DNA from: Candidatus Nitrotoga sp. AM1P
GTDB taxonomy: Bacteria; Pseudomonadota; Gammaproteobacteria; Burkholderiales; Gallionellaceae
Direction: 5' to 3'
DNA length: 64,000 nucleotides
NCBI RefSeq assembly: GCF_013168275.1
Contig: NZ_AP019547.1
Coordinates: 2,170,001 to 2,234,000, forward strand
Both the position numbers and the translations under genes were made by a program. Below the pieces are notes generated by a model. That model was not told the origin of the DNA and made no database searches. It worked only from the letters and a program-made list of their open reading frames with translations. This document shows, in pieces, positions 1 to 64,000 of the stretch. Position 1 is the first letter of the stretch; each line of letters begins with the position of its first letter.

Positions 1-243
1 CACTACACCAGTAACAGGCGCATAAATATCAGCCGCAGCCTTTACTGATTCTACTACTACGCATTCTTCCTTGGCTTTCAGTTGGCGGCCCACTGCTGGA
101 GTTTCCACAAATACCATGTCGCCTAACAGCTCTTGCGCGTGTTGGGTGATGCCGATCGTGATCGTCCCGTCGGTCTCTTTTTTGATCCACTCGTGGGATG
201 TAGTGTACTTCAGGTTACTTGGCAGATTGTTTGAATTGCTCAT
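1..243 (-). CDS. gcvH: Glycine cleavage system H protein, 3' part cut by window edge
   Basis: GcvH is the lipoyl-carrying shuttle protein of the glycine cleavage system and moves the aminomethyl group between the P, T and L proteins in the cytoplasm. The visible 81 codons start [20 protein letters not shown] and contain the family core with the lipoylation site in [13 protein letters not shown], where the lysine carries lipoate. The gene runs off the left edge, so the C-terminus is missing. The start ATG (241-243) has a strong GGAGG ribosome binding site 7-8 bases upstream. It lies 26 bases downstream of gcvT on the same strand, so it is very probably in the riboswitch-controlled gcvT-gcvH operon. 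Confidence 0.95.
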
Positions 244-269
244 GGTTATATCCTCCAATAAAATAAAAA

Positions 270-1352
270 TTAGATTAAGCCTTTGCCGTTACGTACGAAC
301 GGGTATTTCACTACCTTGGCCGCCAGCATTTTATCGCGAATCACCACCTGTACCGTGTCGCCTATTTGTACCGTGGAGGGTATACGTGCCAAGGCGATTG
401 ATTGATTCAGTGTGGGTGAAAAACTACCGCTGGTAATTTCGCCATCGCCATGGCTGCTGTGTACTACTTGGTGATCACGCAGCACCCCGCGATCCTGCAA
501 GACAAGGCCGACTAACTTACGAGTTCTAGGCTTGGTGACGAGCGCTGTTTTACCAATGAAGTCGCGTTCACTCACCAGATCTACCGTCCATGCCAGCCCG
601 GCTTCCAGCGGATTTATGGTCTCATCCATATCATGACCGTACAGGTTCATGCCGGCTTCCAGACGCAACGTGTCACGTGCGCCCAGCCCGATAGGTTTCA
701 CTCCCACGTCATTTAGTGTTTGCCAGAAGGAAGGTGCAGCCTTGGCCGGTAGTATGATCTCAAAGCCATCTTCGCCAGTATAGCCAGTTCGGGCGATAAA
801 CATTGAATTGCACTCTACGGCATTGAAGGGTTTGAGTTCTTCCGCCAATTTTTGTGCTTCGGGCAAGGCCTGCCATAGTTTTGCCGCTGCATGTGGTCCT
901 TGCACCGCGATCATTGCCAACTCGTTGCGTGAAGTAATCTGCAATTGTGGTGCGCGGACAGTAGCTTGTTCAATCATCCATGCAATATCCTTATCAGCTG
1001 TACCCGCATTCACGACGATGCGAAACCACCTTTCATTCATGAAGTACACGATGAGATCGTCGATCACACCACCATCCGGACGTAACAGGCAAGAATACAG
1101 CGCTTTTCCGGAAGATTGCAGTTTGTCCACGTTGTTTGCCAATAGATAGCGCAAGAAGTCGCGCACCCCTTCGCCCTTCATATCGACCACGCGCATGTGC
1201 GAGACATCAAACATGCCGGCATCGCGACGTACTTGATGGTGTTCGTCAAGTTGTGAACCGTAATGCAACGGCATATCCCAGCCGCCGAAATCGACCATCT
1301 TTGCGCCCATTGCGCGATGTGCTGCATTCAGAGGAGTTTGTTCGAGTGTCAT
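270..1352 (-). CDS. gcvT: Glycine cleavage system T protein (aminomethyltransferase)
   Basis: GcvT transfers the methylene group from the H-protein-bound intermediate to tetrahydrofolate and releases ammonia. The protein is 360 residues, normal for the family. It starts [20 protein letters not shown] and carries the typical N-terminal [12 protein letters not shown] and MFDVSHM segments, the [10 protein letters not shown] motif and the [18 protein letters not shown] block. The reading frame stays open upstream to 1496, but that stretch is the glycine riboswitch and its terminator, so the ATG at 1350-1352 is preferred. It is followed by gcvH. Expression should rise with glycine through the upstream riboswitch. 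Confidence 0.96.
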
Positions 1353-1363
1353 GAGTAATCTTT

Positions 1364-1404
1364 CAAAAAAATAAAAAAGGCGAGACAGAAAAATCTGCCT
1401 CGCC
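1364..1404 (-). terminator. Intrinsic terminator, expression platform of the glycine riboswitch
   Basis: Read on the minus strand, a 10-bp stem (1395-1404 with 1379-1388, one G-U pair) with a six-base loop is followed by a long U-rich tract (1364-1378). It lies between the riboswitch aptamers and the gcvT start. This is the position expected for a transcriptional ON switch in which bound glycine prevents termination. Confidence 0.85.
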
Positions 1405-1590
1405 CCATCTGTCCTCTTTACCTGAGAGATTACGAAAAATCCGTGTGCCCCTTCGGTGGCTGTGTTAACAGCACTCTCCAGATTTGCCTGTGCCAACAGT
1501 TCTTGAGCCTGAGCGGTTACGGGTGTTGCGCCTTCGGCAATGCGCCTGTACTTAATACTTACCAGGCAGCATGTTCTTCCATTGGTTTAA
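1405..1590 (-). promoter_or_regulatory. Tandem glycine riboswitch (two aptamers)
   Basis: On the minus strand two copies of the glycine aptamer core can be read. The gcvT-proximal copy has GGAGAG, CCGAAGGGGCA, CUCUCAGGUAAAGAGGACAG in order. The distal copy has GGAAGAAC, GCCGAAGGCGCAA, CUCAGGCUCAAGAACUG. They are separated by a short linker, the usual tandem arrangement. The element precedes gcvT and is followed by an intrinsic terminator. The 5' boundary is approximate. Confidence 0.93.
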
Positions 1591-1754
1591 ACGGCAGGTA
1601 GAACTATACCGGAATAAGGGGGTGGTCGGCAAACGATCTAACATAAAGTTGCGTGGGGGCTTCATTTCAGGGATAATCTATGCCCTTATATGTGCGTTAG
1701 TGCGCACTGCTTTAAATTTTTAAGTCCTCAATTTTCATGTTTAAGGAAGCCAAA

Positions 1755-1976
1755 ATGAAAACCGACATTCATCCGCAATACGACGAAATTGCAGTTACTT
1801 GTAGTTGTGGCAATACTTTTAAAACCAAGTCCACAATGGGTAAACCGCTGCATGTAGAAGTCTGCTCGGACTGTCATCCTTTTTATACCGGCACGCAAAA
1901 AATCGTGGATACCGCTGGTCGAGTGGAGAGATTCCGCCAAAAATATGGCAAGTCCGGTGCAAAATCTGCACCATAA
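1755..1976 (+). CDS. rpmE: 50S ribosomal protein L31, zinc-binding type
   Basis: This is L31 of the large ribosomal subunit. It is 73 residues long, starts [12 protein letters not shown], and keeps the four zinc-ligand cysteines C16, C18, C37 and C40 (CSC and CSDC) and the CHPFYTG motif. This marks the C+ type that also serves as a zinc store. An in-frame ATG 18 bases upstream is possible, but the chosen start matches the family and has an AAGGA ribosome binding site. It is transcribed alone and followed by a terminator. Confidence 0.96.
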
Positions 1977-2003
1977 TGAAACTGAACGATAAGCAGCAAT
2001 TGA

Positions 2004-2033
2004 AAGGCAGCGGACGCTGCCTTTTTTGTTTTT
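2004..2033 (+). terminator. Intrinsic terminator of rpmE
   Basis: An eight-base perfect stem (2004-2011 with 2016-2023) and a four-base loop GGAC are followed by a T-rich run up to about 2033. It lies 27 bases after the rpmE stop codon. Confidence 0.9.
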
Positions 2034-2121
2034 AATTTCAAGCAGGGTAGTGGCTACTCGAATGTTTTATAAACCCACACCCGGACAGCGCATCAAAGTC
2101 TTGGAATAAGCGCGCAAGTTC

Positions 2122-3783
2122 ATGTTTTTCTATCCGCCGACACAAGAACATCCGATCACGATAACTAAAGCCTGGTTGCTGGCACTGCTGTGTGCAGTGT
2201 GGTTAGGCACGGGGTTGGTAGGGCATGACCCGTGGCAGTCAGACGATGCTTATAGTTTCGGGTTGGTCTATCACATCCTGCAAAGCGGCGATTGGCTAGT
2301 TCCCACCTTGGTTGGCCAACCCTACATGGACAAGCCACCACTGTTCTATATAACAGCCGCGCTTTTCGCTAAACTATTCTCTCCTTTGCTTGAGCTACAT
2401 GATGGCGCGCGCCTGGCAAGCGGTTTTTATACCGCTCTTACGCTGTTGTTCATAGGGCTGTCCGGACGCGAACTATTCGGGAGGGCGCGCGGTTGGGCTG
2501 CGACGATCATTCTGATCGGTTGTCTCGGCATGTTGGTCCGCTCACATGAGCTCATCACTGATCTGGCCTTGCTCACAGGTTGTGCCATGATGTTGTATGG
2601 CTACATTTTAAGTTTGCATCGTACTTTATGGGCAGGCATGCTCATGGGCAGTGGCATCGGCATTGGCTTTATGTCCAAGGGTTTTATCGCTCCCACGCTG
2701 TTCGTGCTTATCAGTGCCGCGCTACTGTTATTCCGCACTTGGCGTACACGCTCCTTTCTTTCCAGCTTGGGCATCGCACTGTTGTTTGCGCTGCCCTGGT
2801 TAACTGTCTGGCCTTTCTTGTTGTATCAACGTTCGCCAGATCTATTTATGGAATGGATTTGGACGCTTAACATTGGCCACTGGTTTGACTATATTCGAGG
2901 TGGCGATTATGCACAGGCGCTATATTACATAAAGATATTGCCTTGGTTCGCCTGGCCTGCTTTGCCATTGGCTGCTTGGGCAGTGTGGGAGGCGCGGAGG
3001 AGAGTACTGCATGAAGCAGAATTCCAGCTGTTGCTGGTGAGCTTTTTTGTAATGTTGATTACGTTGAGTGTGGTGCCCAATATTAGGGAAGTGTTCGCGT
3101 TGCCTATACTGCTGCCGTTAGTTTTGCTTGCTACTGCAGCTCTTCCCACTCTGCGCCGGGGAGCAGCCAACGCGCTGGATTGGTTCGGCATCATGACTTT
3201 CGGTTTTGTCGCCATCTTGATGTGGTGGGGCTGGGCTGGGCTACTACGGGATAACCATGCCAAGATCACTTTGTGGCTGAAAGACTATCAGCCTGGTTTT
3301 GAACCAGTGTTTAATGCGACAACATTTTGGGTTGCACTGGTCTTCACCGTACTGTGGGTGCTGCTGGTGTGGCGCGTTGGACGCTCTATGCGTCGCGCTG
3401 TGCTTAACTGGGCCAGTGGCGTGACTCTGTTATGGGTGCTTGCCATGACACTATGGCTACCATGGTTGGACAACGGCAAGAGCTATCGTGGCATGGTCGC
3501 TTCTCTTAAGCAGGCCATGCCCATACAGTATGGTTGCATTGCGAGCCTGGATGTAGGCGATACCCAGCGCGCCATGTTGCAATATTTGGGAAATATCACC
3601 ACGCACACTCAAGCACAACTTGATTGTGATCTGCTACTGGTGCATGGAGAACGTGCCGCCAAGCTAGTGAAAGACGAAACAACTTGGGTCGAGCTATGGG
3701 AAGGCAACCGCAAGGGCGTTAAATCAAAATCTTTCCGTTTGTATCAACGCATTACACAAAGGCCAGAAATCCCACAGCCATAG
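2122..3783 (+). CDS. GT-C family (ArnT/PMT-like) membrane glycosyltransferase
   Basis: This is a 553-residue polytopic inner-membrane protein of the dolichyl-phosphate-mannose/ArnT superfamily, which transfers sugars from polyprenyl-phosphate donors to lipid or protein acceptors on the periplasmic face. The first periplasmic loop carries the acidic motif WQSDDAYSF and the later loop YMDKPPLFY, both characteristic of this superfamily. About ten to twelve hydrophobic segments follow and a soluble C-terminal domain begins near residue 460. The acceptor is unknown. No strong ribosome binding site is visible before the ATG. It stands alone between rpmE and a decayed mobile-element region. Confidence 0.8.
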   Translation: MFFYPPTQEHPITITKAWLLALLCAVWLGTGLVGHDPWQSDDAYSFGLVYHILQSGDWLVPTLVGQPYMDKPPLFYITAALFAKLFSPLLELHDGARLASGFYTALTLLFIGLSGRELFGRARGWAATIILIGCLGMLVRSHELITDLALLTGCAMMLYGYILSLHRTLWAGMLMGSGIGIGFMSKGFIAPTLFVLISAALLLFRTWRTRSFLSSLGIALLFALPWLTVWPFLLYQRSPDLFMEWIWTLNIGHWFDYIRGGDYAQALYYIKILPWFAWPALPLAAWAVWEARRRVLHEAEFQLLLVSFFVMLITLSVVPNIREVFALPILLPLVLLATAALPTLRRGAANALDWFGIMTFGFVAILMWWGWAGLLRDNHAKITLWLKDYQPGFEPVFNATTFWVALVFTVLWVLLVWRVGRSMRRAVLNWASGVTLLWVLAMTLWLPWLDNGKSYRGMVASLKQAMPIQYGCIASLDVGDTQRAMLQYLGNITTHTQAQLDCDLLLVHGERAAKLVKDETTWVELWEGNRKGVKSKSFRLYQRITQRPEIPQP

Positions 3784-3819
3784 TTTCATACCCGCACATT
3801 TAAGGTTCATTGACCATAT

Positions 3820-3909
3820 TCACCGCGGCTCCCTCGCAAAGTAGGTCGCCACTTTTAGTAGATCGCGCTTCATCCTGATTTCGGCCAGTTTGCGCTTGAT
3901 CCGTGCCTA
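3820..3909 (-). pseudogene. Remnant of IS3-family OrfA (C-terminal end only)
   Basis: Read on the minus strand, 29 codons from 3906 give ARIKRKLAEIRMKRDLLKVA followed by TYFAREPR and a stop. This closely matches the C-terminal leucine-zipper end of IS3-family OrfA transposase (pattern RLxRELAxxxMERDxLKKAxAYFA). An in-frame stop lies just upstream, so the rest is lost. A second open minus-strand stretch without a start codon (stop at 3938-3940, open to about 4080) is unidentified and may belong to the same scar. Otherwise 3784-4108 holds nothing recognisable. Confidence 0.65.
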
Positions 3910-4108
3910 TCCCATTTCCAGTCCAGTCAGTGGTTTTTTAATTCTTGTCCAATTCGCCCAGATTGCCTTCAGAAGCGTGCGAAACTTCCTTGTTACTTGC
4001 CACAGGTTTCTCAGGATTTGCTGAATTCGAAAAGGCCAGGTCTGCATGGATCGGCTTTTTTCTTTGTACCCCGCTAGATTCCGGCTAGATGTTTGTTAGG
4101 ATTGAAAC

Positions 4109-4627
4109 ATGGACGAATTACCAAGGTTAATCATCATTCGGGGAAATTCCGGCTCTGGAAAGAGCACGCTTGCCGCTGAGCTGCGGCTGTGCACGGGAAG
4201 AAAGTGTGCCTTGGTAGGCTAGGACATGCTGCGTCGAGCTGTTCTCAAGGAAAAGGAAATCGAAGGGGACGATAATATCGACCTCATCGAACAAACCGTC
4301 AGGTTCGCTCTTGGACGCGGGTACGATGTTGTGCTCGAAGGAATTCTTGCCCGTTCGCGGTACGGCCCAATGCTTGGGAGATTGGCGAACAGCTCTCCTT
4401 TCACCTATGCGTATTACGTCGACGTCTCCTTTGAGGAAACGCTATGTCGCCATGCCAGCAAGCCAAATGCCCATGAATTCGGTGAAAAGGAAATGCGCGG
4501 GCGGTGGCTTGAAAACGACGTTCTCGACTTCCGGGGCGAAAAGAGTTTCGGTGCCGAGCTGTCGCTCAAGGAAAGTATCGGGCTGATTGTTTCAGAAATC
4601 GGGAAACCCCAATGTTCCAGCTCCTGA
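4109..4627 (+). pseudogene. P-loop kinase (zeta-toxin/AAA_33 type) with in-frame amber stop
   Basis: From the ATG at 4109 the frame reads MDELPRLIIIRGNSGSGKST, a clear Walker A P-loop, then ALVG, an in-frame TAG at 4220-4222, and continues without break as DMLRRAVLKEKEIEGDDN through to a stop at 4625-4627. The total is 171 sense codons. Homologous small P-loop kinases usually have Q-D at this spot, so a CAG to TAG change is the simplest explanation. The second half keeps DVVLEGIL and the lid-like region. It sits in mobile-element debris. It is either a true pseudogene or a sequencing error; rare readthrough is less likely. Confidence 0.75.
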
Positions 4628-4694
4628 ATTGACGGGGGCTTTTTATTAAATGCCATTTGCGGTACAACGAACTTCTCGTTCTTAAATATGTGCA

Positions 4695-4841
4695 ATGACT
4701 GACTGGAGTAAGATTACCTCGCGCGGGAATTCGAAGATCGCATTGCTGCTTGCAGCTGGCGCGGACGGACTAGGCCTGGTTCGTACCACCATTGTGATAG
4801 TCGCAACGCTTACCAAATTCTATCGCCAAAAGGAGATTTAA
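4695..4841 (+). CDS. Possible small ORF upstream of the multicopper oxidase
   Basis: This is a 48-codon ORF (MTDWSKITSRGNSKIALLLA at its start) with a hydrophobic middle and a basic end. Its stop codon lies one base before the ATG of the multicopper oxidase, and that gene's ribosome binding site AAGGAG lies inside it. The fit suggests either a small coupled protein or the tail of a gene lost in the rearrangement to the left. No family is recognised and no good ribosome binding site is visible. Confidence 0.3.
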   Translation: MTDWSKITSRGNSKIALLLAAGADGLGLVRTTIVIVATLTKFYRQKEI

Positions 4842-4842
4842 A

Positions 4843-6351
4843 ATGGGGAAGATAGTGACCAGGAGAGAATTCATAATAACAGGCGCAACAGGGCTGGTTG
4901 CAATTTACGGGATCAGCGCATGCACTAAAAGTGATAGTCCATCAAGCGCTTCAGAAAGTGTAAAAGTAGAGGCGATCGACCCGCCAGCAGGAGAGGATTT
5001 TAAAGATCCTCCTGAAATGCCAAATTTGAGCGCTAACGCGGGGGTTGTGGAGGTTGCATTAGAGGCAAAGACGGCAAAAGTAATGATTAAGGGGGTAAAT
5101 GTAGACCTTATGACGTACAACGGCTATTTTCCGCAACAAACCATAAGGGTAAAAAGAGGTGACAAATTAAGCATTAATTTCAAAAACTCCCTTCCATTGA
5201 CGACCGATAAAAACATCCTGGGTTATACGAAAAATATCACCAATATTCACACTCATGGGTGGCATGTGTCTCCATCCGGGAAATCGGATAACGTATTTCT
5301 ACATATCAATCCAGGTGAAGAGTTCTTATATGAATACGATTTATCTAAACAAGAGGCGGGGACATTGAATTTCCTGCACTCTCATGGCCATGGTCTGGTT
5401 ACTGAGCAGATGTGGGGGGGCCTTGCAGGATGTGCGCTGGTCGTTGCGGATGAGGTCGATGGACTCTCCGATTTTGAGACTCATATAATATCCTTACATG
5501 ACATAGACCTCGTGGGAACTAACCCAGCGCCCTACACCCTTGAGGATTATATGAATGGAAAGGAAGGAAATATTGTCATGGTCAACGGCCAGATAAATCC
5601 TGTCTTGCCGATCAATCCTGGACAGGTTCAGAGATGGAGAGTGGTGAACGCCAGCACTGCAAGGTTTTATAAACTCAGTCTTGAGAAACACACCATGTAT
5701 CTGATAGGAACCGATGGAGGGCTTCTTGATAAACCTTATCCATTATCAGAGATCCTCCTTACGCCAGGGGAGAGGATAGACCTTTTGATCAAGGCTGATC
5801 AGGGATCAGGCAGTTATAGATTTCTCTCCATGCCCTATGACAGAGGAGGGAATGTGCCTCAGACCATAACGCTCATGACTGCTTCTTATCGCGGAAACAC
5901 TGTAAAGGACGAAATTCCTGTCACAATTAATTCCCATGCAAAAAAGCTGAATGTGGATACAGCTGCTCTTCGCAGGTCACAGATAGCTCTTTCCATGGGA
6001 GTGAATAAGGGGTTAATAAATAACAAGAGCTTTGGAGACGATCCTTTTGTTCATACATCGAAGGTCGGGACCTTCGAGTTATGGGAGATTCAAAATTTCA
6101 GCGGCATGGATCATCCGTTTCACCAGCATATAAACCCGGCTCAGATCATTTTCATGAAAGGGGGAGAGAAAGGATATGCATCTTTATATTCCAGTATCCC
6201 TGCATGGAAGGACACCATAAACGTACCAAAAGGCGGATCTGTAACCATGCTCGTACCTATCAGGGACTTTTCAGGGCGGACTGTATTTCACTGCCATATC
6301 ATTGAACACGGGGACTTAGGAATGATGGCGGTATGGGATATTGTTAAATAA
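4843..6351 (+). CDS. Multicopper oxidase, Tat-exported, probable lipoprotein
   Basis: This 502-residue three-domain multicopper oxidase of the CueO/laccase/spore-coat type oxidises substrates such as Cu(I), Fe(II) or phenols and reduces oxygen to water. All four copper motifs are present: HTHGWH (136-141), HSHGHG (179-184), HPFHQH (424-429) and HCHIIEHGDLGM (483-494, with the type 1 Cys, His and Met). The N-terminus has a twin-arginine signal TRREFI and a possible lipobox ending at C27 (ISAC), suggesting folded export and lipid anchoring. AAGGAG lies seven bases before the ATG. Codon use is rich in AGA/AGG and ATA and unlike the neighbours, and the gene is next to transposase debris, so it was probably acquired laterally. 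Substrate unknown. Confidence 0.93.
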   Translation: MGKIVTRREFIITGATGLVAIYGISACTKSDSPSSASESVKVEAIDPPAGEDFKDPPEMPNLSANAGVVEVALEAKTAKVMIKGVNVDLMTYNGYFPQQTIRVKRGDKLSINFKNSLPLTTDKNILGYTKNITNIHTHGWHVSPSGKSDNVFLHINPGEEFLYEYDLSKQEAGTLNFLHSHGHGLVTEQMWGGLAGCALVVADEVDGLSDFETHIISLHDIDLVGTNPAPYTLEDYMNGKEGNIVMVNGQINPVLPINPGQVQRWRVVNASTARFYKLSLEKHTMYLIGTDGGLLDKPYPLSEILLTPGERIDLLIKADQGSGSYRFLSMPYDRGGNVPQTITLMTASYRGNTVKDEIPVTINSHAKKLNVDTAALRRSQIALSMGVNKGLINNKSFGDDPFVHTSKVGTFELWEIQNFSGMDHPFHQHINPAQIIFMKGGEKGYASLYSSIPAWKDTINVPKGGSVTMLVPIRDFSGRTVFHCHIIEHGDLGMMAVWDIVK

Positions 6352-6634
6352 ATTTATTTTCTGAAAGGACATAAGGGCGCCTTCTATCTGAAAATAAAAT
6401 CGGTTTGGCAATATGATCATGCTTAATTACTGCAAAACCGCAATGATCTGTCGTAGTGTATGAAAAAACTTGATTACTGCACAGTCTCTTCACAAGTTCG
6501 GCATTTAAATGCTGGATTAAACTCTTTCACTTGGTGTAGAAGCTCATCGACTAATTGGTGGGTGCAAAATCAGGATGATTAAACCCATAACGGCCAGATG
6601 CATCAGGCCTGCTGGATAACCTTCGAGACCTGCT

Positions 6635-7981
6635 ATGCCTAACATCAATTTGCTCGCCCGTTCCAATTCCGCTGTGTGGCATCCCTGCACACAGATGAAG
6701 CACCATGAGACGCTACCGCTAATACCTATCCAGCGTGGGCAAGGCATGTGGCTATATGATTTTGACGGTAACCGCTATCTGGATGCGGTGAGTTCGTGGT
6801 GGGTAAATTTGTTCGGGCATTGCAATCCGCGCATTAATGCCGCGATTACCCTTCAGTTAGAGCAGCTAGAGCATGTGATGCTGGCTGGTTTTACTCATGA
6901 ACCGGTGGTGCAGCTTTCCGAGCGATTGGCGCAGCTGGCCCCTGTCGGTCTGGGCCATTGTTTTTATGCCTCAGACGGCGCATCGGCTATTGAAATTGCG
7001 CTAAAAATGAGCGTGCATTATTGGCGCAACTGTGGTCAGCCTCACAAAAGCAATTTTATCAGTCTGCAAAACAGCTATCACGGTGAAACACTGGGCGCAT
7101 TGTCTGTGACCGATGTGGGAATATTTAAGGATCCATACAGTGCCTTGGTTAAACAGAATGCCACAGTATTAAGCCCTGACTGGCGTAATGCAGAACCAGG
7201 AGAGAGTGCACGAGACTATGCTCTACGCTGTGCTGTGCAGCTTGAAACACATTTGCAGCAGCATCATCACAATATTGCCGCTTTTATTATCGAACCGTCA
7301 GTGCAGGGGGCTGCGGGCATGGTTATGTATCACCCGGCTTATTTAACTCGTGCGCGCGAGTTATGCGATCAATACGAGGTGCATCTCATTGCCGATGAAA
7401 TTGCAGTGGGGATGGGACGGACGGGAACGATGTTTGCCTGTGAGCAGGCAGAGAAGCCTCTCAGCCGGGATAGTACAGAGGAGGGTATTTCGCCGGATTT
7501 CCTGTGTTTGTCCAAGGGTCTAAGCGGTGGCTATCTGCCACTATCCGTGGTGATGACAACGGATACGATCTATCAGGCATTTTATGCTGATAAAGTGGCG
7601 CGTGGCTTTTTACATTCGCATTCCTATACTGGCAATCCGCTGGCCTGTAGCGCGGCATTGGCTACTCTGGAAATATTCAAGCAAGATGATGTCATCGCAA
7701 CCAACCGCAATAAAGCCGTTTATCTTAACCGCATCGCAGAACCCTTACGTGACCATCCCCGCGTAAAAAATTTCCGTAACACTGGGATGATCTGGGCATT
7801 TGAGGTGGATAGCTTGCACGATGATTTCGCGCAACGCTGTTTCAGCCTCGCGCTAGAGCAAGAACTACTACTGAGGCCGATGGGCAATACGATATATTTC
7901 ATGCCACCCTATATCATCAGCGAAGCTGAAATGGACATGCTGGTTGAACATACACTGGCAATCATCGCGGTGATCATCTGA
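6635..7981 (+). CDS. bioA: Adenosylmethionine-8-amino-7-oxononanoate aminotransferase
   Basis: BioA makes 7,8-diaminopelargonate from KAPA in biotin synthesis, with S-adenosylmethionine as amino donor and PLP as cofactor. The protein is 448 residues. The PLP lysine is K294 in CLSKGLSGGYLPL, the PLP-ring aspartate is D254 in IADEIAVGMGRTG, and the SSWWVNLFGH substrate motif lies at 53-61. Compared with the family there is an insertion of about 11 residues (around 274-284, KPLSRDSTEEG) just before the PLP-lysine strand. No other biotin gene is next to it. A weak ribosome binding site precedes the ATG. Confidence 0.94.
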   Translation: MPNINLLARSNSAVWHPCTQMKHHETLPLIPIQRGQGMWLYDFDGNRYLDAVSSWWVNLFGHCNPRINAAITLQLEQLEHVMLAGFTHEPVVQLSERLAQLAPVGLGHCFYASDGASAIEIALKMSVHYWRNCGQPHKSNFISLQNSYHGETLGALSVTDVGIFKDPYSALVKQNATVLSPDWRNAEPGESARDYALRCAVQLETHLQQHHHNIAAFIIEPSVQGAAGMVMYHPAYLTRARELCDQYEVHLIADEIAVGMGRTGTMFACEQAEKPLSRDSTEEGISPDFLCLSKGLSGGYLPLSVVMTTDTIYQAFYADKVARGFLHSHSYTGNPLACSAALATLEIFKQDDVIATNRNKAVYLNRIAEPLRDHPRVKNFRNTGMIWAFEVDSLHDDFAQRCFSLALEQELLLRPMGNTIYFMPPYIISEAEMDMLVEHTLAIIAVII

Positions 7982-8009
7982 TTAACCAAAGAAAAGAAAA
8001 ACAAATTTG

Positions 8010-8037
8010 TTATCCCCGCTTTCGTGGGAACGACGGA
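8010..8037 (+). repeat. Short palindromic dispersed repeat (CCCGC-TTTC-GTGGG type)
   Basis: The bioA-dacB gap contains an imperfect palindrome of the widespread kind written ATCCCCGCTTTCGYGGGAAY-GACGG, found in many copies in numerous beta- and gammaproteobacteria. A related unit ends livG at 59587-59610. It supplies part of the sequence just before dacB and its ribosome binding site. Confidence 0.6.
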
Positions 8038-8051
8038 GGATAGAGGTATTT

Positions 8052-9449
8052 ATGAAGCTGCTTCACACCTTGCTATTTATTTTTTGTATTCTCCCCAGTA
8101 CTCACGCAGCCACGCTGCCACCATCAGTGGTGAAAGCGCTACAGCTAGCACATATTCCGCTTGACAGTATCGGTGTTGAGGTACGCGAGGTAAATGCGCG
8201 CACGCCGCTCATCAGTGTGAATGCGAAGCAGTCGATGAATCCGGCCTCAACCATGAAGCTGCTCACTACGTACGCCGGGCTGGAGTTGCTAGGCCCTTCA
8301 TATAGCTGGAAGACCGAGGCATATCTCGACGGCAAGCTGGAACAAGATGTGCTGCACGGCGACCTGATCCTGAAGGGTTACGGCGATCCCAAGTTGACGC
8401 TGGAAAAATTATGGCTGTGGCTACATGAGCTGCGTAGTCGCGGTCTGCGTGAAATCCGTGGCGATCTGGTGCTGGATCGTAGTGTATTCCAGCTCGCTCC
8501 GCACGATCCCGCGGAATTTGATAATGAGCCGATGCGTCCCTACAACACGGGACCGGACGCGTTGTTGCTTAATTTCAACTCTGTGCGCCTGCGCTTTATT
8601 CCAGAGGGCGAAAAAATCAAGATTATCAGCATGCCGGAACTAGCAGGCATTAGGCTGGACAACCGCGTTACAGCAGCAACCGTACTAGTAAATTGCAGCG
8701 ACTGGAATGATGCGCTGTCCATGCAATTGCAAGGCGATACGCTACGTGTGCAAGGTGTTTTTCCGGCCCAGTGCGGTGAGCGTGAGCGACATGTCAGCCT
8801 GCTGTCCCACCCAAGCTATCTGTATGCCGTATTTCGTGTGTTGTGGCAAGAGATGGGGGGCGTGCTGCAGGGTACATTGCGTGAGAGTACAGTTCCAGGT
8901 AGTGCGACTCTGTTCGCCACGCACCATTCTGCGCCATTAGCTGAACTGATTCGCGATATTAACAAATTCAGCAACAATGTCATGGCGCGTCAACTTTTTC
9001 TAAGTTTGGGCAGGACTGCCGAGACATCCGCCAATGTCACCTACAGCGAGCTAACTATACGCAATTGGCTGACACAAAAAAAACTGTACTTTCCGGAGTT
9101 GATACTGGAAAACGGTGCCGGACTTTCGCGTCGAGAACGGATCAGTCCGCGCAGTTTGGCATTGTTATTGAGTAGCGCGCAGCGCAGCCCGTTATCAACG
9201 GAATTCGAGGCCTCCTTACCTATCGTTGGGGTTGATGGTACCTTTAAAAAACGCCTCACGGACAGTGAAGCTGCCAACCACGCTCATCTAAAAACGGGTT
9301 CGCTGGAAGGCGTGCAAGCCGTTGCCGGTTATGTGCAATCCCGTAGCGGAAAGCAATGGATTTTGGTTTTTTTAATCAACCATCCCAATGCCGCAGCAGG
9401 GCAGCAGGCACAAAACGCGCTAATTGAGTGGGTACAACGACGATATTGA
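8052..9449 (+). CDS. dacB: D-alanyl-D-alanine carboxypeptidase/endopeptidase (PBP4 family)
   Basis: This class C low-molecular-mass penicillin-binding protein trims stem peptides and cleaves cross-links of peptidoglycan in the periplasm. The 465-residue protein starts MKLLHTLLFIFCILPSTHAA, a clear Sec signal peptide. Active-site motifs are S66-T-M-K69, S307-N-N and K414-T-G, with the large extra domain of PBP4 between the first two. The upstream in-frame ATG at 8007 would run through a palindromic repeat and spoil the signal peptide, so 8052, which has GGAGGATAGA before it, is preferred. Confidence 0.95.
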   Translation: MKLLHTLLFIFCILPSTHAATLPPSVVKALQLAHIPLDSIGVEVREVNARTPLISVNAKQSMNPASTMKLLTTYAGLELLGPSYSWKTEAYLDGKLEQDVLHGDLILKGYGDPKLTLEKLWLWLHELRSRGLREIRGDLVLDRSVFQLAPHDPAEFDNEPMRPYNTGPDALLLNFNSVRLRFIPEGEKIKIISMPELAGIRLDNRVTAATVLVNCSDWNDALSMQLQGDTLRVQGVFPAQCGERERHVSLLSHPSYLYAVFRVLWQEMGGVLQGTLRESTVPGSATLFATHHSAPLAELIRDINKFSNNVMARQLFLSLGRTAETSANVTYSELTIRNWLTQKKLYFPELILENGAGLSRRERISPRSLALLLSSAQRSPLSTEFEASLPIVGVDGTFKKRLTDSEAANHAHLKTGSLEGVQAVAGYVQSRSGKQWILVFLINHPNAAAGQQAQNALIEWVQRRY

Positions 9450-9608
9450 AGAAATTTTGATGTAACTTTTTGAATTCCTGATTTGAATTCCCATTAATAT
9501 TTGAGGGTCGAGATGGTTAGATCAGGAAGAACTGAGAGGGCTAGGTCAAATTGATATTATGCTGGCTGCTATAATCCATATCTTTATTATTTAACTCACA
9601 CGATCAAT

Positions 9609-10547
9609 ATGCATACGCTCATCTGTGGCTCTTTAGCTTACGACAACATCATGGTGTTTAACGACCAGTTCAAAAAACATATTTTGCCTGAGCAAATACA
9701 CATCCTGAATGTCTCCTTTCTGGTGCCGGAGATGCGTCGGGAGTTTGGTGGCTGTGCAGGGAACATTGCCTATAATTTGAAACTACTCGGTGGCAATCCG
9801 CTGATCATGGCGACGGTGGGTGATGATTTCGGCCCTTACACCTTACGTCTGGAAAAATTAGGCTTATCACAACAATACATTCGTCATGTACCGGACAGTT
9901 TCACTGGTCAAGCTTTTATCACAACCGATCTGGACGATAATCAGATTACTGCTTTCCATCCTGGTGCGATGGGCTTTTCTGAGCAGAACCATGTATTCGA
10001 TGCTAAGGATGTCACGCTCGGCATCGTATCACCAGACGGGCGAGCAGGCATGTTGCAGCACGCGCAGGAATTCCATGCGGCGGGCATTCCTTTCGTGTTC
10101 GATCCGGGCCAAGGTATGCCGATGTTTAGTAGTGATGAATTATTGAGCTTCGTCAAGCAGGCGGATTATGTGACGGTGAATGACTACGAAGCCAAGCTAT
10201 TACAGGATAAAACCGGCAAAAAGATTGAGGAACTCAGCAAGCTGACACAGGCTTTTATCATTACCCTCGGTGCACAAGGGTCGCTCATTTATGCAGATGG
10301 CAAGGAGGTGCGCATCCCAACGCCTGCGGCTGAGATATTGCTTGACCCCACTGGCTGTGGCGATGCTTATCGTGCAGGTTTGCTGCACGGCATTCAGCAA
10401 GGCTGGGATTGGGATACCACCGGACGCCTTGCTTCTTTGCTAGGCTCACTGAAAATCGCCAGTCGCGGCGGGCAGAACCACAAGCCAACGCGCGACGAGC
10501 TTTCTACGTTGTTCCAGAAAAGTTTTGGCTATTCCATTAACCTGTAA
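9609..10547 (+). CDS. PfkB-family carbohydrate (adenosine/ribokinase-like) kinase
   Basis: This is a 312-residue cytoplasmic kinase of the ribokinase/PfkB fold. The N-terminal GGCAGNIAYNLKLLG substrate motif (47-61) and the C-terminal DPTGCGDAYRAG motif (246-257), in which D252 is the catalytic base, are intact. Betaproteobacterial proteins of this kind are often labelled adenosine kinase, but the substrate cannot be read from the sequence. It is monocistronic and converges on yggX with a hairpin between them. Confidence 0.88.
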   Translation: MHTLICGSLAYDNIMVFNDQFKKHILPEQIHILNVSFLVPEMRREFGGCAGNIAYNLKLLGGNPLIMATVGDDFGPYTLRLEKLGLSQQYIRHVPDSFTGQAFITTDLDDNQITAFHPGAMGFSEQNHVFDAKDVTLGIVSPDGRAGMLQHAQEFHAAGIPFVFDPGQGMPMFSSDELLSFVKQADYVTVNDYEAKLLQDKTGKKIEELSKLTQAFIITLGAQGSLIYADGKEVRIPTPAAEILLDPTGCGDAYRAGLLHGIQQGWDWDTTGRLASLLGSLKIASRGGQNHKPTRDELSTLFQKSFGYSINL

Positions 10548-10571
10548 TTTCTTCTGAGTGATCTCGCCTTT

Positions 10572-10602
10572 TTTGCCGCTTGCGGGAAGAGCAAGCGGCA
10601 AA
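10572..10602. terminator. Hairpin between convergent pfkB-type kinase and yggX
   Basis: This is a perfect 12-bp inverted repeat (10572-10583 with 10591-10602) with a seven-base loop, placed 24 bases after the kinase stop between two convergent genes. No U-tract follows on either strand; a T-run precedes it on the plus strand. It is probably a bidirectional transcript-end hairpin and a weak terminator at best. Confidence 0.5.
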
Positions 10603-10662
10603 GCTGGCTGAGTGATGTGAACTTTTTAAGTTGATGGTCGTGTCGATGGTGCATCAGCTATT

Positions 10663-10935
10663 CTATTTGCCCGGTGGTACATAGCCGGAAGGCATTTCCG
10701 CGCCATCTCCAAAGAAATGATTTTCCATTTGTTGGGCTAAGTACTTGCGCGCATGAGCTTCTGCAAGATTTAAGCGGTTTTCGTTGACCAGCATGGTCTG
10801 GTGTTTGAGCCATGCGGCCCAAGCGTCTTTCGAAACCTGTTCGAAAATGCGTTGCCCCAACGCGCCAGGGTATGGCGCGCGCTCCAGTCCTTCTGCTTCG
10901 TGGCCTAATTTGATGCACTGCACCATTCTTGTCAT
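10663..10935 (-). CDS. yggX: Fe(2+)-trafficking / oxidative damage protection protein
   Basis: YggX is a small cytoplasmic protein that protects iron-sulfur clusters from oxidants and is thought to handle labile iron. It is 90 residues, as in the family, starting [20 protein letters not shown] with the conserved C7, and keeping [30 protein letters not shown] and the C-terminal [14 protein letters not shown] block. It has an AGGAGA-like ribosome binding site. It stands 94 bases downstream of argA on the same strand, an arrangement also known in other betaproteobacteria. Confidence 0.95.
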
Positions 10936-11029
10936 TTTTAAGTTCTCCGATTATTTGGTTTCGTGTTCCAATTTTGACATCAATCACCAACACCCGCAAA
11001 GATTCAATTTCATTCCATATACAATTTGA

Positions 11030-12355
11030 TCATAAATTTTTCAGAAATACTTTGGAGCGGCGCTGATAGTTGTAAAGCATTTTTTTCTGCGTAGGCAATT
11101 GCCCGACGTCCGTTTCTTTGAATCCCCGTTCAATAAACCAGTGAGCAGTGCGCGTAGTCAGCACAAATAATTTGTGTAAACCTTGTGCTTGGGCCTCGGC
11201 CAAAACATGCTTAAGCAGGATGTCGCCGTAACCTTGTTTGCGGTAGTTGGTTTGCACAGCGAGACAGGCGAGCTCGGCGGTTCGCTCTTCGGCAAAGGGA
11301 TACAATGCGGCGCAGCCGATGATGCGGTGGTCATGTTCCAGCACCACGAAGTGCCCAATTTCACGTTCCAGTCGCTCCCGGCCACGTCGTACCAGTACGC
11401 CTTCAGCTTCCAATGGTTGCAGTAGTTGCAAAATGCCGCCTACATCATTAATAGTGGCATCACGTAAAGTGTTGAGCGTGCTTTCCACCACCATGCTGCC
11501 GATACCGATATCACTGAACAGTTCTTGTAAAATGGCACCGTCAATATGGCGGCTGATCAGGTGCGTGCGTGCTACGCCTGCTTCGCAGGCATGCACAGCG
11601 CATGGCAGGAACAGAGATATATCTTCTGACAACTTGCCTTTTTCGGACAAGATGGTATTGGCATCGGCGATGGTTAATTCACGCAGTAAATTGCCGTGTT
11701 TATCCTGTACACCGTCCATTTCCATCAAAAAAATCAGTTTATCTGCGTCAAGCGCAATAGCGGTCCGTGTTGCTACCTCTTCCAGAGTAAGGTTAAACAC
11801 CTCGCCGGTAGGCGAATAACCAAGCGGTGAAAGTAAAACGACTTCATTGTGCTCAAGACGATCTTTGATCGCTATCACATCTACTTTACGCACGCTGCCA
11901 GTATGCAGTAAATCCACACCATGAATTACGCCCATTGGCTGGGCGGTGATAAAGTTGCCGCCCGCAACGCGAATATCAGCGTTAGCCATGGGCGAATTTG
12001 CCAAGCCCATCGACAGCAGAGCCTCGATTTCTACTCGCACGCGACCTACTGCTTCTTTTACGCATTGCATGGTTTCTGAATTGGTTAGGCGGATACCATG
12101 GTGGTAGTGATCTTCAAGATTGTTGCGCAATAAATGACGTTCGATTTGTGGACGAGCGCCATGTATTAATACGAGGCGTACTCCGAGGCTGGAAAGTAGG
12201 TTAAGGTCGTGGGTCAGCTCAATGAATTTACCATCAGCTACTACTTCACCGCCGAACGCGACCACGAAAGTGCGGCCACGAAAGGCGTTGATGTAAGGCG
12301 CAACCGAACGAAACCAGGCAACGAATTCGGTGGGAGGCACGGGGCTGTATGGCAT
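11030..12355 (-). CDS. argA: Amino-acid N-acetyltransferase (N-acetylglutamate synthase)
   Basis: ArgA catalyses the first step of arginine synthesis, acetyl-CoA plus glutamate to N-acetylglutamate. The 441-residue protein has an N-terminal amino-acid-kinase-like domain (about 1-290, with FVVAFGGEVV and LIHGARPQIE), which binds arginine as feedback inhibitor, and a C-terminal GNAT domain (about 300-441) with the acetyl-CoA loop TNYRKQGYGDILL. This is the classical ArgA layout. It starts at 12355 with only a weak purine-rich ribosome binding site. Confidence 0.95.
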   Translation of the reverse strand: MPYSPVPPTEFVAWFRSVAPYINAFRGRTFVVAFGGEVVADGKFIELTHDLNLLSSLGVRLVLIHGARPQIERHLLRNNLEDHYHHGIRLTNSETMQCVKEAVGRVRVEIEALLSMGLANSPMANADIRVAGGNFITAQPMGVIHGVDLLHTGSVRKVDVIAIKDRLEHNEVVLLSPLGYSPTGEVFNLTLEEVATRTAIALDADKLIFLMEMDGVQDKHGNLLRELTIADANTILSEKGKLSEDISLFLPCAVHACEAGVARTHLISRHIDGAILQELFSDIGIGSMVVESTLNTLRDATINDVGGILQLLQPLEAEGVLVRRGRERLEREIGHFVVLEHDHRIIGCAALYPFAEERTAELACLAVQTNYRKQGYGDILLKHVLAEAQAQGLHKLFVLTTRTAHWFIERGFKETDVGQLPTQKKMLYNYQRRSKVFLKNL

Positions 12356-12939
12356 GTATGTTTCTTTGCTAACGGATTGATAATGGTATGGATTCAGTCG
12401 TTTTACGAATGATCTTAAGGTCGATTGGGTATGTTATGGCTCCATTCATAGTTATATTTATGTTTATGTTGGGTTGTTCATAACATTGCTGGTGTGTTGC
12501 ATAGAATAGATGCGGCTTATTAAGTTTAGTCGGTGCATTCATTGATTTTTGAAAGGTATCATGGGCTTCAGCTACCCAATAACCGGGTTTTTCATAGCAG
12601 TAGAATCGTGAAAACATTGTTGATCGACATTGCTATTACACATGATCATACCAATATGATTATTGCGTATGTCGATAGGCGGGAAAGTTGATCAAGCAGA
12701 TTTTTTAAAGTGCGATTTTAAATCCAATCGGATTTTGCTCTATTTCCCCCGATAACTTTGCTCGCTTGTTGATTGCGGGTGGGTATGTTTTACAGTAGCA
12801 GCTGCGTCACGAGGGCTGCCAGATATTGTACTGCTAAGGATCAGCTCAAAACCGTTATTTTCTTGTTGTTCAAGATTCCCCCCACAGGTCAAACTTTAAA
12901 AATTAATGGTAAAGAATGTTCAGTCATAATTTTGATTAC
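12356..12939. other. AT-rich intergenic region, no supported gene
   Basis: 584 bases between argA and tRNA-Arg. An 82-codon minus-strand frame (12369-12617) has no family resemblance or ribosome binding site. An 8-bp inverted repeat ATCGACAT/ATGTCGAT lies near 12624-12675. The promoter of argA should be here but I cannot point to one. Confidence 0.5.
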
Positions 12940-13016
12940 TGGTGCGCCCGGCGGGAGTCGAACCCACGACCCTTGGCTTCGGAAACCAATACTCTATCCA
13001 GCTGAGCTACGGGCGC
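12940..13016 (-). tRNA. tRNA-Arg (anticodon CCG)
   Basis: A 77-nt cloverleaf including an encoded CCA end. The acceptor stem pairs GCGCCCG with CGGGCGC, the D-loop has AGCTCAGCTGGATAGAG, the anticodon loop is TTCCGAA with CCG in the centre (reads CGG), and the T arm has GGGTTCGACTCCC. The gene is on the minus strand and stands alone. Confidence 0.97.
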
Positions 13017-13249
13017 TTCTGCAAGATTGCAGTATAACGTACCCATGCTTATCGTGCACACTGTAGCAATTGCTAATGTGATATTAAGCTTGGGAAAATG
13101 AAGTGTTTCTATCTGAAGCGATCCCGGAAGTCAAAATTGCTAAAAAACTTGCGTAATATAAATTGGCAGTGATAAAATTCGTCAGTCTAGAAAGGCCATG
13201 AACACAATAAGTTTTTTAACCAAAGCAGTATTGGAGAGGAGGAGAAGTT

Positions 13250-13351
13250 ATGTTTGAGAATGTGACTACCGGCCAAGTTCTTTTGATGTATGTATGTATT
13301 TTTGGATTTATTTTCGGTATGGCCGCAATCTTATGTAAAAAGAATTCTTAA
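13250..13351 (+). CDS. 33-residue single-helix membrane microprotein
   Basis: The ORF reads MFENVTTGQVLLMYVCIFGF then IFGMAAILCKKNS: a short polar start, one transmembrane helix and a basic tail. It has a very strong ribosome binding site (GGAGAGGAGGAG, six bases before the ATG), which is the main evidence that it is translated. It is the first gene of the cytochrome region, 157 bases before a diheme cytochrome c. By position and form it resembles small oxidase accessory subunits such as CcoQ-type or CydX-type peptides, but I recognise no family. Confidence 0.6.
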   Translation: MFENVTTGQVLLMYVCIFGFIFGMAAILCKKNS

Positions 13352-13508
13352 AAAACAAGGCTAAATAATACTGTGGATAGCGGGAATGTTGTTTTTGGAT
13401 GTCTTCCGAGAACAATGGTGTGTCTTTCATGGCGGTTAAAAGAGCAGCAACTTGTAAAGTTGTTAGGGAAAGATTAAATTGAAGAATTTCAAGAAATAAG
13501 GGGGGGAA

Positions 13509-14288
13509 ATGCGCAAATCTACATCCATGTTGTCGTCATGGCTTGCAATAATAGCTATCACTGTACTAGTATCAGGAACGGCCGCTTCTGCGGAAGCTGG
13601 AAAAATTAGCGCGAATCCTGCTAACGGTAAGACCATCTTTACCCAAGGAAAAGGGGATGTTCCTGCTTGCCTGACCTGTCATGGTGAAAATGCATTAGGT
13701 ATTGATGCCATGGGCGCACCCCGCTTAGCCAATATTGGTTATGTTTATATAGTTAAACAACTTACTAATTTTGCTGCAGACAAGCGAGTACCCTCTGGAC
13801 TAGGCGCGGTAATGAACGGATTTGCCAAGGCATTGAGCGAGCAAGACCGCCGTGATGTGGCTGCATTTGTGGATAGTTTGCCCAGAAAATTTGAGCCGTC
13901 TGATTTGAAAGCTCTTAAAGCAGAGGGACAGCAGATTGGTCAGCCATATTTAGGGAAACTTCTGGTTCATAGTGGGGTAAAAGGTAAGGTGGCCTCTTGT
14001 TATTCATGCCATGGATTTAATGGTCGCGGTGCTGACCCTATGTTTCCGGCAATTGGCAATCAAAAGTATGTATATTTGGTCAATCAATTGAAAAGTTGGC
14101 GTGATGGCACAAGGAATAATGACCCTGTAGTTGGAGGGGTTCCAATGATGCAAGCGGTGGCGAAAACACTTACAGATGACGACATTTATAATGTTGCTGC
14201 ATATCTGGCTACTGCTCAGCCAGTTAACGTACGAGACGGCCTTCTTATTGATAATCAAACCGTTTTGAAAGAAGTTTTAGCTCGGTAG
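13509..14288 (+). CDS. Diheme c-type cytochrome (c4-like)
   Basis: A periplasmic electron-transfer protein of 259 residues. A Sec signal peptide ends near residue 28 (AASA), and two similar cytochrome c domains follow with heme sites CLTCH (54-58) and CYSCH (164-168). Met ligands are likely in the AVMNGFAKAL and VPMMQAVAKTL segments. The repeated LANIGYVYIVKQL / IGNQKYVYLVNQL halves indicate duplication, as in cytochrome c4, a usual donor to cbb3 oxidases. A purine-rich GGGGGGAA lies before the ATG. It is followed by a hairpin and then a membrane monoheme cytochrome gene. Confidence 0.9.
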   Translation: MRKSTSMLSSWLAIIAITVLVSGTAASAEAGKISANPANGKTIFTQGKGDVPACLTCHGENALGIDAMGAPRLANIGYVYIVKQLTNFAADKRVPSGLGAVMNGFAKALSEQDRRDVAAFVDSLPRKFEPSDLKALKAEGQQIGQPYLGKLLVHSGVKGKVASCYSCHGFNGRGADPMFPAIGNQKYVYLVNQLKSWRDGTRNNDPVVGGVPMMQAVAKTLTDDDIYNVAAYLATAQPVNVRDGLLIDNQTVLKEVLAR

Positions 14289-14321
14289 CAGTCTTTAGCT
14301 ATTGAATTAGCTTTAGTTTGT

Positions 14322-14358
14322 AAATTCCCTGCGTCGAGATTCTAGACGCGGGGAATTT
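14322..14358 (+). terminator. Strong hairpin after the diheme cytochrome gene
   Basis: A 14-bp stem (14322-14335 with 14345-14358, one G-U pair) with a nine-base loop is followed by GTTTATT. It lies 34 bases after the cytochrome stop and 42 before the next gene of the cluster, so it probably causes partial termination or stabilises the upstream mRNA. Confidence 0.75.
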
Positions 14359-14400
14359 GTTTATTGGAAAAGCATATTAAGCAGTCGGAGGTAATTCAGC

Positions 14401-14958
14401 ATGGCAATTAGCAATATGAAGCTTGGAGAAAAATTGCTATTTGGGGGTTTTGCACTGATTTTCATTATGGCTTTTGCTAGTTGGTTGGTGCTAGAGGTTG
14501 TCAGATCACGTTTGGATAAGCCGATGTACCCAGTACTCCAGTATGAATTCTCCACAAAAGGTATGCGCGGGTCAGAATTATTTCGTACAGCGGGATGCAC
14601 TATTTGTCACCGTGCAATGCGTAACGGTACAAATATGGGGTTGGTTCTCGACGGTATCGGTTCCAAGCGTACCCTTGAATACCTTAACAAGTTTCTAACA
14701 GACCCTGAAGCATCTTATCCTGGAGCGACGATGGATCATGGCCCTCTTAAAGGAGCTGCTTTCGTAGCGAAATTGCCGTCTGCGGATTTGCAGGCGATCG
14801 CTATGTTTCTTTCCGAGTTACGAGCCAATCCAGGGTCTAATGCGTCGCGACTTCCTCCTGTGGGAGGAGAGTCTAAGTTTATTGATGAGATGGTTAGGAT
14901 GTGGGCGCCAGATAGCTGGAAATCTGATTATAAGGATGTACGTGAAGAAGTGAAATGA
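14401..14958 (+). CDS. Membrane-anchored monoheme cytochrome c
   Basis: 185 residues: one N-terminal transmembrane anchor (about 12-33) and a periplasmic cytochrome c domain with heme site CTICH (66-70). It starts MAISNMKLGEKLLF and contains LDGIGSKR; the cytochrome at 26610-27098 shares the MKLGEK start and LDGIGSxR segment, so the two are paralogs. It may play the part of an electron-entry subunit of the nearby oxidase, an inference from topology. The next gene starts 19 bases downstream. Confidence 0.85.
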   Translation: MAISNMKLGEKLLFGGFALIFIMAFASWLVLEVVRSRLDKPMYPVLQYEFSTKGMRGSELFRTAGCTICHRAMRNGTNMGLVLDGIGSKRTLEYLNKFLTDPEASYPGATMDHGPLKGAAFVAKLPSADLQAIAMFLSELRANPGSNASRLPPVGGESKFIDEMVRMWAPDSWKSDYKDVREEVK

Positions 14959-14977
14959 AAAGCGAAAGAGAATTAGT

Positions 14978-15490
14978 ATGATGCAGGAACTAAATGAGCC
15001 TTGGACTCAGGATAAAGAATATACTAAATATACATTGTGGTTTATTTATGCGTGCATTATTTACAGCATAATTGGTTTTTCTTGGGGAGCGTTGATGGGC
15101 GGGGTTCCCACCTTTAGGCACTTTATTAATAGCGGGATACCCGGCCACAGGATCGTTTTAGGGCATACCCATATTAATTTGCTGGGATGGGTGGAAATGG
15201 CTATTTTTGGCGCTGTATATTATCTTATTCCAAGGTTGGTGCGGCGTTCCATCTACAGTCTGCGTTTGGTCAAGATCCATTTCTGGATGCATAACCTTGG
15301 TTTGTTGGGGGTCGTGGTTTTCTTCAGCTCTGCGGGGCTGATTGGTATTTTTATTGAGGACGACGGAGAGTCGGTGGCATCACGCTTCATGTCACTCGCA
15401 GGAATGTTCGGTAGCGTGGTTTTACTGGCTAACATTATCTGGGGATATAATATATACCGTACTTGTAACGGATGGGACCGATCCAAGTGA
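14978..15490 (+). CDS. Four-helix protein matching the C-terminal quarter of cbb3 subunit I
   Basis: 170 residues with four transmembrane helices. From GHTHINLLGW (H63, H65) to the end it lines up with the last four helices of the full CcoN-like protein at 22648-24057: the HxH heme-ligand motif, YYLIPRLVRRSIYSLRLVKI against YLGLQTLMKRKLYSLTLGNL, then HFW. In complete oxidases this HxH ligates heme b3 and heme b; here the CuB helices are absent, so it cannot form a binuclear centre alone. Known families contain such short COX1-like proteins, but their role is unclear. Its stop overlaps the GTG start of the next gene. Confidence 0.75.
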   Translation: MMQELNEPWTQDKEYTKYTLWFIYACIIYSIIGFSWGALMGGVPTFRHFINSGIPGHRIVLGHTHINLLGWVEMAIFGAVYYLIPRLVRRSIYSLRLVKIHFWMHNLGLLGVVVFFSSAGLIGIFIEDDGESVASRFMSLAGMFGSVVLLANIIWGYNIYRTCNGWDRSK

Positions 15491-16026
15491 GCAAAAGAAT
15501 ATTATGGCTGCTCGTTGTTTCTTGCTTTGTTTGTGGTTGCGGCGAACAGTTTTCTGCATGGAGCATGAGTGGAGCTTCAATGGGAATGTTGCAGAAGGGT
15601 ATGCTAGCGCCAAGTTTGCCCACCAAAACGTTGGTAGATGTCGGCGGGGACATGAGCAAAATGACGACATATCGTCAGCCAGATGCGCGCATGTACCAAT
15701 ACTCTTTGGATAAAGCATTGGCGCTCAATAAACCTATCGTCTTGGAGTTTGCCACACCAGGCCATTGCACTGTGTGCGATGGTCAATTGCAAATAATGAA
15801 AGCGTTATTGGAAAAATATCAAACTCAGGTACTTTTTTTGCATATGGATCAATACCAAAATCCGCAAGCATTCAAGGCATATCGTGTGATGGGTGATCCT
15901 TGGACTTTCTTTATAGATGATAAAGGTGTCGTTAGCGGTGTTCAGCCAGGACGCATGTTGCATGGCGAAATGGAAGCGGGAATTAAAAAGATCCTCAGGG
16001 TGGGAACAGAAAGTCACGCGGGTTGA
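15487..16026 (+). CDS. Thioredoxin-fold envelope protein with CxxC, possible lipoprotein
   Basis: 179 residues. It starts at a GTG overlapping the previous stop (GTGA) with GGATGGG upstream; an ATG at 15472 is the alternative. A short hydrophobic signal contains several cysteines (VSCFVCGCGE), one of which may be lipidated. A thioredoxin-like domain follows with VLEFATPGHCTVC (CxxC at 94-97) and the cis-proline region VMGDPWTFFIDDKG. Proteins of this form reduce apocytochrome cysteines or deliver copper to oxidases. Its place between cytochrome genes suggests service to this complex. The exact role is not readable. Confidence 0.75.
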   Translation: MSKRILWLLVVSCFVCGCGEQFSAWSMSGASMGMLQKGMLAPSLPTKTLVDVGGDMSKMTTYRQPDARMYQYSLDKALALNKPIVLEFATPGHCTVCDGQLQIMKALLEKYQTQVLFLHMDQYQNPQAFKAYRVMGDPWTFFIDDKGVVSGVQPGRMLHGEMEAGIKKILRVGTESHAG

Positions 16027-16032
16027 TCTAGT

Positions 16033-16515
16033 ATGAGCGATACGCGTTTCAATTTAGTTCAAGACCGCAAAGGCATGATGTGGGATTTACTGTTGTATGT
16101 TCCTACAGTGGTGGCTTTACTGTCAATGGTGCTTAAATTTTGGTATGGTGGAGATGTCAGTTTGGCATATTTGTTTTCGTTTCTGGCCAGTTTCTTTTTT
16201 ATCGCTGGCGCCAACCGCATATTGAAAACCCGGTTAATGTTACTACCTACTGCGCCTATCGCAATTGAAATAGGTAAGCAGGGAATTCAAATTATTATGC
16301 GCAATGGAGAGCAAGTGGGGTTGGTGAAAGACTTGCGAATATACGCGGATTACTCAGGCCGTTCATTCGGTCTGGCGGGACTGAATAGATTAGATGAACG
16401 CTTGCAATTTGTATTTCATAAAGGACAGTTTTCCAATTTAGAAGCTTACCAAGCAATTCAGGAAATGCTCAAATTAGCTAGCAGTCCGTCGGATTTTCCC
16501 CCAATTAAAAAATAA
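16033..16515 (+). CDS. Conserved-looking membrane protein of unknown function
   Basis: 160 residues: two closely spaced transmembrane helices (about 17-38 and 45-63), then a cytoplasmic domain rich in beta-strand pattern (IAIEIGKQGIQIIMRNGEQVG) and a helical tail. It starts seven bases after the thioredoxin-fold gene, so it is co-transcribed with the cytochrome genes. I do not recognise the family; the layout resembles small PH-like domain membrane proteins. Confidence 0.6.
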   Translation: MSDTRFNLVQDRKGMMWDLLLYVPTVVALLSMVLKFWYGGDVSLAYLFSFLASFFFIAGANRILKTRLMLLPTAPIAIEIGKQGIQIIMRNGEQVGLVKDLRIYADYSGRSFGLAGLNRLDERLQFVFHKGQFSNLEAYQAIQEMLKLASSPSDFPPIKK

Positions 16516-16912
16516 AAAACCGACCAATCACCATTAGAAATAGCGCAATTAATATTGTTATAAAAAATACGTTGAATATTTTTATAAATTGCTTCAAGCG
16601 GATCAAATGAACATGCACTACCCGTTTGCCATCGATACGGCAGAGCATCACTAAGCGTGGTTTATCGTTGAGCAGGAGCAAGTTTAAGCACCGAAGCAAG
16701 CTGGATAAGCGTGAGGTAAAAGCAAAAAGCGATTATAAACCTTACGGCAACCAGCCTCTTTCGCCAGAAGCGAATGTGTAAAGCAAGATCAAATCACCCC
16801 CATCGATGAAAATCACGCATGTTCTGTATTATCTTTATGAAATATATCGCAGTTAGAATTGCTTAGAAGAACTGATGGAGAATACAAGTAAGGTGCGTGG
16901 ACAGAGCAAAAT
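16516..16912. other. Intergenic region with only weak open frames
   Basis: About 400 bases without a gene I can support. A 64-codon minus-strand frame (16505-16699) ends in a hydrophobic helix and overlaps the preceding gene by 11 bases. A plus-strand frame ending at about 16782 (…KPYGNQPLSPEANV) has no start codon. These could be remains of displaced genes. Confidence 0.4.
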
Positions 16913-17299
16913 ATGCTAACGGCAGGTACAGTGTGGGCTGCACTGGTTACCTATGTGTTTATGTTAGCTGCGTTTCGATACGCTAAGCAACGTACATTTC
17001 ATGTACTGATAATGACTTCCGTAATCTTGTTTGATTTGGGGATGCCGATTTATCTCTATCTTTATAAGGATTGGTATCGGCGTTTGATTGTGGAAAACGA
17101 ATTGACTTCATTTTTAGTGTGGATACATTTCATGATGCTCGTGATGATGTATGCGTTATATGTAATGCAAGTTAAAACCGCTCTGTGTTTGCTGCGTAGT
17201 GATAACAGCGTGCGCATCGATCACCGTGCACAAGGTAAGGCACTGTTGCTGGTGCGTGCCTTGGTTATTTTTACAGGTGCCCTACTTGTAGAGTCCTAG
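16913..17299 (+). CDS. Four-helix membrane protein, possibly DUF420-like
   Basis: 128 residues with four predicted helices: 5-22, 29-48, 66-86 and 108-124. The pattern of a histidine starting a helix (TFHVLIMTSVILFDLG, then WIHFMMLVMMY) resembles DUF420/CtaM-like proteins linked to cytochrome oxidase assembly in other bacteria, but the likeness is weak. It ends the first block of the respiratory region. No clear ribosome binding site. Confidence 0.5.
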   Translation: MLTAGTVWAALVTYVFMLAAFRYAKQRTFHVLIMTSVILFDLGMPIYLYLYKDWYRRLIVENELTSFLVWIHFMMLVMMYALYVMQVKTALCLLRSDNSVRIDHRAQGKALLLVRALVIFTGALLVES

Positions 17300-17753
17300 T
17301 CCTTGCTAAGTGACAATCAGCGTGTCATTGGCAAGTGTTCAGGGCAGCTTTCCTATCGCATATTAACACTACCGTCCTCTATCTTTATTTTCCCAAGCTG
17401 GGTGAGCAATACGGAACGTCGTGAGGCAGCGGACGTTCCTGAAAATATTTTATCGCGACCAAATTCGAGATTGCAGTGAAGCAGAGCTGCTATGTCATCG
17501 CAGTAGGTGTGTCCATGGACGTGGTATTGGCGGAAGAAGCCGGATAGTAATGAAAATCTTCTTTGCGGGGAGACATTGCGGCGCCCAATCTTCTAGTATG
17601 GGCACTGGGGGCAGTACCGTCTAAATTTGAGTATGGTACGACATACGCTCAACGGGATTGAGTCAGGGGCCCGTTATGAATCGGTGGTGGCATTGCCACC
17701 ATACAACCAGCTACTCGGTAGGTTGTTAGTATCTCAAGCTGTGTGTGAAATTG
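17300..17753. other. Intergenic region, probable decayed sequence
   Basis: About 450 bases with short coding-like frames broken by stops, for example an ORF at 17421-17624 in one frame and SCYVIAVGVSMDVVLAEEAG near 17487-17550 in another. No product is recognisable. It lies between the first cytochrome block and the IS30 element. Confidence 0.4.
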
Positions 17754-17963
17754 CTATTTAAGGCCCTTGCGGCGTTTTGCTACATCCCAAGCCATAAATC
17801 CTATAGCCACTACACCAATGATACAAGTGATTATAATTAGCAAGTACTCAGTTTTCTTGCTAACCAAGCCACCAACCAGCATATGTACAGCATAGCTCAT
17901 GATGAATAGAGAACTAAGAGCGACAATCAAATAAATTATAATTTCTTGAATTAGCTTATTCAT
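17754..17963 (-). CDS. Small two-helix membrane protein, unknown
   Basis: 69 residues, MNKLIQEIIIYLIVALSSLF at the start, two transmembrane helices (about 8-30 and 40-58) and a basic C-terminus (AKRRKGLK). The hydrophobicity pattern is that of a real small membrane protein, but no family is recognised and the ribosome binding site is weak. It runs opposite to the cytochrome genes and is isolated left of the IS30 element. Confidence 0.45.
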   Translation of the reverse strand: MNKLIQEIIIYLIVALSSLFIMSYAVHMLVGGLVSKKTEYLLIIITCIIGVVAIGFMAWDVAKRRKGLK

Positions 17964-18825
17964 ATTGTTAAATTAAACTTTTCTCTAATTGTGGGATGAG
18001 TCGACTAAATCCGGCTAGGCTTAAATTCTCGACGTCGTAAGAATTGTCAGAAAATTATTTCTGGAAGGTCACATCATTCGCACATAATTTATTAATTGGC
18101 GGATTCAACACTGAAGTGCAACTTTTGTAAGTGAATTTAAGTGGCGAGCTGCGTTAATATCGGAGCCACTTAAACGACCAAGTAAAAGGAGCACAGATGA
18201 AGCAATATAAGCAACTCACCAGCGGACAACGATATCAGATTTACGGATTGAAACAAGCGGGTTTGAATCAAACTCGGATTGCCGAAAAGATGGGCGGGGA
18301 CAAGTCGACGATTTCACGAGAGTTCAGGCGAAACAAAGGTCAACGTGGCTGGCGGCTAAAGCAGGCGCAATCATTACGTGATGAGCGCCGGCAAACCTGT
18401 ATCAATGGCAAGCAATTCTCATCGGAGAGCTGGGCGGAAGTCGAGAGGTTGATCCGGGAAGATTTCAGCCCAGAACAAGCCGCCAATCGGCTTGAATTGG
18501 AAGGCGAACTGCAGATCAGCCATGAGGCGATCTACCGACATGTCACCGCAGACAAACGTGATGGAGGTGACCTGCACCAACATTTGCGAAGCCAGAAACC
18601 ACGCCGCAAGCGATATGCGAGCGGGCAAGAGCGGCGAGACATGATCAAGAACCGTGTCAGCATTAATGAACGTCCGGAAATCGTGGGCCAAAAGACGCGC
18701 ATGGGAGATTGGGAGGGGGAACCGTCATCGGCAAGAACCACAAAGGTGGACTGGTTACCCTGGCTGAAAGGAAGTCGCGCTATGTGTTGACGGGGCACAT
18801 ACGCAGCAAACATGCCGAGGGTGTA

Positions 18826-19950
18826 TTCCATTTTTAATTCAATAAAGCATTAATAATCCATTCCCAAGCCACAATGGACTTGACCATTGGCGCATTGTTC
18901 TCGAAGGTAGCAGGGCCACTTCGAGTTGATCCTCCAGAGTGCATCAAGACTATCGAAGACGCGGTTATGGAAGTGCTTCTCACGCAATTCATCCCACACA
19001 TGTTCGACTGGATTGAGCTCAGGCGCATAAGGTGGCAAAGGTAACAGTTTCATGCTCTGTGGTAGTTTGAGTAACCGACTGGCGTGCCAGCCGGTGCCAT
19101 CGAGCACCATTACGATTTTGTCGCTGGGGTGGCGCGCGCCCACCTCATCGAGAAACAACTGCATACAGGCGGTATTGACGTATGGCAAGATCAAAGAATC
19201 GAGCTCTCCACTTTTGACCTCCACTGCCGCGTAGGCGTAGGTGTACTCGTGGGTCAGCATCGCTTGGCATAGTGGTCGTACGGGCTTGGGAGCCCAACAC
19301 CGACGCACGTCGTTGATGCACCCAAAACGCGCCTCGTCTTGAAACATCAGTCAGATCGGTTCGTTTTTGGCCCAGTCCTGACGGATTTCGGCGAGTGTTT
19401 GGGGGAGTTTTTTTCCAGTCTGCCTGGGCTACAGGATTGCTTTACGGATGCCTTTTGTCAGGTGCAAGTTTGCGCCAGTTGTGCCGATGCAGTCATTTGT
19501 ACACCGATGACAGCGCCATCTTCCGCCCCAGCGCTATTTCGAGTTGGGGCTTGATCTGGCTGACCATCAAAATACCGCCCATACGGGCAGACTCCAGGAA
19601 CGGTTTGAGCAGTTCGGCTTCGCGCTCAAGGGTGAAGTGCTCTCTGTGTCGCCCTCCGCGCACCGACTTGCCTTTATTGCCTACGGCTCCGCCCTCAATG
19701 AACTGGTTGCGCAAACGGCACGCCCAACCTTTGGACAATCCGATGGTCTGTGCTGTTTGCTCCAGACTCATGCCGTATTGAAGGGGCAAGACCACTGCCT
19801 GTGCTTGTCGTAACGGTTCAATCGTCGTCGCTGAAGCAATGGCTTGGGGTGCGATAGCAAGTACATCCTGGCCTCGCGGTGGTCGTGACATGAATTACCT
19901 CCCCCGTTTATTCGATCAGGTAATTTTGCACTATTGATGTATAAATTGAA
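18826..19950 (-). mobile_element. IS630-family element inserted into the IS30 element at a TA
   Basis: A 1125-bp unit flanked on both sides by TA (18824-18825 and 19951-19952), the target duplication of the IS630/Tc1 group. Joining the flanks restores the IS30 transposase codons …GV-TAVTT in frame. Terminal inverted repeats are imperfect: left TTCCATTTTTAATTCAATA, right end complement TTCAATTTATACATCAATA. The transposase gene inside runs on the minus strand and is broken. Confidence 0.88.
18850..19891 (-). pseudogene. IS630 transposase, broken by stops and a frameshift
   Basis: The N-terminal part (19493-19891) gives the helix-turn-helix domain (SLEQTAQTIGLSKGWACRLR). It ends at an in-frame TGA where the frame continues LHRHNWRKLAPDKRHP, then a TAA and a frame change before the C-terminal part. 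That part (18850-19347) has the DDE region: MFQDEARFG, MVLDGTGWHAS and LPPYAPELNPVEHVWDELRE. All three catalytic acidic residues are present but on separate frames, so no full transposase can be made. Confidence 0.9.
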
Positions 19951-20329
19951 TAACGGCCGTGACAACGAGTTTGCTGAGCCCCCATAAAGACCAATGCCAC
20001 ACCATTACATTCGATAACGGCAACGAGTTTGCGGGACATGCACGCATCGCAGTAGAACTACAGACTGCGATCTACTTCGCGCACCCCTACCGTTCCTGGG
20101 AGCGAGGTCTGAACGAGAACAGTAATGGGTTATTGCGGCAGTACTTCTCCAAGGGCATGGCGTTGACTGACGTTACCGAGGAGCAAGTGCAGCGAGCGGT
20201 AGAACGACTCAACCACCGGCCACGCAAAGTGCTGGGTTTCAGATCACCGCATGAAGTACTATTTGGGGTAGAGGTGCGCTACACCAAGCCAACATCAGTT
20301 GTTGCACTTCGAACTTGAATCCGCCATTA

Positions 20330-21793
20330 TTATTTTAGGTTGGTTGGTGTATTTATTTTTTTGAAATGTAAAAGCACTCCGCCGGGTTGTAATGCGATAG
20401 TTTCAATGAGTCCTCCACCAGAAATAGATAGATTCCGGGCAAGTGCTGTATTGCTGGCGTGCCGTGGATTGAATAATAAGTGGGTAATACTATGCAGCAT
20501 GGTGAGCTGAGTTTGCGGATCCCTCGCCGCTGGAGGTAACGGCAAAGTATCACATTTACATGCGATCATGGTACGGCTTGGCCATTGACTGGCAACACGT
20601 AAAGGAACAGGATTTGTACCGCTTGTGTCCTCTTCGGCGATTTTACGGTTATTTTCAGCTTCTCCAACAAGAAAATGAATCAGTTTATCCTCGTCAGATA
20701 GGATGCCGGACTGTCGAATTTCGTAGTGGGTTTTATCCGCCCGCATAAAGACTGTGGAAAGAATGATAATACATAGCAAAATCAAGCCACGTTGCTGTAT
20801 AAATCCTTCGCCCGCACGAACTTGTCGCGATTGTAATAATAAAGGAATTCCAAAATATAAAATAAGACTTAACGCAATTGTAGCCCAAGCGGAATCACTG
20901 GTTGTAATTCCTAGCGTCAACCCAATAAGAAAAGTGCGTCCAGTAAAGTCTGACCATAGGTTGCGGTATTGTTTGATTATGACGATTACGAGCCCCGCAA
21001 CCATGAGTCCTCCCGCTATCCAGCTGACAGCGGATAACCCACTTTCAAAAGATGATCCAAGTATAGAAATAGTAAGGTTTTTAATAGGATTTTTAAACCA
21101 TTCGACGTAATTCCAGCCTCTCAAGATAAGTAAAGTAAAGAGAGCAACAAAACTTATACCGATAAAAAAATATTTCTGTTGTTTTTGATCTAAGGGATCT
21201 TTGTACCATGACCAAAGCAGTGATAATGGGTAAGCTAGGCCAATGGGATGCAAACTTACGCTGAAGGCGCTGACCAGTAATTGGGAAAAATACCAACCAC
21301 CACCCGGGCTAGGATTTGCTCGATATTCCGCATTCAGCCAGCTGCCTAATGCAAATGCTGGCAACAAATAAATGCCGGGAGAAAGTGTATCAATTTGTTC
21401 CAGCATCAATGGCGATATAATTAGTAAGCCACTGGCAATTAAAGCACTTTCAGCATTTACATTGCGCCGGTTCCATAAATAAAGTAACCAAATAGCAAAT
21501 GCTAGTAAGAGAGTAGTGAAAATTTTGGCTGCAAAAACATTGCCTGTCCAAAGAAACGCCACAGGTAAAAACAACAATGCGCGTAAATCGGGTGCGCCAA
21601 AAGTTACAACTGAAGCTGCCACTTGATCAGCGATTGACCATACCAATAAAAGAGATTTGGCCGAGCCCTCATCTAAATTGTAAAGGTCTTGGCGCAACAA
21701 AAAAAGAATCGCTGCCCCCCATAATGACAACGAAAGATATCCCCAGTAACGAAGAGGGATACGCGACAGGAAGTTATTAATGTTCATGATCAA
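20330..21793 (-). CDS. Polytopic membrane protein, GT-C glycosyltransferase-like
   Basis: 487 residues with about ten to eleven transmembrane helices and a soluble C-terminus from about residue 370. The first loop has LYNLDEGSAKSLLL, an acidic motif in the place where GT-C (PMT-like) glycosyltransferases carry their catalytic Asp/Glu, and a second loop has FGAPDLRALLFLP. This suggests a polyprenyl-phosphate-sugar-using enzyme, but the usual DxPP motif is absent and the call is tentative. It starts at 21793 or at the second ATG, 21787. It runs against the oxidase genes and separates the two cytochrome blocks. Confidence 0.55.
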   Translation of the reverse strand: MIMNINNFLSRIPLRYWGYLSLSLWGAAILFLLRQDLYNLDEGSAKSLLLVWSIADQVAASVVTFGAPDLRALLFLPVAFLWTGNVFAAKIFTTLLLAFAIWLLYLWNRRNVNAESALIASGLLIISPLMLEQIDTLSPGIYLLPAFALGSWLNAEYRANPSPGGGWYFSQLLVSAFSVSLHPIGLAYPLSLLWSWYKDPLDQKQQKYFFIGISFVALFTLLILRGWNYVEWFKNPIKNLTISILGSSFESGLSAVSWIAGGLMVAGLVIVIIKQYRNLWSDFTGRTFLIGLTLGITTSDSAWATIALSLILYFGIPLLLQSRQVRAGEGFIQQRGLILLCIIILSTVFMRADKTHYEIRQSGILSDEDKLIHFLVGEAENNRKIAEEDTSGTNPVPLRVASQWPSRTMIACKCDTLPLPPAARDPQTQLTMLHSITHLLFNPRHASNTALARNLSISGGGLIETIALQPGGVLLHFKKINTPTNLK

Positions 21794-22020
21794 TATTATT
21801 GTTTGGTTTAAGTGTGCTATGCCTTGACAAGGTTAAGCGTAGGGTTTTATTATACCACTGCATTTTTATATCACTGGATTTAGTAATTACTGGTATCTAC
21901 ACTATTTTTTTACCAGAAGGAATTCGGTTGCAGCGTAAATTTGCTTGAAAACATCCGAGTTCCGCTTAAAAATTAGTAAACAATCTAAATATTTTAGAAA
22001 AACCGGGGAGGAAATATATA

Positions 22021-22302
22021 ATGCAGAGAAAGTCAATACCATCTAGATCCTTTTGGATTATTATAGTTGCGGGATTTGTAACGGGCATGGGTAATGGTAG
22101 CGTGTTCGGAGCTGCCCTTATGTGCTGGATGGGGCGTGGAGGATTCGCAGATTGGGGTGGAGTGGGTGCTGGTTCATATATACCGACAACATTTAATGGC
22201 TTTATGAGTTTCTGTATGTTTGTATTTGGCTTTGCGTTTACTTTAATGTTGGCGCTTGCTTTAAAGCGTCACGATACGGTCGAGAATTCCCGTCATGCTT
22301 AA
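22021..22302 (+). CDS. Small two-helix membrane protein at the head of the oxidase genes
   Basis: 93 residues: helices at about 10-33 and 60-82 with a glycine-rich loop (GRGGFADWGGVGAGSYIPTT). A strong GGGGAGGAAAT ribosome binding site stands before the ATG. It is the first gene of the block leading to the CcoN-like subunit and is probably co-transcribed. No family recognised. Confidence 0.6.
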   Translation: MQRKSIPSRSFWIIIVAGFVTGMGNGSVFGAALMCWMGRGGFADWGGVGAGSYIPTTFNGFMSFCMFVFGFAFTLMLALALKRHDTVENSRHA

Positions 22303-22367
22303 GATTGGAGCTCGCTTGCGAAATAATGATTGTTTTGAAAACTGAGACCTTAAATAAGGAGGGGAAT

Positions 22368-22568
22368 ATGCTTGTAATAATAGCGGGGGTGTGCTGTATG
22401 CTCTTGGCATTTTCGAGTATGTGGTTATCGTGGTATGTATTAATGCCGCATAAACGTATTCATTTGCCGGATGGTGATGTTTTGGGGAGCACGGTGGGAG
22501 GTACCGTGGGCGAAATAATTTCTGAAGAAATAGCTTCGATAGTGCCGCATAAAACATCAAAAAAATAA
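22368..22568 (+). CDS. Small single-helix membrane protein
   Basis: 66 residues starting MLVIIAGVCCMLLAFSSMWL, one transmembrane helix followed by a soluble tail (GSTVGGTVGEIISEEIASIV). The ATG at 22368 follows AAGGAGGGGAAT, an excellent ribosome binding site, so it is preferred to the in-frame ATG at 22305. It lies between the preceding small gene and the CcoN-like gene. Unknown function; possibly a small oxidase subunit. Confidence 0.6.
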   Translation: MLVIIAGVCCMLLAFSSMWLSWYVLMPHKRIHLPDGDVLGSTVGGTVGEIISEEIASIVPHKTSKK

Positions 22569-22647
22569 AATCGTTGAAATTATAGTGGGAATAACACTAA
22601 TTGCAGTAGCCATTGAGCCTGCCTAGAACTAAAAAAGGAGATGCAGC

Positions 22648-24057
22648 ATGATTCTTAAATATTTGTTTGCCAAAAATGAGGCTATCCCGGTCGGTTCGGC
22701 GGCGATTTTCTTTGGGTTTTCTTCCATTTTATGGTTTGTAATCGGGACTGGGTTGGGATCATTTAATGCGGCTAAGCTTGCATTCCCTGATTTTGTAACA
22801 GGGACGGAAATGTTTGCCTTCGGTCATATGCGTCAAGTGCACGTGCTAGCAGTAATTTTTGGCTGGATTTCGATGGCATTTGCAATGGCGATGATGTATA
22901 TCACGCCGATACTGGGGAATACTAGGCTGTGGTCAGAGAAGCTTGGTTTGTGGAATTGTATGATGTGGAATGTCTCCTTGGCTTTAGGTTTGACACTATT
23001 GTGGATGGGAGTGACCTCCGGGCGCGAGTATTCTGATTTTCCATGGCCGCTGGATCTTGCTGTCGCTGCATTTATAACTATTCCATTGGCGGTTAATGTA
23101 TGGATGACCATAATAAAACGTCGCACCCAAGGTATTTATACGACTAATTGGTTTTTTGCAGCATCAACTTTCATGTTGATTATCGTGTTCTTGGTTGGAA
23201 ATCTGCCGGAGTATTTTCATCTTACAGGCCTGACCGAGGCCTACATGACCTGGTGGTTTGCGCATAACGTTTTGGGATTGTGGATTACTCCCGTTGCTGC
23301 AGCGATTGCCTACTATGTTATTCCAAAGGTGACTGGTAATCCATTGTATTCTCACCGCATAGGTCACTTACACTTTTGGTCGATTGTTGTGTTTTATTCC
23401 ACCCCGGCCGCGCATCATTTAATGTCTGCCCCCTTGCCTGAATGGCTAAAATCTTTCGCTTCAGTGGAGGGTGTTTTGATTTTGGTGCCAGCGATTGCAT
23501 TTGTGTCGAACATACTCTTGACCATGCAGGGTAAGTGGAACATGTTTGTCGAGAATCTTGAGGTGCGTTTTACTGTGGTCGGCGTATTGCTGGCTATCCC
23601 ACTCAACATGCAAGGTGGTTTCCAGCAAACACGATCAATCAACTGGTATATTCACGGCACAGGTTGGATGGTGGCACACGCGCATCTTGCTTTGTTGGGG
23701 TTCTCAACGTTTCTTGAGGCTGCAGCGGTCTATCTTGGCCTGCAAACATTGATGAAGCGCAAGCTGTATTCATTGACGTTAGGAAACCTGCATTTCTGGT
23801 TGTTGTTAATTGGATTCAGCACCTATTGGATATCAATGACGATTGCTGGGTTAATTCAGGGTGCTGGTAAAATCTACGAGGTGCCATACATCGATGTCGT
23901 GATCGCCGAGCATCCTTATATGATCGCTCGTTGGTTAGGTGGTACCATGGTATTTTCTTCAACCATTCTTTGGCTATACAACATGTGGATGACTGCGCGT
24001 GAAGGTACTGTTATTCCGGCCGGACGTATGCCACATGAATTGGCCTACGAACGTTAA
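22648..24057 (+). CDS. ccoN: cbb3-type heme-copper oxidase subunit I (CcoN-like)
   Basis: Catalytic subunit of a C-family heme-copper oxidase reducing oxygen at a heme b3-CuB centre in the inner membrane. 469 residues, twelve helices. Ligands by alignment to known CcoN: H65 (heme b), H206 in WWFAHNVLG (CuB), Y250 (active-site tyrosine of the C family), H256 and H257 in TPAAHHLMS (CuB), H344 (heme b3) and H346 (heme b) in VAHAHLALLGF. Spacing is almost that of canonical CcoN, and the tyrosine argues against NorB. A strong AAGGAG precedes the ATG. CcoO follows 35 bases later. No CcoP gene is seen in the window. Confidence 0.9.
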   Translation: MILKYLFAKNEAIPVGSAAIFFGFSSILWFVIGTGLGSFNAAKLAFPDFVTGTEMFAFGHMRQVHVLAVIFGWISMAFAMAMMYITPILGNTRLWSEKLGLWNCMMWNVSLALGLTLLWMGVTSGREYSDFPWPLDLAVAAFITIPLAVNVWMTIIKRRTQGIYTTNWFFAASTFMLIIVFLVGNLPEYFHLTGLTEAYMTWWFAHNVLGLWITPVAAAIAYYVIPKVTGNPLYSHRIGHLHFWSIVVFYSTPAAHHLMSAPLPEWLKSFASVEGVLILVPAIAFVSNILLTMQGKWNMFVENLEVRFTVVGVLLAIPLNMQGGFQQTRSINWYIHGTGWMVAHAHLALLGFSTFLEAAAVYLGLQTLMKRKLYSLTLGNLHFWLLLIGFSTYWISMTIAGLIQGAGKIYEVPYIDVVIAEHPYMIARWLGGTMVFSSTILWLYNMWMTAREGTVIPAGRMPHELAYER

Positions 24058-24092
24058 ACTTGTAACTTTAAGCTAGGATCTGGGAGGAAATA

Positions 24093-25055
24093 ATGAATTT
24101 TAGAGAGTATAGGATTGGTTCCAGAGCGTTTGGATTAGCATTTGGGTTGTCGATGAGTATTACATTGTTTTTTCCAAGTTTTGATCTCGCAGCTTCAATT
24201 AGCTCTGAGGTCGGCCTAGATAAGCAATTGACTTCGGGGTGGGACTCGGGCTGGCAAATTGCAGATCCAGTGCTGAAAGGGTTGAATAAGCCATTGAAAG
24301 TGCTGGTCAGAAAAGATCCAAAAACCGGTGAGCCGATGGAGCCGGTGTATGCTTATGTATATCCTGCAGGAACGTCTTTGCCGAACGGAGTGACTCATAC
24401 TGCTAACCTGGGTAAAGGAGTTGAAGAGCTTAGTGTCAAGCAAGGTCGCATAACAGAAGCGAAAAAGGAGAGCGGTGCTGTATTCCTGATTAAGAAGAGT
24501 GACCAATTGCTGACTTTTGAGGACAAGCCACTTTCTTATATGGAAAATGCGACAGCCACGAAGGGATGGACTCCAGATGAGGTTTTAAAACAAGCTGTAG
24601 ATTCAGATATATTGCACGCCGGATCTGGAAAAACCATGTTTGTACGAGAAGGTTGTTGGTGGTGTCATACATTGTTGCCTGAACAAACGCAAGATTGGCA
24701 GGTGTTTGGTGCTCCCCCGATGTTGGGTGATTTTAATGGGGAATCTCCCACTGCGTTTGGATCTGACCGCAAAGGACCAGATTTGCTGCATGTAGGATCG
24801 CGCAATTCGTCTAGAGAGTGGATGATGCTGCATTTCTTTAATCCGCGTTTAGTGCAACCGCATTCCATCATGCCGCGTTTTGATTATTTATGGGGCGAGG
24901 TTGATGCTGATGGTAAAAAAATTGATTTCAAAAAATGGCGTTCTGAGTACGATGAGTATCGGGAAGGTAAAATCACTACCCCTCCTGATGTGCCTATGTA
25001 TGCTAAAGATAGTGAAATTCGAAAATTGATTGATTTTGTTGTAAATCTGAAATAA
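24093..25055 (+). CDS. ccoO: Monoheme cytochrome c subunit of the cbb3-type oxidase (CcoO-like)
   Basis: 320 residues. One N-terminal transmembrane anchor (about 12-34), then roughly 140 residues not found in ordinary CcoO, then the CcoO-type heme domain: GKTMFVREGCWWCHTLLPEQ with CxxCH at 188-192, GSDRKGPDLLHVGSR, and the Met ligand in PHSIMPRFDYL (M260). Ordinary CcoO is about 200-240 residues, so the insert is distinctive. It passes electrons to CcoN on the periplasmic side. It lies directly downstream of ccoN and 17 bases before the next gene. Confidence 0.85.
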   Translation: MNFREYRIGSRAFGLAFGLSMSITLFFPSFDLAASISSEVGLDKQLTSGWDSGWQIADPVLKGLNKPLKVLVRKDPKTGEPMEPVYAYVYPAGTSLPNGVTHTANLGKGVEELSVKQGRITEAKKESGAVFLIKKSDQLLTFEDKPLSYMENATATKGWTPDEVLKQAVDSDILHAGSGKTMFVREGCWWCHTLLPEQTQDWQVFGAPPMLGDFNGESPTAFGSDRKGPDLLHVGSRNSSREWMMLHFFNPRLVQPHSIMPRFDYLWGEVDADGKKIDFKKWRSEYDEYREGKITTPPDVPMYAKDSEIRKLIDFVVNLK

Positions 25056-25072
25056 TTTAAGGGGGACATAAA

Positions 25073-25738
25073 ATGACTTGGGTTTTTAATGCTCCACTGG
25101 TTAGTTTGTCAGTTGATAATACTGTAGAACGAAGTAAAGTACTTTGGGAAGCTGAGGATCTTGGTGGTATGACAGAGGATAACAATCGTTTGCCTGTACC
25201 TGTTGTTATTCTTGTCTTTTTAACAGTCGTAACGGCATTCCTGACTACTATTCCTCTTTGGGGGCAGCGTCCAACAGCAGCTATTTACGTTGATTATATT
25301 AAAGCTATGGACACTCCTGAAATTCAGTCGATACAAGAAACCCAGGGTGATGATGCTGCAATGAAGCGTATTGTTGAAATTAATAAAGGCAGTCCGTTCA
25401 ACGCTCAGCAAGGTCGACATCCAGTTAGTATGGATGATTTGCGTGTTATCAAGCCTCAAATTGAGGAAATAATGAAGCTCCCAGATGTGGATCTTAAGGA
25501 TTACACTGTTGTAGGGCCAGAGGTGAAAATTGCTAATTTTGAGGGCAATTATCGCCCTAATGGCAAACGAGAGCGCCAACAGCCTTGGTGGGATAAGGGG
25601 TACACGATTGACTTGTTTTATCTTACGATGTTTTTTCTTGGTGTAACAGTCACAGTGAAACGGTTACCACCATATCAGTGGCAGCCTCGCCATCACGATA
25701 GTGATCCTCGTCACGGTGATAGACGACATAACGTTTAA
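25073..25738 (+). CDS. Two-helix membrane protein with PxWGxRP signature, His-rich tail
   Basis: 221 residues: cytoplasmic N-terminus, a helix at about 42-62 ending TTIPLWGQRP, a periplasmic domain of about 110 residues, then PWWDKGYTIDLFYLTMFFLG as the second helix and a C-terminus rich in His (QPRHHDSDPRHGDRRHNV). The protein at 33966-34397 shares the same signature around shorter loops, so they are paralogs. A GGGGGA ribosome binding site stands before the ATG. Probably a structural or assembly subunit of the oxidase; the His tail might bind metal. Unknown family. Confidence 0.6.
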   Translation: MTWVFNAPLVSLSVDNTVERSKVLWEAEDLGGMTEDNNRLPVPVVILVFLTVVTAFLTTIPLWGQRPTAAIYVDYIKAMDTPEIQSIQETQGDDAAMKRIVEINKGSPFNAQQGRHPVSMDDLRVIKPQIEEIMKLPDVDLKDYTVVGPEVKIANFEGNYRPNGKRERQQPWWDKGYTIDLFYLTMFFLGVTVTVKRLPPYQWQPRHHDSDPRHGDRRHNV

Positions 25739-25765
25739 TTTATAATTATATTCAGGAGGCATCAA

Positions 25766-25900
25766 ATGATAGATTTTGATTATGGACCCCCCATAATGGC
25801 GGGAGTAGTGGCGATTGGATTTTTGGCTCCATATTTTTATAGTTTTTTTGTGGATCATTATGATAAGAAAAGTCCTCAAATAAGCTCGAAAAATAGCTAG
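25766..25900 (+). CDS. 44-residue single-helix membrane microprotein
   Basis: MIDFDYGPPIMAGVVAIGFL, then APYFYSFFVDHYDKK and a polar tail: one transmembrane helix with a basic C-terminus. A strong AGGAGG lies six bases before the ATG, 27 bases after the His-tail protein, and a terminator follows. It resembles small cbb3 subunits of the CcoQ sort in size and place, but the sequence does not prove it. Confidence 0.65.
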   Translation: MIDFDYGPPIMAGVVAIGFLAPYFYSFFVDHYDKKSPQISSKNS

Positions 25901-25926
25901 TTGCTGTTGCAAACTAAACGAGCAAG

Positions 25927-25959
25927 GTATGCCGCCGTAAAGGCGGCATACTCTTTTTT
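25927..25959 (+). terminator. Intrinsic terminator inside the oxidase cluster
   Basis: A perfect 10-bp stem (25927-25936 with 25942-25951), loop GTAAA, followed by CTTTTTTT-like run (25952-25959). It closes the ccoN-ccoO transcript; downstream genes start again 13 bases later and may depend on readthrough or their own promoter. Confidence 0.92.
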
Positions 25960-25971
25960 ACAAGGATATGA

Positions 25972-26292
25972 ATGGAGATAATTATTTATTCATTTCTTGA
26001 AGGGTTTAATGTAGTGAGTGTTATAAATGTGTTAGCTAGCACGGCATATTCACCAAAATTAGATCTAAGCATAGAAGGGATGCGCAGTCAGCAATTTAGC
26101 ACAGGTGTGTTTTTTTTTATGTTGCTGGGAGTGTTGGTGTTTTCTGGCATCGTATATATGGTGATGTTCGGAAATCATGCGCCAAAAAAGATGAGGACTG
26201 GCGAAAAAATGATGTTTGCCCTGATAATTGTGGGCATCATAGTTGCAGTTATTTTTGGCGGATTGCAAATGCTGGGCGGAAATCTTTACTAG
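25972..26292 (+). CDS. Two-helix membrane protein, unknown
   Basis: 106 residues. Hydrophobic segments at about 45-65 and 80-102, separated by a basic loop (NHAPKKMRTGEKMM); the N-terminal 30 residues are moderately hydrophobic. ACAAGGAT precedes the ATG. First gene after the terminator that ends the ccoNO block. No family recognised. Confidence 0.5.
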   Translation: MEIIIYSFLEGFNVVSVINVLASTAYSPKLDLSIEGMRSQQFSTGVFFFMLLGVLVFSGIVYMVMFGNHAPKKMRTGEKMMFALIIVGIIVAVIFGGLQMLGGNLY

Positions 26293-26334
26293 ATTGTCTA
26301 TTGGGGTTGTTACCTAACGATCGACGGAGAAAAT

Positions 26335-26613
26335 ATGGAAAACTATTTGCAATCGTTGGATGATGGATGGTCTATTTACCTTTGGCTAATTGTTGGTGGA
26401 CTTATTATTATTGCTGTTATTTATTGGATTAGGTGGGGGATGAAGAATGAGCAGTTTGATGAAGACATTAAGTATCTCGTATTTGATGAAGACGATAAAG
26501 AAAAAATGTCACCCCAAGAATATGCCAAAAGTCGCGAGGTGAATGCTGCACAGATACAAAGTCGGGAGCGTGTATTAAAGCGTCAGGAAAAAGAAAAGCA
26601 ACAGGCCCAATGA
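26335..26613 (+). CDS. ccoS: CcoS/FixS-like cbb3 oxidase assembly protein
   Basis: 92 residues: one helix (about 15-33) followed by WGMKNEQFDEDIKYLVFDED, which matches the hallmark of CcoS (helix, then W-A-x-K/R-x-G-Q-F-D-D-L-x-x-P-x-x-R-x-L-F-D-D), and a longer charged, helical C-terminus than usual. CcoS is needed for heme insertion into CcoN. Its stop overlaps the ATG of the next cytochrome gene by four bases. Confidence 0.65.
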   Translation: MENYLQSLDDGWSIYLWLIVGGLIIIAVIYWIRWGMKNEQFDEDIKYLVFDEDDKEKMSPQEYAKSREVNAAQIQSRERVLKRQEKEKQQAQ

Positions 26614-27098
26614 AACTAGGCGAAAAAATTGTTTTTGTAGTAATTGTAATTGTGGTTATAGGTTTTATGGGGCGTAATTTATGGCGCCTCAATACTATTC
26701 AGGAAGTCGATAAAGGTATTCCTTATTACAGCACTGCATCAGCTACTCTCGAACGTGCTGCTATGGATATTTATCGTCAGCAAAATTGTAAAAGTTGTCA
26801 TTCATTGTGGACGGTTCGTGATCTGATGAAAGCTGTTCCCGCCCCAATACTGGATGGCATCGGTTCCTTGCGCAGCGAAGACTGGTTTTATCAGTATTTT
26901 TCAGCCATAAATCCTCAGGCAATATTGCCCTCCCGTTTGAAGAGGGAATATCAAATGCCATCTTATGCACAACTGCCGGAAAGTAAACGACGACTTTTGG
27001 CACGCTATATGGCAAACCTGAAGGTGCAAGATTGGTATCTCGAAGAAACACGTAAAGCCGAACATGAAATACTTACAGGTCAAGAATATCGTCCATGA
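26610..27098 (+). CDS. Membrane-anchored monoheme cytochrome c
   Basis: 162 residues: N-terminal anchor MKLGEKIVFVVIVIVVIGFM and a periplasmic cytochrome c domain with CKSCH (60-64); the likely Met ligand is in REYQMPSYAQL. It shares the MKLGEK start and LDGIGSxR segment with the cytochrome at 14401-14958. Translationally coupled to the CcoS-like gene upstream and to the next gene (four-base overlaps on both sides). It may substitute for CcoP as electron entry point. Confidence 0.85.
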   Translation: MKLGEKIVFVVIVIVVIGFMGRNLWRLNTIQEVDKGIPYYSTASATLERAAMDIYRQQNCKSCHSLWTVRDLMKAVPAPILDGIGSLRSEDWFYQYFSAINPQAILPSRLKREYQMPSYAQLPESKRRLLARYMANLKVQDWYLEETRKAEHEILTGQEYRP

Positions 27099-27565
27099 GT
27101 AAACTGCCGCTTTTGACCAAAGCCCGATTTTTAAGCGGGGTCGTGGCCGTTATCATGGGTTGTTCGCTGAATTACTTTGGCGACCGCTTACTTGGGGTAA
27201 AAATCGAGTTATTTCGTGGCATTCTTGACTTTAATGGGCTGTGGGTTATAGATATGCTGGTGTTGCCTTTTTTTGTTGGCGTATTGGTTGCTGTTATTTT
27301 TGGACTTGGCGGCAAATGGCTATGTTATTTCCCTCCTTTAATCGTTAAATCAATTAGTTACGTGGAAAGTGTTTATTTAAATCCAGTTCCGGAAGATGCA
27401 TCGTTAATTCCTTTTGGCCTGTGGGGTTTGCTTGTAACTGTTGTTATGACTGCGGCTGCATTCGGTGGGGTTATGGGTGAAATTATGGTAAAAGGCACTT
27501 ACGGAAGAAGCCCTCGAGATCTTTTACATAAGCAACGTTCTGATATCAGAGAGAGTGATATTTAG
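27095..27565 (+). CDS. Multi-helix membrane protein, unknown
   Basis: 156 residues with about four hydrophobic segments (10-28, 45-70, 78-92 partly, 105-130) and a basic, charged C-terminus. Its ATG overlaps the preceding cytochrome stop by four bases, and the next gene begins at the base after its stop, so it belongs to the same operon. I do not recognise the family. Confidence 0.55.
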   Translation: MSKLPLLTKARFLSGVVAVIMGCSLNYFGDRLLGVKIELFRGILDFNGLWVIDMLVLPFFVGVLVAVIFGLGGKWLCYFPPLIVKSISYVESVYLNPVPEDASLIPFGLWGLLVTVVMTAAAFGGVMGEIMVKGTYGRSPRDLLHKQRSDIRESDI

Positions 27566-28630
27566 ATGGCAGTCACTTCTGCGAACAGAAAAACTGTACT
27601 TCCTGCTGTAGATTATGCACGTCGTAAACGTTACTTATCCGCTACTTTTGTAATTTGCTTTGTCTTGTTAGCAATTGGAATTACTCTGTATGTAGTGAAT
27701 CAGGGATTTGAACATATGGGTGAAATGCGCACGCGTGCAACTTACGAATTGAAAGATGAATTATTACACATACGCGCTGCTGGTGAAGATTTGGTATTGC
27801 ATAGGGAGCATGAGGCCGAAAAAAATCATGCGGCAGGATATAGTGCTACAGAAATTGAAAGTTTGCTCTCTAAAGAAGAGTGGCTCGAAATAAATAGTAT
27901 GGTATTAATCCCGGAGGGAGCTTTTTCGATGGGTACAGATTTAGAGCGTGCAGATGTACAAAATCGTCCGCAGCATACAGTTAAATTACCTGCTTTCTGG
28001 ATAGATAAATATCCTGTAACTAACGCACAATATGCCAAATTTGTAGTCGCTACGTCACACCGTCCTCCGCTGAACTGGAAAAAAGGAAAATTTCCTGAAG
28101 GTGAAATGTTGCGCCCCGTTACTATGGTGTCTTGGCATGATGCAACAGCATATGCTAAGTGGGTAGGTAAGCGACTCCCTTCTGAAGCGGAATGGGAAAA
28201 ATCCGGGCGCGGAACAGATGGTCGGCGTTGGCCGTGGGGTAACAAGATGGAACCGGAGCGGTTGAATACTTATTACAATGTGGGTTCGACAACCAACGTG
28301 AATGCTTATCCAAATGGAATTAGTCCATATGGAATAATGGATATGGCGGGTAACGTAAATGAGTGGACAGCGGATGATTTTGTCCCTTATCCTGGATCTG
28401 ACGCGCCGTCGGATTTGTTTAAAGGAAAAGTCGTGCGGGCGACAAATAAAAAAGAGGTTGACATTGTGCCGACTGGAGGAAGCTATAAAGTATTGCGTGG
28501 TGGCTCATGGAAGGGGGATCCATTCTCCTCCGCAGTATTTCATCGAAATTTTGCTTTTGCAAACTACGCTTCCGATTTTTTTGGTTTCCGCTGTGCAAGT
28601 AATATCGAGGTAAAGGGCAAAAAAGAGTGA
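27566..28630 (+). CDS. Membrane-anchored SUMF/FGE-sulfatase domain protein, NirV-like, without FGE cysteines
   Basis: 354 residues: a transmembrane helix (about 22-44), a charged linker, then a formylglycine-generating-enzyme fold from about residue 110 (MVLIPEGAFSMGTD, FWIDKYPVTNAQYAKF, RLPSEAEWEKSGRG, MDMAGNVNEWT, KVLRGGSWKGD, FGFRCA). In true FGE the RGGSW motif is followed by the copper-binding cysteines; here the stretch RGGSWKGDPFSSAVFHRNFA has none, so sulfatase activation is unlikely. Similar domains occur in NirV next to nitrite reductases. Likely a structural or assembly factor. Coupled to the genes on both sides. Confidence 0.8.
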   Translation: MAVTSANRKTVLPAVDYARRKRYLSATFVICFVLLAIGITLYVVNQGFEHMGEMRTRATYELKDELLHIRAAGEDLVLHREHEAEKNHAAGYSATEIESLLSKEEWLEINSMVLIPEGAFSMGTDLERADVQNRPQHTVKLPAFWIDKYPVTNAQYAKFVVATSHRPPLNWKKGKFPEGEMLRPVTMVSWHDATAYAKWVGKRLPSEAEWEKSGRGTDGRRWPWGNKMEPERLNTYYNVGSTTNVNAYPNGISPYGIMDMAGNVNEWTADDFVPYPGSDAPSDLFKGKVVRATNKKEVDIVPTGGSYKVLRGGSWKGDPFSSAVFHRNFAFANYASDFFGFRCASNIEVKGKKE

Positions 28631-28881
28631 AAGTGCTCAAAATTTTGTGGCGCCTGGGAATGTTTCTTGGTCTCACATTGTCTTCAGCAAAAATGAGCTA
28701 TGCAGTGGATAGCTACCGTTTTCTTCACGTGCATATTGATACGCTCTGGTTTATTTTTTTATTTCTGCTAGGTATACTTTTTGTTCCTTTTATTCTGATT
28801 GCGGTGTTGACATGGCATTACGCGGAAAACAAAACCGATCCGAAAGAGCAGCAGGCAGTTTCAGTCGAGAATGATAAATGA
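28627..28881 (+). CDS. Small membrane protein, unknown
   Basis: 84 residues from a GTG start that overlaps the previous stop (GTGA). The N-terminus looks like a signal peptide or first helix (about 4-25, ending SYAVD), followed by DSYRFLHVHIDTLWF and a second helix (about 37-62), then a polar tail. The start choice rests on the coupling. Unknown family. Confidence 0.5.
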   Translation: MKVLKILWRLGMFLGLTLSSAKMSYAVDSYRFLHVHIDTLWFIFLFLLGILFVPFILIAVLTWHYAENKTDPKEQQAVSVENDK

Positions 28882-29267
28882 TGGCGAGTGCAAAGGGTGG
28901 CTCTTATCCATATCTATTGGCATGTTGGCTGATTACAGCGGTGTTATTTTTAATGCTTGCTCTACCAATCGCGCGAGCTGAGGATAACGATCAGAAAGGC
29001 AATAGTTCTAAGGTGATGGAGGCGTTTGAACAGCAGGCCAGCCAGATTAAAACAGATAGACCTTCAACCATCCAAAAAAAACATTTGACCATGTTTTTGT
29101 TGGGTGTACCACTGTTAATTTTGCTTCTAATTACTGGCGCGCTGGGTATTGCTATGGGAATATATGGTAAGCAAGTATTCGTGCTACATATGATTTCTGC
29201 CGGGCTTACTATCACACTGGCTTTTGTACACGCAATTGTGGGTGTTATTTGGTTTTATCCCTTCTAA
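28878..29267 (+). CDS. Membrane protein, unknown, end of operon
   Basis: 129 residues: a hydrophobic N-terminus that could be a cleaved signal (ending ARAED), a polar segment of about 35 residues, then two helices (about 70-92 and 98-125) containing VLHMISAGLTITLAFVHAIV, where two histidines could bind heme or metal. ATGA overlap with the gene before it. It ends the operon that begins at about 25972. Confidence 0.5.
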   Translation: MMASAKGGSYPYLLACWLITAVLFLMLALPIARAEDNDQKGNSSKVMEAFEQQASQIKTDRPSTIQKKHLTMFLLGVPLLILLLITGALGIAMGIYGKQVFVLHMISAGLTITLAFVHAIVGVIWFYPF

Positions 29268-30005
29268 TGCAATTATAGAACGATGTGGCCTTTTATTTTT
29301 GTCGATGCTTAGCCGCTCCGTATCTGTTGCGTATCAAAAAATTTCAATGAAATACTTACCCATGCTTTGATATTTTTTAGTTTTTTGAGCGTTGCGCTTG
29401 TGCGTATTGAACGATATTTTTATCCTGCTCCCACTGTCTTGCTTGTTGGATTTTAGATGAATTTGTTGTGATAGTAGATGCATTTTCGTTTGATTAAGCG
29501 GAGAAAGTCGTTTGCAGAGTACATTTATAGCCGCAGTGCTGAAGCGTTGGTATTTCGTTCATTGCATCAGATGAAATTCAAGATCAGCCTGGTTGGGTGT
29601 ATCAAAGAAGATTTATCGAATTCTGGCGGTATCGCTACACCGCAGCGATACTTTGTGAGTAGGTGGTCAGCGCGATTCGTAGTCTTAGAACCAGTCAAAA
29701 AATAACGCGCATACTGCACTTGCACTTACAGAGCGTGTTAAATTGCGCTCGCCATTGCATCAGCAATGCGGCTGTCGGGGGAATCCAGACGATTAAAGCA
29801 AACGCATGCGGACACCCGTAATTTTCAGGGCTATCTTACCGCAAGTTGTTCCACTGCGGGAAAGTTAGACCTATGGCCGTTTATATGAAGCTCACTGGAA
29901 ATTATGCGGATAATACTAAGTGGTTACTTAACAATTTAAACTGCACATTTTTGCGCAGCTATCAACATTTGTTTTAATTATATTACTGTACATTAAGGTT
30001 AGTTC
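29268..30005. other. Long intergenic region with decayed coding traces
   Basis: 740 bases without a supported gene. A 75-codon frame at 29478-29705 and, in another frame at about 29552-29660, an uninterrupted stretch SDEIQDQPGWVYQRRFIEFW look like a gene broken by frameshift, but I recognise no product. AT-rich flanks. The promoter for the gene at 30006 should lie at its right end. Confidence 0.4.
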
Positions 30006-32621
30006 ATGTTGGTGAAAGAGTTACAATCATTAATCCAAAAACGTAGTTACTGGCCGCTGGCAGTGCTGTATGGATTATTTGGTATGACTAGCGTGGCATA
30101 CGAAGTGCTGTGGGCGCGCATACTTTCTTTGCAATTCGGAGTGAGTATTTTTGCGGTGGTACTGACTGTCGCCACATTTATGGGAGGGTTGGGAGCGGGA
30201 AGTTTATTTGCGGTACATCGGGCTTCCCAAATCAAAAGACCCTTGTTGTTGCTTGCTGCATTGGAAGGGGGTATTGCTGTTTACGCCTTACTCTTGCCGC
30301 TGATTCTGCAAATGACATCGGTGGGAATGGAAGGTGCGGCGGCTCAACTTTCGTTATTTCAATGGTATGGTCTTATTGCTAGTGTTGCATTGTGTTTGTT
30401 GCTGCTCCCAGCTTTTATTATGGGGGCAGGATTTCCGTTGATTTTAGTATCTTTGGGAAATAGGCCGGAGCGACTGGGGAAGATTTACGGTTTAAATACT
30501 CTAGGTGCTGCTTGTGGTGCACTGTTACCACTTTGGTTGCTGCCTGCTTTGGGTTGGGTCTGGGCAGTCAGAGTGGTGGCCGCGATTGGATGTGTTGGAG
30601 TTGTTGCGCTGTTGGTGTTTTCATTGCGGTATACCACCGCGCAGATTACAGAGAAAAATATTAGAGCAAACCGACCACGTCTAACTTTTCTGCTTGCTTA
30701 TGCTGCAATCGGTGCGGCAAGTCTGATCTTGCAAATAGCTTGGACGCGCCTGTTCGGCATGGTGATGCTACGCACCGAGTACGTGTTGGCAGTGATTCTG
30801 GCGTCATTCCTGTTGGGCATCGGTATTGGCAGCTTGATCGTGCCACGCCAGCACAGGCAGGCATGGTTTGTAATCTTACCCATTGTTGCTGGAGGATTTA
30901 CCGTATTAAGTTTGTGGTTGTTACCTGCACTTTCGGCATGGGTGGAGCGAGCTGAGTTTGCTTCTTTATTTGAAGCATTGAGCATGCAGGGGCTACTACT
31001 CGTGCTGGTAACTCTGCCAGTTACCGTGGCACTTGGAGCTTGGCTACCTTTATTAAACGGCCGCTCGAATGGCGGTGGGGTATGGTTGTATGGAGCTAAT
31101 TCATTGGGTGCCGCGCTCGGTGCGATAGTTGCCGGAGTGGTATTGATTCCGCTTTGGGGCAGCGCTGCTACGGTGGCGATGGCAGCTTCGGTATTGTTGA
31201 TTGTGGGTTTAACTTGGGCGCAGTCGCGTACCGCCTGGCTTGCTGTACCGTTTTTTTTAATGGCAGCATGGCCAGTTGTAAAGTTACCGCCAGTTAATAT
31301 GTTATTGCCGCAGGCGCAAGCGGGAAGCAGGGATTTATATTTTTACGAAGACGCCATTTCGATGACTCATGTGGTGGAGCAACAAGACGGGCAGCGTGTG
31401 TTGTTGACTGACTTACAGAGAATGGATGCTTCAACTGATCCTACGGCGGTGTTCGTGCAGTCCAATCAAGCACGTCTTCCGTTGCTGTTACACGAACAGC
31501 CTCGTTCGGTGCTATTTCTCGGGCTAGGTACTGGAATTTCTGTGGCTGGTTCGCTAGCGTTTCCAAATTTAAAGCGTAGTGCTGTTGAACTATCACAGGG
31601 TGCGATTGATTCCGCAGCGAGTTGGTTTGCCCCATTAAATCGCAACGTGTTGCGTCAAACTAAAGTGGAACGTGACGACGTACGGCATTTTTTAAGCGCG
31701 AGCCGGGATCAATACGACGTCATAATAGGTGACGTGTTTCATCCGGATTTGGCAGGTTCAAGTTCTTTATTATCAGTCCAGCAATTTCAGCGCGTGCGTA
31801 ATCGCTTAGGTGAAAATGGACTATTTGTTCAGTGGTTGGCACTCAATCAACTCGACAATAAATCTTTGAACGTAATTTTTAATAGCTTTCGACGGGTTTT
31901 TCCAGATGCGCAAATATTTCTCGATGGAATGCATCTAGCCTTGGTTGGCCCACAGCAGAAATTTATGGGCGCGCAGGGGTTGTTGCTTAATTTGCAGCGT
32001 TTGTCCTTGGAACAACAAGATGAGGTGACTGCAGGCGAAGGGGGGTGGACTTGGCTCGGACGCTATTGGGGGCCACTGCCGGTTAGCCAAGAGCAGGTGC
32101 AAGACGAGTGGTCGCCAGTGATTGAATTTCGCCTGCCGCGCGCGCGCTACGCTGGTGAATTAGATGTGCCAAAATTATTACAGATTTTGCTTAAAACCAG
32201 GCCGAAAATGGAAGCTGCTGCAAATTTGCTTGGTATTCGTGACCACGATAAAGAGACTTTCGAACGTGCTTACGTAGCCAGCGAGCTGATGACGCGAAGC
32301 TGGCTTGCGGCTGCGCGTGGCGCAACGCAACAGGCTAATCAGCTGACGCACCTGGCTTATGAGGCGAATGCAAAAGATCGCTGGATTGCTTATGCGTTGG
32401 CTGATAATATGTTTTCATCTTTAGCACAAGCGCGCGAGCATGGTTTGAGTGAAAAAGAGGCGTTGCAGAAAATTTTGCGTTTTAATCCATATCACGTAGA
32501 AGCGGTGCGTGCATTGTGGCGAATTGAGCGGAATGCTGGTGATGTGCATGCGGAATTGAGCCGTGTGCGCTTGCTGGAGTTGAGTCCGCTTGACCGTGAA
32601 GCAAATACGACAGGAAATTAA
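30006..32621 (+). CDS. Multi-helix membrane protein fused to spermidine-synthase-like domain
   Basis: 871 residues. About twelve to fourteen helices up to residue 430 (transporter-like), then a soluble domain of the aminopropyltransferase/methyltransferase fold: SVLFLGLGTGISVAGSLAFP (nucleotide loop), AVELSQGAIDSAASWF, VERDDVRHFLSA, YDVIIGDVFHPDLAG. A helical, TPR-like C-terminus follows. Family members are annotated as fused MFS/spermidine synthase, but polyamine synthesis is unproven for them. It overlaps or abuts the CcoG gene, so it shares that operon; a link to oxidase function is an inference. Confidence 0.8.
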   Translation: MLVKELQSLIQKRSYWPLAVLYGLFGMTSVAYEVLWARILSLQFGVSIFAVVLTVATFMGGLGAGSLFAVHRASQIKRPLLLLAALEGGIAVYALLLPLILQMTSVGMEGAAAQLSLFQWYGLIASVALCLLLLPAFIMGAGFPLILVSLGNRPERLGKIYGLNTLGAACGALLPLWLLPALGWVWAVRVVAAIGCVGVVALLVFSLRYTTAQITEKNIRANRPRLTFLLAYAAIGAASLILQIAWTRLFGMVMLRTEYVLAVILASFLLGIGIGSLIVPRQHRQAWFVILPIVAGGFTVLSLWLLPALSAWVERAEFASLFEALSMQGLLLVLVTLPVTVALGAWLPLLNGRSNGGGVWLYGANSLGAALGAIVAGVVLIPLWGSAATVAMAASVLLIVGLTWAQSRTAWLAVPFFLMAAWPVVKLPPVNMLLPQAQAGSRDLYFYEDAISMTHVVEQQDGQRVLLTDLQRMDASTDPTAVFVQSNQARLPLLLHEQPRSVLFLGLGTGISVAGSLAFPNLKRSAVELSQGAIDSAASWFAPLNRNVLRQTKVERDDVRHFLSASRDQYDVIIGDVFHPDLAGSSSLLSVQQFQRVRNRLGENGLFVQWLALNQLDNKSLNVIFNSFRRVFPDAQIFLDGMHLALVGPQQKFMGAQGLLLNLQRLSLEQQDEVTAGEGGWTWLGRYWGPLPVSQEQVQDEWSPVIEFRLPRARYAGELDVPKLLQILLKTRPKMEAAANLLGIRDHDKETFERAYVASELMTRSWLAAARGATQQANQLTHLAYEANAKDRWIAYALADNMFSSLAQAREHGLSEKEALQKILRFNPYHVEAVRALWRIERNAGDVHAELSRVRLLELSPLDREANTTGN

Positions 32622-32628
32622 CTTAATT

Positions 32629-33969
32629 ATGGCCAACGGCGTCAAGTATAAATCCATTTCCAGTATTCCAGTTAAGGTTATCGGCACGGTTGTAGGTTCC
32701 AAGCCAGCTCCTTCTGAATTCCGTTGGAAGCGGCGATTGGTGCAGATGCTGGCTTTGATCCTTGTTGTACTAATTCCGGCTAGTGGCCTATTCCGAATTG
32801 ATCCGGGTGCGGCCGCTTTTGTTGTGCTTGATAGACAGATCTGGTTGGCTGATTTTTCCTTGGTAACCGGGGCATGGCTCTTTTTGGCGAGTAGTTTGGT
32901 GTTACTGTACTCGACTGCAGGTACTGTGTTTTGCGGCTGGGTTTGTCCTCAAAATAGTATGGCCGAGTGGGCTAACAATCTTACGCACAAACTATTAGGT
33001 AAACATGCCGAGGTAAGCTTGACTGGCGAAGCGCCGCGTGTGGCGGGCGCCAAGAATAAAATCATGAATTGGATGCTGCTTGGCGTTGCATTTTTGGGAG
33101 GAGCTATGTTTTTTGCGCTAATCCCATTATTTTATTTCTATCAGCCAAGTGTGGTGTGGTCTTTTGTAACACTGCAAGAAAATACCAAGTTGGCAGGATC
33201 ACTGCATTGGATTTACGCAGTATGTGTCGTGATCATTTTCATAGATATTGCATTAATAAGACATTTTTGGTGTCGCTACGCCTGTATTTACAGAGTTTGG
33301 ATGCATTCGTTTAAAACCAAGCAGACTTTGCATATAGCATACGATGCCAGCCGCAGTGATGAATGCGTCAAATGTAATTATTGTGTCACTTCTTGTTTTA
33401 TCGATCTGGATCCGCGTAAAACTGATATTTATGACAGTTGTATCAATTGCGGCGATTGCGTTGATGCTTGCAATCGCTTACATAATAAACAAGGAGTTCC
33501 TGGGTTATTACGTTTCGATATGCTTGAGCGCCCGAATAAAAGTGTAAATAAATTTAGGGGTGTCGCAATTTCTTTGTTTGCCCGAATGGGTTGGACGTCT
33601 CCCTTTGTGGTATTAGGTGCGGTGATGTTTATTTGGGGATTATGGTCATATCAACCTTATCATGTAGTAGTGGGCAATGCGGATATCCAGCAGGGTCGCA
33701 CGGTTCAAGAATATCGCATTGCGCTTTCTAATAAACTGTATCACTCAGCGGAGTTGCATGTGCGTGTGTTAGGTTTGCCACCGGGCAGTTATCAGCTTAG
33801 CGCTGAAAACGTTAAATTATCACCGGTCGGGCGAGAATCGCTTATTCTTTCTATCGCGCAGAATTTGCCACGAGGTTTATATTCTGTTGTAGTTGAAGTT
33901 TCTGCAGGTGATACCTGGATGGGCCGATTCCCTGTTCAACATTTTTCCGAACAAAGGAGAAAATTATGA
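32629..33969 (+). CDS. ccoG: cbb3 oxidase assembly protein, 4Fe-4S (CcoG/FixG/RdxA family)
   Basis: CcoG is a membrane ferredoxin-like copper reductase needed for cbb3 oxidase assembly. From the ATG at 32629 it has 446 residues: helices near 38-58, 78-100, 148-175 and 192-212, the CGWVCPQ motif (103-108), and two 4Fe-4S motifs CVKCNYCVTSC (C246, 249, 252, 256) and CINCGDCVDAC (C271, 274, 277, 281). A further helix and an Ig-like C-terminal domain with LPRGLYSVVVEV complete the family plan. A TTG 39 bases upstream overlaps the preceding gene and is a less likely start. Confidence 0.93.
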   Translation: MANGVKYKSISSIPVKVIGTVVGSKPAPSEFRWKRRLVQMLALILVVLIPASGLFRIDPGAAAFVVLDRQIWLADFSLVTGAWLFLASSLVLLYSTAGTVFCGWVCPQNSMAEWANNLTHKLLGKHAEVSLTGEAPRVAGAKNKIMNWMLLGVAFLGGAMFFALIPLFYFYQPSVVWSFVTLQENTKLAGSLHWIYAVCVVIIFIDIALIRHFWCRYACIYRVWMHSFKTKQTLHIAYDASRSDECVKCNYCVTSCFIDLDPRKTDIYDSCINCGDCVDACNRLHNKQGVPGLLRFDMLERPNKSVNKFRGVAISLFARMGWTSPFVVLGAVMFIWGLWSYQPYHVVVGNADIQQGRTVQEYRIALSNKLYHSAELHVRVLGLPPGSYQLSAENVKLSPVGRESLILSIAQNLPRGLYSVVVEVSAGDTWMGRFPVQHFSEQRRKL

Positions 33970-34397
33970 TTGCCAGCGATATAAGTGAAAAAAATCGAGA
34001 TTTATCGCAAGTAGATGAGCCGCGCTGGGGTGAGAAGCCGGATGACCATTTTGGTTATGCTTCTGATGAAGAACGTATGGCCAAACGTGGGCTTGAAGAT
34101 TGGGAGCTGGTAGAAACTATTCCTGAGTCGCAAAAAAAGATACCCTACTGGTTTGTAGGAGTCACTGTTGCGGTGTTACTGGTTGCGGTGGGTTTGAGTT
34201 TCCCCTTTTGGGGTCTCCGTCCGGGTGATGAGCGCCCTTGGGTGGACTGGGGGTTCATCATCGCTTTATTTTATGTTGCTGCCGGAAGCGCTTTTGTTCG
34301 TTTCATGGTAAATCTATATGGATCTTCAATTGGCGGTACGCTGGATTCAGATAAAAATAAAAAAAAACAATCTCATGAACTCAATGCAGAAAAATAA
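33966..34397 (+). CDS. Two-helix membrane protein with PxWGxRP signature (paralog of the 25 kb protein)
   Basis: 143 residues: acidic cytoplasmic N-terminus of about 58 residues, helix ending LSFPFWGLRP, short loop, then PWVDWGFIIALFYVAAGSAF as second helix and a basic tail. The signature FPxWGxRP … PWxDxGxxIxLFY is shared with 25073-25738, which has a much longer periplasmic loop. ATGA overlap with ccoG. Likely associated with the oxidase or its assembly. Confidence 0.6.
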   Translation: MIASDISEKNRDLSQVDEPRWGEKPDDHFGYASDEERMAKRGLEDWELVETIPESQKKIPYWFVGVTVAVLLVAVGLSFPFWGLRPGDERPWVDWGFIIALFYVAAGSAFVRFMVNLYGSSIGGTLDSDKNKKKQSHELNAEK

Positions 34398-34803
34398 TTC
34401 GCATATACCGGTTAACCGACCGCAGGGAACAAATGTAAAATATATTAATCTGTTTTTTTCGGTATTGTTAGTAGCATGTAGTGGAGATCGAGTTGTGGAT
34501 ACGCAACCGCAAAAGTGGCAGGGTGCGGAGGTGCGAGTCGAATCCAGGCCTAGCCCACCGCGTCCTGGAGTAAATGAATTTTTGGTGATAGTGACTGGTA
34601 AACGTGGACCGGTTCATGACATTATGGTTTCGGTGCGAACTGACGACCAAGATCAATGGATACAGGCAATACAAGATGGGGAGGTAGGTGTTTATCGTAG
34701 GGCGGCGAAAGTTGCTCTAGGCACTAGGTCTGTGTTACAGGTGCAAATAAAACACAATGGCGCAGAAGGCGTTCTGCGCTTCCCGTTGAATTTATCGCCT
34801 TAG
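34375..34803 (+). CDS. Probable FixH-like lipoprotein
   Basis: 142 residues from the ATG at 34375 (alternative 34384), overlapping the end of the preceding gene. A hydrophobic stretch with lipobox LLVACSGD is preceded by an unusually long polar N-terminus. The periplasmic part (WQGAEVRVESRPSPPRPGVN, FLVIVT, beta-rich) resembles FixH/YtkA-type beta-sandwich domains that accompany CcoG. The likeness is by pattern only. Confidence 0.5.
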   Translation: MNSMQKNNSHIPVNRPQGTNVKYINLFFSVLLVACSGDRVVDTQPQKWQGAEVRVESRPSPPRPGVNEFLVIVTGKRGPVHDIMVSVRTDDQDQWIQAIQDGEVGVYRRAAKVALGTRSVLQVQIKHNGAEGVLRFPLNLSP

Positions 34804-34812
34804 CAAACAGTC

Positions 34813-35331
34813 TTAAGGACTCGGTTCGTTATTTTTAAGTGTGAATAAGACGTTAGCAAGATAGATGCAAAAACCTGTTGCCATGATCATTCCTGAGCTG
34901 GCCACGATGGGTCCATAAAAGCGGTGTACTTGTGCCATCGCTTGTAGGTTATTGGCGAGTAATAAATTTCCTTCCAGGATACCAAATACCACCTGCGTAG
35001 TATAAAAATAAAATACTCCAATCGTTGTCCACCAACATGAATGGTTGATTAAACGTATAGAGTAAATAGCCTTTCCGCTAATAATGGGTAACAAATAATA
35101 CATTGTTCCCATTGCCAATATTACTAGCCCTCCGATTAAGTTTATATGTGCATGTGCCAAGGGATCTATCATGTGTCCAGGGCCACCATAAGGACTGCCG
35201 ATAGAATCCAGCCAGGCTCGTATTGATGGAATTACTTGCAACATGCCATGCATTGCACCGAAAAAAAAAGAAATTGTGGAAATCAACAAAAACTTAATTA
35301 AATGGGAGAATTCAGTGTTGTTTAAACGCAT
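34813..35331 (-). CDS. Second four-helix protein matching the C-terminal quarter of cbb3 subunit I
   Basis: 172 residues on the minus strand, with four to five helices. It keeps DPLAHAHINLIGG (H60, H62), YYLLPIISGKAIYSIRLINH and a following aromatic helix, the same order as in 14978-15490 and in the last four helices of the full CcoN-like protein. Its N-terminal helix also has a histidine (AMHGM, H28) that could serve as an axial ligand. It lies downstream of a microprotein gene on the same strand and converges on the CcoG operon. Confidence 0.75.
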   Translation of the reverse strand: MRLNNTEFSHLIKFLLISTISFFFGAMHGMLQVIPSIRAWLDSIGSPYGGPGHMIDPLAHAHINLIGGLVILAMGTMYYLLPIISGKAIYSIRLINHSCWWTTIGVFYFYTTQVVFGILEGNLLLANNLQAMAQVHRFYGPIVASSGMIMATGFCIYLANVLFTLKNNEPSP

Positions 35332-35457
35332 GGGGAGTGTCGGTGTGATGCTTCAATAACGAAAGCACGACCATTTATGGCCGTGCTTAAGCGAATAACA
35401 GGCTAACGATTTTTATCGTTTTGAGAATTTGTATGTGCAATAGAAGCTGAGTAATAT

Positions 35458-35568
35458 TTATTTATTACCTTTTTGACCTTCTAACATTCGTTGAATACCT
35501 AAGCCAGCCAAGGTCGTGGCGACAATAACGCCTGTGCCGAAAATTATTATGGGAACCAATATTTCCAT
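35458..35568 (-). CDS. 36-residue single-helix membrane microprotein
   Basis: MEILVPIIIFGTGVIVATTL then AGLGIQRMLEGQKGNK: one helix and a basic tail. It has a strong AAGGAG ribosome binding site seven bases before the ATG and lies about 140 bases downstream of a near-consensus promoter. It precedes the four-helix CcoN-like gene on the same strand, so the two are probably one operon. Confidence 0.6.
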   Translation of the reverse strand: MEILVPIIIFGTGVIVATTLAGLGIQRMLEGQKGNK

Positions 35569-35707
35569 GATATTACTCCTTGTATCGTTATTTTAAATAA
35601 CCATTATTACCTAATAGGTAAGTGTATCTAAAAGACATCCGTCGCGCAAGTATTTTTCACAACCGGCATTGCATGCCTGACTCAGACACAATATAATCCC
35701 TATATAA

Positions 35708-35735
35708 ATTATATTACTAGTTTAATTCTGGTCAA
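35708..35735 (-). promoter_or_regulatory. Sigma-70 promoter for the minus-strand microprotein/half-CcoN operon
   Basis: On the minus strand TTGACC (35730-35735) and TATAAT (35708-35713) are separated by 16 bases. It points towards 35568 and would give a leader of about 130 bases. Confidence 0.6.
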
Positions 35736-35838
35736 TATATTTCTCTCTTGGTGATACTTCGTCGTGGTTGCATTCCTAACGGGGTGTTATGCAATTAAAT
35801 GTTAAAGATATAAATTATTACTCCTACCGTAGAAAAAA

Positions 35839-36243
35839 ATGTCAAACGAAAAACAACCATTAAGACCCATAGCTTCAGTTCGCACATACCCTACCGATGC
35901 AAGCAATGTAATTTGCCTTGCACTAACAGATAGTAACGGTGCTGAAACGGAATTTATTATCAACCCAGAAGGGTTGAATGCCCTTATATACCCAGTTCTT
36001 GGGCTTGCTTCAAAATGGGCAAAAGAACCGGATTTAAAAGTACAAACTTGGTCTGGTCCAAAAAATGCACTCCCCGCACAGCATATTGAATTAGCTATTG
36101 GCCGAACTGCTACTGAATGTGCTTTACGAGTGTTTATGGGTGAGGTTGAACTAACATTTATCCTTCCTCTCGACGATGTGCTTAAGACTGCTGCAAAGTT
36201 TGTGCAACATCTCGATAAAGATTCTGGAAGTTCAATACATTGA
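35839..36243 (+). CDS. Soluble protein of unknown function
   Basis: 134 residues, no signal peptide or helix in the membrane. Mixed alpha/beta pattern: RTYPTDASNVICLALTDSNG, TEFIINPEGLNALIYPVLGL, ELAIGRTATECALRVFMGEV and an amphipathic C-terminal helix. It starts about 100 bases from the minus-strand promoter at 35708 and is transcribed divergently from the half-CcoN operon. No ribosome binding site is obvious. I do not recognise it. Confidence 0.5.
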   Translation: MSNEKQPLRPIASVRTYPTDASNVICLALTDSNGAETEFIINPEGLNALIYPVLGLASKWAKEPDLKVQTWSGPKNALPAQHIELAIGRTATECALRVFMGEVELTFILPLDDVLKTAAKFVQHLDKDSGSSIH

Positions 36244-36638
36244 GTTGTGTAACTTCTGATCTTCCAAGTTGAGCGCGGTCTATTTTGCTTTAGATATGCC
36301 ATTTAGCTTTTCTCAGCAGCAAATACTCTGTTTCGATACGCGCTTATAGCATTACCTCGGAGTAATGCTAACTCGCTTTCGCTTAGCGCTTGCTTCTGTA
36401 CACCATTTGTTCATCCGCTAGGCTAGATGTATTTCAGCTTGTGCAATCTCCATCTAATTAGATCGGGAAGGTTAGTTGACCTTGTCTAGGGAACAGGTTA
36501 ACGAACTGTTTTTCCGTTCTATCCTAATATTCGGCTTGCCAGTTCGTACAGGTCAAAGTGCCGATTCAGTTATTGATTTATTCGCTACTAAAACAAATAA
36601 ATACGAAATTTCTCTGGTTATTCAGGAGGGAGTTAATC
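36244..36638. other. Intergenic region with half of an inverted repeat and a possible gene fragment
   Basis: It holds a small hairpin (AGCATTAC/GTAATGCT near 36349-36370), the left arm of a 19-bp inverted repeat at 36420-36438, and the start of a 73-codon frame beginning with TTG at 36476 (TLSREQVNELFFRSILIFGL) that ends inside the next, opposite gene. The fragment looks coding but has no known relatives that I can name. Confidence 0.4.
36420..36438 (+). repeat. Left arm of 19-bp perfect inverted repeat
   Basis: The sequence AGGCTAGATGTATTTCAGC is repeated as its exact reverse complement at 36931-36949. The pair brackets about 530 bases that contain the small membrane protein gene at 36639-36839. 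Confidence 0.7.
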
Positions 36639-36839
36639 TTAAACAAAAATGCGCCAACCTATCAAAACATAACGTTCCAACAAAAACAGCACAATAAATA
36701 TCAACAGCATGAAAATCACGAAGCGCACTATCTGCCAGGCTAGATTTAGATAGCGGCGATTGCGGGTAATCATGTACGCTCCACCGGAAAAGACAATGAA
36801 AAGAGCGGCCAGGACGAGTAGCAGACGCAAAATGAGCAA
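36639..36839 (-). CDS. Small two-helix membrane protein downstream of lpxC side
   Basis: 66 residues, MLILRLLLVLAALFIVFSGG at the start, a basic loop ITRNRRYLNLAWQ and a second helix. Proteins of this pattern (short TM, TRDRRYL, second TM) are common as hypothetical proteins in betaproteobacteria. It is on the same strand as lpxC, about 120 bases beyond its stop, and lies between the arms of the 19-bp inverted repeat. Confidence 0.6.
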   Translation of the reverse strand: MLILRLLLVLAALFIVFSGGAYMITRNRRYLNLAWQIVRFVIFMLLIFIVLFLLERYVLIGWRIFV

Positions 36840-36930
36840 AGTGTTTGTCCTTACAGTTGATTCGGTGAATTTAACTTTCCCTAATCCTTACTCCACCCGT
36901 CGGTGATATGGGTTAAGGGGGGGGGTATCT

Positions 36931-36949
36931 GCTGAAATACATCTAGCCT
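36931..36949 (-). repeat. Right arm of 19-bp perfect inverted repeat
   Basis: Exact reverse complement of 36420-36438, ending ten bases from the lpxC stop codon. A run of nine to ten G (about 36917-36925) lies just outside the arm, towards the small membrane protein gene. Confidence 0.7.
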
Positions 36950-36958
36950 GATGAAGAA

Positions 36959-37870
36959 TCAGGCAGTCTGCAATTGTAAACGCAGGAATGCCGGTGCTTC
37001 CTCCGTCTTGTTGAAAGTCACGAATTCCCACGCTTGTTCATCAGCAAGCAAGGTGCGTAGCAAGGCATTGTTCAGAGCATGGCCGGATTTATAACCAGAG
37101 AAAGTGCCGATCAGTGGGTGCCCGAGCAAATATAGGTCGCCAATAGCATCCAGAATTTTGTGCTTGACGAACTCATCCTCAAAGCGCAACCCATCGGGGT
37201 TGATGACGCGATACTCATCCATCACGATGGCGTTGTCCAAGTTGCCACCCAGCGCTAATCCCTGAGCGCGCATATTCTCAACGTCATGCATGAAGCCGAA
37301 GGTGCGGGCGCGGCTTACTTCTTTGATGTAAGAATGTTCTCCTAGATCTATCGTTACATGTTGTTTGGTAGAGGCAAATACAGGATGGGAAAAATTAATG
37401 GTAAAGTTAAGTTTGTAGCCGTTGAATGGCTCGAAGCGCACCCATTTATCTCCATCCTTGATCTCTATGATTTTTTTTATGCGGATGAATTTTTTTGCCG
37501 CGGATTGTTCGATGATGCCGGCAGATTGCAAAAGGAAAATAAATGTCCCAGCGCTCCCATCCATAATGGGTACTTCTGCGCTTGTCAAGTCAACAAAAGC
37601 ATTGTCTACGCCAAGCCCGGCAAAAGCGGACATCAAGTGTTCTATAGTGGCTATACGCGTGCCGTTTACTTCCAGGCAGGTGGACAAGCGGGTATCCTGC
37701 ACCACATGCGCTTCAGCGCGTATCACCACCATCGGCACAACATCTACCCGGCGGAATACGATGCCGCTGTTTGCAGGTGCAGGAGACAAGGTAAGATGAA
37801 CTCGTTCACCAGTATGCAGCCCCACCCCAGTAGCTTGCACTGAATTTTTTAATGTGCGTTGGTTAACCAT
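36959..37870 (-). CDS. lpxC: UDP-3-O-acyl-N-acetylglucosamine deacetylase
   Basis: LpxC is the zinc deacetylase that commits UDP-acyl-GlcNAc to lipid A synthesis in the cytoplasm. 303 residues, normal length. Family motifs: [15 protein letters not shown], the zinc histidine in [24 protein letters not shown], and the C-terminal [24 protein letters not shown]. It closes the dcw cluster, 269 bases after ftsZ, as usual in betaproteobacteria. Confidence 0.97.
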
Positions 37871-38139
37871 GTTGCTTTTAAAGGCTTATAAATAATTTTA
37901 AATTTTAACATAGTTCATTCTGGCACCGGTTTATACCGGTGTTATACAAAAGCTTCTAAACAAATCGCACGTATATTGCAGCGTGTCAATTCGATACGCA
38001 GATGAATTAAACGCCGGGAAATTACTATAAAGTGATTTCCCATTCTTTGAAGCAAGTCTCCTGCCCATTATTCTACCTTTGTGTCTACTGATCGCAACGC
38101 CCAAATAAAGATGGGATGTTCGCGCCTTCTAGAAGGGTA

Positions 38140-39297
38140 TTAATCTGCTTGCTTGCGCAGAAAGGATGGAATATCCAGTGTGTCAACACCAGACTGTTTC
38201 ATCGCTTCGACTGCCTCGCGGTGACGGCCATTACGTATTACTGCAGGCATTTCAAGCTCTTTATAATTGCCTGCGAAGACTGGTTCGTTATGCGTGCCTG
38301 TGCGTAGCCCGTAAACAAGTTCCGGTTTAGTCTGCTTGCGTTCCAGCGGTGAGCCCAAGCCAGTTGCCACAATGGTCACTCGCAGTTCGTCACCCATGCT
38401 CTCATCGAACACAGAGCCAACTATTACGGTGGCTTCTTCAATGGCAAATTGCACGCTGTTGGTAATTTCTCTGAATTCTCTCAGGGTGAGTTTGCTACTG
38501 GAGCTGATATTTATCAGCACACCGCGCGCGCCTGCTAACTTCACATCCTCCAGCAAAGGACTGGACATGGCGCGTTCGGCCGCAACTTTAGCGCGATCAG
38601 ATCCAGAAGCAGTAGCCGACCCCATCATCGCCATGCCGTTTTCAGACATAAGGGTACGCACATCGGCAAAGTCCACATTCATCAGGCCGGGTACATTAAT
38701 TACCTCGGCAATGCCTGCCACTGCGCCCTGCAACACACTATTGGAGGCGCTGAATGCATCCAGTAAACTGGTGTCTTCGCCTAGCACGGTCATCAATTTT
38801 TCATTAGGCACGATGATGAGTGAGTCTACAGACTCGCACAGTGCTTCGATGCCAGCTTGTGCCAAACGCATACGCTTGCCTTCGTGAAGAAAGGGTTTGG
38901 TCACCACGGCCACGGTGAGGATATCCATTTCTTTGGCTATCTGGGCTACTACGGGTGCCGCACCGGTGCCCGTGCCGCCACCCATTCCTGCAGTGATGAA
39001 TATCATATTGGCACCTCGGATCAAATCGGCAATGCGCTCGCGATCTTCCTCGGCAGCGGCTCGTCCAACATCTGGAATGGCCCCTGCACCCAAGCCCTTG
39101 GTAATAGTGGCACCTATTTGTAATTGAGAGCGTGCTTTGTTGCGATTAAGTGCTTGGGCATCGGTATTAATGACGATGAACTCTACACCTTGTACGCCTT
39201 TCTCAATCATATGATCCACTGCATTGCCGCCGCATCCGCCCACGCCTATGACCTTAATTACCGCGTCCTGAAGTTGTACATTCTCGATTTCAAACAT
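38140..39297 (-). CDS. ftsZ: Cell division protein FtsZ
   Basis: FtsZ is the tubulin-like GTPase that forms the Z ring. 385 residues: N-terminal GVGGCGGNAVDHM, tubulin signature GGGTGTGAAP, the T7-loop region NVDFADVRTLM, a short linker and the conserved C-terminal peptide DIPSFLRKQ that binds FtsA and ZipA. AAGGAG precedes the ATG. It lies 79 bases downstream of ftsA. Confidence 0.98.
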   Translation of the reverse strand: MFEIENVQLQDAVIKVIGVGGCGGNAVDHMIEKGVQGVEFIVINTDAQALNRNKARSQLQIGATITKGLGAGAIPDVGRAAAEEDRERIADLIRGANMIFITAGMGGGTGTGAAPVVAQIAKEMDILTVAVVTKPFLHEGKRMRLAQAGIEALCESVDSLIIVPNEKLMTVLGEDTSLLDAFSASNSVLQGAVAGIAEVINVPGLMNVDFADVRTLMSENGMAMMGSATASGSDRAKVAAERAMSSPLLEDVKLAGARGVLINISSSSKLTLREFREITNSVQFAIEEATVIVGSVFDESMGDELRVTIVATGLGSPLERKQTKPELVYGLRTGTHNEPVFAGNYKELEMPAVIRNGRHREAVEAMKQSGVDTLDIPSFLRKQAD

Positions 39298-39376
39298 TAT
39301 TTTCTCCTTGTTGGTTACGATATAAATTAAAATTATTAATAATTCAATTGGTTATGCTGAGTTAGAAACTTTTTCT

Positions 39377-40612
39377 CTAAAAATTTCCTTTGAACCATGC
39401 TTTCATGTTGCTCAACATTTCGCTAAAAGAATTTGAGCGCTGACGCGCAGCCTGATTGTGCTGGTGCTGCTCCAATCCATAGAGCAGCAAGCCAACACCG
39501 GTGGAAAAACGGGGTGTTTTCACCACATCAGACAGTCCTCCTATATAGCGCGGCAGTCCTAAACGCACCGGCATATGGAATATTTCCTCACCCAGTTCCA
39601 CCATGCCCTGCATAGCGCTGCTACCTCCAGTGATGACGATGCCCGAGGACAGCAAATTTTCGAATCCGCTGCGACGTAACTCAGCCTGCACCAGCATATA
39701 CAGCTCCTCCACGCGTGGCTCAATGACCTCTGCTAAGGTTTGCCGCGACAACATACGTATACCTCGCTCACCGACTCCGGGGACTCCGATCGGACCATCG
39801 TCAGCGAGCTGGCGCAGAGCGCAGCCATATTTGATCTTGATGTCTTCCGCATCGGTAGTCGGGGTGCGCAAAGCCATTGCGACATCATTCGTAATCTGGT
39901 CACCTGCAATTGGAATGACGGCGGTATGACGAATTGCGCCACCCGTAAAAATCGCCACATCGGTCGTACCGCCGCCGATATCCACTAAGCACACGCCTAA
40001 ATCTCGCTCATCGTCCGACAGTACCGCCTTGCTGGATGCCAAAGGTTGCAGGATCATTTCTCGTACCTCCAGTCCGCAGCGGTGCACGCACTTCATGATG
40101 TTCTGTGCTGCTGCGACCGCACCCGTAACGATATGCACCTCAACCTCAAGGCGCATACCGCTCATACCCAGCGGTTTCTTGATATTCCCTTGCCCATCGA
40201 TGCTGAATTCCTGTTCCAAGATGTGCAATATCTGCTGGTCGCCAGGCAAGCTAAGCGAGCTGGCAGTTTCAACCGCTCGGTCGATGTCAGCCTGCGCAAC
40301 TTCCCGATCTTTAATCTTGACCATGCCATTGGCATTGGAACTTTTAATATGGCTGCCCGCGATGCCCGTGTAAACCTCACGAATCTTGCAATCAGCCATT
40401 AACTCGGCATCACCCAGTGCTCGCTGGATTGCTGCTACTGTTGCATCAATATTGACTACCATTCCCTTCTTCATGCCGGAGGATTCATGCATTCCTACGC
40501 CAATGACTTCCATGGTTCCTTCCGATTTGACCTCGGCGACGATAGTGACAATCTTGGAAGTGCCGATATCCAGCCCTATGATCAAATTCTTGTTTTCCCT
40601 GCTATTACTCAT
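39377..40612 (-). CDS. ftsA: Cell division protein FtsA
   Basis: FtsA is the actin-like ATPase that tethers FtsZ to the membrane. 411 residues with the phosphate-1 motif IIGLDIGTSKIV near the N-terminus, phosphate-2 CLVDIGGGTTDVAIFTGG, the adenosine motif IVITGGSSAMQG, and an amphipathic C-terminal helix (LSNMKAWFKGNF) for membrane binding. It is 72 bases after ftsQ, the largest gap so far in the cluster, which may hold a local promoter. Confidence 0.97.
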   Translation of the reverse strand: MSNSRENKNLIIGLDIGTSKIVTIVAEVKSEGTMEVIGVGMHESSGMKKGMVVNIDATVAAIQRALGDAELMADCKIREVYTGIAGSHIKSSNANGMVKIKDREVAQADIDRAVETASSLSLPGDQQILHILEQEFSIDGQGNIKKPLGMSGMRLEVEVHIVTGAVAAAQNIMKCVHRCGLEVREMILQPLASSKAVLSDDERDLGVCLVDIGGGTTDVAIFTGGAIRHTAVIPIAGDQITNDVAMALRTPTTDAEDIKIKYGCALRQLADDGPIGVPGVGERGIRMLSRQTLAEVIEPRVEELYMLVQAELRRSGFENLLSSGIVITGGSSAMQGMVELGEEIFHMPVRLGLPRYIGGLSDVVKTPRFSTGVGLLLYGLEQHQHNQAARQRSNSFSEMLSNMKAWFKGNF

Positions 40613-40684
40613 TACATTTCTCCACTGCCTAAACTTTTTTTGCGTTGTATGGGCGATACATTTACTAAAATACGTGTTCCATTA

Positions 40685-41485
40685 TCAGCTTCGCCCTACA
40701 GCACTTTTTTTCCCGGCTATGCCCAGACCGTTTGCTGTATTCGACAGGTAAGCGGCGAAGCCATTGCGATAACGTAAATCCACATACTCTGCCCTGCGTT
40801 GTAGTCCATTTTTATGCGGCGCTTTTCCCGCATGAAAAAACTCATAATTTTGTTGCATGGGCATCACGCTGTACGGATATACCGCTACAAAGCGCGCCAA
40901 GCGCTGCTTTGACTGCTCGCGTCCCAATTCCAGCAGCATGCCGTTGTTCAGGCGCAACCGCCATGAACGGCGCGGAGACAAGCTGATTTCTGTAATTTCC
41001 TGCTTAAGCGGAGCAAGCTGTTCAGTAAATGCGGTATACATCTGGGTCATTTCGGCTGAGCTATCGGGTTGTCCGATGAATTTCGGCAATAGCTTGTCTG
41101 TCTCAGCCGAGAACACTTCGCCGTGGGTACTCACCAACCCTGCCTCGTTCCAATGTGCCAGCGCTATATGCTCTTCCAAGTTAATTTCCAACCGCCATGG
41201 GAAATGGCGCCGCATACTTACTTTACGTACCCAGGGGATGCTCTCAAAAGCCCGCCGCGTTCGCTCCAGATCTACAGTAAAAAAATTACCGTGCAATTCA
41301 TTACGCACCATAGCCTCAATGTGAGCAGGAACCACTTGTTGCGGCGCCGTACTAATAGATACGACGCGTAGCGCAAACACTGGCAAGTGCAACGCATAAT
41401 GCAAGGCGCCATATAAAACCAATACGAAGCAAATGCCGAAAAGTGCGCTGGATATCATGCGTAGCGACTCCGGCTTATCCCACAT
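40685..41485 (-). CDS. ftsQ: Cell division protein FtsQ
   Basis: FtsQ is a bitopic divisome protein linking FtsB/FtsL to the early ring. 266 residues: cytoplasmic start, one transmembrane helix (about 11-34), a POTRA domain ([20 protein letters not shown] onward) and a beta domain with [19 protein letters not shown] and [19 protein letters not shown]. The start overlaps the ddlB end by 11 bases. Confidence 0.95.
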
Positions 41486-42422
41486 GGGTCAACTCCAGTA
41501 TGGTTAGCACCAGTTGCTCGAAACTCATTCCGGCCTGACGTGCTGCCATCGGTACCAAGCTATGGTCGGTCATGCCGGGCACGGTATTGATCTCCAGCAA
41601 ATAAGGTTGCTTAGCCTCATCCATTAAAAAATCCACCCGTCCCCAGCCAGCGCCTCCGATCAGTGCAAAGCCTTGTAGTGCCAGGCGCTGCATCTCAGCT
41701 TCTTTTTCTTGCGACAAACCAGAGGGGCATAGATAGCGTGTATCGTTGCGTAAATACTTTGCCTCATAGTCGTAAAATTCATTGGCTGGTTCTATCTTAA
41801 TTACTGGCAGTGCCTGTTCACCAAGGATGGCGACTGTGTATTCGCCCCCGCTAATAAATGCTTCCGCAATTACCAATTTGTCGTGTTTTGCCGCTTCTGT
41901 ATAGGCAGCTTGCAGTTCATTAGCTTTTTTCACTTTACTGATGCCCACACTGGAACCTTCATTGGCTGGCTTGATGAATAGCGGCAACCCCAGCCGTTTC
42001 ACTATTGCAGCCAAATCGCTAGCTGCATCGAGCATCTCATAAGCCGGAATAGGCAGTCCTGCAGCCTGCCACACCAATTTGCTGCGCCACTTATCCATGG
42101 CTAGCGCTGAAGCCAACACCCCGCTACCGGTATAGGGTATGTTCATCAATTCAAGTGCACCTTGCATCGTGCCGTCCTCGCCAAAGCGTCCGTGCAGCGC
42201 AATGAAGGCGCGTTGAAAACCACCCTCCAGCAGCTTATGTAAATCCTGTTCAGCAGGATCAAATGGCTGGGCATCAACCCCACTTTTTAGTAGCGCAGTC
42301 AGTACTGCTGCACCACTCCTGAGCGAAATTTCGCGCTCGGCAGAGCGCCCGCCACATAAGACCGCAACTTTTCCATGTTGTGCAGGGGACAGAGAGGGGG
42401 GGAAAAGATATTGGTTATTCAT
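41475..42422 (-). CDS. ddlB: D-alanine--D-alanine ligase
   Basis: Ddl joins two D-alanines with ATP for the MurF reaction. 315 residues from the ATG at 42422, which follows the murB stop with an eight-base overlap; the frame is open further upstream inside murB but that extension is not family-like. ATP-grasp motifs: [53 protein letters not shown], and [20 protein letters not shown] with the metal ligands. Confidence 0.96.
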
Positions 42423-43398
42423 GAATATTTGCGTACTCGCCGATGATTCGCACTTCCAGATGCAAACGAACGCCGGTCTTTTGTTGCACACTCGCCTGCA
42501 CTTTGTTAATCAAATTTTCAATGTCTTCCGCCGTGGCTTTGCCCACATTCACGATAAAGTTGCCGTGCTTTTCTGATACGCGCGCACCGCCGATCTGCAA
42601 GCCTTTCAACCCGCACTGCTCGATCAGACGTGCCGCATAATCACTTGGCGGATTGCGGAACACCGAGCCAGCATTCGGCAGGTTTAAGGGCTGGGAGGCA
42701 ATACGCTTGGATAGCAGCGACTTAATCTCGCGGCGGGCCATTTCGCCGTCACCCGTTAGCAAGCGCAGTCTCGCACCGACGAAAAACTCCTCTTGGTGAA
42801 CAGGTAAGAAATTAGAGATGGGGGTGTTGTCGTGCTCAAGATATTTGCCTTTCTTTCGTAATACAACATGCCGATAGCCAATTTCATAATCGTCCGGCTC
42901 ACGTTCCAATAGTTTCCCGCTACGCATTATCGTTTGCGCATTTACCACCACATTCCAAGTTTCGCTACCGTAGCAACCAGCGTTCATTGCCAACATTCCG
43001 CCCAGTGTGCCAGGTATTCCGGCGAAGAATTCCGCACCCTTCAGGTTATGCTTCGCTGCGAAGCGGGCCAGCTTGGCACCGGATACACCAGCCTGTACAT
43101 AGATCGATTCATCCGTTTCTATACGCATTTCGGTGAGCGCCGCGTGTAATAGCAGCACCGTGCCGCGTAGACCTCCATCACGCACCAACAAGTTGCTGCC
43201 CAATCCCACCGCGACTATCCGCTCATCTGCGGGCAAGGCACGCAGGAAAACAATCAAGTCGGCCAGATCAGCGGGTTGGTAGACTCTTTCAGCATGGCCA
43301 CCAGCACGCCAACTGGTATGGCGACTCATAGCAACGTTGTTGCGTAGCGTTCCGCGCAACGTTTCTGTAATAAATTGTGCGGGCTCGATCATGTTCAT
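42415..43398 (-). CDS. murB: UDP-N-acetylenolpyruvoylglucosamine reductase
   Basis: MurB reduces enolpyruvyl-UDP-GlcNAc to UDP-MurNAc using FAD and NADPH. 327 residues. FAD-binding segment [35 protein letters not shown], and the catalytic serine in [10 protein letters not shown]; the YRHVVLR segment has the substrate tyrosine. The start overlaps the murC stop by four bases. Confidence 0.97.
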
Positions 43399-44810
43399 TT
43401 AAGAGATGTGCCAATATTTGTAGCTATATTTTTTAGCGTGTTCGCTACCCCACCGATCGAACCTGCTCCCATAGTGACAATCACATCCCCGGCTTGTGCC
43501 ATATTCAGAATGGCCTGCGGCATATCTTGAATTTGTTCCACGAACAGCACCTTGTTTTGCCCGGCCACACGTAACGCGCGTGCGAGTGCTCGCCCGTCTG
43601 CTGCTACGATGGGTGCCTCACCTGCGGCATATATTTCGGCTAGCAGCAGCACATCCACTCCGCTTAGCACCTTGACGAAATCTTCAAATAAATTACGCGT
43701 ACGCGTGTAGCGATGGGGCTGAAACGCCAGCAATAAACGTCGCCCCGGAAATGCCCCACGCACAGCATTGACTGTTGCCAGTATTTCGATGGGATGATGA
43801 CCATAATCATCGATCAGAGTAAAGGTGCCATTACCCAGTGGAATTTCGCCATAGCGCTGAAAACGCCGACCCACGCCCTCGAATTCACTTAACGCGCTAA
43901 CGATGGCATCATCTGCTACGCCGACTTCCAGCCCCACGGCGATTGCTGCCAGTGCATTCTGTACGTTATGCTGCCCGGGCAGATTGAGTATGATATCCAG
44001 ATCGCGTGGCTGCCCGTTTTGTCGGCAAAGCGCGGTAAATCGCATCTTGCCATCTTGGTGGCGCACATTCACTGCGCGGATTTGCGCGTCTTCGGCGAAA
44101 CCGTAAGTGGTAACGGGCTTGCTAATACTGGGCAGAATGTCGCGTATGTTGGCATCATCCACGCACACCATGACCATGCCATAGAATGGCAAATGTTCGA
44201 CGAAATCCACGAATGCCTGCTTCAGCTTCGAGAAATCATGCTCGTATGTTTCCATGTGATCGGCATCAATGTTGGTAATGACAGCCAATATGGGTTGCAG
44301 GTACAAAAACGAAGCATCCGATTCATCGGCTTCCACGACGATAAACTCGCCAGTTCCTAATTTGGCGTTGGTGCCGCTACTGTTAAGCTTCCCGCCGATG
44401 ACAAAGGTGGGGTCAAAACCACCTTTGGCTAACACGCTCGCGGTCAGGCTGGTAGTGGTGGTCTTGCCATGTGTACCGGCCACGGCGATTCCCTGGCGTA
44501 AACGCATCAGTTCTGCCAGCATCATTGCGCGTGGCACCACTGGAATATTGTGCGCGCGCGCAGCCACTATTTCCGGGTTGTCTGGGGTCACTGCGGAAGA
44601 CACCACCACTGCATTGGCATTTGCTGAATGATTACTGGCATGTCCTAAATACACCGTCGCGCCGAGTTGTTTCAGACGTTGTGTAATTGCATTGTCAGCC
44701 AGATCAGAACCACTCACTTGATAACCTAAATTAAGTAATACTTCGGCTATTCCGCTCATGCCGGAGCCACCTATACCAACGAAGTGGATGCGTTTAACTT
44801 TATGTTTCAT
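43395..44810 (-). CDS. murC: UDP-N-acetylmuramate--L-alanine ligase
   Basis: MurC adds the first amino acid, L-alanine, to UDP-MurNAc with ATP. 471 residues from the ATG at 44810 ([20 protein letters not shown]); an earlier in-frame start would extend into murG. P-loop [23 protein letters not shown] region, and ATP-site [10 protein letters not shown]. Four-base overlaps with murG and murB. Confidence 0.97.
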
Positions 44811-45868
44811 CCTGCCAACTCCATACATGCCTGTGCAACACACTGTGTTGCTTCCGGTTTGGCTAGTTTGCGTGCGCTTTGTGCCATGTTCAGCGCGCGT
44901 TCTCTGGTTATTCCCTGTAATAAATTTGCTAAGGGCTGCGGTTTCAATTCGGTCTGCGGTAGCAGCGTGGCCGCGCCGCGTTCGCTGAGAAAGCGTGCAT
45001 TACCGGTCTGGTGATCATCCACCGCGAATGGAAATGGCACCAGTATGCTGGCTACGCCAGCTGCGGCCAGTTCGGCGATAGTCAAGGCTCCAGCACGACA
45101 AATTACGACGTCCGCCCAGGCATAGTGCTGCGCCATATCATCTAGAAATGGTTGAGACTCGGCGTTTACTGCCGCCAGCTGATAGGCGGTGCGCACTGTC
45201 TCCAAATGTTGTTTGCCAGTTTGGTGTAACACATTGTGGCGTGTAGCCTGTGGCAATAATGCTAATGCCTGCGGCACACATTCATTAATTGCCTTCGCAC
45301 CTAAACTGCCACCCAGCACTAATAGGTTAAGCACGCCGCTGCGTGCGGCGTAGCGTATGTGTGGCTCGGGTAGTTTGGTGATACTGTCGCGTACTGGATT
45401 GCCACACCATTCAGCCGCTGGCAGTACGTGCGGAAAACCACTCAGCACCCGTGCGGCTAATCGCGCCAGCACTTTATTGCTCAGTCCGGCAATAGAGTTT
45501 TGTTCGTGAATTAACAATGGACGGCGCATCAATGCAGCCATGACTCCGCCGGGAAAGGTGATGTAACCCCCCATGCCCAGTACTACGTCGGGACGATGAC
45601 GAAACAATGCAGCACCGCTCTGCCCCAATGCCAGCAGCAGATTGAGTGGCAGCATTAATTTGCGCAACAGTCCCTTTCCGCGTAGACCGGAGAAACGCAC
45701 ATTGGCCATTTCATAACCATGTTGAGGTACCAGCTGTGCTTCCATGCTTCTGGGCGCGCCCAGCCAAATAATGCACCAGCCTTTCGAGCGCAGGTAGTCA
45801 GCCACAGCCAATGCTGGGAAGATATGACCACCCGTTCCACCGGCCATGATCAAGATCTTACGAGTCAT
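44807..45868 (-). CDS. murG: Undecaprenyl-PP-MurNAc-pentapeptide GlcNAc transferase
   Basis: MurG makes lipid II from lipid I on the inner face of the membrane. 353 residues from the ATG at 45868 ([20 protein letters not shown]). G-loop [10 protein letters not shown], second G-loop [14 protein letters not shown], and the donor site [20 protein letters not shown]. The ATG overlaps the ftsW stop by four bases. Confidence 0.97.
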
Positions 45869-47028
45869 ATTGGCAGACCTCTCAACATTCGTCTGTTTTC
45901 CCAATCGATGCGGAGTAGTAGCGCTGCTGCAAGGCAACTCACTACTACGCTGCTACCCCCAAAACTAAGAAAGGGTAGAGTTAACCCTTTGGTGGGCAAT
46001 ACTCCTGTGTTTACGCCAATATTGATCATTGCTTGTACGCCCAGCCAAACGGCAATACCCTGTGCCACCAGTGCGGCAAACTGGCGATCGAGATTGGCGG
46101 CTTGACGGCCAATGGCGAAGGCGCGAATGATCAGTCCGGCAAATAACAGGATAACTATGCATACACCAACGAAGCCCAGTTCTTCAGCAATGACTGCGAG
46201 CAGAAAATCGGTATGTGCCTCTGGTAAGTAGAATAATTTTTGCAAACTGCCGCCCAGCCCTACGCCGAACCACTCGCCGCGACCAAATGCGATCAGCGCA
46301 TGGCTTAACTGGTAACCTTTGCCGTAGGGGTCAGACCATGGATCCATAAAACCGACTACGCGCTGCATGCGATAAGGTGATGAAAAAATAAGGACTGCAA
46401 ATGCGATAGGTAGGGCAATCATCAATCCGGCGAATACTTTGATATTAAAACCGCCAAGAAACAGGATAGAGATCGCGATAATACAAATCACCACGAAAGA
46501 ACCCATATCCGGTTCGAGTAATAATAAGCCTCCGACCAGCGCCATCACCGCGAACATCGGCAGAAATGCTTGACCCCAGTGATTTTTGACCAAACCTTTG
46601 CGCACGGTGTAATCGGCTGCATATAGCACGGCAAATAATTTTATGAGTTCAGATGGTTGGAGATTAATGACGAACAGCGAAAGCCAGCGGCGGCTGCCAT
46701 TCACTTCGCGCCCGATGCCGGGGAGAAGCACTAGAATGAGTAGTGCCACGCCAAGCAGAAACAGATAGGGCGCCAGCCTCTGCCAGTTCTCTAGCGATAC
46801 CTGGAACGCCATTACTCCGGCTACGATACCTACGAAAATATACAGGCCATGTCGCACCAAATAATATGCAGGCTGAAAGCCAGTGAACTTGCTTGCTTCG
46901 GCAGTGGCGATGGAGGCTGAATACACCATTACTAATCCAAACGACAGCAACGCGATGGTTATCCACGACAGTATCTTGTCGTATTCCACTAATGCATGGT
47001 GGCGGCTGGTCAGGCTTGCGGCGAGCAT
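45865..47028 (-). CDS. ftsW: Peptidoglycan glycosyltransferase FtsW (SEDS family)
   Basis: FtsW polymerises lipid II in the septum together with FtsI. 387 residues, ten helices. SEDS motifs: [52 protein letters not shown], and [14 protein letters not shown] near the end. It overlaps murD by 19 bases. Confidence 0.96.
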
Positions 47029-48410
47029 GGCACATCCCCTTGCAAAGCATGCACTGCGGCGATAAATGCTTCAGCACGATGGTTGTAATTACGGAACATA
47101 TCAAAGCTGGCGCAGGCTGGCGATAACAGGACTGCGTCGCCCGGCTGTGCCAGAGAGGCACTCTGACGTACTGCATCGACCATGGTCTGTGCATGAACCA
47201 CAGGCACACCACAATTCTGTAGCACCGCTGCAATCTTGTCGGCATCGCGACCGATGAGCACTACTGCACGCGCATACTGCATCACTACCGGATAGAGCGG
47301 CACAAAATCCTGTCCTTTGCCCTCTCCGCCGGCAATTAACACGGCAGGCCGTCTTAAACCCTGTAGCGCTGCTATGGTAGCGCCGACATTCGTTCCTTTG
47401 GAATCGTCGTAATAAACGATGTCGTTGATTTCTGCGATAGGTTGCACGCGATGAGGCAAGCCCTCGAAAGCGCGTAACGCATTCAGTGACGGTGTCAGCG
47501 GTAAATCTATGCCATGGCATAAGGCCAGAGCAGCCAGTGCATTCGCCACATTATGTAGCCCCGCCACTCGCAATTCGTTGGCATTCATTACACGCCGTTG
47601 GCCATGCATTAACCATACACCCTCGCTGCTGCTATCTATGCCCCAGTCATTATCGGTGGGAGGCGGGGTATTCAAACCAAATGAATTTTGTATGCGTTCT
47701 GATAACGCCATGCCAGCACTGTTTTCATCATCGCGATTGAGCACTTGCACGCTTTTTTGTCCATTGTTACGGAAGATGCGTGCCTTGGCGGCTATATATT
47801 CGTTTATGTCGGAATAACGATCGAGATGGTCTTCGCTGATGTTGAGTACCGTGGCTGCATCCGCACTGAGAGAGGAGGTGGTTTCTAATTGAAAGCTGGA
47901 AAGTTCAAGTACCCAAACATCCGGTTGCTGCCCTTGGCGTTGTAATAGCACATCCAGCACTGCGGGCGAAATATTGCCAGCCACTTCTGTGTCCAAACCT
48001 GCTGCACGGCACATTGCACCGACCATGCTGGTTACCGTGGATTTACCATTGGCACCGGTGATGGCAATGATTTTCGGGCATCGATCTTGTGGCAATGATT
48101 GGGCAAATAATTCAATATCGCCCATTACTGGAATACCACGTGCCACCGCCTGCACGACCAATTGATTGCTCAAGGGTATACCTGGACTGATGGCGATCAA
48201 GTCGATGCCATTAAGTAATTCGCTGCGAAATACACCGCAGTGCAGCTCTGTCTCAGGGAATTGTGTGCGCAATGCATTCAGAGATGGGGGGAGATCACGA
48301 CTGTCGGCAGCGCGTACCCGCGCGCCTTGTGCACTAAGCCAGCGCACAAGCGATAACCCGGTTTCGCCGAGACCAAGCACCAGTACTGATTTATTTGTTA
48401 ATGGCATCAT
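47010..48410 (-). CDS. murD: UDP-N-acetylmuramoylalanine--D-glutamate ligase
   Basis: MurD adds D-glutamate to UDP-MurNAc-L-Ala. 466 residues from the ATG at 48410, which overlaps the mraY stop (ATGATG, second ATG also possible). Motifs: [18 protein letters not shown]-loop [26 protein letters not shown], and [13 protein letters not shown]. Confidence 0.96.
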
Positions 48411-49492
48411 CGTAATTTCAGCGTCGTCAATCCGATTAATACCAACATCATCGAAATAATCCAAAATCGAACAACCACTTGATTCTCTTTCCAGCCCTTC
48501 AATTCATAATGATGATGGAGCGGTGCCATGCGAAAAATACGCTTGCCTGTAAGTTTGAAAGAAGCTACCTGGATGACCACCGACAGTGTTTCCAGTACGA
48601 ACACTCCGCCCATGATAAGCAGCACGATTTCCTGGCGTACGATCACCGCCACTGTGCCGAGCGCAGCGCCTAAAGCCAGTGCACCTACGTCGCCCATGAA
48701 TACTTCTGCCGGATAAGCGTTAAACCACAAGAAAGCTAACCCCGCCCCCGCAATTGCGCCGCAGAACACCGCCAATTCGCTCGCACCTGGGACATGCGGC
48801 ATGCCAAGATATTTGGCGAATACTGCATGGCCCGCAACATAAGCGAAGATCGCCAGCGCACTGCTGATCATTACCGTGGGCATGATCGCCAAGCCGTCCA
48901 GACCATCGGTCAAATTGACTGCGTTACTGGTACCAACGATAACCAGGCAGGCCAGCAGAATGAATGTGAATGCCGCGAGCGGAAATACCAGATGCTTGAA
49001 GAAGGGCACGATCAGCTCAGTATGCGCAGGCAGGCTGGCGTGTTGCCACAGGTACCCCGCCACGATCACTGCAATGATGGATTGCCACAACATCTTGGCT
49101 TTGGCAGATAGCCCCTTGGGGTTGCGATGAACGACTTTGCGATAGTCATCGACCCAGCCGATCGCGCCGAAACCCAATGTGGTGAGCAACACCACCCATA
49201 CATACCTATTGCTCAGATCGGCCCACAATAACGTGGTGATGGCTATCGAGGTGAGAATTAATGCGCCACCCATGGTTGGCGTGCCAGCTTTTATCAGATG
49301 CGTCTGTGGACCGTCATCACGCACTGCTTGGCCTATCTTATAGGCGGTTAGCTTGCGTATCATCATCGGCCCGACCAGGAAGGAAATAGACAACGCAGTT
49401 ATTGCAGCCAGCACAGCGCGCAGTGTGATGTAATTGAATACGCTGAATACACTGACATATTGCGATAACCATTGCGCGAATTTAAGTAACAT
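48407..49492 (-). CDS. mraY: Phospho-N-acetylmuramoyl-pentapeptide transferase
   Basis: MraY transfers phospho-MurNAc-pentapeptide to undecaprenyl phosphate, forming lipid I. 361 residues, ten helices, from the ATG at 49492 ([20 protein letters not shown]). Motifs: [11 protein letters not shown], the acidic pair in [30 protein letters not shown] and [12 protein letters not shown]. It follows murF after 23 bases. Confidence 0.97.
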
Positions 49493-49515
49493 TTTTGTTT
49501 CTTTCGGCCGGGCAG

Positions 49516-50949
49516 TTAAGAGGGAAGGGTTAAGGAAGGGTGGTGAAGCTTGTGCATGGACTCTTCCTTGTTTATTTCTTCTCTTACCTGATTTGTTCCA
49601 GTGCAGTGCTGCACCACCCGCTCCATGCACATGAAGCGCGAGCCCTTCACTAGTACCGTGCTATCCCTATCTAAATTTTTATCCAACACGGCGCATAAAT
49701 CTTCAATGCGTTCAAAGTGACGAGCGCCTGGGCCGAACTCATGTACCGCATGAGGTGTCAGTTTGCCCAATGCTAATAGTTGGTTCACCCCAAAACGACG
49801 AGCTTCTGCGCCAATTTCGCTATGCAGGTGTACGGCGTCCTCTCCTAACTCCCCCATGTCGCCCAGTACCAGGATTTTTTTACCGGCGCTCTGCGCCAAT
49901 ACCTCGAGCGCGGCGTGCAGTGAGGCCGGATTGGCGTTGTAGCTGTCATCTATCAGCATCGCACCCTGCAGTGCAGTTTTACGCTGCAAACGAGCGGGTA
50001 CGCCAGAAAATCTTTCCAACCCTGCTGCAATCGCTGGTATAGGCACGTGCAAGGCTAGCGCTGCTGCAGTAGCGGCCAGTGCGTTGCGGACGTTATGCAC
50101 CCCCGGTACTTGCAACTGAGCACTGAAGCTACCCTGTGGCATATCTACTTCGATATGCGCGCCATAGTTCCTTACTTGCCATTGCGCATGTACCATCCCA
50201 TTTTTTTCCAGACCGAATTCAATAATCGTATGGCCGTCTGCCAACTCGTGCCATAGTGGTGCATAAGCGTCATCGGCATTAATGACTGCGGTGCCTTGAG
50301 GCGATAACCCTGTGAAAATTTCCCCTTTAGCGCGTGCCACCGCGTCCACCGAACCCAATCCGGCTAAGTGGGCGCTGCCCGCGTTGTTGACGATGGCGAC
50401 ATCCGGCCGTGCCAACCGGGTCAGGTATTCAATTTCTCCCTGATGGTTCATACCCATCTCGATCACCGCATAGCGATGCACGGCCCGCAGCTTAAGCAAA
50501 GTAAGTGGCACACCAATGTCATTGTTGAGATTGCCAAGTGTTGCTAGCACTGCGTCATCTTCACCCGTTGCCGTGCGCAATATGCTCGCCAACATTTCCT
50601 TCACCGTGGTTTTGCCGTTGCTGCCGGTTACTGCTATCACGGGGATCTTGAACTGCGTACGCCAATGAGCTGCCAGACGCCCTAATGCCAGGCGAGTGTC
50701 TTCGACCAGCAGCAAGGGACAGGGTGGCTCAACGTTTCGATAATTTGTAGCTTTTACCAATGCAGCGACTGCACCGCTTTGAGTTGCACTGGCAACAAAT
50801 GCGGCACCGTCGTAATTTTCTCCCTGCAATGCTACAAACAGATCACCTGCATTGATCGCTCGACTATCGCTGGACACGGAGGTAAACGATACATCGTGGC
50901 CGACAAGCTCGCAGCCCAATACTTGTGCAGCCTGCGATAGCAGCATCAT
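49516..50949 (-). CDS. murF: UDP-MurNAc-tripeptide--D-alanyl-D-alanine ligase
   Basis: MurF attaches D-Ala-D-Ala to the UDP-MurNAc tripeptide. 477 residues. N-terminal [21 protein letters not shown]-loop [30 protein letters not shown], and [17 protein letters not shown]. The C-terminus runs about 25 residues past the usual end ([15 protein letters not shown]), a polar, probably disordered tail. ATG overlaps the murE stop by four bases. Confidence 0.96.
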
Positions 50950-52475
50950 GCCCGCGCCTCATCGCGCCAAGCCAACAACGCGCGCTGTGCGACCTCGGCG
51001 TCGTTGAACGGATATTTCACTCCTCTGACTTCCTGATATGACTCGTGCCCTTTACCGGCGATCAGTACGATATCCGTCGCATGCGCGCTGAGCACGGCTT
51101 GTGCGATGGCCGAGGCGCGATCTTCGATGATTTGGTAGGTGCCGTTTGTTTCTCTTCTTCCCGATGTAATGCCGGATACAATGGCTGCAATAATGTCGAG
51201 CGGCGCTTCACTGCGCGGGTTGTCGCTGGTAATAATAGAGACGTCCGCCAATTTGGCTGCAATAGCGCCCATCATCGGACGTTTACCGCGGTCGCGATCG
51301 CCGCCACAACCAAACACACAAATCAGTTTGCCGTTATCAGTCTCGACTATTTCACGTCCGACCACTTCACGCACGGCCTGTAACACTTTTTCCAACGCAT
51401 CCGGGGTATGTGCATAGTCCACCACTACAGTGGGGAGACCATTCTCACTAAAAGTCTGCATGCGTCCGGGCACCGCGCTGATACGCGACAATTCGTGCAG
51501 CGCATTGCTTAACGTCACGCCGCTCACTAGCAACACCGCCATCACGCCTAACAGATTGGCAACATTAAAGCGTCCGATCAGTGTGTTATGTAGCTCACCA
51601 CCGCCCCAGCTGGAATGTATTTGCAGGCTGAACCCCTGCCTATCCATATGTAATGCGCTACCGTAAACCATACGCAAACCTAGGCGCTCGGCCAGGGCCA
51701 AGGCGGCATCGTTTAGACCGTAGCCCACCACTTCCACGCCTTTGTCCTGCAGTTGTTCGGCAATCTCGGCACCGAATGCATCATCCAGGTTGAGTACAAC
51801 GTATTTAAGCTGTTGCCAATCGAATAAACGGCGCTTGGCCGCAGCATAGCTATGCATGTCGCCGTGATAATCAAGATGATCCCGGCTGAGGTTGGTAAGC
51901 AGCGCTACATCGAATTGCACCCCATTCACCCGCCCCTGTTCCAAAGCATGTGAGGACACTTCCATTGCGACAGCCTGTGCGTCCTGAGCGAGATAATCGG
52001 CTAATAATTCATGCAGGCGGATGGCATCGGGTGTGGTGTTCAGGGTGGGTTGCAAAGCAGCGTGAAAGCCGTTGCCTAAGGTTCCGATCAGCGCAATTTT
52101 TTTGCCCAGTGCGCAAAATGATTGGGCAATCCAGTGGCAGCATGATGTCTTACCATTGGTGCCGGTGATACCAATTACCCACATTTTTTGCGAGGGGCTG
52201 CCATAGACATGATCAGCAATCTCTCCGGCATGATGGTGCAGATTGGCGACTGCCAAATTGGGAAGTTGCCATGCTTCGTTCCAGCTGAAGCCGAGCGCTT
52301 CCCAGATCACCGCATTGGCACCATTTGCGATAGCTTGCTTAATGAACTGACGTCCATCTGCCTTGCTGCCGGGGTAGGCGATGAATGTATCGCCTGGCGT
52401 AACTGCGCGGCTATCCGTCACTAGCCGTGTGATTTTGACGCCGAGGGAGGCAATAAGGTCGGGATGGAAGCTCAC
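50946..52475 (-). CDS. murE: UDP-MurNAc-L-Ala-D-Glu--meso-diaminopimelate ligase
   Basis: MurE adds the third residue of the stem peptide. 509 residues. VTDSRAVTPGDTFIAYPGSK, P-loop ITGTNGKTSCCHWIAQS, NLSRDHLDYHGD with the carbamylated-lysine region, VVDYAHTPDALEKVL, and the motif DNPRSEAP, in which DNPR marks specificity for meso-diaminopimelate. Four-base overlaps with ftsI and murF. Confidence 0.97.
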   Translation of the reverse strand: MSFHPDLIASLGVKITRLVTDSRAVTPGDTFIAYPGSKADGRQFIKQAIANGANAVIWEALGFSWNEAWQLPNLAVANLHHHAGEIADHVYGSPSQKMWVIGITGTNGKTSCCHWIAQSFCALGKKIALIGTLGNGFHAALQPTLNTTPDAIRLHELLADYLAQDAQAVAMEVSSHALEQGRVNGVQFDVALLTNLSRDHLDYHGDMHSYAAAKRRLFDWQQLKYVVLNLDDAFGAEIAEQLQDKGVEVVGYGLNDAALALAERLGLRMVYGSALHMDRQGFSLQIHSSWGGGELHNTLIGRFNVANLLGVMAVLLVSGVTLSNALHELSRISAVPGRMQTFSENGLPTVVVDYAHTPDALEKVLQAVREVVGREIVETDNGKLICVFGCGGDRDRGKRPMMGAIAAKLADVSIITSDNPRSEAPLDIIAAIVSGITSGRRETNGTYQIIEDRASAIAQAVLSAHATDIVLIAGKGHESYQEVRGVKYPFNDAEVAQRALLAWRDEARA

Positions 52476-54205
52476 ACTTCCTCCTTTACGATATCGACAG
52501 GTAGCGGCATTAATATATTTCCGAGCTGTGTATCGTTAGGCACGTTGAGCTGGCGCAACGTAGCGCTCATCACATTACTAAATACGGGTGCTGCGACCAG
52601 GCCGCCGTAATACTGACCGTTGTTGGGCTCGTTGATCATCACTGCTACGACCAAACGTGGGTTGGACGCAGGTGCCAATCCGACAAAAGAAGAAATATAA
52701 CGATTGATGTAGCGCCCCCCTTCTAGCTTGTGCGCAGTGCCAGTTTTGCCCGCTACGCGGTAGCCATTGATCTGTGCCAGTGGCGCGGTGCCGCCTGGCA
52801 GAACCGCCAGTTCCAGCATGGCAAGTATTTCGCGCGCGGTGGCATTCGAATATACTTTCTTGCCGCTCACAGGTGCATCCAGCTTAAGCCATGACACTGG
52901 CCTCAATTCACCATTGTTTGCAAATATGGTATAGGCGCGTGCCAGTTGCAACAGGCTGACGGAAATGCCGTGGCCATAGGAAAGGGTGGCTTGTTCAATG
53001 GGCCGCCACTTCTTGTAGTCGTGTAATTTACCTGCCGCCTCACCGGGGAAGCCACTGCCGGCCTGCATGCCAAAACCACTTTCATTCAGGCTTTGCCAGA
53101 TTTTTTCCGGCGGCAACGATAGTGCAATTTTAGCCGCGCCTACATTACTGGATTTCTGAATTACTTGTGCCACTGTGAGGATTTCTTCAGGATGGGTGTC
53201 ATGAATCTTGTGTTTGCCGACTAGCATTGTCCCATTTTCGGTATTGATAATGGTTTGTGGCGTCACGTTGCCCGTTTCCAGCGCGGCTGCTACGGTGAAA
53301 GGCTTGAGCGTGGAACCCGGTTCGAATAGGTCGGTTACAGCATGGTTGCGTAGCACCTGAAGGTTTGATTTGGCACGATTATTAGGGTTGTAACTTGGCC
53401 AATTGGCCAGTGCCAACACTTCACCGCTTTTAGCGTCCAGCACTACAATGGAGCCGGCTTTGGCATTATGGTGCTCGACCGCCAGTTTTATTTCTCGGTA
53501 AGCCAAATATTGGATTTTGCTGTCTATACTTAGCGCCAGATTGCTGCCCGGCTTGGGCGCGCGAATGCTGGCGACGTCTTCGACAATATGACCCTTGCGA
53601 TCTTTGATTACGCGTTGGCTGCCTGCTTTGCCACCGAGCTGATTTTGTAATGCCAGCTCCAGCCCTTCTTGACCGTTGTCGTCCACGTCAGTGAAACCGA
53701 GTAGGTGTGCTGTGATGTCTCCGTTTGGGTAATAGCGGCGATACTCACGCCGTAGCGATACACCGGGCATGCCCAGCTTGACGATTTTTTCCGCCTGTTC
53801 GGGTGGTAGCTGACGTTGGAGATAAACGAAGTCACGCGTAGTGTCGAATAAACGATTCTTCACTTCTGTGATATTCATGCCCATGATTCGCGCTAACTGA
53901 TTCACTTGTTGTGGAGTCGCTTCTACATCTTGTGGGCTAACCCAAATGGATTCCACAGGTGTGCTGATGGCGAGCGGCTCTCCATTGCGGTCGGTAATCA
54001 TGCCGCGGTGCGCACTAATGTCGACAACGCGGTTGGAACGTGCATTCCCTTTCTGTTGCAGGAAATTATTGTTGATGCTTTGCAAATAGACTGCCCGCAC
54101 GATCAATGCACCCATGCCAAATAGCAATAGGACAAATAACAGCCGAGAACGCCACGGCGGTAATGCTGCAAGCTTTGCGGCCTGTATATTGCTGGGATAA
54201 TTCAT
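52472..54205 (-). CDS. ftsI: Septal peptidoglycan transpeptidase FtsI (PBP3)
   Basis: FtsI cross-links septal peptidoglycan. 577 residues: one N-terminal helix (about 19-38), the pedestal domain, and the transpeptidase domain with SxxK in FEPGSTLKPFTVAAALETG, SxN in SSNVGAAKIAL, and KTG in VAGKTGTAHKLEGG. ATGA overlap with ftsL and with murE. Confidence 0.97.
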   Translation of the reverse strand: MNYPSNIQAAKLAALPPWRSRLLFVLLLFGMGALIVRAVYLQSINNNFLQQKGNARSNRVVDISAHRGMITDRNGEPLAISTPVESIWVSPQDVEATPQQVNQLARIMGMNITEVKNRLFDTTRDFVYLQRQLPPEQAEKIVKLGMPGVSLRREYRRYYPNGDITAHLLGFTDVDDNGQEGLELALQNQLGGKAGSQRVIKDRKGHIVEDVASIRAPKPGSNLALSIDSKIQYLAYREIKLAVEHHNAKAGSIVVLDAKSGEVLALANWPSYNPNNRAKSNLQVLRNHAVTDLFEPGSTLKPFTVAAALETGNVTPQTIINTENGTMLVGKHKIHDTHPEEILTVAQVIQKSSNVGAAKIALSLPPEKIWQSLNESGFGMQAGSGFPGEAAGKLHDYKKWRPIEQATLSYGHGISVSLLQLARAYTIFANNGELRPVSWLKLDAPVSGKKVYSNATAREILAMLELAVLPGGTAPLAQINGYRVAGKTGTAHKLEGGRYINRYISSFVGLAPASNPRLVVAVMINEPNNGQYYGGLVAAPVFSNVMSATLRQLNVPNDTQLGNILMPLPVDIVKEEV

Positions 54206-54492
54206 GGTTGTGTTAAAGATTTATTCAGCTCTTCAGCACGAATAAATTGGATCTGTTGGCTTTTTGGTAGCTGCATTTGCAATTTGTCGACAGCGATTTT
54301 CTCCACCCGTGCTGGCATCGCCCAGGTACTCTGTTCAAGTTGTAATTGTCCCCATTCCACTTCCATTTGCTGTGCGCGATCCTTTTCCTTCTGTAATTCC
54401 GCAAACAATTTGCGCGCCTTGTCTTGTGAGGTCACAACACTCAGCGCGCAAACGATCACCATAAGCAAGAGTAATAGATGCACCTTAGTCAT
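54202..54492 (-). CDS. ftsL: Cell division protein FtsL
   Basis: FtsL is a small bitopic divisome protein that works with FtsB and FtsQ to activate FtsWI. 96 residues: an N-terminal helix ([20 protein letters not shown]), then a coiled-coil periplasmic segment ([20 protein letters not shown]) and a short tail with [12 protein letters not shown]. Identity is by position, size and topology. It overlaps rsmH by eight bases. Confidence 0.93.
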
Positions 54493-55444
54493 CTGTCTCG
54501 CCCACTCGTTCTGCTACGCGCATCACCGCACTGCGTGCTCGTGGATTAGTTGCCACCTCCTGCGATGTGGCGTGAATTGCTTTGCCGATCAGGCGTAGCC
54601 TTCCTTTTGGTATATCTGCAGCGCGAATGGGTAAATTACGCGGTAACTTATCGCCCTGCGCCATGTTGCGCAGAAAATGTTTTACCATCCGGTCTTCCAG
54701 CGAATGAAAGCTGATGACCACGATACGTCCTCCTGGCTTTAGGCACTCCACACATTGCGGGAGAACCTGCGTAATTTCTTCGAGTTCCTGGTTGAGATAA
54801 ATCCGTATAGCTTGAAAGGTACGTGTCGCCGGATTTTTCCCGGGCTCACGTGTACGCACGGCCTGAGCAACAATCTCGCTGAGCTGACGCGTAGTGGAAA
54901 TAGTCTTCTCTTGGCGTGCAGCAACAAGCGCTCTTGCAATCTGTGTAGCAAACCGTTCCTCGCCATAGTCACGTATCACCTCTCCAAGCAAACTTTCATT
55001 TACGGTGGCCAACCATTCTGCTGCGGTTTGTCCGCTGCTGGTATCCATACGCATGTCCAGCGGCGCGTCGAAACGGAAGCTGAAGCCGCGTTGCTCATCA
55101 TCCAGTTGGGGCGAAGACACCCCCAAGTCGAGCAACACCCCGTCCATTTTTTCAACCGTCAGTTTGTTCAACAACTTAGTCAAGTGTGCGAATCCGCTGT
55201 GCACTATGACAAAACGTGGATCAGTAATTGCCTGCGCCGCAGCTACTGCCGCAGGATCTTTATCCAACGCAATTAAACGACCCGCCGCGTCCAGTTTTTG
55301 CAGTATCAGCTGACTGTGCCCGCCTCGTCCGAACGTGCCATCCACATAGACACCATCCGGTTTAATCTGCAATGCCTCAATGGCTTCGTGCAATAAAACT
55401 GTTTCATGCAGCAATGTGGGTGTGTGAGATAAGCAACCACTCAC
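54485..55444 (-). CDS. rsmH: 16S rRNA (cytosine-1402-N4) methyltransferase
   Basis: RsmH (MraW) methylates C1402 of 16S rRNA with SAM. 319 residues from a GTG at 55444 that overlaps the mraZ stop as GTGA; the open frame continues upstream inside mraZ, but homologs begin at [23 protein letters not shown] motif [36 protein letters not shown], and [20 protein letters not shown]. Confidence 0.96.
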
Positions 55445-55887
55445 AACGTGAATCCCTCCAGTTCCGGGGGAAGCTCCCCATGGGAAAACGACAACGCTAT
55501 TTCCTGCTGCGCTGTCCATTTTGCCTCATCCCACAATTCGAGTTTATTGCCTTGGCCAATCAGCATTACGCGCTTATCCAGCATCGCATAGCTGCGCAAG
55601 GCAGGAGAAATTAGTACGCGTCCCGCTGCATCCATTTCGACATCTTCGGCGTAACCAATCAGGCGGCGCTGTAGCGCACGTATGCGCGGATTTAGAGAGG
55701 ATAGTTTAAGCAGTTTGTCGCGTATCGGTTGCCATTCGGGCTGTGGATAACAAAGTAAGCAACCATCCGCATCAGCAGTTAGCACTAACTGACCAGCGAA
55801 ATGCGCAAGTAAAATATCACGATGCCGAGCCGGTATCGCGAGCCTGCCTTTGTTATCCAGACTGAGTTGTGTTGCTCCCTGAAACAT
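55441..55887 (-). CDS. mraZ: Transcriptional regulator MraZ
   Basis: MraZ is an AbrB-like regulator that binds repeats in front of its own operon and controls the dcw genes. 148 residues from the ATG at 55887 ([20 protein letters not shown]), with two copies of the swapped-hairpin motif, the first with [12 protein letters not shown] and the second [14 protein letters not shown]. The upstream in-frame start would read through its own operator. First gene of the dcw operon. Confidence 0.96.
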
Positions 55888-55910
55888 TATCGCAACCCTG
55901 TACTTGATTA

Positions 55911-55945
55911 CCCACAAAAACCCACTTTCCCCCACTCTGCTCCAC
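55911..55945 (-). promoter_or_regulatory. Four MraZ-binding boxes in 10-bp phase
   Basis: On the minus strand GTGGA, GTGGG, GTGGG, GTGGG start exactly ten bases apart (complement CCCAC at 55911, 55921 and 55931, and TCCAC at 55941), separated by five unrelated bases. This is the known MraZ operator pattern. The first box overlaps the -10 element of the dcw promoter and the others fill the leader, fitting autorepression. Confidence 0.9.
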
Positions 55946-55972
55946 TATATTGAAAAAAGTAGTCTGGGTCAA
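55944..55972 (-). promoter_or_regulatory. Sigma-70 promoter of the dcw operon
   Basis: Minus strand: -35 TTGACC (55967-55972), a 17-base spacer, -10 TATAGT (55944-55949). It points at mraZ and overlaps the first MraZ box. Confidence 0.85.
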
Positions 55973-56197
55973 GCAATAAAATTAGATTTTTCTTTGCGCG
56001 ACAAGCAGTTAGAGCTGAAAGTTGATGCTGCATTAATATCTTTAATAAAGAATGGATTGCGCAAAAAGGCTAAAGCTTTTTATGATGTTTGTTGGGCTTG
56101 TGAGGTGCAGAGCGGATGCAATCAGGTCTGCGGAATTGAAAGAGGTATTTGAAGGTGTTTTTGTTTCATGTCTAATGAAAGCAAAAACTTAATAGAG

Positions 56198-56214
56198 GCT
56201 GCCTTTTTGGCAGC
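56198..56214 (-). terminator. Hairpin downstream of rnpB
   Basis: GCTGCC-AAAAA-GGCAGC on the minus strand, about 80 bases after the 3' end of RNase P RNA, followed at some distance by a T-run (TTTTTGC). A weak intrinsic terminator for the rnpB precursor at best. Confidence 0.4.
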
Positions 56215-56295
56215 GATAGTTTTTATACGGGCTTATATTAAAGTCATTTCCGCTTCGCTAGAATTATCATTCTTGGATAGTTATCGAAATCAAGT

Positions 56296-56644
56296 GAAGC
56301 TAGCCGATAAGCCGGGTTCTGTCGTGGACAGTCATTCCTCTAGGCGTTTCGTTACCTGACGCTCAAGCGACCTACCCGCAGGCGACGCGAGCCACGTCAT
56401 TACCTGCCTATTTGGTCTTGCTCCAGATGGAGTTTACCGTGCCGTCCGTGTTACCACGTCCGCGGTGGGCTCTTACCCCGCCGTTTCACCCTCGCCGTTT
56501 CCTTGCAGAACTTAGGCAGACTATTCTCTGTGGCACTTTTCATCACCTCACGGTGTCCGGCCATTAACCGGCATCTTGCTCTATGGAGCCCGGACTTTCC
56601 TCCCCGCCCTTACTGGTGGACGCGGCGACTGTCTAGCCAGCTTC
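56296..56644 (-). ncRNA. rnpB: RNase P RNA, bacterial class A
   Basis: The catalytic RNA of RNase P, which removes tRNA 5' leaders. About 349 nt on the minus strand. P1 pairs GAAGCTGGCTAG at the 5' end with CGGCTAGCTTC at the 3' end; the conserved CGGGGAGGAAAGTCCGGGCTC region, the GAGGAATGACTGTCC block and the AACCCGGCTTATCGG end are present. Exact ends are set from the P1 helix. Confidence 0.95.
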
Positions 56645-56781
56645 TCGGCGAGTTTACCACGGTATAGAAATTCGTCTTGGAAAATAGATCAGGTGGGACT
56701 TTTATTTTGTGAGACCTGACATTGTACTTTTTACACCGCGCCATGCCATCGTGGCCGCCCGAAAATTTAAGGAAAGCGAAA

Positions 56782-56996
56782 CTATTGTGATACGCATAGG
56801 AGGATATTGAGCACAGTTTTATGGAGCGCCCTGCTGACAGTGGAATAATGCACCCCAAAAGCATCGACAATTTGCTGCATCGTATAATCACCGGTCTAAT
56901 ATGCCTTCTTCATGCTTTCTTTAGAATTTGAGAGTGCTTCAATATAAAAATCGAGCGGTTTCCCCAAAGGTCTGCGCTGGGCTTTGTGCAAAACTT
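56782..56996 (-). pseudogene. Remnant of a Y1 (REP-associated tyrosine) transposase, C-terminal part
   Basis: In one minus-strand frame: NKVLHKAQRRPLGKPLDFYI, ESMKKAY, a TAG, TGDYTMQQIVDAFGVHYSTV, SRAL, stop. The end matches the helix-turn-helix tail (AYxxGDYTMxxIxxxFGVHYSTVSR) of the transposase family that acts on REP elements. The catalytic HUH domain is missing and there is an in-frame amber stop, so it is dead. It lies between rnpB and the EI24 gene. Confidence 0.75.
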
Positions 56997-56998
56997 TA

Positions 56999-57715
56999 TT
57001 AGGAAACTTGGCGTAAACTGGTCAGCCTGGCCAAGCCGAAATGTATGAAGGCCAAGGCCGTGAGCACCGGTGCAAACAGGTTCAGAATAGGTACGAACTG
57101 CAATAATCCGGTCAATAATCCCAACCCCCACCAGGATGACTGATAGGTGGAGAACATGCTCTTCATCTCCTCGTTACTGGCGTGTTCCGCCACCGCATCG
57201 AAGCGAAATAAACGCTGGTTAAGATAGGTGGCCGCAACGAAGGGTACGATCACGCCAATGCCGATTAACCACAACGGCAAACTCAACATCCAGATCGCGA
57301 TAAATACGCCAATAGCAAGTGCTGCGTTTAATAGGTTGCCGATATTGCTTCCACCATGTTCACGTTTCAGCTGTGGATAATCACGATCCGCCACCAAACG
57401 AATCAGTGCCGACATGGCAAAAAATGCCGTAATCAGCAGTGCAGTAGTAAACACAAGAGGTACGAACAGAATCAGATGCATTATGGTCTGAATAGCGTTA
57501 GCTACCCAGCGTGGTTTCAGCCCTTCCAGCCACTCTTGGACGCCGATAACAGTGAGGCCACTTGCGATCCATCCTGAAAAAGTATCCCAGAAGGCTACGC
57601 CCAGAATCATCCACAACAAAGCCGCCACCAACATCGGCCAGATAACGATCCACAGGACCTTAAACTGGAACAGGTCGCGAAAAGCGCAGACAATTGCATT
57701 AAGTATTTGTGTCAT
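56999..57715 (-). CDS. EI24/CysZ-like domain membrane protein
   Basis: 238 residues, six helices or hairpins, starting MTQILNAIVCAFRDLFQFKV. The FTTALLITAFFAMSALIRLV region, YPQLKREHGG, and ATYLNQRLFRFDAVAEHAS place it in the EI24 (Pfam) family that includes the sulfate permease CysZ. In betaproteobacteria this branch is unassigned, so a transport role is only an inference. Good purine-rich ribosome binding site (AAGGGGAT). Confidence 0.8.
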   Translation of the reverse strand: MTQILNAIVCAFRDLFQFKVLWIVIWPMLVAALLWMILGVAFWDTFSGWIASGLTVIGVQEWLEGLKPRWVANAIQTIMHLILFVPLVFTTALLITAFFAMSALIRLVADRDYPQLKREHGGSNIGNLLNAALAIGVFIAIWMLSLPLWLIGIGVIVPFVAATYLNQRLFRFDAVAEHASNEEMKSMFSTYQSSWWGLGLLTGLLQFVPILNLFAPVLTALAFIHFGLARLTSLRQVS

Positions 57716-58346
57716 GGTGATCCCCTTATAAATTACTATTCATTGATTAATTTTTTTGTTATGGGGTGATATTTTGGCGTCAGTTGCGTTGCCGGATGGC
57801 CGATTTACGTTGCTTGCCAAACTGGTCAGGCGATCAATCCACATTCAACCATTCTTACGGACACACTGCATCAATCATTGCCAGATGGTTGCTCCAAGGC
57901 TAACCCTCCGGTTTCTTACCATAATCAGCGCGCAGCGGATTTAACACTACATGTTTTGTAAGTTCTAGCAAATAGTTTTATTTCTGTAAAAGTGATAATG
58001 ATTGGTCATCTGGCAATACGCATGAACCCCCTAAAAATAGCGACTACAGACATGGCCTAATAGTTGCAGCCTTCATCTCTATCGCCATCACCGCCTGATG
58101 GTGATTTTTTGATGAATTCAAATAAAGATATAATATAAAATGTACATAAGCTAAAACCCGTCTTGGATTACTCATGCCACAATGTTTTACAGCTATTACA
58201 AAGTTATTTGGTGATCCATAAAATAAGACATTAAATAAAATAAAACTGGGATCATGAAAGTAACAAATAAAGGGTAGTAAATTGCAAATCAGCCAGCTTC
58301 TTTTGCGCGAAACAAAGAATTCATATTGCACTATTTAGGAGAAACC
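57716..58346. other. Intergenic region, no supported gene
   Basis: 630 bases between two divergent genes. A small hairpin ATCACC/GGTGAT (58087-58105) followed by TTTTTT on the plus strand looks like an orphan terminator, with no plus-strand gene before it. Nothing else is recognisable; promoters for both flanking genes must lie here. Confidence 0.45.
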
Positions 58347-58754
58347 ATGAACTCAGTAAGCTTTTATGTCAACGCTTGGTTTGCCCAAGGCGTATCCTGT
58401 GACAACCTTAAGCAATACGAGGAGGCAATTGAGGCATATCGGCAAGCACTGCGTCTTCAACCGGACTATGCCGATGCTTGGTATAACTTGGGTATTACTT
58501 ACGGCAATCTTAAGAAATACGGTCTGGCGAGTCTGGCGTATGAGGAAGCGGTGCGTATTGAGCCAGAGAAGGCCAGTGCGTGGTTTAACTTGGGTGTGGC
58601 TTATTATTTCCAAGATAAGCGGGAAAAGGTGCGGGAAATTTACCAGACTCTGCGCAAGCTTGATTTGGCTATGGCGGACGAGTATTCCAACGCTGTATTT
58701 ACTGAGTTCAAGATAAACCCTGGTGCACACTACAGTCCACCACCCGATATTTGA
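58347..58754 (+). CDS. Small TPR-repeat protein
   Basis: 135 residues from the ATG at 58347, seven bases after AGGAGA. Three tandem tetratricopeptide repeats: around YEEAIEAYRQALRLQPDYAD, KYGLASLAYEEAVRIEPEKA, and DKREKVREIYQTLRKLDLAM. A protein-protein interaction scaffold; no signal peptide, so presumably cytoplasmic. Partner unknown. Confidence 0.85.
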   Translation: MNSVSFYVNAWFAQGVSCDNLKQYEEAIEAYRQALRLQPDYADAWYNLGITYGNLKKYGLASLAYEEAVRIEPEKASAWFNLGVAYYFQDKREKVREIYQTLRKLDLAMADEYSNAVFTEFKINPGAHYSPPPDI

Positions 58755-58813
58755 ATGGTTGCACTAATATTTAGTATGGGCCTACCAATAGATAATCGGT
58801 TAAAGAAGGATTA

Positions 58814-59542
58814 TTAACTGCCTAGATAGGCGCGGCGCACCACAGCGCTCCCTAGAAGATTGGCGGCGCTATCGGATAATGTAATCAGGCCGCTTTCCAT
58901 CACATAACCGCGTTGCGCCACTTCGAGGGCGAGTTTGGCATTCTGCTCAACCAGTAGAATTGAAACGCCTTGAGCAGAAATGTTGCGGATGGTTTCAAAA
59001 ATTTTGACCACCATCATCGGTGCCAGTCCCATGCTGGGTTCATCCAGCATCAATAGTTTGGGGCGGCTCATCAACGCGCGCCCCAGTGCCATCATTTGTT
59101 GTTCGCCGCCGGATAATGTACCAGCCAGTTGCATATGGCGCTCGGCCAAGCGCGGAAACAACTCGTAGATACGCTGCATATCCTGCGCAATGGAAGGTTT
59201 GTCGTTGCGGCAATAGGCACCCATCTGCAAATTCTCTTCCACCGTCAGTCGCGCGAATACGCCACGTCCTTCCGGTACTAATACTAATCCTTCTTGTATA
59301 AGTTGATGGGCGGCGTGGTTTTGTAAAGATATGCCGCGGTAATGTATTTCGCCTGCAGAGGGTTGTAGCAAGCCAGCTAACGCTTTAAGCGTTGTGGTTT
59401 TACCGGCGCCATTGCTGCCGATGAGTGCGACCAGTTCACCCGGCGCTACGTCGAGATCTATGCCTTTTAGTGCCTGAATGCCACCGTAGGCTACTTTCAG
59501 GTCGCGTACCTGCAACAATGATCTTGATATAGATGTAGTCAT
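58814..59542 (-). CDS. livF: Branched-chain amino acid ABC transporter, ATPase LivF
   Basis: One of two ATPases of a LIV-I type importer. 242 residues. Walker A GSNGAGKTTTLKALAG, signature LSGGEQQMMALGRAL, Walker B LLMLDEPSMGLAP, and LVEQNAKLALEVAQRGYVME typical of LivF. Last gene of the livJHMGF operon, 36 bases after livG. Confidence 0.94.
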   Translation of the reverse strand: MTTSISRSLLQVRDLKVAYGGIQALKGIDLDVAPGELVALIGSNGAGKTTTLKALAGLLQPSAGEIHYRGISLQNHAAHQLIQEGLVLVPEGRGVFARLTVEENLQMGAYCRNDKPSIAQDMQRIYELFPRLAERHMQLAGTLSGGEQQMMALGRALMSRPKLLMLDEPSMGLAPMMVVKIFETIRNISAQGVSILLVEQNAKLALEVAQRGYVMESGLITLSDSAANLLGSAVVRRAYLGS

Positions 59543-59578
59543 GGTTTTGTTATGCTAACGATATGAAGCATCTGTTTT

Positions 59579-60403
59579 TTATAATTGGATTCCTGCCTGC
59601 GCGGGAATTATGGGTTCTGTTCCCAAATAAGCCGTGATCACCGCCGGATCGCATCGAATTTTTTCCGGCACGTCCTCGGCAATTTTTTTGCCGTAATCGA
59701 GAACTGCTACGCGGTCGCACAGGCCAAGAATAAATTTTACGTCATGTTCGATGAGCAGCACTGTAATGCCGCTGGCACGTATGGATAGTAATAATTCCTT
59801 CAGATTTTCAGTTTCGGTGGCATTCATGCCCGCCGCTGGTTCATCTAGCGCAAGTAATTTTGGATCGGTAGCCAGCGCACGGGCAATCTCCAACCTACGT
59901 TGTTCGCCGTAGGATAGATTTTTGGCCAAAGTTTGGTGCGGGCGGTCTATGCCCACATAGTTCAGTAAAGTACGTGCATGCTGCACGATTTCATGTTCTT
60001 CGATGCGTGTTCTAGCGTTGTGAGTCAATGCCCCCCAGATGCCGCTGCTGGTGCGCAGGTGACGACCGACCATGACGTTTTCTAGCGTAGTCATATTCGC
60101 AAACAAGCGAATGTTCTGGAAAGTGCGCGCAATTCCTGCCTGCGCTAACACATGTGGTTTGCAGCGGCCGCTATACTCCGTGTTGTTAAACGTGAAACGC
60201 CCACTATCCGCCTGATACAACCCAGTCAAAATGTTAAAGAGTGTCGTTTTACCCGCCCCATTTGGGCCGATTAAGCCATAGATTTCACCACGCCGAATGT
60301 GCAGCGAAATATCGCTCAGCGCAGATAGGCCGCCGAAGCGTTTGGCTACACCGGACAGTTCGAGTAAATTGATGTCGAATTCAATAGGTGTTGTCATACA
60401 CAA
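59579..60403 (-). CDS. livG: Branched-chain amino acid ABC transporter, ATPase LivG
   Basis: Second ATPase of the importer. 274 residues (or 272 from the second ATG). Walker A GPNGAGKTTLFNILTG, signature LSYGEQRRLEIARAL, Walker B LLALDEPAAGMNATET, and the LivG-type end YGKKIAEDVPEKIRCDPAVI. The last residues after AYLGTEP (IIPAQAGIQL) come from a dispersed palindromic repeat that replaced or extended the natural C-terminus. Confidence 0.94.
   Translation of the reverse strand: MCMTTPIEFDINLLELSGVAKRFGGLSALSDISLHIRRGEIYGLIGPNGAGKTTLFNILTGLYQADSGRFTFNNTEYSGRCKPHVLAQAGIARTFQNIRLFANMTTLENVMVGRHLRTSSGIWGALTHNARTRIEEHEIVQHARTLLNYVGIDRPHQTLAKNLSYGEQRRLEIARALATDPKLLALDEPAAGMNATETENLKELLLSIRASGITVLLIEHDVKFILGLCDRVAVLDYGKKIAEDVPEKIRCDPAVITAYLGTEPIIPAQAGIQL
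59587..59610. repeat. Dispersed palindromic repeat forming the end of livG
   Basis: GGATTCCTGCCTGCGCGGGA and following bases form the common repeat whose translation reads IPAQAGIQ. It lies at the very 3' end of livG and is related in form to the unit at 8010-8037. Such units are found in many copies in related genomes. Confidence 0.65.
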
Positions 60404-60411
60404 GTTTCCTG

Positions 60412-61479
60412 TTACAGCTGAGCTGCATCATTTTCGGCAACCAGTTCGCGTCGGCGTTGGTTAGAAGGCCATAATCCGGCAGGTCGCCATAACATGACCA
60501 TAATCAGTGCTAGTCCGAATAACAACATGCGCAAGCTTTCCGGGTCGATAAGCGTCTTGCCGAACAGTAGTTGCTGTGCCGGCCCTGAGCCGTGGCGCAA
60601 AGCTTCGGGCAATACTACTAGCAGTATCCCGCCTAACAGCACGCCGCTGATGTTGCCCATACCACCTAGTACTACCATGCACAACACTGTGATGGATTCA
60701 GTTAGACCAAAACTTTCCGGGCTGACAAAACCTTGGAAACCAGCAAACAAGCCACCCGCCAAACCGCCGAAAGTTGCTCCCATTGCAAATGCCAGTAATT
60801 TGATATTTCGGGTATTGATGCCCATTGCTTCAGCTGCGACTTCGTCTTCGCGAATTGCCATCCAGGCGCGGCCAATGCGTGAATCTTCCAAGCGTAGTGA
60901 AATAAAAATTACGAGTAATGTGAAGAAGAGGAACAGGTAGTAATGCAGATGCACAGAGGGAAAAGTGAGGCCAAATAATTCGTGCGTGTTGCCTAATGAG
61001 AATTCGCCGAAACGGATGGGGTCTATCATGCTGATGCCTTGCGGACCATTGGTGATGTTAATCGGCGCGTTCAGGTTGTTGAGGAAGATGCGAATGATTT
61101 CGCCAAATCCTAAGGTGACGATGGCGAGGTAATCGCCGCGTAGACGCAAAGTTGGTGCTCCTAGCAGCACACCGAATATACATGCCAGCAGTGCGCCCAG
61201 CGGCAGGACTATCCAAAATGGCAAATGCAAGCCTAATTGGGGCGAGCTAAGCAAAGCATAACAATATGCGCCCACCGCGAAGAAGGCGATGTAACCGAGG
61301 TCGAGCAAGCCGGCGTAACCGACTACGATGTTCAATCCCAGCGCCAGCATGATGTATAGCAATGCGAAATTCATGATGCGTACCCAACCGCGCCCGAACA
61401 GTTCATCGGTAAAGAAGGGTAACGCCAGCAATACAATGGCGAGTACGACAAATGCCAGCCACGCGCTGTGTCTGTTCAT
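60412..61479 (-). CDS. livM: Branched-chain amino acid ABC transporter, permease LivM
   Basis: Inner-membrane permease. 355 residues from the ATG at 61479 (MNRHSAWLAFVVLAIVLLAL); a GTG at 61512 would add 11 residues and overlap livH by 20 bases. Hydrophobic throughout, with IVVGYAGLLDLGYIAFFAVG, LRLRGDYLAIVTLGFGEIIR and the EAA-like loop RIGRAWMAIREDEVAAEAMG. Nine bases before livG. Confidence 0.93.
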   Translation of the reverse strand: MNRHSAWLAFVVLAIVLLALPFFTDELFGRGWVRIMNFALLYIMLALGLNIVVGYAGLLDLGYIAFFAVGAYCYALLSSPQLGLHLPFWIVLPLGALLACIFGVLLGAPTLRLRGDYLAIVTLGFGEIIRIFLNNLNAPINITNGPQGISMIDPIRFGEFSLGNTHELFGLTFPSVHLHYYLFLFFTLLVIFISLRLEDSRIGRAWMAIREDEVAAEAMGINTRNIKLLAFAMGATFGGLAGGLFAGFQGFVSPESFGLTESITVLCMVVLGGMGNISGVLLGGILLVVLPEALRHGSGPAQQLLFGKTLIDPESLRMLLFGLALIMVMLWRPAGLWPSNQRRRELVAENDAAQL

Positions 61480-61492
61480 AGATAACAGATGT

Positions 61493-62416
61493 TTAAGCAC
61501 GTTCCGCAACACGCTCTCCTAATAAGCCTGATGGACGGAAGACCAGTACGGAAATCAGCACAAAGAAGGCAAATACATCTTGATAATGACTACCGAGAAA
61601 GCCACCACTGAGATCACCAATATAACCTGCTCCTAAACTTTCAATTAACCCCAGTAGCAGACCACCCACCATGGCCCCGCGCATGTTGCCGATACCGCCT
61701 AATACAGCGGCAGTGAATGCTTTGAGCCCCAGAATGGAACCCATGTAATAGTGTACGATGCCGTAATTCGCACTGACCATAATACCTGCCACTGCGGCCA
61801 GCGCGGAACCCAGCATGAAAGTAACAGCAATCACACCGTTAATATTCACCCCCATCAGAACGGCAGCGCTGGGATTTTCCGCTACAGCGCGCATGGCGCG
61901 GCCCAGACGGGTGCGATGCATTAATAGCAGCAGGCCACCCATCATTCCCAGCGCTACTAATACAATAAGAATCTGCACTTCTGTAATGATTGCACCAGAC
62001 AGCATATGTGAGTTGTTTGGCAGTAACGACGGAAAAGCATGGTATTCGCGTCCCCAGAACATCATCGCCAGATTTTGCAGCACAATGGACACGCCAATCG
62101 CAGTGATTAACGGGGCTAGACGTGGGGCCTTGCGCAATGGACGGTAGGCGATGCGCTCGATGCTGTAACCTAACGCCATGCATACCATAATCGAAATTAT
62201 TAGGCTGATCAGTAAGATTAGCAGCGGCGGCAAGCCAGAACTCATGAGTAACTGGATTACTGACATCGTCACCATTGCTCCTACCATTACCACTTCGCCA
62301 TGTGCGAAATTAATAAGACCAAGAATGCCGTACACCATGGTGTAACCCAAAGCAACCATGGCATATACGCTGCCTTGCACGAAGCCGTTGATGATCTGTT
62401 GTAGTAATGTGTCCAA
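61493..62416 (-). CDS. livH: Branched-chain amino acid ABC transporter, permease LivH
   Basis: Partner permease of LivM. 307 residues, eight helices. Starts MDTLLQQIINGFVQGSVYAM, with GYTMVYGILGLINFAHGEVV and the EAA loop RTRLGRAMRAVAENPSAAVL. A terminator-like hairpin separates it from livJ upstream. Confidence 0.94.
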   Translation of the reverse strand: MDTLLQQIINGFVQGSVYAMVALGYTMVYGILGLINFAHGEVVMVGAMVTMSVIQLLMSSGLPPLLILLISLIISIMVCMALGYSIERIAYRPLRKAPRLAPLITAIGVSIVLQNLAMMFWGREYHAFPSLLPNNSHMLSGAIITEVQILIVLVALGMMGGLLLLMHRTRLGRAMRAVAENPSAAVLMGVNINGVIAVTFMLGSALAAVAGIMVSANYGIVHYYMGSILGLKAFTAAVLGGIGNMRGAMVGGLLLGLIESLGAGYIGDLSGGFLGSHYQDVFAFFVLISVLVFRPSGLLGERVAERA

Positions 62417-62434
62417 AGGGGGTTACTCACAAAC

Positions 62435-62457
62435 AAAAAACGACACGCAATGTGTCG
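62435..62457 (-). terminator. Intercistronic terminator between livJ and livH
   Basis: Minus strand: stem CGACAC/GTGTCG (62452-62457 with 62441-62446) and a five-base loop, followed by TTTTTT (62435-62440). Partial termination here would give more binding protein than permease, common in ABC operons. Confidence 0.75.
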
Positions 62458-62481
62458 CTTTATTTTTCAATTTAATCCCTA

Positions 62482-63663
62482 TCAATGCGCGGATATTGCG
62501 GTGTTTCCGCCCATGGTTTGCAGCGGCTGCCACTTGCCTTGCTGTACTTGGTATATTGTCACGGCGCCGCTCCTAATGTCACCCTTTTCGTCGAAGGCGA
62601 TGTTCGCGGTCACGCCACTATGAGTAATCTTAGCGAGTTCGGGCAGGTATTTCGCTGGATCGGTTGAAGCGGCTTTCTGCATCGTGGTGATCATCACGTT
62701 TACCGCATCATAACAATATGGTGCATACAGCTGAATGGGTTGTTTATATTTTGCTTCATAGCGTTGGGAGAAGTCTTTGCCGCCGGGCATTTGTTCCAGT
62801 GGCACGCCGGGCAATGAAGCATAAACTCCATTGGCGGCATCGCCAGCCAGATTTAGTAGTTTTGGCGTGTAACCGCCGTCACCCATGACAAACTTAACAT
62901 TTAAACCAAGTGCTTTGAGCTGTTTGGCCATCGGTACGCCTTGCGGATCCATGCCGCCAAAAAATAGTAAATCGGGGTGCTTGCCCTTGATGGAGGTCAG
63001 CACTGCAGTAAAGTTTACCGCTTTGTCAGTGGTGTATTCACGCGCTACGATCTGTGCACCGTTGGCTTGTACAGATTTGATGAATTCGTCGGCCAGTCCT
63101 TGGCCATAGGCAGAGCGATCGTCTATAACTGCGATGTTTTTAGCATTCAGGGTCTTTGCTGCGAATTCGCCCAGTGCCTTGCCTTGTTGCCCGTCGTTGG
63201 ACATCACGCGGAAGGCAGTCTTAAGGCCTTGGGCGGTGTAACTTACTGCTGTTGCGGAAGGGGAAATCTGGGGGATGCCGTTATCGCTGTAGATTCTAGA
63301 AGCCGGAATAGAGGTACCGGAATTGAGATGGCCAATTACGCCATTCACTTTTGCATCTACCAGCTTTTGTGCCACGATAGTCGCAGTTTTCGGATCCGCT
63401 TGGTCATCCTCGCTGATTAGTTCAAAACGGGCCTTACGTCCGCCAATCATGATTCCCTTGGTGTTGGCATCCTCGATTGCCATGCGTGTACCGTTTTCAT
63501 TGTCCTTGCCGATATGTGCTTGCGGCCCGGTGAGAGGGGCAGCGGCACCGATTTTCACCACTAGTTCATCCGTGCCGCTGGTAGTAGATGTTTTTGATTC
63601 GCTGCAAGCTGCGAGGATGGCAATGGACAAGGCGAGGAGCAGGGATGGCTGGTTATGCGACAT
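62482..63663 (-). CDS. livJ: Branched-chain amino acid ABC transporter, substrate-binding lipoprotein
   Basis: Periplasmic-binding-protein type 1 fold, LivJ/LivK family. 393 residues: signal MSHNQPSLLLALSIAILAAC with the lipobox LAAC, then VKIGAAAPLTGPQAHIGKDN, VNGVIGHLNSGTSIPASRIY, and IAVIDDRSAYGQGLADEF. Ligand specificity among leucine, isoleucine, valine or other amino acids cannot be told. First gene of the operon. Confidence 0.94.
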   Translation of the reverse strand: MSHNQPSLLLALSIAILAACSESKTSTTSGTDELVVKIGAAAPLTGPQAHIGKDNENGTRMAIEDANTKGIMIGGRKARFELISEDDQADPKTATIVAQKLVDAKVNGVIGHLNSGTSIPASRIYSDNGIPQISPSATAVSYTAQGLKTAFRVMSNDGQQGKALGEFAAKTLNAKNIAVIDDRSAYGQGLADEFIKSVQANGAQIVAREYTTDKAVNFTAVLTSIKGKHPDLLFFGGMDPQGVPMAKQLKALGLNVKFVMGDGGYTPKLLNLAGDAANGVYASLPGVPLEQMPGGKDFSQRYEAKYKQPIQLYAPYCYDAVNVMITTMQKAASTDPAKYLPELAKITHSGVTANIAFDEKGDIRSGAVTIYQVQQGKWQPLQTMGGNTAISAH

Positions 63664-63695
63664 GATGGGCTCAGGGGTAATAAGTTATCGAATGG

Positions 63696-63725
63696 ATTAT
63701 GTTTAGCATGTTACATTCTTGTCAA
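63696..63725 (-). promoter_or_regulatory. Likely sigma-70 promoter of the liv operon
   Basis: Minus strand TTGACA (63720-63725), 18-base spacer, CATAAT (63696-63701), 33 bases before the livJ start. Confidence 0.6.
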
Positions 63726-64000
63726 TTTTGCATATTGATTGAAACGCAATAATGTAACCAACGTACGTTAACTATATTATTTTTAGTAAAATAATAATTG
63801 GATTGCTCGAAGCGATATTTATTTAGCCAGCTTTAATGCTTCTTGGAGATACCAATCTGTGCGTGGTTAATTATTTTTTTGTTAATTGAGAGTGTTAGTT
63901 GGAACACGAGTTTTGTTTAGTAAACTACATCATGACAGTTGGGTAGGGTACTGTCTTCAGCCATCAAGTCTGATTTAGGCAAGTATGTTGGCGATGATAG
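63726..64000. other. Right-hand end of the window, no gene seen
   Basis: 275 AT-rich bases upstream of the liv promoter. A short minus-strand open stretch (PRTDWYLQEALKLAK, stop near 63822) has no start in the window and could be the tail of a degraded gene. Nothing else recognised. Confidence 0.4.

Follow-up and report, generated by a model that had tools for sequence, protein, structure and literature searches.

How does an oxidase encoded by ccoN and ccoO take up its electrons and protons when no diheme CcoP is encoded with them? The question is raised by a 64,000-nt stretch of the genome of Candidatus Nitrotoga sp. AM1P (NZ_AP019547.1, assembly GCF_013168275.1, positions 2,170,001–2,234,000 of the forward strand; hereafter the window). 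A first-pass annotation of window positions 22,021–29,267 had described what looked like a non-canonical C-family oxidase supercomplex, with no gene for diheme CcoP and with several unrecognised membrane proteins clustered around it. Apart from the supercomplex, which is at most a candidate, this description largely held, and the conserved cluster holding ccoN–ccoO reaches beyond that stretch, spanning about 13509–34803 (genes lie on the forward strand unless stated otherwise). The reading we favour, with a probability of roughly two in three, is a C-family oxidase in which CcoP has been dismantled, with ORF 25073 as a heme-free anchor and with separate cytochromes, and which serves nitrite respiration as the sole complex IV.

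The catalytic subunit CcoN (22648–24057; COX1, 260 bits, over the cut-off) carries the ligands of heme b and heme b3–CuB and the active-site tyrosine. H65, H206, H256, H257, H344, H346 and Y250 are invariant in 110/110 clade rows and correspond to P. stutzeri H60, H207, H257, H258, H345, H347 and Y251, which are the six histidines (hemes b, b3 and CuB) and the helix VII tyrosine (Y251) expected of the C family; the initial claim on these residues was thus confirmed. The likeness to canonical CcoNOQP (3MK7, P. stutzeri; C family) extends to the CcoN fold, to T215, Y223, H243 and N289, to a monoheme CcoO and to CcoG- and CcoS-like helpers. Identity to canonical cbb3 is about 30%, and among the CcoN matches listed identity falls from 69% to 34%. 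The protein scores below the ccoN equivalog TIGR00780 (227 bits against at least 583), and its clade is supported in the tree at 100/100. CcoO (24093–25055; FixO, 66 bits, over the cut-off) keeps C188, C191, H192 and M260 in 67/67 rows, as had been proposed for its heme and Met ligands. Additional residues do precede its heme domain, but they number about 123 rather than 140, since residue 178 aligns with residue 55 of 3mk7_B.

Searches of the genome returned one COX1 and one FixO and no second full-length copy of either, and the CcoN–CcoO enzyme is predicted to be the only complex IV (cytochrome c oxidase) that this Ca. Nitrotoga has. A bd oxidase is present in the same genome. CcoN would hold heme b and the heme b3–CuB–Tyr site at which O2 is reduced, and CcoO would hold one heme c. 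That the enzyme is instead chiefly an NO reductase, or a bifunctional NO/O2 C-family enzyme protecting the nitrite oxidizer, seems very improbable. C-family enzymes reduce NO in vitro according to the excerpted text of PMC8780969, and the excerpts of PMC3431322 name residues of the periplasmic cavity, among which E122 and R57 are conserved while Asp stands in place of E125; however, the CuB histidines and tyrosine are retained, the NCBIfam matches of CcoN include no NOR family model, and no other cytochrome c oxidase was found in what is an aerobe. CcoN matches NorB (PDB 4xyd) with an E-value of only 1.3e-5.

Unlike canonical cbb3, this genome yielded no diheme CcoP: the best TIGR00782 match scored 33.8 bits against a cut-off of 179.95, and a FixP_N search gave no match at E ≤ 10. 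The same pattern was seen across 80 genomes of the family, 30 of which encode this CcoN; 21 of these 30 lack both canonical ccoN and CcoP, and nine hold both. Of the 52 genomes that encode canonical ccoN, 51 have CcoP, and CcoP was absent wherever canonical ccoN was. A ccoP elsewhere that is co-conserved with this ccoN, which would have spoken against the first-pass view, was therefore not encountered, since the nine genomes with CcoP also carry canonical ccoN.

The statement that CcoP is absent is nevertheless probably only half true, because ORF 25073 (25073–25738) resembles the CcoP membrane anchor without its hemes. Its profile matches the CcoP N-terminus in hhalign at 84% (E 7.6e-6, a single-target value, as are all hhalign E-values here), well above 30 block-shuffled controls (≤4.4%) and the reversed profile (0.5%); in a first, smaller alignment the match was 75%, whereas 12 further families of the cluster reached no more than 24%. 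FixP_N is also the top Pfam match of two Zeta-type orthologs (E 8.8e-5 and 0.0039), at 22.6 and 17.3 bits, under the gathering score of 24.9. Profile searches gave no FixP_N match for the window copy, and no CcoP was recovered when a Zeta-type copy was compared with PDB sequences. The protein shares with the N-terminal domain of CcoP/FixP (PF14715) the motif G-[IM]-x-E-x-N-N-x-L-P and the TM helix that comes after it; unlike PF14715 proteins, it has no heme domain and no CXXCH in place of the two heme c motifs of CcoP, it ends in a second TM, and its window copy is missed by the Pfam model. Glu35 aligns with Glu49 of P. stutzeri CcoP (numbered by counting along 3mk7_C), which we take to be the residue at the mouth of the proton channel through which protons would enter. 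ORF 25073 thus looks like a CcoP membrane anchor that has kept this Glu, a resemblance newly described here. A two-TM protein (33966–34397) appears to be a distant relative (hhalign 87% to the 25073 family), with no match to CcoP alone (1.9%).

The channel side of CcoN differs as well. Y237, S240, Y317 and E323, which we assume to be proton-channel residues, are replaced in the clade by His, Gly, Ala and Gln (Y237H, S240G, Y317A, E323Q), each invariantly (110/110 rows), whereas the comparison set has Y in 21/21, S in 20/21, Y in 21/21 and E in 17/21. These four replacements, together with the lack of diheme CcoP, the CcoO insert and about ten extra membrane genes, set the Nitrotoga oxidase apart from canonical cbb3, and as predicted channel-side changes they are new here. 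In our model, subunit III would have been dismantled, its membrane anchor persisting as heme-free ORF 25073 with Glu35 placed where the single proton channel opens to the cytoplasm, and the lower channel in CcoN would have been rebuilt through the four replacements and a new His at 241.

Three small cytochromes are candidates for electron delivery. The first is a diheme class I cytochrome c with a signal peptide (13509–14288; Cytochrom_C, 75 bits in two stretches), whose CXXCH motifs are both invariant in 59 rows. It is probably a homolog of Cyc1 (Slit_2657 type), a proposed soluble electron donor; in Sideroxydans ES-1, a cyc1 homolog lies beside a cbb3 cluster (PMC8788666, as excerpted). The two membrane-anchored monoheme cytochromes reported in the first pass both exist, at 26610–27098 and 14401–14958, but the latter lies outside 22,021–29,267; they are paralogs (hhalign 99.2% with filtered rows). 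The 26610 protein, with a CXXCH invariant in 77 rows, is a candidate relay replacing the CcoP hemes. We infer that electrons from nitrite oxidation would pass through the periplasmic diheme protein and the two membrane monohemes to CcoO.

These proteins also bear on the view that one co-localised membrane cytochrome c simply replaced subunit III, with ORF 25073 an unrelated new subunit and its ENN.LP motif convergent. For Ferrovum JA12, the missing subunit III of cbb3 was already noted and a co-localised cytochrome proposed as its substitute (PMC4725956, in the excerpted text), the window copy of 25073 goes undetected by FixP_N, and 26610 matches CcoP heme domain 1 at 89.5% with filtered rows. 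CcoO is matched as well as the CcoP domains (88.7%), so descent of the monoheme cytochromes from CcoP hemes is not supported. We regard this view as unlikely, given an anchor match far above both the shuffles and the other cluster families and FixP_N as the best Pfam family of the Zeta-type orthologs. The dismantled CcoP, with ORF 25073 as its anchor, remains our preferred reading.

The cluster further encodes free-standing four-helix proteins that copy CcoN helices IX–XII, including two heme-ligand histidines, and that are described here for the first time; we term them mini-HCOs. Mini-HCO A (14978–15490; COX1, 54.6 bits) has 170 aa in four long helices rather than the 12 of a complete catalytic subunit, and H63 and H65 (the HxH heme-ligand motif), H101 and H105 are invariant in 47 rows. 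Its AF2 model (pLDDT 86.5) superposes on 8smr_E 300–467 at 2.4 Å over 154 residues, and all seven Foldseek matches under E 0.001 are CcoN. The fold and HxH are thus those of heme-copper oxidase subunit I helices IX–XII, but only one third of that protein is present, without the helix VI/VII CuB ligands or Tyr. Mini-HCO B (34813–35331, reverse strand; COX1, 36.3 bits) is a second such CcoN-like protein with HxH. Heme and copper would probably be inserted by the mini-HCOs together with a CcoS-like protein (26335–26613; FixS E 0.0074, under its cut-off; 71/71 loci), a CcoG-like ferredoxin-type protein (32590–33969; TIGR02745, 109 bits, under the cut-off of 317; 53/57 loci) and a thioredoxin-like lipoprotein (15472–16026; Thioredoxin_3, 25.7 bits; C99 and C102 invariant in 53/53 rows), a proposed copper/thiol chaperone. 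Independently of the other alternatives, the mini-HCOs might be heme b redox subunits of a quinol or reverse-electron-flow branch, with a three-TM protein (28878–29267; Ni_hydr_CYTB E 0.0014, under the cut-off) as a second, possible b-heme protein. The four invariant histidines of mini-HCO A fit such a role, as do H104 and H118 of the 28878 protein, 14 apart and invariant in 61 rows; it is nonetheless doubtful, as H63 and H65 share a single helix, spaced by two residues, and the mini-HCO A gene adjoins the thioredoxin-like gene, as those of assembly factors often do.

The remaining genes encode a conserved two-TM protein (16033–16515), small membrane proteins at 22021–22302 (TGMGNGSVFG; 76/76 loci long enough), 25972–26292 (71/71) and 28627–28881 (58/61), a single-TM protein at 22368–22568 (77/80; start shifted from 22305 because conservation begins at Met22) and a membrane protein at 27095–27565 (63/68). 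A SUMF-type protein was found as claimed (27566–28630; FGE-sulfatase, 188 bits, over the cut-off), membrane-anchored and with cysteines only at 31 and 343; unlike formylglycine-generating enzymes, it lacks a cysteine pair at what we presume to be the catalytic position. A fused MFS/spermidine-synthase-like protein (30006–32621; NF037959, 91 bits) is a usual member (54/57 loci long enough), and a small lipoprotein (34318–34803; 25/80 loci regardless of length; no Pfam match over cut-off) is, by place only, possibly CcoH-like.

Could these small ORFs be unrelated chance neighbours? Transposase remnants lie at 18.2–20.3 kb, and parts of the cluster are found elsewhere in some loci. Against this, gene order is near-identical in distant genomes, genes overlap by 4 bases, the small ORFs are present in 58/61 to 77/80 loci long enough, and Ka/Ks against other Nitrotoga is 0.04–0.30 (pairs with finite Ks; exception, 0.60 for g28627 against locus L010). 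Synteny and purifying selection refute chance co-location, and the small ORFs are genuine genes, for the most part in synteny, in keeping with the first-pass claim of many clustered, unrecognised membrane proteins; the lack of conservation that would have weakened it was not seen, though not every gene is in every locus. Their products may belong to the complex.

Many iron-oxidizing bacteria carry a closely similar set of genes. The cluster is common to Gallionella, Sideroxydans, Ferrovum and Gammaproteobacteria and, by inference, is also present in Zetaproteobacteria; it is therefore not tied to Nitrotoga or nitrite, and the suggested link to the organism's special respiration is not an exclusive one. 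Among 18 genomes placed in the genus, no CcoN was found in three, and one has canonical CcoN only. A mini-HCO frame is present in 30/30 family genomes with this CcoN and lies near CcoN in 37/54 loci; in 17/54 the module upstream (mini-HCO, thioredoxin-like, 16033) is beyond reach, Ferrovum included, where the ccoN half of the cluster is present at loci L069 and L073, and in L149 the mini-HCO/thioredoxin module is not within 9 kb. The stretch from SUMF to ccoG is not found nearby in 3–4 of 57 loci. Rearranged short loci L051 and L054 keep together ccoN, ccoO, 25073, the cytochromes and mini-HCO, and also 25972, the CcoS-like and thioredoxin-like genes, 16033 and 22021.

The Nitrotoga oxidase very probably belongs to one clade with the CcoP-less cbb3 of iron oxidizers (Ferrovum JA12) and with a member of the 'proximal/distal' cbb3 pair of Sideroxydans ES-1 and Zetaproteobacteria. 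The excerpted literature already describes a CcoP-less cbb3 in Ferrovum (PMC4725956), a 'proximal/distal' pair of cbb3 types with unlike subunits in ES-1 (PMC8788666) and a 'proximal/distal' pair in Zetaproteobacteria (PMC7029218). Apart from subunits I and II, these excerpts mention only co-localised cytochromes; neither a split CcoP anchor nor a mini-HCO was found in them.

More tentatively, the jobs of subunit III may be divided, with the heme-free anchor as proton gate only, interchangeable small cytochromes carrying electrons, the CcoN channel rebuilt to match, and mini-HCOs, as free-standing subunit I thirds, building the heme-copper centre. If so, what CcoP does for electrons and what it does for protons would be separated in nature, and lithotrophs on weak donors such as nitrite and Fe(II) would have a different proton-per-electron yield. 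The literature, as excerpted, calls the enzyme simply 'cbb3', so energy models may take its electron entry and proton pumping to be of the canonical kind; should CcoP prove to be dismantled and the channel rebuilt, yields would need fresh measurement. The recurring 'hypothetical' genes of the cluster become candidates for subunits or assembly factors. The CcoN–CcoO enzyme would reduce O2 at the end of nitrite oxidation in this Nitrotoga, and homology makes it a candidate for that task in iron oxidizers, both neutrophilic and acidophilic.

The 3.0 Mb, single-contig Nitrotoga genome contains three COX1 matches, all inside the window (G000 C1:2170001-2234000). One is the full-length CcoN (22648-24057); the other two are short proteins of four helices, mini-HCO A (14978-15490, a copy of CcoN helices IX-XII) and mini-HCO B (34813-35331). 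One FixO and one cytochrome bd are also encoded, and CcoP was not found in the genome (best TIGR00782 score 33.8 bits against a cut-off of 179.95). The closest named CcoN relatives are from Candidatus Nitrotoga (95-99% identity), whose oxidase is called only 'cbb3 type' in part of a published genome paper (PMC6050957). Solved cbb3 CcoN chains align with the window protein (E 1e-61), and in an alignment of 109 relatives plus the window row, no substitution occurred at any of the six histidines that bind the hemes and CuB or at the active-site Tyr. The CXXCH and Met of CcoO are conserved in 67/67 rows, and this subunit carries approximately 123 additional residues ahead of its heme domain. A CcoN tree was constructed with IQ-TREE from 54 rows (33 from the CcoP-less clade holding the window protein, 17 from canonical cbb3 oxidases and four from a third group), in which the clade forms one group on a very long branch with 100/100 support. 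Among the matches listed from 397 genomes of the phylum, CcoN identity drops from 69% (clade copies, fragments) to at most 34%.

ORF 25073 has no heme motif in its sequence and no Pfam match. Its family features a CcoP-like motif, G[IM]xE[DN]NNxLP, directly ahead of a TM helix, and hhalign comparison of 82 family rows with a 140-residue N-terminal CcoP stretch from 14 canonical loci scored 84% (E 7.6e-6) over this motif, while 30 block-shuffled versions reached at most 4.4% and a reversed version 0.5%. An earlier, smaller alignment of the family scored 75% against CcoP, with 12 other cluster families at 24% or less; 33966, a relative of 25073, shows no CcoP match (1.9%). FixP_N was the top Pfam family for two orthologs from loci inferred as Zetaproteobacteria (E 8.8e-5 and 0.0039, below cut-off). 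The window copy went undetected by FixP_N even at E 10, and a PDB sequence search with a zetaproteobacterial-type copy found no CcoP. Counting along the alignment places the Glu of 25073 opposite Glu49 in CcoP from P. stutzeri. In work by Lee, Gennis and Adelroth from 2011, the CcoP Glu is reportedly the entry of the proton path. No published account of a split CcoP anchor was found in open-licence papers.

Canonical CcoN residues Y237, S240, Y317 and E323, which we take to line the single proton channel, are replaced by H, G, A and Q, respectively, in 110/110 clade rows. I241 is likewise replaced by H, and T215, Y223, H243 and N289 are retained. Q323 also occurs in the CcoN proteins of L122-L124, three loci of the order to which the window belongs, and in that of L131, which holds a three-heme 442-aa gene. 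These proteins constitute the third CcoN group (approximately 33% identical, with Q in place of E323). A search downstream of ccoN in L122-L124 revealed no diheme gene, and the group is possibly another CcoP-less branch.

Synteny was surveyed by tblastn of every gene against 80 loci kept from 192 relatives. The recurring block comprises genes for a diheme cytochrome (13509 in the window), a monoheme membrane cytochrome (14401), mini-HCO, a thioredoxin-like protein, 16033, 22021, 22368, ccoN, ccoO and 25073, then 25972, a ccoS-like gene, a second monoheme (26610), 27095, SUMF, 28627, 28878, a spermidine-synthase-like gene, a ccoG-like gene and 33966. Considering only loci long enough, and counting a tblastn match anywhere in the locus as presence, 22021 (76/76), ccoO (78/78), 25073 (74/74), 25972 and the ccoS-like gene (each 71/71) and 26610 (69/69) were always present, followed by 22368 (77/80), 27095 (63/68), SUMF, 28627 and 28878 (each 58/61). 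The spermidine-synthase-like gene was present in 54/57 loci of sufficient length, ccoG in 53/57 and 33966 in 52/57. Several cluster genes have four-base overlaps, and Ka/Ks values were 0.01-0.30 where Ks was finite, except for 28627 versus locus L010 (0.60) and two artefacts. The gene at 28878-29267 encodes a three-TM protein with a weak cytochrome b561-type match and two invariant His 14 residues apart, the spacing of a bis-His b heme, while 30006-32621, a usual cluster member, encodes an 871-aa fused transporter/spermidine-synthase-like protein. The SUMF-type protein (27566-28630) lacks the FGE cysteines and may have a structural role.

The upstream module is less constant than the rest of the block. 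Of the 54 loci whose upstream sequence extends 8 kb or more, 37 contain mini-HCO A (at least 45% identity required), the thioredoxin-like gene and 16033, 48 contain the diheme cytochrome gene and 46 the monoheme gene; Ferrovum loci L069 and L073 are among the 17 without mini-HCO A. The SUMF-to-ccoG part is missing from L043, L051 and L054, and the remaining cluster genes of the latter two are joined in a new order. Eight longer stretches (L142-L149) come from genomes inferred to be Zetaproteobacteria. Five of these (L143-L147) have both cluster modules no more than about 4 kb apart, with the downstream half missing from L144; the upstream module was not found within 9 kb in L149 or within 3 kb in L148, and the L142 stretch stops at ccoN. 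The two cluster halves of L143 enclose a gene resembling a multicopper oxidase (by eye, NirK-like) together with genes for a diheme cytochrome and a small cytochrome c, and the L147 gap is of similar length and could hold the same insert. In the window, the halves are separated by transposase remnants and ORF 20330. The remnants (18197-20318) derive from several insertion sequences (HTH_38, DDE_3, HTH_23 and rve_3 pieces), split the oxidase cluster and were not matched in any of the 80 loci from relatives; the ORF (20330-21793, minus strand) encodes a PMT-like membrane protein matched in 41/80 loci.

Across 80 family genomes, the clade CcoN occurs in 30 and canonical CcoN in 52. CcoP scored above 150 bits, a threshold of our choosing that leaves 7/51 below the curated cut-off of 180, in 51 genomes, every one with canonical CcoN, and in 0/21 genomes whose only CcoN belongs to this clade. 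A single genome, G417, has canonical CcoN without CcoP. Within the window's genus (18 genomes placed), 14 carry the clade CcoN, one as a fragment. Three others (G453, G462 and G474) gave no CcoN match and G465 has canonical ccoN only, with CcoP, reflecting either genome incompleteness or real oxidase swaps. A mini-HCO frame was matched in 30/30 carriers of the clade CcoN and in 0/50 other family genomes. Mini-HCO A was matched at 59% identity or above in 40 of 299 phylum genomes. The clade CcoN is listed for 37 of these; the other three (G146, G185 and G196) have none among the matches listed. Conversely, 1/38 listed carriers (G167) has no mini-HCO A match at 59% identity or above.

Related oxidases appear in parts of several published studies. 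For Ferrovum, only subunits I and II are reported there, with a co-localised cytochrome suggested as a substitute (PMC4725956), while ccoNOP is listed for Mariprofundus (PMC3179512), where the third gene may be one of the cluster monohemes. Sideroxydans has two cbb3 clusters of differing subunit composition, the proximal up on Fe(II) and the distal up on thiosulfate (PMC8788666), and proximal and distal ccoN are named in a Gallionellaceae pangenome (PMC10734462).

Beyond the observed gene content, residues, synteny and homology, we infer a working model in which nitrite oxidation would reduce a periplasmic cytochrome c, and electrons would then reach CcoO by way of the diheme cytochrome 13509 and one of the membrane-anchored monohemes, moving on to heme b and the heme b3-CuB centre. 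Protons would enter beside Glu35 of 25073, and helper proteins of the cluster would serve maturation of the metal centre. Three molybdopterin oxidoreductase frames of 1169 residues each (G000 C1:1492729, 1623514 and 1929126) fit NXR and are probably three NXR alpha copies. Just beyond the window end, approximately 45 kb from ccoN, lies an alternative-complex-III-like cluster (by eye; G000 C1:2237171-2242365), a proximity in line with a donor/acceptor partnership.
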